36,852 nt of DNA, from contig JAIXXB010000016.1 of NCBI GenBank assembly GCA_027490955.1, positions 1 through 36,852 of the forward strand, written 5' to 3'. The translations under genes and the position numbers were made by a program. Below, piece by piece: positions 1 through 36,852 of this stretch. The notes under the pieces were generated by a model. That model did not search any database. It was given only the letters and a program-made list of their open reading frames with translations, and was not told the DNA's origin. Numbering within the stretch: position 1 is the first letter of the stretch; every line of letters starts with the position of its first letter. Origin of the DNA: Rhodobacter sp. (GTDB lineage Bacteria; Pseudomonadota; Alphaproteobacteria; Rhodobacterales; Rhodobacteraceae).

Positions 1-41
1 CGCGCCATTTGTTCGTCCGTAAGCCAGTAAAGATCACTCAT
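1..41 (-). CDS. IS5-family transposase, N-terminal fragment (cut by window edge)
   Basis: Only the first 13-14 codons are visible, reading MSDLYWLTDEQMAR from the ATG at 41-39. I recognise this opening as that of IS5-type transposases common in Rhodobacteraceae, which continue with a DDE transposase domain. The rest lies left of the window, so whether the gene is intact cannot be judged. A possible Shine-Dalgarno stretch (TTGGGGGTGTC) precedes the ATG. Confidence 0.7.
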   Translation of the reverse strand, partial: MSDLYWLTDEQMA

Positions 42-114
42 TTGACACCCCCAAGGTGACACAAATGAATCAGTGAAAACTGGCCATGACAAGAACTTTA
101 ATGGGTTCTGACCC
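1..114 (-). mobile_element. End of an IS5-family insertion sequence (partial)
   Basis: This is the 5' end of an insertion sequence lying on the minus strand and running off the left edge. It contains the start of a transposase (ATG at 41) and about 70 bases of leader. The outer boundary is placed near 114, where the minus strand reads GGGTCAGAACCC, a terminal sequence with internal dyad symmetry. Directly outside it is CTAG/TA, a plausible target site for this type of element. The boundary is also supported by the disrupted gene: the dehydratase reading frame matches its family up to about 115-118 and then continues into unrelated residues. The other end of the element and the target duplication are outside the window. 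Confidence 0.75.
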
Positions 115-420
115 TAGAACGGCCTCTTGGGGAAAAAACTCGCAACTGGGCACTTGTTTCAGGGCGGCGGCGTGAAACACCGCGTCCATACCCACGATGG
201 CGCGGTCGACTGCACCGCGATCTCGAATATCGCCGATGAAATAGCGCACGCGATCATCGCGCAGATCGTTTCGCAGCGCGTCTTGCTTTTCTTCATCGCG
301 GCTGAGAACGCGAACCTCCTCTACGCCATCATCCAGCAACCCGCGCAGCATTGTTTTGCCAAATGACCCAGTGCCGCCAGTGATCAGCACTCGCGTGGGT
401 TTTTGCTTTGCTGCGGGCAT
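70..420 (-). pseudogene. UDP-N-acetylglucosamine 4,6-dehydratase-like gene (PseB/CapD/FlaA1 type), truncated by the IS
   Basis: The start is the ATG at 420, preceded by GGAG about 8 bases upstream. The first ~97 residues are a classic extended-SDR Rossmann N-terminus. They contain LITGGTGSFG for the NAD(P) dinucleotide, a following acidic/basic RDEEKQ stretch, GDIRD, and AALKQVPSCEFFP, which is typical of PseB/CapD-type nucleotide-sugar dehydratases. After QEAV the frame enters the insertion sequence and ends within 16 unrelated codons. The catalytic Tyr-x-x-x-Lys region is therefore missing and the product should be non-functional. Intact relatives are about 330 residues or longer and act in surface polysaccharide or flagellin glycan synthesis. 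The remainder of the gene is probably on the far side of the IS. Which of PseB, FlaA1 or CapD it represents cannot be decided from this part. Confidence 0.8.
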
Positions 421-557
421 CTCGCATCTCCAAAAGGATGGCCAAGCCAATCTTACCGGCTCGGTCCCATTCCTGCCCAATTGTGTCAAGCCCTATTTTC
501 CTGTGCACAGCGTTTAGCTGTCGCAAGATGTTAATCGCCATGGTTGTTTTTTGGCCC

Positions 558-2228
558 TCACCCCAAAATCCGCGGCAAACGCAAGCCATTCGCGCGCGCG
601 CAGGCCACGGCATCGGCATAGCCTGCATCGGCGTGGCGCCAGACGCCGCTGGCGGGGTCGTTCCACAGAACGCGTTCCAGCCGTTTGGCGGCCTCTGTCG
701 TGCCATCGGCGACGATCACCACACCAGCGTGTTGCGAATATCCCATCCCCACCCCGCCCCCATGGTGGATAGACACCCATGTCGCCCCTGATGCGGTATT
801 GACCAGAGCGTTCAGCAGAGGCCAGTCAGATACGGCATCGGATCCATCCAGCATGGCTTCGGTCTCGCGGTTGGGGCTGGCGACTGAGCCACTGTCCAGA
901 TGGTCGCGGCCAATCACGACAGGGGCCGACAATTCGCCCGATGCCACCATCTCGTTAAAGGCAAGTCCTGCGCGGTGCCGGTCCCCAAGCCCGATCCAGC
1001 AGATGCGCGCGGGCAGGCCCTGAAAGGCAATGCGCGCCTGTGCCATATCCAGCCAATTGTGCAGATGCGTGTTGTTGGGGAAAAGCTCTTTCATCTTTTG
1101 GTCGGTTTTGTAAATGTCTTGCGGGTCACCCGATAGGGCCACCCAGCGGAAGGGGCCAATGCCACGGCAAAACAGCGGGCGTATATAGGCGGGCACAAAG
1201 CCTGGAAAGGCGAAGGCGTTTTCCAGCCCTTCATCCTGCGCCACTTGGCGGATGTTATTGCCATAGTCCAGCGTGGGCACGCCCGCATTCCAAAAATCGA
1301 CCATGGCCGCCACATGGGTCTTCATGCTGGCGCGCGCCGCACGCTCTACGCTCTTTGGGTCGCTTTCGCGGCGCGATTTCCATTCGGCCATGCTCCAGCC
1401 TTGGGGAAGATAGCCGTTCAGCGGATCATGGGCCGATGTTTGGTCAGTGACGATATCGGGGCGCACGCCGCGCCTGTAGAGTTCAGGAAAGATATCGGCA
1501 GCATTGCCCAAAAGGCCCACCGATTTTGCTTCGCCCGCCTTTGTCCAGCGGTCAATCATGGCCAAAGCCGTATCAAGGCTATCGGTTTTTTCATCAACAT
1601 AGCGGGTGCGCAGGCGAAAATCGATGCTGTCGGGGTTACATTCCACCGCAAGGCAGCAGGCCCCTGCCATGACCGCGGCTAAGGGTTGTGCCCCGCCCAT
1701 GCCGCCAAGGCCGCCTGTCAAAATCCAGCGCCCTTTTAGGTTGCCGCCGTAATGTTGGCGGCCCGCCTCGACAAAGGTTTCATAAGTGCCTTGCACAATG
1801 CCTTGGGTGCCGATGTAAATCCAGCTGCCCGCCGTCATCTGGCCATACATGGCCAGCCCCTTTTTATCCAACTCGTTAAAGTGATCCCATGTTGCCCAAT
1901 GCGGCACGAGGTTGGAATTGGCAATTAAAACGCGGGGTGCGTCGGCGTGGGTTTTGATGATGGCAATGGGTTTGCCCGATTGGACAACCAGTGTTTCATC
2001 ATTTTCCAAATCTTTCAAACTGGCGATGATGCTATCGAAATCCGCCCAAGTGCGCGCGGCACGGCCAATGCCGCCATAGACCACCAGCTCGGCAGGATTT
2101 TCTGCCACATCTGGGTGCAGGTTGTTCATCAGCATCCGCATCGCCGCCTCGGTCTGCCAAGATTTTGCAGTGATCTGCGGGCCAGTGGGGGGCAGGATGA
2201 CGCGGGTATTGTGGCGCGGATGTGTCAT
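558..2228 (-). CDS. hutU: Urocanate hydratase
   Basis: Second enzyme of histidine degradation: cytoplasmic, NAD+-dependent hydration of urocanate to imidazolone propionate. The product is 556 residues, the normal family length. The N-terminus runs [18 protein letters not shown], and a glycine-rich nucleotide-binding stretch [13 protein letters not shown] follows. The conserved cysteine in [14 protein letters not shown] is residue 410, the same number as the key cysteine of the Pseudomonas enzyme. The C-terminus ends [14 protein letters not shown]. The ATG at 2228 was chosen because it overlaps the hutG stop by 4 nt (ATGA), and longer upstream starts would lie inside hutG. It is the last gene of the hutI-hutH-hutG-hutU run. 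The 137 bases between it and the truncated dehydratase show no strong terminator. Confidence 0.97.
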
Positions 2229-3007
2229 TGCGGTCTCCAATTTTGCAAATCGGTCAAGATGGCGCGCAGATGTTCGCGCAGGGCTGTGGCGCGGGCGGGC
2301 TGCATCGCCCAAGGCGGCGTCTCGCTGATATGGGTGGCTTGCGCCAATTCCATTTGAATGGCGTGAACACCGCGCAGAGGCTGGCCATAATGGCGCGTTG
2401 TCCAGCCGCCTTTGAAGCGGCCATTCAGCACGTTGGTATAGGCAGTTGCTGCGCGAACGCGGGCATGAACCATCGCCTCAATGGCGGGGGCGCAGGACGC
2501 GCCATCAAAGGTGCCGATGTTGAAATCGGGCAGGGTGCCGTCAAACAGAAATGGGATTTTGCTGCGGATGGAATGGCAGTCATACAAAATGGCAAAGCCG
2601 TGCTGTGCCTTTACCCGCGCAATCTCGGCGGCAAGGGCTGCGTGATAGGGCGCGTGATACAGCGCGATGCGGCGGGCAATCTCGCCTGCATCTGGCGCAT
2701 ACCCCTGCTTGTAAATCGCCTGCCCGTCAAAATCAGTCAATGGACACAGCCCCGTGGTGTTTTGTCCAGGATATAGGCTGATCCCGCTGGGATCGCGGTT
2801 CACGTCGATGACATAGCGGTGAATGGGCGTGCGCACAAAGCTCGCCCCGTCCACCAGACCCGCGTATAGCTTTTCGATATGCCAATCGGTATCGGCCATG
2901 GCGCGGCCAACCTCGCTTAGCGCGTCATAGCAATCGCTTGGGATATCCGTGCCTGTATGGGGCAGGCCAAGGATTAATGGGCTGGTGCCGCGCGTCACCT
3001 CGATCAT
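2225..3007 (-). CDS. hutG: N-formylglutamate deformylase (N-formylglutamate amidohydrolase)
   Basis: Final step of the five-enzyme histidine route: hydrolysis of N-formyl-L-glutamate to glutamate and formate. It is 260 residues. Near the N-terminus is LPHTGTDIP with a putative metal-ligand His17. [20 protein letters not shown] and [10 protein letters not shown] follow, all typical of the zinc-dependent FGase fold. The ATG at 3007 overlaps the hutH stop by 4 nt and the stop overlaps the hutU start by 4 nt, so translation is coupled on both sides. Its presence together with hutF, and the absence of a one-step formimidoylglutamase, defines the pathway variant. Family assignment is firm. Confidence 0.94.
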
Positions 3008-4530
3008 AGCGCCAATTCCACGCCAGCGGCGCGCACCAAAGCGCCCGATGCGATCAAATCTGCAGCCGCCTGCAAATCGGGGGCCAAATAGCGGTCTTGG
3101 CCAAGGCTGGCCACCTGCGCGCGCAGGGCGGCCAAGGCTGCGCGCAGCGGTGGGGCGGTGTGCAAGGGCGCGCGCTGGTCTATGCCTTGGCCTGCGCACA
3201 TCGCCTCGATCCCCAAGATCATGTTCACATTGGCCACCATACGCCCAAGCCGCCGCGCGCCGTGGGCCGCCATCGAGACGTGATCTTCTTGGTTGGCCGA
3301 TGTAGGTGTGCTGTCGGTGCTACAAGGGTTTGCCAGATGTTTGTTTTCGCTCATCAGCGCAGCAGATGTCACCTCGGCGATCATCAGGCCAGAGTTGAGG
3401 CCGGGTGCGGGGGTTAGAAAGGGCGGCAGATCAAAGGACAGCGTAGGATCAACCATCAACGCGATGCGGCGTTGGGCGATGGCCCCAATTTCGGCCACGG
3501 CAATGGCGATTTGGTCGGCGGCAAAGGCAACAGGTTCGGCATGAAAATTCCCCCCTGATAGGATTTCACCTGTTTCCACAATAACCAGCGGATTGTCGGT
3601 GACAGCATTCGCCTCTATCTCCAAGGTGCGGGCAGCACAGCGCAAAAGGTCAACCGCGGCGCCCGTGACTTGGGGTTGGCAGCGGATGCAATAGGGGTCT
3701 TGCACGCGGGTATCCCCGACACGGTGGCTTTCGCGGATGGCACTGCCATCAAGTAGGGCCGTCATGGCGCGGGCCACATCGATTTGCCCCGCATGGCCGC
3801 GCAGGGCGTGGATGGCGGGATTCAGCGGCGCGGTTGACCCCATGATGGCATCGGTGGACATGGCCGATGTGACAATCGCAGCCTTGGCCGCATCCCATGC
3901 GCCAAACAGCCCCACCAGTGCGGCGGCGGTGGAAAACTGCGTGCCATTGATCAGCGCCAAGCCCTCCTTTGGGCCCAGCACAACAGGGGTAAGCCCCGCC
4001 TGTGCCAGCGCGGCCCCGCCGCCCGTACGGGTGCCAGCGAAAAATGCTTCACCCTCGCCAATCATCACGGCGGCCATATGGGCCAATGGGGCCAAATCGC
4101 CCGATGCGCCAACTGATCCTTGCACGGGGATTACGGGGGTGACCCCGCGCGCAATCATCCCTTCGATCAGAGCGCAAATCTGCCAGCGCACCCCCGATGC
4201 CCCGCGCCCCAGTGACAGCAGTTTCAGCGCCATCATCATGCGGGTTGTGGCAGGCTCTAGCGCCTCGCCCACGCCGCAGCAATGCGACAAGATCAAATTG
4301 CGCTGCAGGGTTTGCGTATCATTGGGCGCGATGCGCACCGAGGCCAGTTTGCCAAAACCCGTGTTCACGCCATAGACGGGCGCATCGCCTTTTGCGGCGG
4401 CGGCGATTATCGCGGCCGAGGCGTCGATCCGCGCCCGCGCGGCAGGATCAAGGCATATTGGCCCATCGCCTTGCCAAATCGCGCGCAATTGGGCCAAGGG
4501 GGTGGCGGCGGGGGTTAGGGTTATGGTCAC
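3004..4530 (-). CDS. hutH: Histidine ammonia-lyase
   Basis: First committed step: non-oxidative deamination of L-histidine to urocanate and ammonia in the cytoplasm. It is 508 residues, the normal length. The MIO electrophile is made autocatalytically from Ala142-Ser143-Gly144 in [14 protein letters not shown]. Other family blocks are [11 protein letters not shown] near residue 52, [21 protein letters not shown] and [13 protein letters not shown]. The start is a GTG at 4530: it has GGAGG 6 bases upstream and its GTGA overlaps the hutI stop by 4 nt, whereas the next ATG upstream would lie about 120 bases inside hutI. hutI lies directly upstream and hutG downstream. Confidence 0.96.
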
Positions 4531-5723
4531 AAAACACCTCCGAAAATACGGGCGTGAAGGGGGGTGACGGCAATGCCATAGGCCAGTTCCGCGGGCGAAG
4601 TCACATCCCAAATGGCCAAATCGGCGCGCATGTTTGCTGCGATCTGGCCGCAATCCGTCAGCCCCAATGCACGGGCGGCATGGCGGGTTGTGCCTGCCAA
4701 GGCCTCGGCTGGGGTAAGGCGAAACAGGGTGCAGGCCATGTTCATCGCCAGCAGGATCGAGCCGAGTGGCGATGAACCAGGGTTCCAGTCGGTGGCCACG
4801 GCCATGGGCACACCGTGCGCGCGAAAGGCCGCAATCGGGGGAATTTGCGTTTCGCGGATGGTGTAAAAGGCACCGGGCAGCAACACGGCCACTGTGCCTG
4901 CGGCGGCAAGGGCTGCGGCATCATCGGCGCTGGCATATTCGACATGGTCGGCAGAAAGGGCGCGGTATTGTGCGGCCAGCGCCGTGCCGCCAAAGGCGCT
5001 GAGTTGTTCGGCATGCAGTTTCACAGGCAGGCCCAGCGCGCGGGCCACATCAAAGACGCGGGCAATTTGCGCGGGGGTAAAGCCGATCCCTTCGCAAAAC
5101 CCGTCCACCGCATCCACCAGCCCTTGGGCATGGGCCGCGCGCAGGGCGGGGATGCAGATGGTGTCGATGTAACTGTCAGCCGCCATGCAATCTGGCACAG
5201 CATGCGCGCCCAGAAATGTGGTCAAAACACGCACAGCCCGCGCGGCCCCCAATGCACGGGCCGTGCGCAGCATTTTCAATTCTGTGTCAAGATCCAGACC
5301 ATAGCCTGACTTCACCTCGACCACGCCCACCCCTTGGGCGATCAGCGCATCAAGGCGGGGCAGGGCCGCGGCCAAAAGCGCCGCCTCGCTGGCCGTGCGG
5401 GTGGCCGTGACGGTTGAGATTATTCCGCCGCCTGCGCGGGCAATCTCTTCATAGGTTGCACCAGTCAAGCGCATTTCAAATTCGCCCGCGCGGTTGCCGC
5501 CATAGACAAGATGCGTGTGGCAATCGATCAGCGCAGGCGTGATGGTGCGCGGGCCAAAATCGCGGCGGGGCAGGGCGGCATAAGAGGCGGGCAGCGCCTC
5601 TAATGGCCCAACCCACGCCATCTGTGCGCCGTCCACGACAATCGCGCCGCCCATGATCAGGCCATACCCTTCGGCCTTTGTCATAGTGGCGATGCGATCT
5701 GCGGTGATGACATAGGCGTTCAT
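4527..5723 (-). CDS. hutI: Imidazolonepropionase
   Basis: Third step: hydrolysis of 4-imidazolone-5-propionate to N-formimidoyl-L-glutamate. It is 398 residues, an amidohydrolase-superfamily metalloenzyme. The first metal motif is [12 protein letters not shown] (His69, His71). [31 protein letters not shown] and the late [10 protein letters not shown] block follow, all diagnostic of HutI. The ATG at 5723 has a GGAGG 4-5 bases upstream. It is the promoter-proximal gene of the minus-strand hut operon and is divergent from hutF across a 90-bp control region. Confidence 0.96.
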
Positions 5724-5813
5724 CGGGCCTCCCAATCGGCGCTTGCATTGCGCGGTGCTTTGAATGAATATGTGTGCACATAAAATGTCAATGACGAATT
5801 CAGGAGATTTGAC
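5724..5813. promoter_or_regulatory. hutI/hutF divergent control region with a candidate HutC operator
   Basis: These 90 bases must carry the promoters of both hut transcripts. At 5773-5780 is the perfect palindrome TGTGCACA, embedded in TGTGTGCACA (5771-5780). It fits the loose GT-N4-AC pattern recognised by GntR/HutC-type repressors. The hutF ribosome site is CAGGAG at 5801-5806. No clear -35/-10 pair could be assigned with confidence. Binding by HutC is inferred from position and symmetry only. Confidence 0.5.
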
Positions 5814-7193
5814 ATGCGCCCTGCTGCCACGATCATCCACGCATCTTCGGCCCTCACATCGCAAGGCTGGCAGCGCGATGTCGAGCTGGAAATCGGGGCC
5901 GATGGGGCCATTGCCCGCATTGGCCCGCAACTGGGCCGCGCCGATCATCGCGCCGCGCTATTGTTGCCCGCGCCGCTAAATTTGCACTCGCACGCCTTTC
6001 AACGCGCCATGGCAGGGCTGACCGAGGCGCGCGGGCCAGATGCGGGCGACAGTTTCTGGACATGGCGGCGGCTGATGTTTCGGTTCTTGCAGCAGCTTTC
6101 GCCCGATGACGTGCAGGCCATCGCTGCGCAGGTCTATATGGAAATGCTTGAGGCGGGCTTTGGTGCGGTGGCGGAATTTCACTATCTGCATCACGATCTT
6201 GGCGGCGCGCCTTATAGCGATCTGGCGGAAATGTCGGGGCGGATTGTTGCGGGTGCAGATCAGGCGGGCATTGGGCTAACGCTGCTGCCCGTTCTGTATC
6301 AATACGGCGGCTGCGATAGGCGCGCGCTGCAAGGCGGGCAAGCGCGCTTTGGCAGTGACGTTGACCAATTTTTGCGCCTGCATCAGGGCGCATCCCGCGC
6401 GCTGGGCACGGCCCCAGCCGATTACCGCATCGGGATTGCCCCTCATTCCCTGCGCGCTGTTGCGCCCGAAGCTTTGCGCGCGATTGTAGCGGCGGCGGGA
6501 GATGGCCCAATCCACATGCACCTTGCCGAACAGGTGGCCGAGGTGGACGAAGTGCTGGCCCATTTGGGCGCGCGGCCAGCCGAATGGCTGCTGGCCAATC
6601 ACGATATAGGCCCGCGCTGGTGCTTGATCCATTGCACGCAAATGACCGAGGGCGAGACCCGCGCGCTGGCGGCCACGGGGGCTGTGGCGGGGCTATGCCC
6701 ACTGACCGAAGCCAGCCTTGGGGACGGGATTTTCAACGGCAAAACCTATCTTGGGGCGCAGGGAAGGTTTGGCTTCGGTTCGGACAGCAATATACAGATT
6801 TCCTTGTTTGAAGAGGCAAAGGCACTGGAAAACTCGCAGCGCTTAGCCAGCCGCGCGCGGGCCGTCTTGGCCAACGATAACAAGTCTACGGGCCGTGTTT
6901 TGTTTGATGGGGCGGTTGCAGGCGGCGCGCAGGCGGGTGGGCGAGGACGCGGCGCGCTAGAGGCGGGCGCGCCCGCTGATCTGATCTTGCTGGATGAGGA
7001 CAACGCCTATCTTTGCAATCGGCAGGGCGATATGGCGCTGGATACGTTGATTTTTGGGGGCGGCGGGCAAAGCTGCATCACGGATGTGTTCAGCGCGGGG
7101 CGGCATATGGTGCGCGGTGGGCGGCATATTCACCGCGATACGATCGAGGCGGCCTATAAGCGCTGTCTGCGCAAATTGCGGACAGATTTATGA
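5814..7193 (+). CDS. hutF: Formimidoylglutamate deiminase
   Basis: Fourth step of the five-step route: deimination of N-formimidoyl-L-glutamate to N-formyl-L-glutamate and ammonia. It is 459 residues, an amidohydrolase-fold protein related to cytosine deaminase and TRZ/ATZ enzymes. The metal motif is [14 protein letters not shown] (His58, His60). [42 protein letters not shown] and [16 protein letters not shown], which contains the late metal-binding Asp, follow in family order. The ATG at 5814 has CAGGAG 8 bases upstream. The stop overlaps hutC by 4 nt, so enzyme and regulator are translated together. Confidence 0.95.
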
Positions 7194-7891
7194 CTGCCGC
7201 CCCCCGCCTGTCATGGACAGATGTGCGCAATGTGATCCGCGCACGCATTGTGGCGCGCGATTACGCGCTGGGCGCGCGCCTGCCCCGCGATGAGGATATT
7301 GCACAGGAATTGGGCTGCACCCGCACAACCGTGCACCGTGCCATGCAAGATCTTGCCGCCGCGGGCCTGATCGACCGCAAACGCAAAGGCGGCACCCATG
7401 TGCTGGCCGATCCGATCACCCGTGCCACGATTGATATTCCTGTCACCCGCAGCGAAGTCGAGGCGCTGGGCCGCGCCTATGCTCACCGCATGATATCGAC
7501 CCATCGCGCGCCAAGCCCTGCGCCGATCATGGCCCGCTTTGGTGCGGCGCAACCGCGCGAAATGCTGCAGATCACTGCGCTGCATCTGGCCGATGCGCGC
7601 CCCTATATGCTAGAGGATCGCTGGGTTGATCTGGCCACCTGCCCCGAGATTATGACCGTGGATTTTGCGCAGATCAGCGCGAATGAATGGCTGGTGCGTC
7701 ACAAACCCTATACCCGCGTCGAGATGCGCTTTTTTGCCATCAATGCCGATGCGGGCATTGCGGCCCAATTGGGCTGCAATGTGGGCCAAGCGCTGTTGAC
7801 ACTAGAGCGGACGACATGGCTGGAAGCTGCGCCCATCACCACAGTGCAGGCCACCGCCGCGCCAGGCTATGTGCTTGCCAGCAAAAGCTAG
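7190..7891 (+). CDS. hutC: Histidine utilization repressor, GntR family
   Basis: A 233-residue GntR-type regulator of the HutC subfamily. An N-terminal winged helix (residues ~8-75, with LPRDEDIAQELGCTRTTVHRAMQDL) binds DNA. A C-terminal UTRA domain (~95-228) in this family senses urocanate. The family normally represses hut operons until urocanate accumulates. The gene begins inside the last codon of hutF (ATGA at 7190-7193), and the likely operator is the TGTGCACA palindrome between hutI and hutF. It is convergent with the DMT transporter with only 12 bases between stops and no visible hairpin. Function is supported by both sequence and location. Confidence 0.92.
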   Translation: MTAAPRLSWTDVRNVIRARIVARDYALGARLPRDEDIAQELGCTRTTVHRAMQDLAAAGLIDRKRKGGTHVLADPITRATIDIPVTRSEVEALGRAYAHRMISTHRAPSPAPIMARFGAAQPREMLQITALHLADARPYMLEDRWVDLATCPEIMTVDFAQISANEWLVRHKPYTRVEMRFFAINADAGIAAQLGCNVGQALLTLERTTWLEAAPITTVQATAAPGYVLASKS

Positions 7892-7903
7892 GCCGCCGCC
7901 AGA

Positions 7904-8815
7904 TCAGCCCTGTGGCTTGACCAATTGCGCGCCTGCTTTTGGCCCAAAGGCCAGATTGATCCAGTTGCCTGCAAAAATCACCGCCCCGCCCGCAATGACA
8001 AAGGGATCAACAGCCTCGCCATAGGCCAGCGCGCCCACAAGCGCGATTAAGGGCAGGCGGATGAAATCTATCGGAAAGATAAAGCTGGCAGGGGCCAGCG
8101 AAAGGGCCGTTGTCAGGCTTAGGTGGGCGCTGACGCCAGTCAAGCCAATTAAGGCCAACCAAGGCAGGGTCTGCGCGTTGGGCAAGGTGATATCGCCATC
8201 ATATCCCGCAATAATCAGGCCAAAGGTCAGTTGCATCACTGTCAGCCAAAACAGAATCGAGACGATAGTTTCAGCGCGGGTCAGCGATTTGGTCATCAGC
8301 GCCGTTGCGGCAAAAAACACCCCGCAGGCGATGGCCGCCATGGTGCCTGCGTTCAGCGTGTCAAAATCGGGGCGGGTGACGATTAGGATACCAGCAAAGC
8401 CCAAGGTTGCCGCGATCAGACGCGGGGCGGTCAGCTTTTCGCCAAAAACCAGTGGCGATAGCAGAATGATCCAAATCGGCGATGTGAATTCCAATGCGAA
8501 AACCTGCGCCAAGGGCACCGTCATCATCGCGTAAAACCACAGATTCTGCCCCGTAAAATGCAGCACATTGCGCAAGAAATGGCGCTGGATGCGGTTGGCG
8601 CGAATATCGCCCAGTCGCCCCAGAACTGCTGCGCCCACCACGACCAAAACCATGCTGATGGCCGAGCGGTAGGTCATCACCTCGAACGTATCATAACGGT
8701 CACCGAGCGCGCGCACGGCGATGGCCATGATGGAAAAAGATGCGATTGACCCCAGCATCCACAGCACTGCGGCCACAGGGCGGATCGGCGCGTCTGTTTG
8801 CGCGGCCAAGGTCAT
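7904..8815 (-). CDS. DMT-superfamily (EamA-type) membrane transporter
   Basis: A 303-residue integral membrane protein with about ten hydrophobic segments in two EamA repeats, as in drug/metabolite transporters. Examples are VLWMLGSIASFSIMAIAVRAL near the N-terminus and PLIALVGALAYGEAVDPFVI near the C-terminus. The start at 8815 overlaps the glcF stop by 4 nt (ATGA), so it is translationally coupled to glycolate oxidase. That location suggests, but does not prove, that it moves glycolate, glyoxylate or a related compound. Sequence alone gives no substrate. Nothing indicates truncation. Confidence 0.85.
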   Translation of the reverse strand: MTLAAQTDAPIRPVAAVLWMLGSIASFSIMAIAVRALGDRYDTFEVMTYRSAISMVLVVVGAAVLGRLGDIRANRIQRHFLRNVLHFTGQNLWFYAMMTVPLAQVFALEFTSPIWIILLSPLVFGEKLTAPRLIAATLGFAGILIVTRPDFDTLNAGTMAAIACGVFFAATALMTKSLTRAETIVSILFWLTVMQLTFGLIIAGYDGDITLPNAQTLPWLALIGLTGVSAHLSLTTALSLAPASFIFPIDFIRLPLIALVGALAYGEAVDPFVIAGGAVIFAGNWINLAFGPKAGAQLVKPQG

Positions 8816-10104
8816 GGCAAATCCGCCAGTGCGGCGGGTTTTGGCCCGCCATAGGCCCAATCGAGCAACTCAACCGTATGCAGCACGGGTGCGCCCGCCG
8901 CCGCCCCAATTTGCATCATGCAGCCGATATTGCCTGCCGCGATCACCTGCGGCGTTGTCGCCATCAGGCTGGCCACTTTGCGCGCTTGCAATTGCGCGCT
9001 GATGTCGGGTTGCATCAGGTTATAAGTGCCTGCCGAGCCGCAGCACAAATGGCTGTCCTGCGGCTCTAGCACAGTAAATCCTGCGCGCGCGAGCAGATCC
9101 TTTGGCGCGGTTTTGATCTGTTGGCCGTGTTGCAGGCTGCAGGCGGCATGATAGGCCACGCGGATGTTTTTGGGCTCAGATGCGGGCAGATCAATTTGCG
9201 CCAAAAACTCGGTCACATCGCGGGCCAAGGCGGCAATCTTGGCCGCATCTTGCGCCAAATCGGTGCGCGCAAACATATGGCCATAATCCTTAACAGTGGT
9301 GCCGCAGCCCGATGTGTTGATGATCACTGCATCCAGCCCTGCGCCCTGAACCTCGCGCGTCCAAGCGGCGATATTGGCGCGGGCGGATCTGCGGGCCATA
9401 TCCTCTTTGCCCATGTGATGGGTCAGCGCGCCGCAGCACCCTGCGCCGCGCGCCACGACCACCTCGCAGCCAAGGCGGCGCAGCAGGCGGATCGTGGCAT
9501 CGTTGATATCGGTGTTCAGCGCCTTTTGTGCGCAGCCTGTCAACAGGGCCACGCGGTGGCGGCGCGCGCTGATTGCTGGAAAGACTTGCGGCGCATCATT
9601 GGGGCTGGGCGCGGGCAGGCGGGCAGGGGCCATGGCCAGCATCGCGCGCAGCCGCGCATCGGGCAGCCAACGCGCCAAGGGCCGCACGAATATTGCGGCC
9701 CGCAGCGCCAGACGAAAGCGCGCAGGATAGGGGATAACCCGCGCCAGAACCGCGCGCAATATCCGATCAAACCACGGGCGAGAATAGGTTTTTTCTACAT
9801 GCACCCGTGCAGTGTCGATCAGATGCATATAGTCCACCCCGCTGGGGCAGGTGGTGGTGCAGGCAAGGCAAGAGAGGCAGCGATCAATATGTAAGGCGGT
9901 TTTGGCATCGGCAGCGCGGCCGCTTTCCAACATATCTTTAATCAGATAAATCCGCCCGCGCGGGCTGTCCAACTCGTCACCCAAAACCTGATAACTGGGG
10001 CAGGTGGCCGTGCACAGCCCGCAATGCACACAGGCGCGCAGAATCTTATTCGCCTCGGCGATGGTTGGGTCAGCCAGTTGTTGGGGGGTGAAAAAGGTTT
10101 GCAT
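8812..10104 (-). CDS. glcF: Glycolate oxidase iron-sulfur subunit
   Basis: The iron-sulfur subunit of the GlcDEF complex, which oxidises glycolate to glyoxylate and passes electrons to the membrane pool. It is 430 residues. Two [4Fe-4S] motifs lie near the N-terminus: Cys25/28/31/35 (CVHCGLCTATCP) and Cys76/79/82/86 (CLSCLACTTTCP). Two cysteine-rich CCG-type domains follow, containing GAGCCGALTHH and SHLCCGSAGTYN. The ATG at 10104 shares one base with the glcE stop (TGATG). The stop overlaps the DMT transporter start. Gene order D-E-F matches known glc operons. Confidence 0.95.
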   Translation of the reverse strand: MQTFFTPQQLADPTIAEANKILRACVHCGLCTATCPSYQVLGDELDSPRGRIYLIKDMLESGRAADAKTALHIDRCLSCLACTTTCPSGVDYMHLIDTARVHVEKTYSRPWFDRILRAVLARVIPYPARFRLALRAAIFVRPLARWLPDARLRAMLAMAPARLPAPSPNDAPQVFPAISARRHRVALLTGCAQKALNTDINDATIRLLRRLGCEVVVARGAGCCGALTHHMGKEDMARRSARANIAAWTREVQGAGLDAVIINTSGCGTTVKDYGHMFARTDLAQDAAKIAALARDVTEFLAQIDLPASEPKNIRVAYHAACSLQHGQQIKTAPKDLLARAGFTVLEPQDSHLCCGSAGTYNLMQPDISAQLQARKVASLMATTPQVIAAGNIGCMMQIGAAAGAPVLHTVELLDWAYGGPKPAALADLP

Positions 10105-11204
10105 CAGAATACACCTTGGGCAAAGCGGCCAAATGGATCGAACTGGGCCTTGAGTGCCGATGACAGGGCGCTGACCTGATCCGATTGTCGGGCAAAGGGG
10201 GCGGCCCCTGCGCCGCGCAGTTTAATCGCCGCGCCGCGCCCTTGCAGGGCTTTGCGCAAGTTGCCATCCAAACCCGCAGGTAAGGTCAGCCAAACCAGAC
10301 CGCCGCCCCAATCATAGACCACATCGCGCTGCCCATCACCGCCCGAATCCGCCAGAAGGGTCGCCACAATCTCTGCCGCATCGCTTGGCAGAACTGACAG
10401 CCGCCAAATATCGCCCGCGCGCCCGTGCAGCGGCGACACATCGCGGATATCTGCCCAAATGGCAGCGCTTTGCGCGCCCTCGGCCAAAGTGGCATCGAAC
10501 AGCGCGCGCAGCCGACCAGCGCGATAGGCTACCGATCCTGCCATGCCCTCTAGCCTGATATAGCTGCGCCCACCCGCCCGCGCTGCGCCCGAAACATCAT
10601 AGGGTGATCCCAGCGCGCGGCGCAATGCTATCAGCCCTGCCCTGTCATCTAGACCATCCAGCACCAGCGTCACTTCGGCCTCGGGGATGGATTGCACCTT
10701 CAGCGACACTTCGCTGAGAACTGCCAGCGTGCCGAAACTGCCTGCCATCAGTTTGACCAGATCATAGCCTGTGACGTTTTTCATCACCCGCCCGCCGCTG
10801 GAAATGGCCACGCCCTGCCCATCAACACAGCGTATGCCCAGCATCGCATCGCGCGCGGCCCCGCTTTGCACGCGGCGCGGGCCGCTGGCGTTGGCGGCTG
10901 CAATTCCGCCGATCGTGGAAACGCCATCCCGCCCCAAAAGGGCGCGAAAATCTGGCGGCTCGAACCCAAGGCGCTGCCTCTCGCCCGCCAGCAGGCTGTT
11001 TATCTGCGCAAGAGGCGTGCCTGCCTGAACCACCAAAGTCAGTGCGGCAGGCTCGTACAGGTTAACCCCCGACAGGCCCGAAATATCCAGCACCTCGCCC
11101 GCCACGTCGCCAATCATGCGCGTGCCGCCGCCCTTTGGCAGCAGCGGCCCTGTGGCGGATGCCACCGCTTCGGCCAATTCGGCCTCGCTGCGCGGCGAGA
11201 TCAT
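10104..11204 (-). CDS. glcE: Glycolate oxidase FAD-binding subunit
   Basis: A 366-residue FAD-binding PCMH-domain protein, the shorter paralogue of GlcD in the glycolate oxidase complex. The FAD-binding region shows LPKGGGTRMIGD near residue 22 and TIGGIAAANASGPRR near residue 95. VMKNVTGYDLVKLMAGSFGTLAVL is characteristic of GlcE. The ATG at 11204 overlaps the glcD stop by 4 nt. The C-terminal half is less conserved but continues without a break to the end. Confidence 0.93.
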   Translation of the reverse strand: MISPRSEAELAEAVASATGPLLPKGGGTRMIGDVAGEVLDISGLSGVNLYEPAALTLVVQAGTPLAQINSLLAGERQRLGFEPPDFRALLGRDGVSTIGGIAAANASGPRRVQSGAARDAMLGIRCVDGQGVAISSGGRVMKNVTGYDLVKLMAGSFGTLAVLSEVSLKVQSIPEAEVTLVLDGLDDRAGLIALRRALGSPYDVSGAARAGGRSYIRLEGMAGSVAYRAGRLRALFDATLAEGAQSAAIWADIRDVSPLHGRAGDIWRLSVLPSDAAEIVATLLADSGGDGQRDVVYDWGGGLVWLTLPAGLDGNLRKALQGRGAAIKLRGAGAAPFARQSDQVSALSSALKAQFDPFGRFAQGVF

Positions 11205-12640
11205 GCGGCCTGCCCCCGCCGCGCGGCGCTGGCGGCCAAGGGAAACACTTTGGCGGGGTTCAAAAGCCAATGCGGATCAAAGACATCCTTGACGCGCATC
11301 TGCGCCTCTAGGTCTGCGGGGGTGAACTGAACGGGCATCAGATCACGCTTTTCCAGCCCAATGCCATGTTCGCCCGACAGGCATCCCCCCACCTGAACGC
11401 AAAGTTTCAAAATCTCGGCCCCCAGCGCCTCGCATTTGGCCAGATCACCGTCTTTGTTTGCGTTATACAAGATCAGCGGGTGCATATTGCCATCACCTGC
11501 GTGAAAGACATTGCCGACATCCAGCCCATATTCTACCGACAACTCGCCAATGCGGCGCAGCACATAAGACAGTTGCGAGACGGGGATCGTGCCATCAAGG
11601 CACATATAATCGCCCAATTGCCCCATTGCGCCAAAGGCGCTTTTGCGGCCCAGCCATATGCGTTTGGCCTGCGCCTCATCGGCGGCTTCGGTGAATAGGA
11701 TGGGGTCGTGCCGCGCGGCTATGGCGCGGATACGGGCAAGCTGTTCATCAATTTCCGCTGGGCTGCCTTCGACTTCGATGATCAGCAGCGCCTCGCAATC
11801 GGGATAGCCTGCATTGGCAAATGCCTCGGTTGCGCGAATGCAGGGGCGATCCATAAATTCAATGGCCACAGGTAGAATACCCGCGCGGATGATGTCTGCA
11901 ACGCAAGCGCCCGCGACTTCGCTAGAGCCAAAGGCAACAAGCACGGGCCGCGCCCCTTCGGGTTTTGGCAAAATGCGCAGCCACGCCTCGGTCACCACAC
12001 CAAGTTGGCCTTCGGATCCGCAGACCACCCCCAAAAGATCAAGGCCAAACCCATCGCCCCAAGGGCCGCCCAGCGTTGTGATGGTGCCATCCATCATAAC
12101 CATGGTCACGCCCAAAAGGTTGTTGGTGGTCACCCCATATTTCAGGCAATGCGCACCGCCACTGTTCATGGCAATATTTCCCGCAATGGCGCAGGCCAGT
12201 TGGCTGGACGGATCGGGGGCATAGAAAAACCCCTGCGCCTCGACTGCGCCGCTGACCGATAGGTTGGTGCGCCCCGCCTGCACGTGGATATAGCGGTTCT
12301 CGTAATCGGTGTGCAGCACAGCGTTCATCCGCGCCACGCCCAGCACCACGCAATCGGCAGAAGGCATGGCCCCCCCTGCCAGCGATGTGCCCGAGCCGCG
12401 CGGCACAACAGGCACGCCCAGCCGATGGCAGATGCGCAAGGCGGCAGCCACCTCTTGCGTGCTGCGCGGCAAAACCACCGCCAAAGGCGCGCAGCGATAG
12501 GCCGATAGCGCGTCACATTCATAAACGCGCGTCTCCATCGGATCATCGATCACGCAGCCCTCTGGCAAGGCCGCGCGCAACTGCGCCACGATCTGCGCGC
12601 GGTGCGACAAAATCATACTATTGGGGCGCGGCATTTCCAT
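11201..12640 (-). CDS. glcD: Glycolate oxidase catalytic FAD subunit
   Basis: A 479-residue FAD-linked oxidase of the GlcD / D-lactate dehydrogenase type. The FAD site includes VPRGSGTSLAGGAMP around residue 80 and GNIAMNSGGAHCLKYGVTTNN. The C-terminal cap carries GNVFHAGDGNMHPLIL and CLSGEHGIGLEKRDLM, which hold the substrate-handling histidines typical of this family. The chosen ATG at 12640 has GGGAGA 6-7 bases upstream; an in-frame Met three codons later is an alternative. It is the first gene of glcD-glcE-glcF-DMT. No glcC-type regulator is present in the window. Confidence 0.94.
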   Translation of the reverse strand: MEMPRPNSMILSHRAQIVAQLRAALPEGCVIDDPMETRVYECDALSAYRCAPLAVVLPRSTQEVAAALRICHRLGVPVVPRGSGTSLAGGAMPSADCVVLGVARMNAVLHTDYENRYIHVQAGRTNLSVSGAVEAQGFFYAPDPSSQLACAIAGNIAMNSGGAHCLKYGVTTNNLLGVTMVMMDGTITTLGGPWGDGFGLDLLGVVCGSEGQLGVVTEAWLRILPKPEGARPVLVAFGSSEVAGACVADIIRAGILPVAIEFMDRPCIRATEAFANAGYPDCEALLIIEVEGSPAEIDEQLARIRAIAARHDPILFTEAADEAQAKRIWLGRKSAFGAMGQLGDYMCLDGTIPVSQLSYVLRRIGELSVEYGLDVGNVFHAGDGNMHPLILYNANKDGDLAKCEALGAEILKLCVQVGGCLSGEHGIGLEKRDLMPVQFTPADLEAQMRVKDVFDPHWLLNPAKVFPLAASAARRGQAA

Positions 12641-12893
12641 GGTTGTTCTCCCATAACTGGCCCAATGTGTGGCGCAGAACCACAGATGGTGCAACGGGTT
12701 GGGATGGGAATTTCGCGCAAACAGGGATCACCCTATACGCCTGATCGCCCAAACTTGCGCGGATCGGGCCAAAAATCCATGTGGAGGGTGCAGGTGTGCG
12801 ATATTGCGCGCCTTTGGCGGAGCGCTGGCGACATTTTGCCTGCCAAAGTCACGCGTGGCAAATACAACTGCAGGCAGGGCAAACTGCCCACAG
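12641..12893. promoter_or_regulatory. Intergenic region: glc promoter and end of the nag operon
   Basis: These 253 bases must contain the promoter of glcD and the 3' end of the amino-sugar operon transcript, both on the minus strand. Visible elements are a GGGCA/TGCCC hairpin with a 3-nt loop (12877-12889), lacking a U-run on the relevant strand, and a perfect CACGCGTG palindrome (12850-12857). There is also a small AGGG-ATCA-CCCT dyad near 12722-12733. None could be assigned to a known regulator. Short open frames here look like chance frames. Confidence 0.35.
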
Positions 12894-14081
12894 TTACAGC
12901 GCCTTATGCAGCTTTTCTGGCCAAGGCACAGCATTTGCCGCCAGTTTCGGATGCTGGGCCAGAAAACTGCTGCGCCATTGCCCATCCAGCACCAAGATAT
13001 CGCCCAAGTCGCGCCCTGCGGGGCTGGCCAAGGCAGGCTTGCCAATCACCCGCGCGGGGGCGGAAATGGCCATATCCAGCGCCGTGGCGGGCGGCACGCC
13101 AACATGGGTGATCAGCCGCGCCAAACCTTCGGCCATGGTCACATGCGCCCCCGCAAGCGAACCTTCGGCATTCACCAAACGCCCCCCTTCCAGATGCAAT
13201 TCTTGGCCATAAAGCGTGAACCGATCTGAGCCGCCCACAGTGGACATCGCATCCGAGACCAAAAACATCCGCCCCGCCGCAGGGCGCGCGCGAATGGCCA
13301 GCGCGATCATCTCATCGGCAACATGATGCCCGTCGCAGATGATACCCGCATAGGCCAGCGAATTGATGCAGGCCCCCGTTACGCCAGCGGCGCGGTTCAG
13401 CATGGGCGACATCGCGTTAAACAAATGTGTAAAGCAGCTTGCCCCCGCAGCGAGCAGCGCGCGCACCTCTTCGGCGCGGGCATCGGAATGCCCGATGGAT
13501 ACAACCGCCCCCGTGGCCACGATCTGCGCCACTTGCGCGGGGGTCACCGCCTCGGGCGCGAGGGTGATTTTCACAAATATCCCTGCCGCGCGCAGGCGCT
13601 GGATATGGGCCATCGTGCGGGCTTCAAAGGGGCGGATATACTGGGCCAAATGCGTGCCGCGCCGCGCAATCGACAAATGCGGCCCTTCGATATGCAGTCC
13701 CAAAACGCCCTGCATGCCCTGCGCGGCCAGCGCGGCATCCACCGCGCGATCCAGCACTTCGGGCGCGTCTGTGATGACTGTTGGCAAAATACCCACTGTG
13801 CCAAAGCGGCGATGCGCTGCAGCCATGCGCGCGATGGCCCCCGCGCTTTGATCATTGTTCAACAGCGCATCCCCGCCGCCATTGACCTGCAAATCCAAAA
13901 ACCCTGCGCAGATCGTGCCCGCCACCTCGATCACCTTTGCCTCGGCTGACAGATTGGCGCGCCGCATGATTTTGCCCGTGCGCCCGCCCGTGATGGCCAG
14001 CGCCATATCGGCATGCAAATCTTTGCCGTCAAACAGCGCGTCGGGGGCAATCCAGATGGGGGCGACTGGGCTGGCGCACAT
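12894..14081 (-). CDS. nagA: N-acetylhexosamine-6-phosphate deacetylase (NagA family)
   Basis: Removes the acetyl group from GlcNAc-6-P, and in some members GalNAc-6-P (AgaA), in the cytoplasm. It is 395 residues, an amidohydrolase-fold metalloenzyme. PGFLDLQVNGGG-type strand 1 appears as AGFLDLQVNGGGD. HIEGPHL carries the metal-ligand Glu132. VSIGHSDA carries His198, THLFNAMSP carries His219 and LVSDAMSTVGG carries Asp277, matching the family catalytic aspartate. It is the last gene of the ten-gene operon, 9 nt after gatZ. Because AgaS and GatZ homologues share the operon, the enzyme may act on both the gluco and galacto substrates; sequence reading alone cannot separate NagA from AgaA. Confidence 0.9.
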   Translation of the reverse strand: MCASPVAPIWIAPDALFDGKDLHADMALAITGGRTGKIMRRANLSAEAKVIEVAGTICAGFLDLQVNGGGDALLNNDQSAGAIARMAAAHRRFGTVGILPTVITDAPEVLDRAVDAALAAQGMQGVLGLHIEGPHLSIARRGTHLAQYIRPFEARTMAHIQRLRAAGIFVKITLAPEAVTPAQVAQIVATGAVVSIGHSDARAEEVRALLAAGASCFTHLFNAMSPMLNRAAGVTGACINSLAYAGIICDGHHVADEMIALAIRARPAAGRMFLVSDAMSTVGGSDRFTLYGQELHLEGGRLVNAEGSLAGAHVTMAEGLARLITHVGVPPATALDMAISAPARVIGKPALASPAGRDLGDILVLDGQWRSSFLAQHPKLAANAVPWPEKLHKAL

Positions 14082-14090
14082 GGCGATGTC

Positions 14091-15377
14091 CTAGATCGGT
14101 TGCAAAAGTGGCGCGGACGAAAAGAAATAGGGACGAAGGGCAGATTGCACGCGGCCAAGGGCCAGCGCATAGGGCAGGCTTTGCGATGATTGGCGGGCAG
14201 ATGCAAGCTCGCTTTGGGTGAAGTGATGCACGATGGCACTATCGTCTAGGCTTAGGCTGCCCAAGTCAGCAAACAGGGCGGCCACCGCGGCCACGGCCTG
14301 TGGATGGGGCCAGTAATACCGAATGCGGTCGGCCAGACCCAGATGCAGCAAGCTGGCCAAATTGTCCGCATCGGCAGGATAATGGCCTTGCCAATGCTTT
14401 GGCTCGGCCTGCATCAACTCTTCCATCACCTTTGGCAGACTAGGGCCATGCTGGCCGCCCTGCTGCGCGCGCATCTTGTCCAGCGCATACAGCGCCTCGC
14501 GCCACGCAAAAGTCAGCGCAGGGCCAACCTTTTGAAAGGCAAATCCCAGCGCGGCAAGGCGGGGATAGGCTGCGGGATGTTGATAATCGGTCGAATGGGC
14601 CTCTAGGCAGATATGGGGGTCATCTTGCAAAGCAGACAGCAGATTGGGGTCACGCTGCATGGGCAGATGATGCACATGCTGGGGCGAGAATTCGACACCG
14701 GGCTGCACGACCAGCCCGCCGATTTGCGCCCATGCGGCGCCGATGCCTGCTGCCTCGAAGGCGGCTTTATGCGCGGCTAAGGTCGCCTTGGCTGCGGCAG
14801 GGGTCGTGGCGGGGATGTCGCCATCTTCATCGGCCCGCGCGCCGCCCGGTGGGGGCACTTCGGTGCCGATGACAAAGATCAATTCGTCGGGGTTTGGGGC
14901 CGCGCGCAGGGCCACGGCGGCCAAATCGGCGCTGCGCGCGGCGGTCAGCGCATCGGGCAATTGCGCCGCCTCGCCTGAGCAGCCTTCGGAACAATCCAGA
15001 TGCAGTTTGCCAAAGCCCGCCGATGCATAGCTGGCCACCAAATCGCGCGCCTTTTCCATCGCCGCAGCAGCGGGGCGCGCGCGCCATGCCTGCGGGCCAA
15101 GGTGATCGCCGCCAAACAGGATATCGCGCGGTGCGTGGCCCACGCTTTGCGCTATGCCGTTGACGAAATTTATAAAATCTGGCGGCCTCATGCCCGTGTA
15201 GCCGCCATCTTGGTTCACTTGGTTCGATGTTGCCTCGATCACGATGGGCGCAGATAGGGATTTGGCCAGCCGCAACGACGCCTCGATCACCGCAGGGTGG
15301 GCCGAGCAGACCGACGGGATCGCCGCATGATGCCCTGCGCGATTTTCGGCGATGATGCGGCGCAAAACTTGGCTCAT
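14091..15377 (-). CDS. GatZ/KbaZ-family protein (possible D-tagatose-6-phosphate 4-epimerase)
   Basis: A 428-residue member of the GatZ/KbaZ/AgaZ family. It was annotated historically as tagatose-6-P kinase and as the non-catalytic subunit of tagatose-1,6-bisphosphate aldolase. Family blocks include IVIEATSNQVNQDGGYTGM, DILFGGDHLGPQ, KLHLDCSEGC, VIGTEVPPPGGA and EAHSTDYQ. The start at 15377 overlaps the kinase stop by 4 nt. No GatY/KbaY aldolase or tagatose-6-P kinase occurs in the window. Some GatZ homologues outside enteric bacteria have been described as tagatose-6-P 4-epimerases that make fructose-6-P. The gene context favours that role here, but this is inference. Confidence 0.85.
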   Translation of the reverse strand: MSQVLRRIIAENRAGHHAAIPSVCSAHPAVIEASLRLAKSLSAPIVIEATSNQVNQDGGYTGMRPPDFINFVNGIAQSVGHAPRDILFGGDHLGPQAWRARPAAAAMEKARDLVASYASAGFGKLHLDCSEGCSGEAAQLPDALTAARSADLAAVALRAAPNPDELIFVIGTEVPPPGGARADEDGDIPATTPAAAKATLAAHKAAFEAAGIGAAWAQIGGLVVQPGVEFSPQHVHHLPMQRDPNLLSALQDDPHICLEAHSTDYQHPAAYPRLAALGFAFQKVGPALTFAWREALYALDKMRAQQGGQHGPSLPKVMEELMQAEPKHWQGHYPADADNLASLLHLGLADRIRYYWPHPQAVAAVAALFADLGSLSLDDSAIVHHFTQSELASARQSSQSLPYALALGRVQSALRPYFFSSAPLLQPI

Positions 15378-16282
15378 GCTTGCCCCTCGCGCCATGCGGC
15401 ATAGGCCGCCCCCCGCGCGCCAGATGCATCGCCGCCCTGTGCCAAACGGATGGGTGGTATGGCGAAATCTTTCAGCGTTGCAAGCTGCAATGCGCGCGCA
15501 AGATCATCCGCCAGATCAGGGGCGTTTGAAAGCCCGCCACCAATTACAATCACCGCAGGATCGATGGAAAAGCACAGGGTGATCAAGAAATCGCACGCTA
15601 GTTCCAGCCAAATGGCCCATGCCTTTTGCAGTCCCGCATCGCTGGCACGCCCTGCGATCACATCTTCGGGCATGTGCATATGCCCTGTCACATGGGCTGC
15701 AATACGGGCAAGTCCGGGTGCAGATAGCAACGTTTCGGTGCAGCCCATGCGCCCGCATCCGCAGGGCAAGACGGGCAGGCCATGTGCGATCATGGGGCCA
15801 GCGGGCAGGGGGAAATGGCCAAATTCGCCCCCCAGCCCTGCAAAAGCAGGCATGATTTGCCCGCTGGTCACCACCCCCCCCGCGAGCCCCGTGCCAAAGA
15901 TCAGCGCAAGTGCAGGGTCAAAGCCCTGCGCCGCACCAAAACGCGCCTCGGAAAGGGCCAGCGCGCGGCAATCGTTGATCCATGAAATTGGCCGTCCAGC
16001 GGCGCGGGCGATATCGGCAGGAAAGGGCCGCCCTGACGCGGCCAAATTGGCCGTCAAGGCAAGGCCCGTGGCAGGATTAATCAGACCAGCGGCAGAAACC
16101 CCGACAGGCAGGCCCGCCCGCGATTGCCCCTCGCACCACGCCACAGCCTGCGCCATGGCCTGCACCAAATCGTCATATGATTTTGGGGTGGGCCAGCGCT
16201 GGCGCGTTGTCATTTTCCATGCAGCATCAAAGACTTGCGCCTCGATCTTCGTGCCGCCCAGATCAATGCCTGCCGCACTCAT
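15374..16282 (-). CDS. ROK-family sugar kinase (N-acetylhexosamine kinase candidate)
   Basis: A 302-residue ROK kinase. The N-terminal phosphate loop is GIDLGGTKIEA (residues 5-15), followed by an acidic sugar-binding region WINDCRALALSEA and a second nucleotide loop LIFGTGLAGG. The GEFGH substrate motif and the ROK zinc motif PCGCGRMGCTE come next. Between AgaS-like and GatZ-like genes, the likely job is ATP-dependent 6-phosphorylation of GlcNAc and/or GalNAc released in the cytoplasm. This is needed because the importer is an ABC system and does not phosphorylate. ATGA overlaps join it to both neighbours. Substrate is inferred from context. Confidence 0.85.
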   Translation of the reverse strand: MSAAGIDLGGTKIEAQVFDAAWKMTTRQRWPTPKSYDDLVQAMAQAVAWCEGQSRAGLPVGVSAAGLINPATGLALTANLAASGRPFPADIARAAGRPISWINDCRALALSEARFGAAQGFDPALALIFGTGLAGGVVTSGQIMPAFAGLGGEFGHFPLPAGPMIAHGLPVLPCGCGRMGCTETLLSAPGLARIAAHVTGHMHMPEDVIAGRASDAGLQKAWAIWLELACDFLITLCFSIDPAVIVIGGGLSNAPDLADDLARALQLATLKDFAIPPIRLAQGGDASGARGAAYAAWREGQA

Positions 16283-17340
16283 CGCGCCACCACAGGGTAT
16301 AACCGCACATTTGCCACAACGCGCGTCAAGGTGCCTTTGCCTGCAAAGGGGTCATCTACATTCAGCCCCAAACTATCCGACCAAACGGCCGCCAAAACTT
16401 GGGCCAGCGCCACATATAAAGGGGCCGCCCATGCATCTGTATGCGGGCGCGGCAGGGCTGGTAGATGCAGGGTACTGGTGGGGAATTGCTGGGCAAGCTC
16501 GCCCGCAAGGTCGCGCTCATAGGCTGCTGTATGGGCATCTTGGGAAGCTAGCAGCCAAATATCCGTGCCGCCATCGACAAAGCTTTTTGGCCCATGACGA
16601 AAGCCGAGGGCAGAGTCCCACAGCGCGGGGATTTGCCCTGCCGACAGTTCCATCACCTTTAGCGCGGCCTCACGCGCAGCAAAGGTCAGCGCGCCCGATC
16701 CCAAAAACACCGCGCGCTGTGGGCGGCGCATGGTTTGGGCGCGGGCGGTGTATTGGGGCAACAGCGCATCTAAATCATCAGCCAGCGCGGCCCAGCGGGC
16801 AGGGCCCATTTGGGCGGGCAAGGCCATATCCAGCAGGCTTAGCGCCGTCAGCAGCATGGTGGAAAAGCTGGAGGTCATGGCAAAGCCCGCATCATGGCAG
16901 GCCTCTGGCAGCACGATCACGTTGCAGCCTGCGCGCCGCGCCATGTGGGATGCTGCATTACAGGTGATGTTCAGGCGCGGCCAATCTGGGACAAGCGCAT
17001 CCATTGCATCCAAAAGGCCAATCGATTCCGCCGAATTTCCCGATCTGCCAAAGGAAATCACCAGCCGCTTGCCGCCGCGCAAATGCGCATGCGGGCGCGC
17101 AACGATATCGGTGCTGGCACAGGCGCGCAGCGATGGGCCGTCTTGCCCTGCGAGACCCGATGCAACCACCTCGCCAATAAAGGCCGAAGAGCCCGCCCCG
17201 CAAAGCCAAATCTCATCGACCCCCTGCGCTGCGATCCACGCGCGAAGCCCCGCAATATCCAGTTCCGCGCCCCAACTGCGCCAAATGGCAGGCTGGGCGT
17301 TTATCTCTTGCCATGTGGCGGTTTGGGGCAGGGCGGTCAT
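16279..17340 (-). CDS. agaS: AgaS-family SIS-domain sugar-phosphate isomerase/deaminase
   Basis: A 353-residue protein with two SIS domains. The first carries WLCGAGSSAFIG and ISFGRSGNSAES; the second carries AVFLGSGALTFAAREAALKVMELS. The segment DSALGFRHGPKSFVDGG is characteristic of AgaS. This family converts galactosamine-6-P to tagatose-6-P with release of ammonia. The ATG at 17340 overlaps the stop of the preceding SIS gene by 4 nt. The ORF could start further upstream, but that would lie inside the neighbour. It is adjacent to a second, different SIS enzyme, so the operon appears to process two hexosamine phosphates. Confidence 0.85.
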   Translation of the reverse strand: MTALPQTATWQEINAQPAIWRSWGAELDIAGLRAWIAAQGVDEIWLCGAGSSAFIGEVVASGLAGQDGPSLRACASTDIVARPHAHLRGGKRLVISFGRSGNSAESIGLLDAMDALVPDWPRLNITCNAASHMARRAGCNVIVLPEACHDAGFAMTSSFSTMLLTALSLLDMALPAQMGPARWAALADDLDALLPQYTARAQTMRRPQRAVFLGSGALTFAAREAALKVMELSAGQIPALWDSALGFRHGPKSFVDGGTDIWLLASQDAHTAAYERDLAGELAQQFPTSTLHLPALPRPHTDAWAAPLYVALAQVLAAVWSDSLGLNVDDPFAGKGTLTRVVANVRLYPVVAR

Positions 17341-18344
17341 CGGGTTTGCGTCACTTTGGCAAGGGTGGCAGGTTGGTCTGGGTTCAGCCCTAGGGCAAGG
17401 GCACAGTGCAGGGCAAGCGGATATGTCAGGCACAAAAGCGCCGCCGCTGCCGCCGCTGGCGTCAGGCCGCGCGCACCCACATCAGAAGGGCGCAGGCGAA
17501 ATACAGTGCCCCCTGCCGCGGTAAATCGCGCCTCGGCCGTGTTCAGACTGTCTTGCACGGTGTCTTGTTCTGTATCCAGAATGATAATCAACAAAGGGTT
17601 GGTGACCAATTGCAAAGGGCCGTGCAGCACCTCGCTGCTGGAATAGGCCTCGGCATGTAGGGCGCAGCATTCCTTTAGCTTGAGCGCCAGTTCTTGCGCT
17701 GCGCCAAACCCCGTATCGCGGCCAATCACATAGACATGGCGCGCGCGCAGCAAAGCCGCCTGTAGCGCGGCGGATTGGGGCAGGCTGGCCCCCTGCAAGG
17801 CTGCAAAACCAGCAGCCGAGGCTTGGGTCCGCGCGGCATAGTTCGGTTGCAAATGCCCCAGCAGCGCCATGCCGCCGCCAATCGCCCCCACGACCGATTT
17901 TGTGGCGGGCACTGCCAATTCGGGGCCCGCGCAGATGCGCAAGCTTGCCTCGGCTGCAGCTTCGACGGGGCTGGCTTCGGCATTGACCAGCGCCAAAACC
18001 CGCGCGCCCGCCTGCGCCGCGCCCTGTGCCGAGGCGACCAAATCTTGGCTTGCCCCCGATTGGCTGACCACCAGCACCGCCGATCCGCGCAGTTGCACCC
18101 CGCCGCCCAGCGAAAAGATGGATGGCGGCAGCGATGTCATCGGCAATCCCGTCTCGCGCATGAATTCGTAAGACAAGATATTTGCGGCCGCATCGGATGA
18201 CCCGCGCGCCACTGTGTAAAATCCATGCAACTGCCCAAGGCTCGGCAGATCAACCTGTTGCCCGACTGCAGCCGCAAACACCGCAGGGCACTGGGTGATT
18301 TCGCGCGCCATATGCTGGCCTGCATGAAGGGCAACCGCGCTCAT
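17337..18344 (-). CDS. SIS-domain glucosamine-6-phosphate deaminase, NagB-II type
   Basis: A 335-residue double-SIS protein resembling the isomerase half of glucosamine-6-P synthase without its glutaminase domain. The opening MAREITQCPAVF, VARGSSDAAANIL, VVSQSGASQDLV, VPATKSVVGAIGG, YVIGRDTGFGAAQELALKLKE and AEAYSSSEVLHGPLQLV all fit the NagB-II group. That group deaminates glucosamine-6-P to fructose-6-P. It replaces the unrelated classical NagB, which is absent from the window. The start at 18344 overlaps the Gfo/Idh gene stop by 4 nt. An alternative Met eleven residues later exists but has no such overlap. Confidence 0.85.
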   Translation of the reverse strand: MSAVALHAGQHMAREITQCPAVFAAAVGQQVDLPSLGQLHGFYTVARGSSDAAANILSYEFMRETGLPMTSLPPSIFSLGGGVQLRGSAVLVVSQSGASQDLVASAQGAAQAGARVLALVNAEASPVEAAAEASLRICAGPELAVPATKSVVGAIGGGMALLGHLQPNYAARTQASAAGFAALQGASLPQSAALQAALLRARHVYVIGRDTGFGAAQELALKLKECCALHAEAYSSSEVLHGPLQLVTNPLLIIILDTEQDTVQDSLNTAEARFTAAGGTVFRLRPSDVGARGLTPAAAAAALLCLTYPLALHCALALGLNPDQPATLAKVTQTR

Positions 18345-19483
18345 CCGCGCAAACCATAGGCGTCGAGTTGCGCCCAAGTGTCGGTAAGGTCAATCACTTG
18401 GCCGCTTTCGCGTGCGCGATCTAGGGCCAGTGCGGCAATGCCTGCCTCCATCGCATCCAAAATTGACACGGGTAGACCTGCCGATTGCCCCCGCATATAG
18501 GCCGCGATATCGCGGCACATCATGGCATCTGCGCCGTAATGCGCGCCTTTGGCGGCCGCGCCAGTGGTGTAATCATGGTCGGCCAGCCTGCGCCCATCGC
18601 GCGCAGTCACCCGCAGAAATCCGCGCACAAAATCCCCTTCGGCCATGCCGCGCGCGCCCATCACGCAAAAGCGGCGATGTTCGTCTGGGGCGTTCAGATT
18701 GGTGTGAAAGGCAAGGCTGCTGCCCGTTTCATATTGCAAAATCGCCGTTTGAAAATCGATGATATCGCCATCTGAACGGAATGGATCATCGGTGGCCTGC
18801 CACACTGATTTTTTGACATGAAAAATGTCAGCTTCGGCGTTGCTGGCAGGGGCATGGGCAGGCACAAAGCTTTTGCGCCCCCCGAATGAGGCCACGCGCG
18901 CTGGGCGCGATGCGGTGATCATGTTGTAAATGTCCAAATCGTGGCAGCATTTTTCCAGCATAAACCCGCCCGTCAGGTTCGTTTTTCGCCGCCAATCGCG
19001 CATAAAGAACGCGCCGTGATAGGGGGCGATATGTTCGTTCGCTTCAAGGCTCACTATTTCGCCCAACTGACCATCGGCCATGGCGCGGCGCAGATCGACC
19101 ATATGCTGCGAATAGCGCAGAACCAGTCCCACCATGGCGCGCCCCGCCCCGCCATGCAGCGACAAAAGGCGGGCAAGTTCCAGCGTTTCTTCGATAGAAA
19201 TCACCACGGGCTTTTCCGTGAAAATCTGCACCCCTGCCTCTAGCCCAAGGCGGATTTGCTCTAGGTGAAAGACATTGGGGGAAAAGACGCAGTAAAGGTC
19301 GGGCTTTGCATCCGATAGCATCGCCTCGACGCTGTCATAGCGCGGAATATCCCCGCCCAGCATGTCCAGATGGGTGGGGAAAGGGTCATAAAACCCAACC
19401 ACCTTTGCCTCGGGCATTTCGGCCAGAAGGGTGCTGAGCACATGGCCTGCGCGCAGACCCATTCCTGCTGTGACAATCCGCAT
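18341..19483 (-). CDS. Gfo/Idh/MocA-family NAD(P)-dependent protein
   Basis: A 380-residue member of the Gfo/Idh/MocA family. The N-terminal Rossmann fold begins MRIVTAGMGLRAGHVL, the conserved FTEKPV lies near residue 90, and GGFMLEKCCHDLDIYNM is the catalytic-region equivalent near residue 170. The C-terminal half is the usual alpha/beta substrate domain. No signal peptide is visible, so it is cytoplasmic. Substrate is unknown. In an AgaS/NagA operon it could be an amino-sugar oxidoreductase, or an NAD-dependent glycosidase of the GH109 type, which shares this fold and acts on alpha-GalNAc. Sequence alone does not decide. Confidence 0.8.
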   Translation of the reverse strand: MRIVTAGMGLRAGHVLSTLLAEMPEAKVVGFYDPFPTHLDMLGGDIPRYDSVEAMLSDAKPDLYCVFSPNVFHLEQIRLGLEAGVQIFTEKPVVISIEETLELARLLSLHGGAGRAMVGLVLRYSQHMVDLRRAMADGQLGEIVSLEANEHIAPYHGAFFMRDWRRKTNLTGGFMLEKCCHDLDIYNMITASRPARVASFGGRKSFVPAHAPASNAEADIFHVKKSVWQATDDPFRSDGDIIDFQTAILQYETGSSLAFHTNLNAPDEHRRFCVMGARGMAEGDFVRGFLRVTARDGRRLADHDYTTGAAAKGAHYGADAMMCRDIAAYMRGQSAGLPVSILDAMEAGIAALALDRARESGQVIDLTDTWAQLDAYGLRG

Positions 19484-19500
19484 TTCGTCTATCCTTAGAA

Positions 19501-20598
19501 TTAAGCCGCGAGGGCAGGGGCGGCAAGGCGGCGCATCACGCGGCCGGCATTGTCAAATACATGGGCGTCTTGGGGGGCAAAGGTCAGGCCAATATCCTCG
19601 CCTTCGCGCACAGGGCTGTCGCCCGCCAGCGCCGCGCAAATCTTTTGCCCCGTTTGAGTTGCTCCATAGGAAATGGCAGTGCCGCCCAAACGTTCCAGCA
19701 CGCGCAGTTTCATCGAAAGCCCTTTGCCAAGACGCAGGTTTTCGGGGCGGATTCCTACCTCTACCGCATCGCCCTTTTGCGCCGTACCAAAGTCGACTGG
19801 CAGGGTCATGCGTGCGCCACCTGCAATGTCAACTGTCAGCCCATCTTTGTCTGTGCCCACAACTGTGGCAGGCAAAAGGTTCATATTGGGCTGGCCGATA
19901 AAGGTGGCAACAAAGCGGGTTGCGGGGTGGTGATACAGTTCCATCGGCGTGCCAAACTGTTCAATGCGGCCTTTATTCAGCACAACAATGCGGTGCGCCA
20001 TCGTCATGGCTTCGATTTGGTCATGCGTAACAAAGATCATCGTGGCATCAAGGTCGCGTTGCAGGGCAGAAAGTTCGACCCGCATCTCGCCGCGCAGGGC
20101 GGCATCAAGGTTCGACAAAGGCTCGTCAAATAAGAAAACTTTGGGATTGCGGACGATGGATCGCCCAATGGCCACACGCTGGCGCTGCCCGCCAGACAGT
20201 TGGCCGGGTTTCAACTGCAACTTGTCATTCAATTGCAAGATTTCTGCGGCGCGTCCCACTTTTTGGCGCACCTCAGCCTCGGGCAGGCGGGCAACGCGCA
20301 GGGGAAAGGCGATGTTTTCGAAAACCGTCAAATGCGGATACAGGGCATAGGATTGAAACACCATGGAAATGCCGCGATCGACAGGCGCTGCCTGCGATAC
20401 ATCGACGCCGTCAATCAAGATGCGCCCTGCGCTGGCCTCTTCCAAACCTGCGATAATGCGCAAAAGCGTGGACTTGCCGCAGCCCGACGGGCCAACAAAC
20501 ACCACAAATTCGCGGTCGCGCACCGCCAAATCAATGCCATGCAGCACCTGCGCTGTGCCGAAGGATTTGGTCAATGCGGAAAGTTCCAGCGTGGCCAT
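19501..20598 (-). CDS. Sugar ABC transporter ATP-binding protein (UgpC/MalK type)
   Basis: A 365-residue ATPase that powers the importer encoded upstream. Walker A is GPSGCGKST (residues ~36-44), the signature is LSGGQRQRVAIGRSI, Walker B is VFLFDEPLSNLD and the switch region is FVTHDQIEAMTM. The C-terminal ~130 residues form an OB/TOBE domain of the CUT1 type (VEVGIRPENLRLG). The start at 20598 follows the solute-binding gene by 55 nt, a gap that contains a strong stem-loop. MalK-like TOBE domains can also bind regulators, but no motif for that is evident here. Confidence 0.92.
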   Translation of the reverse strand: MATLELSALTKSFGTAQVLHGIDLAVRDREFVVFVGPSGCGKSTLLRIIAGLEEASAGRILIDGVDVSQAAPVDRGISMVFQSYALYPHLTVFENIAFPLRVARLPEAEVRQKVGRAAEILQLNDKLQLKPGQLSGGQRQRVAIGRSIVRNPKVFLFDEPLSNLDAALRGEMRVELSALQRDLDATMIFVTHDQIEAMTMAHRIVVLNKGRIEQFGTPMELYHHPATRFVATFIGQPNMNLLPATVVGTDKDGLTVDIAGGARMTLPVDFGTAQKGDAVEVGIRPENLRLGKGLSMKLRVLERLGGTAISYGATQTGQKICAALAGDSPVREGEDIGLTFAPQDAHVFDNAGRVMRRLAAPALAA

Positions 20599-20624
20599 AG
20601 TGACAACCTATCAATGAAAGGAAA

Positions 20625-20646
20625 GGGGCGCGGTATTCCGCGCCCC
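20625..20646 (-). terminator. Strong stem-loop between binding-protein and ATPase genes
   Basis: GGGGCGCGG and CCGCGCCCC form a perfect 9-bp stem with a 4-nt TATT loop. On the minus (transcribed) strand it is followed by TTTCCTTTC rather than a continuous U-run. It sits directly after the solute-binding protein stop. Its likely role is to protect the upstream mRNA from 3' decay or to cause partial termination, so that the binding protein is made in excess over the downstream subunits. Confidence 0.8.
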
Positions 20647-20653
20647 CCAAAGC

Positions 20654-21865
20654 TTAGCGCACCGCGGCCAGTTCTTCGCCAGCGGTTGTGACCAATTCAT
20701 CAACCGAACCTTCGCCCAGCATGATGCCCTGCACCATGTTGGTAAAGACCGCTTGCAGCGATTTGAAATCTTCGACCATAGGCTCTGGCCCACCCGTCGA
20801 GATGCCTGCCACAAACACTGGCCATGGGTCTGCCTTATAGTAGACATCGCTCATGCCCATTTTTTCGTAATCCAAGATCGGCGTCAGGCCCCAAGTGCTG
20901 TCAAGGTCATACTGCGCCTCGCCCGAGGTCAGCGCCTTGGCCAGTTTGGTTGCCAGTTCTTCATGGCCGGTGCCCTTGAACACGGCGATCGAGTCCGTGA
21001 TCAGGATCGTGCCCGAATCCCCAGATGGGCCGTGCGGAATTGGCACGATCAACTGGTTTGGCACTTTTTCAGCATGTTGCCCTTTGCCCCATGGCCCTGT
21101 GACATACATGGCGATTTGGCCATCGTTGAACAGGTCCTTCATCTGGTCGCGTTCCCATTCCGTGGGGCCAGACTGCATATAGGGCAACAAGTCTGCATAT
21201 AGTTGCAGCGTTTCGCGGGTGGCTTGGCTGTCCAAAGCGGGCGCGCCGCTTTCGTCGAATACAAGACCATCGTTGGAATACAGGAAATCAAGGAACATAT
21301 GCATGGTGTTGTCAAAATCCTTGCCCGCAATGCCAATGCCAGCGGCATCGGTGTTGTCGGTCACGGTTTTGGCCAATGCCACCAGATCGGCCCATGTGGC
21401 GGGCGCTTTGCATTCAGCGCCAGCGGCTTCGACCACGGTGCAGTTGATATACAGCGCTTTGGTCGAAAAGGCGTGTGGAATGCCCCAATACTGCCCACCA
21501 GTAGACACGGTCGACAAAACGCCGGGCTGATAGAGGGCCTCTTCTTCGGGCGAGAAGGTGACTGGGACGATCAAATCATTCTTGGCCAACTGGCGCAGCG
21601 TGCGCGAGCCCATATAGGCAATCGAAGGCGGATCACCAGCCGCAGCCAACTGCATCGATTTATCTTGGCACGTGCCCCATTCCACGGCCTCCATATTCAC
21701 GGTCACGCCCGCATTTTCCGCGATGAACGTGTCGATAACCTTTTGGTCGGCAGGGCGCACTTCGCCGCCGCACATGATAAAATGCAGCTCTTCGGCCTGT
21801 GCAGACAGGGCCGTGCCTGCCAGCAGGGCCGCTGCCATGGTTAGTGTCTTTACAGATGTCATCAT
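20654..21865 (-). CDS. Sugar ABC transporter periplasmic solute-binding protein
   Basis: A 403-residue CUT1-family extracellular binding protein (family 1, maltose-binding fold). The N-terminus MTSVKTLTMAAALLAGTALSAQA is a Sec signal peptide with probable cleavage after AQA, followed by the mature EELHFIMCGGEVRPADQKV. There is no lipobox, so the protein should be soluble in the periplasm. Two adjacent Met codons (21865 and 21862) are possible starts behind an AAGGGAG site. Within the operon it is third, after both permeases, whereas binding proteins are often encoded first. The ligand is probably an N-acetylhexosamine or its oligosaccharide, inferred from the enzymes downstream. Confidence 0.92.
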   Translation of the reverse strand: MMTSVKTLTMAAALLAGTALSAQAEELHFIMCGGEVRPADQKVIDTFIAENAGVTVNMEAVEWGTCQDKSMQLAAAGDPPSIAYMGSRTLRQLAKNDLIVPVTFSPEEEALYQPGVLSTVSTGGQYWGIPHAFSTKALYINCTVVEAAGAECKAPATWADLVALAKTVTDNTDAAGIGIAGKDFDNTMHMFLDFLYSNDGLVFDESGAPALDSQATRETLQLYADLLPYMQSGPTEWERDQMKDLFNDGQIAMYVTGPWGKGQHAEKVPNQLIVPIPHGPSGDSGTILITDSIAVFKGTGHEELATKLAKALTSGEAQYDLDSTWGLTPILDYEKMGMSDVYYKADPWPVFVAGISTGGPEPMVEDFKSLQAVFTNMVQGIMLGEGSVDELVTTAGEELAAVR

Positions 21866-21893
21866 AGTCTCCCTTATGTTGGATGTCTGACTG

Positions 21894-22739
21894 TCACTCT
21901 TTCACCGCGCCCGCTGTCAGACCAGCGACGAGGTATTTCTGCAGGAACAGGAAGAACACCAGAACGGGCAGCACGCCTGTTAGGGCTGCGGCCATCATCT
22001 CGTTCCATGTTGTGTCCTGATACCCGATAAATTCAAACAAGCCCGCAGGCAGGGGCTGCAATTCGCGCACGTTGTTGAAAGTGATCGCGAACAGAAATTG
22101 CTGCGCATAGGCCCCGATGAAAACCGAGGTTGACACCACGATCATGCCTGGAACTGCCAGCGGAATGACCACGCGGCGCAGGGTGTATAGGCGCGATGCG
22201 CCATCGACATAGGCGGCCTCTTCCAATTCGCGCGGGATCTTTTCAAGGTAGCTGCGCAGCAACCAAATGCCCGTGGGGATCAAAAAGGCCACGCCCGGAA
22301 TGATCATGGCCCAATAGGTATTCAACAGGCTAAGCTGGCGCAGCACGCGATACAGCGGGATAAGCAGCACCGCGCCCGTGAACATATTCACCGCCAAAAA
22401 CCCGCCCAAGGACAGGGACTTGAACGGGAATTCCAGCCGCGCATAGGCATAGGCACCCGGTATCACCACAACCATAGTCGCCACAGTCACGCAGAGCGCG
22501 ATAAAGACCGAATTGAAGATATACCGCCCCAGCAGCGGCACTGTGACCCACATATCGCGGTAGGCTTGCCACGAAAAATCCTCGGACCACCACGTGAAAT
22601 CGGCGGTCATCAGATGCGACATGGGCCGTAGGCTGACGCGAAACATTTCGATAAAGGGCATCAGGATGAACAGCAAAAAGATAAAGGTGGCGATATAAAG
22701 CCCGATCTTTTGCCAGATATTCAGACGATCAATCATCAT
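21894..22739 (-). CDS. Sugar ABC transporter permease (MalG type)
   Basis: A 281-residue inner-membrane permease with six predicted hydrophobic segments, starting with IGLYIATFIFLLFILMPFI. The cytoplasmic EAA loop is ELEEAAYVDGASRLYTLRRVVIPLAVPG, where it contacts the ATPase. It starts at 22739, immediately next to the stop of the partner permease (0 nt gap); the second Met is an alternative. With the MalF-type protein it forms the channel of a CUT1 importer. Confidence 0.92.
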   Translation of the reverse strand: MMIDRLNIWQKIGLYIATFIFLLFILMPFIEMFRVSLRPMSHLMTADFTWWSEDFSWQAYRDMWVTVPLLGRYIFNSVFIALCVTVATMVVVIPGAYAYARLEFPFKSLSLGGFLAVNMFTGAVLLIPLYRVLRQLSLLNTYWAMIIPGVAFLIPTGIWLLRSYLEKIPRELEEAAYVDGASRLYTLRRVVIPLAVPGMIVVSTSVFIGAYAQQFLFAITFNNVRELQPLPAGLFEFIGYQDTTWNEMMAAALTGVLPVLVFFLFLQKYLVAGLTAGAVKE

Positions 22740-23660
22740 CTATTTCGCCCCATAATGGCGGTTCACGCGGTTGAGAAAATACAAATAAGCCAACGAGAAC
22801 AGCGCCAGCAGCGCCACGATCACCACCGCGCGCGCGGCCCCCTCGCCAAAGCGCTGGCTGGAAATGGCCACTTTATAGGTATCGATAATCAGCGTGGTCG
22901 TGGCCCCGCGCGGCCCGCCTTCGGTGAGGATCCAGATGATTTCAAAGCTGTTGAATGTCCAAATCGCCGAAAGCAGCGCCATCGACACGATCACAGGCAT
23001 GATCTGCGGAATGGTGATGCGGCGAAAGCGATACCAGCGCCTTGCGCCATCAACCCATGCCGCCTCGTATAAATCGCGGCTCACGCCTTGCATTGCAGCC
23101 AAAAAGAACAGCGTCACCATCGGCGTGCCAACCCAGACATCGGTGACAACGGCCGAATAAAACGCGCTTGTTTTGGTCGCCAACAGCGCGACGCGATCCT
23201 GAATGATGCCAAATTCCTGCAACAGGCCCGAAATCAGGCCGAAATAGCCATTATACATCCATTTCCAGCCAATCACACCAATGGCTACGGGGATGACCCA
23301 CGGCGGCATCACCAAAATGCGAAACAGCGCCTTGCCCGGAAGGGCGGCGTTCAGCAAGGATGCGCCAATCAGGCCCATGACCAATTTCAGGCTGACGGAC
23401 AGGAACATCCAATAGAAGGTGCGCCCGACTGTGTCATAGAATTTGGGGCTGGACAGCAGTTCGGCATAATTGGCAAGGCCAATGTATTCCTCGCCGCCGA
23501 GCGTGGCATTGGTAAAGGAAAGGCGAATGGTTTCAGCCAAAGGCCATGCCACAATCACGCCAATGAACAGCAGCGCGGGCGAGATCAGCAGCCATGCAAA
23601 GGCAGCTTCCGACAGGCCCGACCTTGCCATTATCGGCGCGGATTGTCCTGTGTTTGCCAT
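22740..23660 (-). CDS. Sugar ABC transporter permease (MalF type)
   Basis: A 306-residue inner-membrane permease with about six membrane segments, the first being FAWLLISPALLFIGVIVAWPL. The EAA loop is DLYEAAWVDGARRWYRFRRITIPQIMP. The ATG at 23660 was chosen because GGGGAAG lies 6-7 bases upstream; the longer frame would extend into the regulatory region and begins with non-permease sequence. It is the first gene of the ten-gene minus-strand operon and is divergent from the GntR gene. Confidence 0.92.
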   Translation of the reverse strand: MANTGQSAPIMARSGLSEAAFAWLLISPALLFIGVIVAWPLAETIRLSFTNATLGGEEYIGLANYAELLSSPKFYDTVGRTFYWMFLSVSLKLVMGLIGASLLNAALPGKALFRILVMPPWVIPVAIGVIGWKWMYNGYFGLISGLLQEFGIIQDRVALLATKTSAFYSAVVTDVWVGTPMVTLFFLAAMQGVSRDLYEAAWVDGARRWYRFRRITIPQIMPVIVSMALLSAIWTFNSFEIIWILTEGGPRGATTTLIIDTYKVAISSQRFGEGAARAVVIVALLALFSLAYLYFLNRVNRHYGAK

Positions 23661-23740
23661 GCTGCACTTCCCCCAATCCTGCGCGAATCGCAGTGCTGGG
23701 GTAAAGATACCAAAATCAAATTGTAATGCTACCAATATAA

Positions 23741-23764
23741 TACCAAATACGCAAAAAATTGGTA
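23741..23764. promoter_or_regulatory. Candidate operator dyad TACCAA-N12-TTGGTA
   Basis: A perfect 6-bp inverted repeat with a 12-bp spacer, half-sites facing outward. A further TACCAA at 23730 lies 11 bp from the first half-site, one helical turn away on the same DNA face. The dyad is near the start of the importer operon (permease ATG at 23660) and could block its promoter. Confidence 0.6.
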
Positions 23765-23827
23765 AATGGGCAAGATTCCCCTTGTTTTAGGCCAGAAAAT
23801 CATTCCAATAGACGTCAGGCGCATATA

Positions 23828-23851
23828 TTGGTAATGTGAAAATAATACCAA
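23828..23851. promoter_or_regulatory. Candidate operator dyad TTGGTA-N12-TACCAA
   Basis: A perfect 6-bp inverted repeat, again with a 12-bp spacer but in the opposite half-site order to the dyad at 23741-23764. It ends 13 bases before the GntR start codon (23865), so bound protein would overlap the ribosome site or promoter of the regulator itself. This suggests autoregulation. Confidence 0.6.
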
Positions 23852-23864
23852 TTCGGGGGCGATA

Positions 23865-24626
23865 ATGCAGGATCATTTGGCGATATATCGTCCCAAGGCA
23901 TGGCTGCGCGCAGGGCAGGGGCCGCGGTATGAACAGTTATATCGGCATTTGCTGGCGGCGATCACCTCGGGCGAGATGGCCGCGCAATCGCAACTGCCGC
24001 CCGAGCGCGAGCTTGCCGAAATTGCCGAGGTGAGCCGTGTGACGGTGCGCAAAGCGGTGGCGCAACTTGTCGAAGACAGCCTGCTGGAACAGAGGCGCGG
24101 GGCGGGCACTTTTGTGCGCGCCCCGCGCCCCAAAATGGAACATTCCCTTTCGGCGCTGATGTCTTTCACCGAATATATGCGCCAGCGCGGCAAAACCTCG
24201 ACCAGCCGCATCTTGCAGCGCGGCATTGTCCCGCCCAGCCCAGACGAGCAAATCGCACTTGGATTGCCAGGCAGCGAGACCCTCTCGCGGGTGGAACGCT
24301 TGCGCTTTGCCGATGATGTGCCGATGGCGTTGGAACGATCATCCCTGCCGCGCGACATTCTGCCTGATCCTGATATGGTCGATGTCTCGCTGTATGACGT
24401 GCTGCGCGCCCGCGCCTTGGCCCCGACCCGCGCTGTGCAACGGATCACGGCGGTGAATTTGGGCGGTGATGATGCGCGGCTTTTGAACCTTGTCGACGGG
24501 GCGGCGGTGCTGCGCATTGATCGCACGGCCTATTTGCCATCGGGGCGGCCGATTGAGTTTACGCGCGGTCTATATCGATCAGACATCTATGATTTTATTG
24601 CAGAATTACGTTTGGATGCATCATGA
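23865..24626 (+). CDS. GntR-family amino-sugar regulator (NagR/DasR-like)
   Basis: A 253-residue GntR/HutC-subfamily regulator. The winged helix spans ~20-88 (QLPPERELAEIAEVSRVTVRKAVAQLVEDSLLEQRRGAGTFV in segments), and the UTRA ligand domain spans ~105-245, ending with IDRTAYLPSGRPIEFTRGLYRSDIYDF. UTRA domains of the NagR/DasR group sense GlcNAc-6-P or glucosamine-6-P. It is divergent from the importer operon and overlaps the GH20 gene by 4 nt, which makes it the probable local regulator of both. GGGGGC precedes the ATG. The effector is inferred, not visible. Confidence 0.9.
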   Translation: MQDHLAIYRPKAWLRAGQGPRYEQLYRHLLAAITSGEMAAQSQLPPERELAEIAEVSRVTVRKAVAQLVEDSLLEQRRGAGTFVRAPRPKMEHSLSALMSFTEYMRQRGKTSTSRILQRGIVPPSPDEQIALGLPGSETLSRVERLRFADDVPMALERSSLPRDILPDPDMVDVSLYDVLRARALAPTRAVQRITAVNLGGDDARLLNLVDGAAVLRIDRTAYLPSGRPIEFTRGLYRSDIYDFIAELRLDAS

Positions 24627-26455
24627 ACCTAAGCTTTTCCGCCCGCATTGAGGGCGCGCAGATTCTTTGTGACATTGGCAGTGATACGGCGCTGGTTGGC
24701 CCTGTTTTGTGTTTTTCCCTCATCGCAGCGCCGCGTGTTGTGTCGGGGGGCGTGTTGCAACGCCGCCTTGCAGGTTATGGCGAGGTGGCCCTGCCCGATA
24801 TTGCGGCAGGGCAGAACCACCGCCTTGTGCTGGCCTATGATAACCCTGACTATAGCCCAAAGAACCGCGCTTGGCTGCCGCTGGGGGCCTATCTGCGGGT
24901 GGGCAAAACCGCCCATACTTTGCCTGCGGGGTTTGACTTGGGCGTGCATTTGGCCCCTTTGCCCGCTGCTGCGCCTTTGCCTGCGCAAACCCTGCCGCTG
25001 ATCCCGCCGCCACAAGATTGGCAGCCATCAGGTGGAGAATGGGAGTTTTCTGCCCTGCGCCCCGATCCTGCCTATGACGGGGCGGATGCTTTGGCGCGCC
25101 GCATGGGCCTTGCGCCCCTGACGCAGCCAGATGGGCAGGCGGCGCATCCAGTTATCGACCCCAGTTTGCCCAGCGAAGGTTACCGGCTGACCATATCGCA
25201 ATCTGGCCTGACGATTGCCGTGGGTGGCACAGCGGGGGCGCATTACGCTGCGATTACCCTACTGACGCTGCGCAGCTTGATGGGCGGCAAACTGCCCTGC
25301 GGCACAATCACAGATGCGCCCCGCTTTGGTTGGCGCGGCCAGCATTTGGACTGCGCAAGGCATTTCTTTTCGGTCGATTTCATTTTGCGCCTGTTGGATG
25401 TGATGGCGCTGCTCAAGTTGAACCGCCTGCATTGGCATTTCGCTGATGACGAGGCCTTTCGGCTAGAGCTGAACTGTTATCCTGACCTTGCCCGCAAAAC
25501 ATCCCTGCGCGGCGAGGGGCAGTTGATGCCAGCGGTCTTTGGCGGCGGTATCTGTTCGGGTGGCAGCTACAGCCGCGCTGATGTGGCGCGCATCTTGGCC
25601 CATGCCGAGGCCCTGCATATTCAGGTTTTGCCTGAAATTGAAATCCCCGCCCATTCCCATGCCCTGATCAAGGCGATACCGGGTCTGCGCGATCCGGGTG
25701 ATAATGGTGAAGAGATGTCGGTGCAGGGTTACCTTGATAACATCGTCAATCCCGCCATGCCTGCCACTTGGGATATCCTGCCTGCCATCATGGACGAGGT
25801 GGCCAGCCTGTTTCCCATGCCCATCGTCCATCTTGGCTGCGATGAGGCCCCCCATGGCGCATGGGCGGGCAGCCCTGCGGTGCGCGCATTGATGGCGCGT
25901 GAAGGGCTGGGCACTTGGGCCGATGTGCAGGGCTGGATGATGGAAAAACTGGCCGCGCATTTGGCCGCCCGTGGCATTCGGGCGGCTGCATGGGAAGAGG
26001 CAGCCAAGGGTAAGAATGGCGGCATCGGCCATGGCGCGCTTTTGTTCAGTTGGACGGGGCAGGGCCCGGGCGTGGCGGCTGCACGCGCGGGCTATGACGT
26101 GGTGATGTGCCCCGCCCCACATGCCTATTTTGATTTGGCCCACAGTGCAGATATCGATGATTGGGGCGCAAGATGGGCTGGCGTTTTGCCTTTGGACAAT
26201 ACGCTGAACTGGGACCCGATTCCCGCAGACAGTCCCGATATTGCCCCGCGTGTTTTGGGGGTGCAGGGCTGTTTTTGGGGCGAGTTCACCACCGCCGATA
26301 GCCAAGCCGAGCCGATGATCGCGCCGCGCATTTTTGGTTTGGCCTGCAAAGGGTGGGAGCAGAAGGGCGCCACAACCCCCGCCCAATTGCGCGCGGTGAT
26401 CCCGCATTACGCGCCGCTTTTCGCCGCGATGAATTGGGCAATGGCCCCGTTTTAG
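24623..26455 (+). CDS. GH20 beta-N-acetylhexosaminidase, apparently cytoplasmic
   Basis: A 610-residue glycoside hydrolase of family 20. It hydrolyses terminal beta-linked GlcNAc or GalNAc by substrate-assisted catalysis. Residues ~125-225 look like the GH20b domain. The TIM-barrel begins at RFGWRGQHLDCARHFF and carries LKLNRLHWHFADDEAFRLE. The catalytic Asp407-Glu408 pair sits in VHLGCDEAPHGAW (the usual HxGGDE with Cys in place of one Gly). DTLNWDP-like and CFWGEF tryptophan motifs follow. No signal peptide is present at the N-terminus (MNLSFSARIEGAQ), so it should act on imported oligosaccharides. Its start lies in the GntR stop (ATGA) and its stop overlaps the convergent modC stop. Confidence 0.9.
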   Translation: MNLSFSARIEGAQILCDIGSDTALVGPVLCFSLIAAPRVVSGGVLQRRLAGYGEVALPDIAAGQNHRLVLAYDNPDYSPKNRAWLPLGAYLRVGKTAHTLPAGFDLGVHLAPLPAAAPLPAQTLPLIPPPQDWQPSGGEWEFSALRPDPAYDGADALARRMGLAPLTQPDGQAAHPVIDPSLPSEGYRLTISQSGLTIAVGGTAGAHYAAITLLTLRSLMGGKLPCGTITDAPRFGWRGQHLDCARHFFSVDFILRLLDVMALLKLNRLHWHFADDEAFRLELNCYPDLARKTSLRGEGQLMPAVFGGGICSGGSYSRADVARILAHAEALHIQVLPEIEIPAHSHALIKAIPGLRDPGDNGEEMSVQGYLDNIVNPAMPATWDILPAIMDEVASLFPMPIVHLGCDEAPHGAWAGSPAVRALMAREGLGTWADVQGWMMEKLAAHLAARGIRAAAWEEAAKGKNGGIGHGALLFSWTGQGPGVAAARAGYDVVMCPAPHAYFDLAHSADIDDWGARWAGVLPLDNTLNWDPIPADSPDIAPRVLGVQGCFWGEFTTADSQAEPMIAPRIFGLACKGWEQKGATTPAQLRAVIPHYAPLFAAMNWAMAPF

Positions 26456-27519
26456 CCCCCAGCTTTTGCAAAGGACAGGGATTTGACGACGGCATAGCAG
26501 CTTTGGCCAAGCTCCAACCCCAACGCGGCGCAAGATCGCTGGGTGATGTGCGCATTGATCGTGGCCTGCCCCGCGCGCAGGCTGACCATCACCGCGCCGC
26601 CAGGATGGGGGGTGATGCTGCAAATCTTTCCCTGCAGAATGTTCAGCGCTGATAGGCCGCTAGGCCGCTTGCGCGACAGCATCACATCGCTTGATCTGAT
26701 ACGCAGCAAATGCACAGTGCCAAGGGATGCGTCCATTTGCGGCACGAAAATTTGGCCTGCATCGCAAAGCCATTCGGACAGACCATCTGCATGATGGCGG
26801 ATAAGGCGCGCGGGCAGCATGGTACTGGCCTGCGCGCCCATCACATCGCTGCGGCCAAAGATTTCCTCGACAGGGCCCACGCCAATGACGCGCCCGTTTG
26901 CCATGGCAACAACTGTGGTGGCCAAGTGCGCCACTTCGCTGACTGAATGGCTGACATAGATCATTGGAACCAAGGCCGCATCGCGCAGGGCTGCGAAATA
27001 GGGCAAAATCTCGGCGCGGCGGGTTTCGTCCAGCGCGGCCAAAGGCTCGTCTGCAAGGATCATGTCAGGGGCGGCCAGCAGCGCGCGGCCAATGGCCACG
27101 CGGGCGGCCTCTCCACCTGACAATGTCGCAGGACGGCGGCGCAGCAAATGCCCAATGCCCAAAAGATCGCACACATCTTGCAGGCTGGGGCCGCGGCGAT
27201 GCCTGCCTGCAAACCAACGCCCGAAGGTGAGGTTTTGCTGCACGCTTAGGTGCGGAAACAGCCGCGCATCTTGGAAGATCACGCCTAGGCGGCGGCGGTG
27301 CGGGGGCAGATTCACCCGCGCGGCGCTGTCAAACAACGGGCGCGCTGCGCAGATGATATGTCCCTGATCTGGGCGGATCAGGCCAGCTATGGCATTGATG
27401 ATAGATGATTTTCCGCAACCCGATGGGCCGAATAATGCCGTTACGCCCTTAGGCGCGGCAAAATCAACATCCAGCATAAACGCGCCCAGTTGCGCCTTGA
27501 TTGCCACCTGCAGTGTCAT
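26452..27519 (-). CDS. modC: Molybdate ABC transporter ATP-binding protein
   Basis: A 355-residue ATPase of the high-affinity molybdate importer. Walker A is GPSGCGKSS (residues 31-39), the signature is LSGGEAARVAIGRAL, Walker B is MILADEPLAALD and the switch histidine is in YVSHSVSEV. After ~residue 225 there is a C-terminal TOBE/Mop-type domain (ILQGKICSITPHPGGAVMVSL), as usual for ModC. The start at 27519 overlaps the modB stop by 4 nt. The stop (26452-26454) overlaps that of the convergent GH20 gene, leaving no room for a separate terminator. Confidence 0.93.
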   Translation of the reverse strand: MTLQVAIKAQLGAFMLDVDFAAPKGVTALFGPSGCGKSSIINAIAGLIRPDQGHIICAARPLFDSAARVNLPPHRRRLGVIFQDARLFPHLSVQQNLTFGRWFAGRHRRGPSLQDVCDLLGIGHLLRRRPATLSGGEAARVAIGRALLAAPDMILADEPLAALDETRRAEILPYFAALRDAALVPMIYVSHSVSEVAHLATTVVAMANGRVIGVGPVEEIFGRSDVMGAQASTMLPARLIRHHADGLSEWLCDAGQIFVPQMDASLGTVHLLRIRSSDVMLSRKRPSGLSALNILQGKICSITPHPGGAVMVSLRAGQATINAHITQRSCAALGLELGQSCYAVVKSLSFAKAGG

Positions 27520-28223
27520 GCCCCGCGCACCCATGCTGATGCACGCCGCGCCACCCATTCCGATGCAATCAGCGCGGCCATGGCAATCAGAACCGACAAC
27601 ACCACCAACCGCAGCGCGCCTTGGCCGCCATCGGGCGATTGCAAAAACACATAGATTGCCGAAGGGATGGTTTGCGTTTGCGCGGGAATTGCCCCGACAA
27701 AGGTGATGGTCGCGCCAAATTCGCCCAAAGCCTTGGCAAAGCCAAGGATCGCGCCCGCGATAATCCCAGGCAGGGCAAGGGGCAGGGTTATGGTGACAAA
27801 AACCCAAATAGGGGCCGCGCCCAAACTGGCTGCGCTGTTAAGCGTGCGCTGGTCAATCGCCTCGATCGACAGGCGGATGGCGCGCACTGTCAGCGGAAAG
27901 GCCATGACGGCGGCGGCCAGTGCCGCGCCTGTCCAGTGAAACGACAGCACAATGCCAAAACTTTGTTCCAGCCAAGCGCCGAACACTCCGCGCCGCCCAA
28001 ATGCGCGCAGCAGGATATAGCCTGTTACCACAGGTGGCAGGATCAAAGGCAGATGCACAACCCCGTTCAGCACGGATTTGCCCCAAAAGGACCAGCGCGC
28101 CAGCGCATAGGCCGTCAGCACCGCCACTGGCAGGCTGGCGATGGTCGCCCAAGCGGCCACCCGCAGCGACAGGCGCACGGCCTGCCATTCCTCTGGGCCA
28201 AGCCAGTTTGCGGCGGCGGTCAT
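27516..28223 (-). CDS. modB: Molybdate ABC transporter permease
   Basis: A 235-residue inner-membrane permease with about five to six hydrophobic segments. The ABC-permease cytoplasmic loop appears as LNSAASLGAAPIWVFVTITLPLALPG, and the ModB-typical ALGEFGATITFVG follows. The ATG at 28223 overlaps the modA stop by 4 nt, which excludes the much longer upstream frame that would lie within modA. It pairs with ModC and the binding protein ModA. Confidence 0.94.
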   Translation of the reverse strand: MTAAANWLGPEEWQAVRLSLRVAAWATIASLPVAVLTAYALARWSFWGKSVLNGVVHLPLILPPVVTGYILLRAFGRRGVFGAWLEQSFGIVLSFHWTGAALAAAVMAFPLTVRAIRLSIEAIDQRTLNSAASLGAAPIWVFVTITLPLALPGIIAGAILGFAKALGEFGATITFVGAIPAQTQTIPSAIYVFLQSPDGGQGALRLVVLSVLIAMAALIASEWVARRASAWVRGA

Positions 28224-28978
28224 TTCAAAACCACAAAACCTGCTTCTTGCCACAGGCTTGCCGCCTGATCCGATGACAAAAAGGCCAAGAAATCTGCCGC
28301 AACATCGCTGCTGCTGGCCGAGGTGAGTGCCGCAGGGTAGGTTATGGGCGGATGGCTGGCGGCTGGAAAGGTGCCAAGCACCGAAACATCGCGGGCCCCT
28401 TTGGCATCGGTGGCATAGACAATGCCCAAAGGTGCCTCGCCCATGCTGACAAAATTCAGCGCACCCGTAACATTTTCGGCCTGCGCCACTTGGGCCTCGA
28501 TACTGTCCCAAAGACCCAGCGATGTCAGCGCCGCCTTGCCATATTGCCCTGCAGGCACGCTGTCCACCAGCGCCATTGCCAATTTGCCGCCCGCCAGCAA
28601 TCCTGCCAGATCAAGATTTGCGTTGATGTTCACGGGGGCCGCGCCCGCGCCATGGGCGATCAGCACCAATGAATTGCCCAGAATATCGCGGCGGGTGCTG
28701 GCGCGAATATCGCCGCTTTCGGCCAGTTTATCCATCCAATCGCCTGAGGCCGAGATGAAGATATCCGCAGGCGCGCCTTGGGCGATTTGATTGGCCAGCG
28801 CCGATGTGCCCGCAAAAGAATAGCTGATGCTATGGCCTGTTTGCCCGCTCCATACCGCGCCCACCGCAGTGAGGGCCGATTTCAGGCTGGCTGCGGCAAA
28901 GACCGTGACGGTGCCCGCCAAGGCATGCAGGGGGGCAAGGCAAAGGGCGGCGGCGAAAATCCAGCGGGCAAAGGGCAT
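28220..28978 (-). CDS. modA: Molybdate-binding periplasmic protein
   Basis: A 252-residue periplasmic binding protein with a Sec signal peptide (MPFARWIFAAALCLAPLHALA, cleavage probably after ALA). The mature start is GTVTVFAAASLKSAL, a ModA hallmark. FAGTSALANQIAQGAPADIFISA and LVDSVPAGQYGKAAL supply conserved oxyanion-binding residues. It leads modABC, with only a weak ribosome site visible. The 116 bases upstream hold two dyads, one resembling a Mo-box. Confidence 0.94.
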   Translation of the reverse strand: MPFARWIFAAALCLAPLHALAGTVTVFAAASLKSALTAVGAVWSGQTGHSISYSFAGTSALANQIAQGAPADIFISASGDWMDKLAESGDIRASTRRDILGNSLVLIAHGAGAAPVNINANLDLAGLLAGGKLAMALVDSVPAGQYGKAALTSLGLWDSIEAQVAQAENVTGALNFVSMGEAPLGIVYATDAKGARDVSVLGTFPAASHPPITYPAALTSASSSDVAADFLAFLSSDQAASLWQEAGFVVLK

Positions 28979-29035
28979 GAAGAGGGCTTTTGTTAGGGCA
29001 GCTAAGAGGCGATGACGGGGCGATTGCGGGACGGA

Positions 29036-29055
29036 ATATGTTTAAGAAAACATAT
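29036..29055. promoter_or_regulatory. Inverted repeat ATATGTTT-AAGA-AAACATAT upstream of modA
   Basis: A perfect 8-bp inverted repeat with a 4-bp spacer, located 58-77 bases upstream of the modA start. It is AT-rich in a GC-rich setting. It could be an operator, possibly a second ModE-type site or one for another regulator, or it could overlap the modA promoter. No U-run follows, so a terminator is unlikely. Confidence 0.55.
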
Positions 29056-29080
29056 CGCGCAGCCTCGCCCCGCCTGCAAG

Positions 29081-29104
29081 CGATATTTTCCGCCCTATAT
29101 ATCG
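29081..29104. promoter_or_regulatory. Candidate ModE-binding Mo-box
   Basis: CGATAT at 29081-29086 and TATATATCG at 29096-29104 form an imperfect dyad. It matches the general form of ModE operators, in which CG-N-TATATA-type arms are separated by 6-8 bases. It lies ~103-126 bases upstream of modA and overlaps the last three codons and stop of modE. Binding of molybdate-loaded ModE here would repress modABC when molybdate is plentiful. The match is by eye. Confidence 0.55.
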
Positions 29105-29451
29105 GAAAGTTTGCCCGCCAATTCGTCCAGCGCCGCGCTGCCCGCGCCCATGGCGGCATCTTGAACATGGTGATACAGCGCCAACACCCGTTCCCCTTCC
29201 GCTGTCAGGGTTGCGCCGCCACCTTTCGCCCCGCCGCGCGCCATGGCCACCAAGGGGGCGGAAAACATCGCATTCATCGCTTGCACCAAATCCCAAGCGC
29301 GCTTGTAACTCATCCCCATATCGCGCCCTGCCGCAGCGATCGAGCCTGTGCGCGCGATACCAGCCAGCAAATCCGCCTTGCCCGGGCCAAAAAACCGCCC
29401 CTCGTCAAAGACGATGCGGATGCGCAGGCGGGGCGGTGCAGCAGGGGCCAT
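29095..29451 (-). CDS. modE: Single-domain ModE-type molybdate regulator
   Basis: A 118-residue winged-helix protein equal to the N-terminal DNA-binding half of E. coli ModE. The HTH is TGSIAAAGRDMGMSYKRAWDL (~35-55), followed by GGAKGGGATLTAEGERVL. The C-terminal di-Mop molybdate-binding domain found in long ModE is absent. Such short forms are common in alphaproteobacteria, and how they sense molybdate is less clear. The ATG at 29451 lacks an obvious Shine-Dalgarno; it lies 17 nt after the acuI stop on the same strand and may be translated by read-through coupling. modABC follows 116 bases downstream. Confidence 0.85.
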   Translation of the reverse strand: MAPAAPPRLRIRIVFDEGRFFGPGKADLLAGIARTGSIAAAGRDMGMSYKRAWDLVQAMNAMFSAPLVAMARGGAKGGGATLTAEGERVLALYHHVQDAAMGAGSAALDELAGKLSDI

Positions 29452-29468
29452 GGCAAAGCAGGCGGCGC

Positions 29469-30458
29469 TTAGGCGTTTACATCGACAACAACGCGGCCTT
29501 TCACCTCGCCTTTCAAAATGGCTGCGCCAAGCGCAGGCACTTCGGCAAGGGTTGCGGGCAGGATCATCGCATCTAATTTGTCCATCGGCAGGCTGGCTGC
29601 GATACGCGCCCATGCCCTCTGCCGCGCAGCATAGGGCTGCAACACGCTGTCAATGCCCAGCAGGTTGATGCCGCGCAGCAAAAAGGGGATCACGCTGGCA
29701 GGCAGGCCCGCCCCACCTGCAAGACCAACTGCGGCAACCGATGCGCCATATTTCATCTGCCCTAGCACCCGCGCCAACATGGCCCCGCCCACCGCATCCA
29801 CGCAGCCCGCCCAAGTTTCGGCCTCTAGCGGGCGTTTGACTGTTTCGGCCAAATCCGCGCGCGCGATGATGCGCCCTGCGCCTAAATCGCGCAGATAATC
29901 CCCTGTTTCGGGCCGTCCTGTCACCGCCGCCACCTGATAGCCCAAGGCCGCCAGCAGCGCGACAGCGACCGATCCCACACCGCCCGCCGCGCCTGTGACC
30001 AGCACTTCGCCCCGATCTGGGGTCAGCCCATGATCTTCCAGCGCTTGGATGGCCAGCATCGCCGTCAACCCAGCCGTGCCCACTGCCATGGCGCGGCGCG
30101 GTGTGATCCCCGCAGGCAGCGGCACCAGCCAATCGGCGCGGGCGCGGGCACGGGTGGCATATCCGCCCCAATGCACCTCGCCCACACGCCAACCTGTCAG
30201 AACAACGGCATCACCCACGCTAAAGCGCGCATCTTCGCTGGTGCGCACAAACCCTGCATAGTCGATCCCCGCCACATGGGGATAGGTTCGCACCAAACCG
30301 CCGCCACTGGGCGACAGGCACAGCCCATCTTTGTAGTTTAGCGTCGAGTAGGCCACATCGATGGTCACCTCGCCTGCAGGCAGGGCGCTGTCGTCAAACT
30401 CGCGGATATGGGCGGCGGCGGTGTCATCGGATTTGTCCAAAATAAGGGCGCGGAACAT
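29469..30458 (-). CDS. acuI: Acrylyl-CoA reductase (NADPH), AcuI/YhdH type
   Basis: A 329-residue medium-chain dehydrogenase/reductase without the zinc ligands of alcohol dehydrogenases. STLNYKDGLCLS, AGIDYAGFV and GWRVGEVHWGGYA are typical of the AcuI/YhdH quinone-oxidoreductase branch, and VTGAAGGVGSVAV is the NADPH-binding loop. AcuI reduces acryloyl-CoA to propionyl-CoA, serving DMSP/acrylate or 3-hydroxypropionate metabolism in Rhodobacterales. The ATG at 30458 has AGGAGG 4-5 bases upstream; an earlier Met five codons up lacks that spacing. No other DMSP gene is in the window, so the physiological role is inferred. Confidence 0.87.
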   Translation of the reverse strand: MFRALILDKSDDTAAAHIREFDDSALPAGEVTIDVAYSTLNYKDGLCLSPSGGGLVRTYPHVAGIDYAGFVRTSEDARFSVGDAVVLTGWRVGEVHWGGYATRARARADWLVPLPAGITPRRAMAVGTAGLTAMLAIQALEDHGLTPDRGEVLVTGAAGGVGSVAVALLAALGYQVAAVTGRPETGDYLRDLGAGRIIARADLAETVKRPLEAETWAGCVDAVGGAMLARVLGQMKYGASVAAVGLAGGAGLPASVIPFLLRGINLLGIDSVLQPYAARQRAWARIAASLPMDKLDAMILPATLAEVPALGAAILKGEVKGRVVVDVNA

Positions 30459-31283
30459 GGGGCCTCCTGTCAAGTTTGGGCAAGGCTATCTTAGGCCTTT
30501 TCCTGATGCCAGTGCAAAGCGGGCGGCAAGCCTGCATATCGGCGCAGCTTTGATGGGCCAATGTTTCATCGCAGCACGGGCGCGGCGCGGCGGGTGTTTT
30601 GCGCTTGGCGCGCGGTGGGCGCGCAGAACCTGGGCCCGCGCGGCGCTTTGCAATATCCTGCCCCGCCGAATGAGAAGTCCTGCGCGAAAGTGCGCCCCCA
30701 CACCGCTGCCACGGCGGCCTTCAGGAAAGTTGCCTACACTTTTTCGCAAAATTTATGACCTTTCGGATGATGAGTTTGCGCAATGTGGAAACAATCTGCA
30801 TCACCCTTTGGCGCGCTGGTCGAGTTTTCGCGGCGCAGATGCGGTAGGAACCCGTTACCATGCGGATTTTTTAATATCTGACATAAATCATTTTTTAGTA
30901 AAGTGATGTTGGTGTGCGATCCTGCCACCTGCACTGAAATCCCTCTAAAGTTGAATTTATCCGCAATGTGCGAAATGAGTTCGTCTCGCTTATCGAGATA
31001 ACGCGAAAGACGGCATTGTAACTATTATGCATAGGAAAGACCTATACGCATCATTGATTCATCCCCTGCGATCGAGAGTGGTGCGGTTATGAAACTGTGC
31101 GTGAGTGGTAAATTTGATCAAAAATCTTCAGCGTCAAGCCTGTGGCCAAGCCGCGCGCTACTGCGGCCCATTTGCGCGCGCCACGTCTTGCGCGCACCAC
31201 CCCGCGCCTGTGGCGGCTCTTAACAATCTAGAAGCCCCATTTGTGTATCTTCGTCGCATCGTTGCCACCAAAGGAACGCCCTA
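30459..31283. other. 825-bp region without a supported gene, upstream of acuI and the RTX gene
   Basis: The left part (to about 30730) is GC-rich and holds only short open frames with low-complexity, arginine-rich translations that resemble no family. It should contain the acuI promoter. From about 30740 the sequence becomes AT-richer. Elements seen are a small TCTCG/CGAGA hairpin (30984-30998), a longer bulged dyad (31027-31051) and the palindrome TTTGATCAAA near 31123. The RTX gene ribosome site AAGGAA is at 31271-31276. The long leader suggests complex regulation of the RTX gene, but no known regulator site was identified. Confidence 0.5.
31027..31051. promoter_or_regulatory. Bulged inverted repeat upstream of the RTX gene
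   Basis: ATGC-ATAGG pairs with CCTAT and, after a 2-nt AC bulge, GCAT, around a 5-nt AAAGA loop. It lies about 235 bases before the RTX start codon. It might be a protein-binding dyad or an RNA hairpin in the leader; there is no U-run. Confidence 0.35.
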
Positions 31284-34200
31284 ATGACTGTTTTCTACAA
31301 TAACCTTGGTATCGGCGGGTTCTTGGACCTGCTGTTCGGGCAAACTGGTTCCTTGACCAAGACCTATACGCTGCCCGCTACGGGCGCGAGTTTTGTGGTG
31401 GAAACGAACCTTGAACGGTTCGAGACGCTTGGATTGACGACCAATCCCATCGACAATTGGGACAGCTATAATCTTGTCTCGCAGAACGGCACAGGGGCGA
31501 CATCCAGCACAGGCAGCACTGTGGGCGGGGGCACGCAAACATGGGGTTTGCAATATGGTAGCCTGCGCATCATCAACCAAGAAGCGCCGCCACTGACGGG
31601 TGGATTGCTGGAAAATGATCGGCTGCGTTTTGAGCTTGATACAGGGCCAGGCTCGGCATGGGCCAATTTGACACCGGGCGGATCACTGACGCAAACCATC
31701 ACCATCAGCGCCCGCGAAAACGGCGGCTTTTTGCTTTTGCCTGATGCGGATGGCGATCTTGCCACCACGAATGACACCTTCACCTTTACCCTGACCTTCC
31801 GCAAAGATTCGGGTGTGGCGCCGCCTCCTGCGGGTGGGCCTGTGGATGGCACAGACAGCGCTCAGATCATGGGCATCGGCTTTACCGATGCGCAGGGCGA
31901 CCAGATTGATGGTGCTGATGGTGTGAATGACACGATCAACGCCAATGCGGGCAACGATTCCGTTCAGGCAGGTTTGGGCAATGACGTCGTCTTTGCAGGT
32001 GGCGGCGATGATATTGTCGAAGGTCAGGCGGGCAATGACCAGATTCTGGGCGGCGACGGGCTTGACACGCTGTATGGCGGCGATGGCGACGACACGCTGG
32101 ACGATCTGGGCGGCACGCCTTCGACCACGGGCCGTGATCTGATGTATGGCGGCGCGGGCAATGACGTCTTCTTTGATGCGGCGGGCAATGACACGCTGTA
32201 TGGCGGTGATGGCAACGACCGCTTGACGGGTGACAATACGGGCGACGACATCCTTTATGGCGACGCTGGTGAAGATACGCTGGACGGCGGTGTGGGGCGC
32301 GATTCCCTATTTGCGGGGATCGGCAATGACGTTTTGGTCGGCGCTGCGGGCAATGATATCATCGTATCGGGGGCGGGCAATGATGCCAGTTTTGGCGGTG
32401 ATGGGGATGACTTTATTGATGATGCAGGCGGCACCCCTGCAGGCACGGGCGATGATCAGGCCTTTGGCGGTGCGGGCAATGACACTGTCTTTGATTCCTC
32501 GGGCAATGACACCATTTTTGGCGGCACGGGCAATGACAGCCTAACTGGCGACAGCACTGGCGATGAGTTGATTTATGGCGACGGCGGTAACGACACTGTC
32601 GCAGGTGGCACGGGCAATGATATTTTGTTCGGCGACACCAGCGCAGCGCCAGTCACCACCACAACGCAAACCACCCAAACCTTCCGTTGGAGCAATGTGC
32701 CCGACCCGCAGGATGGCGGCCAAATCGATAATACCGACAACATCGGATCGCGCACCATCACGCAAACTTTGGCGGGCACAACGGTCAGTGTCACAACGCC
32801 AACCTCGATTGGGTCAGAGTTTTCGACCAATGATGTGGTGACCACCGGCCTTCCTTCGGGCACGAATGACTTTTCCAGCCTAAAATCGATTGTCACAGGC
32901 AATCAGGCGGGAACCTATACCATCCAATTCTCGCAATCGGTCAGCAATGTTTCCTTCTCGCTTAGCGATCTTGGCTCGGGTTTGGACTATGTTGACGTGG
33001 TCGCCTATGATGCCAATAACGTGCGGATTCCTTTGGATATTATCCAAGGATCGGATCTGATTGTTGACCAATCGGGCGGCATTGATCTGCGCATTCGCGA
33101 AGGCGTGCAGCAGACTGACGGATCAAACGATGACACCGCAGCAGCGCTGGTCAATATTCCTGGCCCTGTGGCGCGCATCACCATTGCCCATGTGGGTGTG
33201 TCGGGAGATTTGTCTTGGATCTATCTGTCCGACATCAACTTTACGACCACGACAACTACGATCGAGCCCAGCGGTGATGACCAACTTTATGGCGGTATTG
33301 GCGATGACACGCTTTTTGGCGGTTTGGGCAATGACACAGTCACTGGCGGCGCGGGCCATGATTCTCTGCAAGGTGATGCGGGCAACGATACCCTTTTTGG
33401 GGACAATAACACCAGCGCAACCCCCGGCACACGCAGCTTTACCTACACGAACAATTTCGACGGCGCTGATCCTTTGCTGGGCGCAAGCCAAACCCTATTC
33501 GGCGGCGCGCCCGGTGTCACCAATATCCTAAACAGCCCCGATCCAGACGGCGAAAAAGAATTTGTGTTCGTCCAAGGCTTTTCGACAGGGCAAGAAGCCT
33601 CGCTTGCGATCAACCCGTCTTTGGTGTCTGGAGAGCGCGTCTCGACCCTGAACCTTAGTTTTGTGACGGATATCGGCTCGCCTTCGGGGCTGGACAATTT
33701 CGATGGTATCTCTGCCAGCTTTGGCGATCCGTCCACCTTGCCGGCAAATAGGGAATATGAAAACGGCCTTGGCACGGGTCTGGCCATTCGCATCGACCCG
33801 CTGGCAAATGTGGCAGAAATTCGCTGGAATGGCGTTGTCATTGGCAGCGTCACCTCGCCAAATCTGGAAACGCGCGGCGAAGGCACGTTCATTCTGACTG
33901 TGTCCAACACGGGCGTCGTCAGTGTCACCTTGCCGACCGATTCCACCCCCGTGTTGACCGCGACCATTCCCAATGGCGAATGGGCCACAGTCAACCAGAC
34001 GGGTTGGCAATATGTGCTGGCAGGGCGGACAGGTTCCAATTCAGGCTCGGCCTATGTCGATGACGTGCAGATCACTGCAAATATCACAGGCACACCGATT
34101 GCGCCTGCCGTGGTGGGCCAAGACACGATCCTTGGCGGCGCGGGCAATGATGTGATTTACGGCGAAGCGGGCAATGACTCGCTTTTGGGTGGTGCTGGGG

Positions 34201-36852
34201 CGGACACGCTGTATGGCGGCATTGGCAATGACACGTTCAGCGTCAATTCGGGTGCGGCTGCAACCGATGGCGGCGGCGATCGTGTGTTTGGTGGCGCGGA
34301 AGGCAGCACAGATAATGACGTTCTTGACCTGCGATATGCGGGCAATGTCACCATCGTTCAATCGGCGGACGCGAATGATGCAGGGGCCTTTAGCGGCACT
34401 GTCACCTTCCAAAACGGATCAGTGCTGAATTTTGAAGGCATCGAGACGATTTTGCGCGGGGATGGGATCGTCAATGGCACCGATGGCGCCCAAAATATGG
34501 CACCCGGCTTTGTTGATGCGCAGGGCGACATAATCGATGGTGCAGATGGATTTAATGACACCATTTTGGGCGCAGCAGGCGCAGATACGATCAGCGCAGG
34601 TCTGGGCAACGATTCCGTCGATGGCGGCAATGACAATGACCAAATCTTTGGCGGCGCGGGCAATGACACGCTGGATGGCGGCACGTCGGATGGCGGCAAT
34701 GATACTGTCTACGGCGATGCGGGCGATGATCTCTTGTTTGGCGGCACGGGCGGTGCAGATACGCTGTATGGCGGCGATAACAATGACACATTGGGCGGCG
34801 GCAATGACCGCGATGTGCTGTATGGCGATGCGGGCAATGACGAGTTGCACGGCGATTTGCCTATGGGCGGCACCTCGCAAGAGGGGGCCGATACCCTATA
34901 TGGCGGCGACGGCGATGATCTCATCTTCCTGAATTACAACGCCACACAGCGCGGCGGCGAGGCTTATGGCGGCACGGGCAGCGATTTTGTGCAAGGCACG
35001 AATTTTGCCGACTATGTCGATGCAGGGCTGGGCGATGATTTTGTCATGTCGGGCAGCGGAAATGACACGCTGCGCGCGCGCGAAGGCAATGATTACATCG
35101 ATGCGGGCGCGGGCGATGATAACGTTCTGGGCGAAGAGGGCGATGACACGCTGCGCGGGCGTGAAGGCAGTGATTTTCTGGCTGGCGGCGCGGGCAATGA
35201 CAACATCCTTGGCGAGGATGGCAATGATACGATCTACGGCGACACTGGCAATGATTTCATCGGTGGCGGGGCTGGCGATGACATCATTGGCGATGCGCTG
35301 GGCGGGTTTCCCGAAGGCGGCGATGACCATTACTATGGCGACACGGGCAATGACACGCTGCACGGCGGGCTTGGCAATGATACGCTGGTCGGTGGCGCGG
35401 GTGCAGACCTGATCTATGGCGGTGACGGCAGTGATCTGATCACGCTCGACAATCCGTTTGTTGCGGGCGAAACACCTGCCACCGATGGCGGGGGCGATAC
35501 AGTTTACGGCGGCGCGGGCGCAAGTGATCTTGACGTTCTCGACCTGCGCGGCGCAGGCCCCGTCACCATTGTGCAAACTGCCGATCCAGATGATGCAGGC
35601 GCGCTGCGCGGCACCGCCACTTTCCAAAATGGCGCGGTTTTGTCTTTTGCAGGGATCGAGTCCATCCTGCGCGACAATGACGGGATAGTGGATGGCACCG
35701 CGGGCGGAGATGTCATGACGCCCAGCTCTGGCCCAGGCGGCACGCCTTTTGCCGATACGCAGGGCGATCAGATTGATGGGCCAGATGGTATCGATGACAT
35801 CATCGCCGCCAGCGGCGGCAATGACACAGTCAATTCTGGCCTTGGCAATGATACCGTCTATGGCGGCGATGGTGATGATGTCTTGGACGATCTGGCGGGC
35901 ACGCCCAGCACCACAGGCAGTGATTTGGTTTACGGTGGCACGGGCAATGACGACATCCGCGACAGCGCGGGCAATGATACGCTCTATGGCGATGGCGGCA
36001 ATGATACGGTTATTGGCGATAACATAGGCGATGATCTGATCTATGGTGGCCAAGGCGCCGACTCGTTGGTGGGTGGGGCGGGCAATGACAGGCTAGATGG
36101 CGGCGCGGAGAATGACACTGTTGATGGCGGGATCGGCGACGATTCCGTCACAGGTGGCACGGGGGCGGATTCTGTTCTGGGCGGTGATGGATCCGACACG
36201 CTAGAGGGCGGCCTTGGTAATGATACCCTCGACGGCGGGGCAGGGGACGATGACATCGTCCTTGGCAGCGCCGATAGTGCCGCAGGCGGCGCAGGGGATG
36301 ATGTCTTTACGCTCAACCCCGCTGAAATTGGCATCAGCGATGCGATGACCATCGTGGGCGGCGAAGGCGGCGAGGATCTGAGTGATCCAGCCAATGGCGG
36401 TGCGGGCGATGTGCTGGATCTATCGATCAGCCTTGATCCTGTGGTGGTGACATTTGGCACCAATGCCGAATCTGGCGCAGTCAATGGGATCGATATTGAT
36501 GCGGGTGTGGACATCACCTTTTCCGAAATTGAAAAGGTCATCACTACAGATTTAGACGACACCGTTATCGGTGGCGCTGCCACGGGGCCTATTCAGATAG
36601 ATACAGGCGCGGGCAACGATACCATCGTAACTGGCGCTGGCAATGACACTGTTTTGGCTGGTGATGGGAATGACACGGTTGATGGTGGGATTGGCAATGA
36701 TCAGATCAGCGGTGGTTCTGGGGCTGACAGTATTTCTGGCGGTGATGGGGACGACACGATTTTCGACGGCCCCGGTGTTGACACGATTTTTGGGGGTGCG
36801 GGCAATGATATTGTTGACGATGCGGGTGGGTTCAACTCGTCTTCGGATGCAA
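31284..36852 (+). CDS. Giant RTX (glycine-aspartate nonapeptide) calcium-binding protein, C-terminus beyond window
   Basis: An uninterrupted frame starts at the ATG at 31284 (AAGGAA 7 bases upstream) and is still open at the edge, giving at least 1,856 residues. The first ~180 residues are a unique N-terminal domain without a Sec signal, as expected for type I secretion. From ~residue 215 the protein is dominated by GGxGxDxUx-type repeats (GNDTLYGG, GNDVLVGA, GDDTLDD) that bind Ca2+ as parallel beta-rolls. Two non-RTX inserts occur at residues ~453-662 and ~710-946; the second looks like a beta-sandwich. A cassette containing VTIVQ, TFQNG, GIE.ILR and DAQGD.IDG recurs. The secretion signal and any C-terminal domain lie outside. 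It is probably a surface or exported adhesin-like protein; no toxin motif is seen. Confidence 0.93.
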   Translation, partial: MTVFYNNLGIGGFLDLLFGQTGSLTKTYTLPATGASFVVETNLERFETLGLTTNPIDNWDSYNLVSQNGTGATSSTGSTVGGGTQTWGLQYGSLRIINQEAPPLTGGLLENDRLRFELDTGPGSAWANLTPGGSLTQTITISARENGGFLLLPDADGDLATTNDTFTFTLTFRKDSGVAPPPAGGPVDGTDSAQIMGIGFTDAQGDQIDGADGVNDTINANAGNDSVQAGLGNDVVFAGGGDDIVEGQAGNDQILGGDGLDTLYGGDGDDTLDDLGGTPSTTGRDLMYGGAGNDVFFDAAGNDTLYGGDGNDRLTGDNTGDDILYGDAGEDTLDGGVGRDSLFAGIGNDVLVGAAGNDIIVSGAGNDASFGGDGDDFIDDAGGTPAGTGDDQAFGGAGNDTVFDSSGNDTIFGGTGNDSLTGDSTGDELIYGDGGNDTVAGGTGNDILFGDTSAAPVTTTTQTTQTFRWSNVPDPQDGGQIDNTDNIGSRTITQTLAGTTVSVTTPTSIGSEFSTNDVVTTGLPSGTNDFSSLKSIVTGNQAGTYTIQFSQSVSNVSFSLSDLGSGLDYVDVVAYDANNVRIPLDIIQGSDLIVDQSGGIDLRIREGVQQTDGSNDDTAAALVNIPGPVARITIAHVGVSGDLSWIYLSDINFTTTTTTIEPSGDDQLYGGIGDDTLFGGLGNDTVTGGAGHDSLQGDAGNDTLFGDNNTSATPGTRSFTYTNNFDGADPLLGASQTLFGGAPGVTNILNSPDPDGEKEFVFVQGFSTGQEASLAINPSLVSGERVSTLNLSFVTDIGSPSGLDNFDGISASFGDPSTLPANREYENGLGTGLAIRIDPLANVAEIRWNGVVIGSVTSPNLETRGEGTFILTVSNTGVVSVTLPTDSTPVLTATIPNGEWATVNQTGWQYVLAGRTGSNSGSAYVDDVQITANITGTPIAPAVVGQDTILGGAGNDVIYGEAGNDSLLGGAGADTLYGGIGNDTFSVNSGAAATDGGGDRVFGGAEGSTDNDVLDLRYAGNVTIVQSADANDAGAFSGTVTFQNGSVLNFEGIETILRGDGIVNGTDGAQNMAPGFVDAQGDIIDGADGFNDTILGAAGADTISAGLGNDSVDGGNDNDQIFGGAGNDTLDGGTSDGGNDTVYGDAGDDLLFGGTGGADTLYGGDNNDTLGGGNDRDVLYGDAGNDELHGDLPMGGTSQEGADTLYGGDGDDLIFLNYNATQRGGEAYGGTGSDFVQGTNFADYVDAGLGDDFVMSGSGNDTLRAREGNDYIDAGAGDDNVLGEEGDDTLRGREGSDFLAGGAGNDNILGEDGNDTIYGDTGNDFIGGGAGDDIIGDALGGFPEGGDDHYYGDTGNDTLHGGLGNDTLVGGAGADLIYGGDGSDLITLDNPFVAGETPATDGGGDTVYGGAGASDLDVLDLRGAGPVTIVQTADPDDAGALRGTATFQNGAVLSFAGIESILRDNDGIVDGTAGGDVMTPSSGPGGTPFADTQGDQIDGPDGIDDIIAASGGNDTVNSGLGNDTVYGGDGDDVLDDLAGTPSTTGSDLVYGGTGNDDIRDSAGNDTLYGDGGNDTVIGDNIGDDLIYGGQGADSLVGGAGNDRLDGGAENDTVDGGIGDDSVTGGTGADSVLGGDGSDTLEGGLGNDTLDGGAGDDDIVLGSADSAAGGAGDDVFTLNPAEIGISDAMTIVGGEGGEDLSDPANGGAGDVLDLSISLDPVVVTFGTNAESGAVNGIDIDAGVDITFSEIEKVITTDLDDTVIGGAATGPIQIDTGAGNDTIVTGAGNDTVLAGDGNDTVDGGIGNDQISGGSGADSISGGDGDDTIFDGPGVDTIFGGAGNDIVDDAGGFNSSSDA
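31927..32640 (+). repeat. RTX repeat block 1
   Basis: Tandem nonapeptide-type units of about 27 bases encode GNDxVxxGxGNDxVFAGGGDD-like sequence (in short units), with frequent GGCAATGAC codons. Two Thr-rich breaks with GGTPSTTG and GGTPAGTG interrupt the roll. At DNA level this is a degenerate coding repeat, not a CRISPR array. Confidence 0.85.
32640..33270 (+). other. Non-RTX insert A within the RTX protein
   Basis: About 210 residues without GD-rich repeats begin after a Thr-rich linker (TTTTQTTQTFRWSNVPDP). The stretch holds alternating hydrophobic beta-strand-like segments (YTIQFSQSVSNVSFSLSDL, DYVDVVAYDANN) and ends in a TTTTTTIEP linker. It looks like a separate extracellular beta domain. 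I do not recognise the family with confidence. Confidence 0.6.
33411..34122 (+). other. Non-RTX insert B, probable beta-sandwich (lectin/LamG-like) domain
   Basis: About 237 residues between RTX blocks. The segments SFTYTNNFDGADPLLG, VSTLNLSFVTDIGSPSGLDNFDG, GTGLAIRIDP and VAEIRWNGVVIGSV fit a concanavalin-like jelly roll. The C-terminal SGSAYVDDVQITANI resembles the last strand of such domains in secreted Rhodobacterales proteins. A carbohydrate-binding role is inferred from fold impression only. Confidence 0.5.
34260..34575 (+). repeat. Internal RTX cassette, copy 1
   Basis: A ~105-residue cassette starts at ATDGGGD, passes DVLDLR, VTIVQSAD, DAGAFSGT, TFQNG and GIETILR, and ends at DAQGDIIDGADG. 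Copy 2 at 35478-35805 has the same order of motifs. The tail portion also occurs alone at 31842-31935. Confidence 0.8.
35478..35805 (+). repeat. Internal RTX cassette, copy 2
   Basis: It starts at ATDGGGD, then DVLDLR, VTIVQTAD, DAGALRGT, TFQNG and GIESILR, and ends DTQGDQIDGPDG. Relative to copy 1 it carries a short insertion (SSGPGGTP) before the DTQGD motif. It is evidence of duplication within the gene. Confidence 0.8.

Follow-up and report, generated by a model that had tools for sequence, protein, structure and literature searches.

A NagQ-type operon of a Rhodobacter sp. proposed to degrade GlcNAc and GalNAc together by an aldolase-free route through GatZ

What is the role of a protein that databases name a non-catalytic subunit of tagatose-bisphosphate aldolase, when it is encoded in an amino-sugar operon and no aldolase partner can be identified? 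The question is raised by contig JAIXXB010000016.1 of a Rhodobacter sp. assembly (GCA_027490955.1; 95.4% complete, 42 contigs), of which the 36,852 nucleotides analysed are here called the window. It is proposed, on sequence evidence and with a probability of roughly 0.8, that this locus, a NagQ-type operon, serves the breakdown of both GlcNAc and GalNAc, with the GatZ protein acting as an epimerase that spares the cell an aldolase.

Operon layout and candidate operator

Positions 12894–23735 hold a minus-strand operon encoding an ABC importer, a Gfo/Idh/MocA oxidoreductase (GFO), two SIS enzymes, a ROK kinase, a GatZ/KbaZ protein and NagA, and a GntR/UTRA regulator and a GH20 hexosaminidase are encoded divergently on the plus strand (Table 1). 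Every gene named in a first-pass annotation of this DNA was recovered where that annotation had placed it. The SIS enzymes are NagB-II-like (SISn) and AgaS-like (SISa), and four ATGA overlaps couple GFO, SISn, SISa, ROK and GatZ. The starts of SISn, SISa and GatZ were set downstream of the longest-ORF starts, since each of these genes opens within an ATGA overlap with its predecessor. The true start of the MalF-position permease probably also lies downstream, of the TTG at 23735.

Table 1. Genes and candidate operator of the amino-sugar locus, in window coordinates.
Feature	Position	Strand	Basis
NagA-type HexNAc-6-P deacetylase, last operon gene	12894..14081	-	TIGR00221, PDB 3egj
GatZ/KbaZ-like protein, proposed tagatose-6-P 4-epimerase	14091..15377 (longest ORF from 15395)	-	PF08013, residues, ATGA start
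ROK kinase, proposed GlcNAc/GalNAc 6-kinase	15374..16282	-	PF00480, NF009835
AgaS-like SIS enzyme (SISa), proposed GalN-6-P deaminase/isomerase to tagatose-6-P	16279..17340	-	TIGR02815, PDB, residues
NagB-II-like SIS enzyme (SISn), proposed GlcN-6-P deaminase to fructose-6-P	17337..18344	-	NF046059, PDB, residues
Gfo/Idh/MocA oxidoreductase	18341..19483	-	PF01408
ABC importer ATPase, UgpC/MsmK type	19501..20598	-	NF008653, 442.8 bits (cut-off 432 exceeded)
ABC importer substrate-binding protein	20654..21865	-	PF01547, PF13416
ABC importer permease, MalG-like position	21894..22739	-	ORF, kept in relatives; named by eye
ABC importer permease, MalF-like position	22740..23735	-	ORF, kept in relatives; named by eye
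Candidate NagQ-type operator, direct repeat TTGGTATTATATTGGTA	23730..23746	-	TGGTA repeat pattern
GntR/HutC-subfamily regulator with UTRA domain, proposed NagQ	23865..24626	+	PF00392 and PF07702
GH20 beta-N-acetylhexosaminidase	24623..26455	+	PF00728, 288.2 bits; PF02838

The pattern TGGTA-N(0-14)-TGGTA occurs once in the window, with 0.09 occurrences expected, and TGGTA-N6-TGGTA is found in 37 of 46 distinct regions from relatives, compared with 0.035 in shuffles. The NagQ motif consists of direct repeats of TGGTATT (PMC4494728), which the first half-site matches exactly and the second only as TGGTA. The locus has the layout of a NagQ regulon, in which a GntR/UTRA regulator and a direct-repeat candidate operator precede the nag genes. 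A NagQ-type operator suggests GlcNAc-6-P as the inducer, which would make induction of the operon by GalNAc alone harder to explain.

When the 58 loci that carry a GatZ of the window's clade were searched by tblastn without regard to gene position, 46 proved to contain every one of the eleven genes apart from GH20, so the gene set is not a chance assembly. These counts were taken from tblastn, which recovered most of the genes that seemed absent in a gene-order listing. The Gfo/Idh gene and the importer are both present in 50/58 loci.

Family assignment of the deacetylase, kinase and SIS enzymes

NagA falls marginally under the TIGR00221 cut-off (225.1 versus 225.65 bits) and has no Pfam match at E 0.001; its top PDB match is 3egj, N-acetylglucosamine-6-phosphate deacetylase (E 3e-57). 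For the ROK kinase, the best NCBIfam model is NF009835, N-acetylglucosamine kinase (181.6 bits, below the cut-off of 380), and the PDB matches are 2ap1, named putative regulator protein, followed by 7p7i and 4db3 (N-acetyl-D-glucosamine kinase). SISn scores 182.8 bits against its best model, NF046059 (cut-off 430), and matches 7kqa, deposited as FecR, and then 8eol, glucosamine-6-phosphate deaminase. Equivalents of K485, E488, H504 and K603, which are catalytic residues of GlmS, are retained in SISn of the window and of 60/60 relatives. SISa scores 232.4 bits against TIGR02815 (cut-off 529.2), and its best PDB matches (3c3j, 3odp and 3i0z) are each named putative tagatose-6-phosphate ketose/aldose isomerase. 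Like E. coli AgaS, SISa retains the K, E and H and has Arg where GlmS has Lys603. As SISn, SISa, ROK and GatZ fall far short, and NagA slightly short, of the curated cut-offs of the NCBIfam models that fit them best, the substrate names given here rest on kinship and single residues. The search for a classical nagB elsewhere in the genome returned one NagB-like gene, on another contig (C8), but at 112.4 bits it lies under the NagB cut-off of 236.9.

These assignments bear on whether the operon serves GlcNAc only, with SISa and GatZ handling a side product or another hexosamine-6-phosphate and GalNAc not being a physiological substrate. The NagQ-type regulator and repeat speak for such a restriction, as does nagTUVW, a GlcNAc ABC importer of Ruegeria pomeroyi that single mutants have verified (PMC10130141) and a possible counterpart of the window importer. 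According to the same paper, however, GlcNAc enriched the mutants when they were grown as a pool, and the importer is found only in close relatives. Against a GlcNAc-only operon stand the names of the structures nearest to SISa and its AgaS-type Arg. Furthermore, SISa is present in 56/56 evaluable loci of the window's GatZ clade, while SISn is truly missing in three of the loci found through GatZ. In genomes G159 and G162, SISa, ROK, GatZ and NagA also stand apart as a module with an AgaR-like regulator, and the same module, with no ROK gene called, is found in G163 and Sinorhizobium RAC02. Restriction to GlcNAc is accordingly considered unlikely.

GatZ and the search for an aldolase partner

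GatZ of the window is the single PF08013 protein of its genome, and scores 459.4 bits against a gathering cut-off of 26.7 while covering positions 1–417 of the 420-position profile. PF08013 proteins of Agrobacterium tumefaciens, Sinorhizobium meliloti and E. coli have been reported to possess tagatose-6-phosphate 4-epimerase activity; E. coli GatZ and KbaZ carry out C4 epimerisation in vivo, and a class II aldolase-like Zn site has been predicted (PMC11907403). The predicted metal-binding and catalytic residues, in E. coli GatZ numbering, are C20, E44, D87, H88, E171, H257 and K279 (PMC11907403). All seven are present in the window GatZ, identical to those of E. coli GatZ, and are retained in 109/109 alignment rows, 106 of them distinct.

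In a family tree, the window GatZ falls into a separate 67-row clade (SH-aLRT 99). The tree comes from a quick method with SH-aLRT as its sole support measure. Its root serves display only and one of the rows flagged for their length is E. coli GatZ, so the tree gives no direction of change between aldolase-linked and orphan forms. Its topology agrees with the epimerase reading, with few characterised proteins included (E. coli GatZ and KbaZ, and the S. meliloti pSymB homologue). The GatZ of genome G156 was considered as a member of the window's clade on its bit score (442 bits) and rejected, since in the tree it branches off on the opposite side and its branch is long; G156 is counted below among the eight PF08013 genomes without AgaS.

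Across 196 genomes of the order Rhodobacterales, PF08013 is present in all 27 genomes with an AgaS-like protein, this one included, compared with 8/169 others (Fisher p 2e-26). Counted by genus, the figures are 16/16 and 7/72 (p 2e-12); apart from this genus count, the tests ignore shared ancestry. Five of the AgaS genomes (G003, G028, G182, G083 and G190) have no gatZ at the locus itself but encode a PF08013 protein elsewhere. GatY above its cut-off was found in 0/196 genomes and LacD above its cut-off in 0/27 AgaS genomes, with a weak LacD match in 2/27, and EIID of the Aga-type PTS (PF03613) in none of the 27.

The first-pass annotation had noted that the window contains no GatY/KbaY, tagatose-6-P kinase or PTS, and family searches of the whole genome agree: the window's contig is free of class II aldolase, PfkB kinase and EIID matches. 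Elsewhere in the genome, LacD has no match, and none of the eight PfkB-family kinases matches LacC at E 1e-10. A hidden aldolase partner was also sought and rejected. The sole class II aldolase (PF01116), on contig C15, reaches 161.1 bits against the 443.55 cut-off of TIGR01858, the GatY/KbaY tagatose-bisphosphate aldolase model, and lies with genes for an IolC-like kinase (TIGR04382, 321.5; cut-off 300) and an IolB-like protein (TIGR04378, 161.9; below its cut-off of 205).

These results weaken the view that GatZ is a non-catalytic subunit which, on the model of the enteric Aga/Kba pathway, works with the C15 aldolase and a PfkB kinase. The best NCBIfam model of GatZ, TIGR02810, bears precisely that name (tagatose-bisphosphate aldolase non-catalytic subunit), the genome does encode one such aldolase and eight such kinases, and a class II aldolase that falls short of the GatY cut-off occurs in 25/27 AgaS genomes. 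However, GatZ does not reach the TIGR02810 cut-off (443.3 versus 568.8 bits), its predicted catalytic and metal residues are intact, the aldolase has an iol-like neighbourhood, no LacC-type kinase was found in the genome, and two genomes with AgaS and PF08013 (G104 and G190) have no GatY-model match even at E 0.001. A subunit role is therefore judged very unlikely. Least probable of all is that GatZ is itself a tagatose-6-P kinase whose product is cleaved by a promiscuous fructose-bisphosphate aldolase: according to PMC12118421, AgaZ has been proposed as a Tag6P kinase, and the PDB matches of GatZ, 3txv (E 1e-101) and 2fiq (E 3e-88), bear the names probable and putative tagatose 6-phosphate kinase, respectively, but the epimerisation reported in vivo for the two E. 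coli proteins GatZ and KbaZ speaks against it, together with the predicted Zn site. So do G104 and G190, as far as the class II GatY model goes, to which they have no match.

The reading of GatZ as a tagatose-6-P 4-epimerase, first put forward in the first-pass annotation, is thus well supported at the level of sequence. A candidate for forming tagatose-6-P, the AgaS-like gene, lies in the same operon, and a GatY/KbaY with a tagatose-6-P kinase, which would have spoken against the epimerase, did not emerge from the rest of the 95.4% complete assembly.

Proposed route and comparison with known systems

In the proposed route, the ABC importer would take up amino sugars or short oligosaccharides, the latter trimmed by GH20. 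The ROK kinase would generate HexNAc-6-P and NagA would convert this to HexN-6-P. SISn would then deaminate GlcN-6-P to fructose-6-P, and SISa would deaminate GalN-6-P to tagatose-6-P, whose C4 would be inverted by metal-dependent GatZ through retro-aldol/aldol chemistry, also giving fructose-6-P. Tagatose-6-P kinase and tagatose-bisphosphate aldolase would be dispensable, and the Gfo/Idh/MocA oxidoreductase stands outside this scheme. Fructose-6-P would continue through Pgi and Zwf; zwf, pgl and pgi lie side by side in the genome, each above its cut-off, and no PfkA-type phosphofructokinase (PF00365) was found there.

What appears to be new, for Rhodobacterales, is the joining of GlcNAc catabolism with an aldolase-free GalNAc route that uses no Aga-type PTS; a search of the open-access literature found no description of such a merged route in this order. 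The novelty lies in the pathway and not in the enzyme, because the 4-epimerase activity of PF08013 has already been reported (PMC11907403). GalNAc use is still depicted through tagatose-6-P kinase and bisphosphate aldolase in a 2025 review (PMC12118421). Should the proposed route hold, part of the Rhodobacterales (the 27/196 sampled genomes with AgaS-like and PF08013 proteins) bypasses both enzymes, by means of one that databases name a non-catalytic subunit, and the long-unclear role of GatZ/KbaZ becomes testable by gene removal. It would also correct the annotation of many PF08013 members, explain how often gatZ occurs without gatY (106/109 rows in the set) and make GalNAc use predictable in genomes that are negative by the textbook definition.

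A broader and more tentative idea, given somewhat less than an even chance, is that the whole GatZ/KbaZ family consists of tagatose-6-phosphate 4-epimerases and that its members came to be paired with GatY/KbaY only late, in enteric bacteria. On that view the common alphaproteobacterial form would be the aldolase-free GalNAc route, sharing one fructose-6-P pool with GlcNAc, and most PF08013 proteins would be mislabelled as non-catalytic aldolase subunits.

The reported tagatose-6-phosphate 4-epimerases, among which a GatZ/KbaZ-family enzyme of Caldilinea aerophila is also cited, belong to the same Pfam family as the window GatZ. They serve free tagatose or galactitol, or production, whereas in the window tagatose-6-P would derive from GalN-6-P via the AgaS-like enzyme. 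The S. meliloti pSymB homologue adjoins a tagatose kinase gene above its cut-off (429.5 versus 420), and a search of this 17 kb locus returned no KbaY/GatY-like gene. GalNAc loci have been predicted in PMC5507952.

With the E. coli Aga/Gam pathway for GalNAc, the window shares an AgaS-like deaminase/isomerase, a NagA/AgaA-type deacetylase and a GatZ/KbaZ protein. It differs in having an ABC importer and a ROK kinase in place of a PTS, no KbaY or tagatose-6-P kinase, and a GntR/NagQ-type regulator instead of AgaR. With the NagQ regulon for GlcNAc in alpha- and betaproteobacteria, it has in common a GntR/HutC regulator and its direct-repeat operator, along with nagA and a gene for a proposed deaminase. 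The core of that regulon, as given in PMC5343134, is nagA, nagB and a PTS transporter; the window substitutes a putative SIS deaminase for nagB and an ABC importer for the PTS, and adds a putative galacto branch through the AgaS-like SISa and GatZ.

Gene content and coupling of the locus

The minus-strand gene set opens with the genes of an ABC importer: two for permeases, one for a substrate-binding protein and one for a UgpC-type ATPase. They are followed by genes for a Gfo/Idh/MocA oxidoreductase, two SIS proteins (the NagB-II-like SISn and the AgaS-like SISa), a ROK kinase, the GatZ/KbaZ protein (PF08013; GatZ below) and NagA, and a GntR/UTRA regulator and a GH20 hexosaminidase are encoded divergently on the plus strand. 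Pfam and NCBIfam scans gave consistent family calls for 10 of the 12 locus proteins; the permease assignments come from inspection by eye and from conserved gene order. For SISn, SISa, the ROK kinase and GatZ, the best NCBIfam model scores well under its curated cut-off, and for NagA just under; a Pfam scan of NagA at E 0.001 returned no match. The nearest PDB entries are 7kqa (deposited as FecR) and 8eol (glucosamine-6-phosphate deaminase) for SISn, 3c3j, 3odp and 3i0z (putative tagatose-6-phosphate ketose/aldose isomerases) for SISa, 2ap1 and the N-acetylglucosamine kinases 7p7i and 4db3 for the ROK kinase, 3egj for NagA, and 3txv and 2fiq for GatZ. The putative substrates of the kinase and importer are assigned by kinship. 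A GlcNAc importer, nagTUVW, has been demonstrated in Ruegeria pomeroyi (PMC10130141, in the part available), and the window importer may be its orthologue.

Features of the window and their positions
Feature	Position	Strand	Remarks
Presumed histidine utilisation cluster	558–7891		HutU-, HutG-, HutH-, HutI- and HutF-like genes and a GntR regulator, by eye
GlcF-, GlcE- and GlcD-like glycolate oxidase genes	8812–12694		Adjoin the operon on the nagA side; GlcE and GlcD under cut-offs, GlcF by eye
Importer-to-nagA gene set	23735–12894	−	
GatZ	14091–15377	−	
SISa	16279–17340	−	
SISn	17337–18344	−	
Gfo/Idh/MocA oxidoreductase	18341–19483	−	
Putative NagQ-type operator	23730–23746		Divergent region; TGGTA direct repeat, TTGGTATTATATTGGTA
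ModC, ModB and ModA molybdate importer genes	26452–28978		Each above curated cut-off
ORF with a repetitive Ile/Ala-rich reading	34896–36053	−	Perhaps the shadow of a repetitive gene on the opposite strand

The oxidoreductase, whose closest structures in the PDB are Gfo/Idh/MocA oxidoreductases and inositol dehydrogenases, has no step in the drawn pathway. It accompanies the importer in 50 of the 58 loci whose GatZ belongs to the window's clade (from the best 80 of at least 532 relatives), and also adjoins a NagB-type importer in genomes G083, G190 and G163.

Exact ATGA overlaps link four adjacent gene pairs (oxidoreductase/SISn, SISn/SISa, SISa/kinase and kinase/GatZ), thereby fixing three true gene starts. 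The NagQ motif is given as direct repeats of TGGTATT in the accessible part of PMC4494728. The repeat in the divergent region is the sole match in the window to a TGGTA core with any spacer of 0–14 (0.09 expected), and TGGTA-N6-TGGTA recurs in 37 of 46 distinct relatives' regions, window excluded, versus a mean of 0.035 in composition shuffles. Because this unique repeat shares the core of the published motif and recurs in relatives, the operon is putatively designated NagQ-type. Its regulator may answer to GlcNAc-6-P; if so, induction by GalNAc alone is left without explanation.

The SIS enzymes and the search for textbook-route enzymes

K485, E488, H504 and K603 are catalytic positions of GlmS. 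The first three are kept in both SISn and SISa. The position of K603 is Lys in SISn (60 of 60 relatives). In SISa it is Arg, like E. coli AgaS, in 73 of 75 rows; Lys occurs there only in the distant rhizobial loci L070 and L139. Mutant evidence presented in PMC3668189 suits one NagA shared by two deaminases.

The first-pass annotation had proposed a GalNAc route in which SISa yields tagatose-6-P and GatZ converts it to fructose-6-P, with neither tagatose-6-P kinase nor aldolase. This proposal stood up to a search of the whole genome (2.96 Mb, 42 contigs, 95.4% complete), in which no GatY/KbaY above cut-off and no LacC-type kinase was found. The sole class II aldolase reaches 161.1 bits versus a cut-off of 443.55 for tagatose-bisphosphate aldolase, and adjoins an IolC-like kinase and an IolB-like protein; the eight PfkB proteins all fall short of the hexose-kinase cut-off and give no hit to the LacC model at E 1e-10. 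LacD and EIID were likewise not found in the genome, which holds one PF08013 protein. Since PF00365 phosphofructokinase was not found there, and zwf, pgl and pgi are grouped together, fructose-6-P would be expected to exit via Pgi and then the Entner–Doudoroff or pentose routes.

The search for a classical nagB, also suggested by the annotation, yielded one NagB-like gene on contig C8 (58074–58763; loci L012 and L095), which scores below the TIGR00502 cut-off (112.4 vs 236.9). It lies apart from the nag operon, and adjoins two ORFs recognised by eye, one Gfo/Idh-like and the other resembling a further sugar enzyme.

Co-occurrence and locus variants

Of 196 genomes of the order, own genome counted, 27 encode an AgaS-like protein (matches with E up to 1e-20) and 35 a PF08013 protein. 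PF08013 is present in 27 of 27 AgaS-like genomes versus 8 of 169 others (Fisher p = 2e-26), and by genus in 16 of 16 versus 7 of 72 (p = 2e-12), with shared ancestry not removed in either test. High-scoring SISn (at least 366 bits, next 152) and SISa (at least 380, next 315) mark one identical set of 21 genomes. GatY exceeds its cut-off in 0 of the 196 genomes and in 1 of 14 control genomes. Sub-threshold matches to the GatY model in 25 of the 27 AgaS genomes, as class II aldolases generally give, and weak LacD matches in two count against an aldolase-free reading; in its favour, two genomes with both AgaS and PF08013 (G104 and G190) give no GatY match even at E 0.001.

By coordinates, PF08013 adjoins the AgaS-like gene or stands one gene off in 22 of the 27 genomes. 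In G003, G028, G182, G083 and G190 it is encoded elsewhere (some 17 kb distant in G182), and these copies fall outside the window's clade; given both features, they are read as probable cases of GatZ displaced by an isofunctional relative.

At least 532 related stretches were found and the best 80 retained, of which 58 carry a GatZ of the window's clade. Within these 58 of the best 80, the full gene set except GH20 is present in 46, and GH20 as well in 33. Type strains with the operon include Shimia sagamensis DSM 29734 (L035) and Yoonia litorea DSM 29433 (L025). SISa is found in 56, the remaining contigs (L042 and L061) starting within the kinase gene; SISn is missing from five, by contig end in those two and truly in L022, L059 and L073. 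Across these 58 loci, a window-type GatZ on a sufficiently long contig always has SISa alongside, and SISn may be absent. The converse, that SISa implies a local GatZ, fails because five genomes hold SISa without one. A class II aldolase lies nearby in only one of the 58, and is 67% like the own iol-linked enzyme versus 33% like KbaY.

A second locus form, in G159, G162, G163 and a Sinorhizobium plasmid, comprises an AgaR-like regulator, SISa, GatZ and NagA, without SISn or KbaY; a ROK gene was called in G159 and G162. Reduced loci in Rubellimicrobium (L022, L055 and L059) lack importer and oxidoreductase matches. L055 and L059 are also without a ROK match, and their loci contain a PfkB-type kinase 74–76% like the own genome's L007. 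A third, galactosamine-like form is perhaps seen on a Rhizobium sp. NZLR1 plasmid (L139, 8063–10311): a SIS protein with Lys instead of the AgaS-type Arg and a PF08013 protein share a stretch, in which no aldolase is annotated, with a DeoR regulator, a BadF-type ATPase and a sugar ABC importer.

GatZ as a candidate epimerase and its known relatives

Of the 109 rows in the tree, 106 are different. The window's GatZ clade accounts for 67 of the 109 (58 from combined-type loci, 7 aga-type and 2 other) and has an SH-aLRT of 99; the rows linked to KbaY, three in number, fall in a separate four-row clade. According to the part of PMC11907403 consulted, an E. coli strain deleted for gatZ no longer formed tagatose, and did so again once gatZ or kbaZ was supplied together with a phosphatase. 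The paper predicts a Zn-dependent retro-aldol/aldol mechanism via D87, H88, E171, H257 and others, and refers to epimerases of A. tumefaciens, S. meliloti and C. aerophila. By the same predicted chemistry, the window's GatZ would convert tagatose-6-P to fructose-6-P. All seven named active-site residues are kept in this GatZ and in 109 of 109 rows, which speaks for an enzyme rather than a chaperone, although the paper describes these residues as conserved family-wide. All enzyme activities at the locus are predictions from sequence.

GalNAc use is still drawn with kinase and aldolase in a 2025 review, which also mentions that AgaZ has been proposed to be a kinase (PMC12118421, in part). For a consortium including Rhodobacteraceae, GalNAc pathways and importers have been predicted (PMC5507952), with no enzyme-level detail in the part consulted. 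No description of a combined, aldolase-free GalNAc/GlcNAc route was found in the portions of open-access literature searched, and an earlier one may exist. The PF08013 homologue on S. meliloti pSymB adjoins a tagatose kinase that scores over its cut-off. Epimerase activity in the GatZ family is already known; the part that is probably new is the pathway layout.
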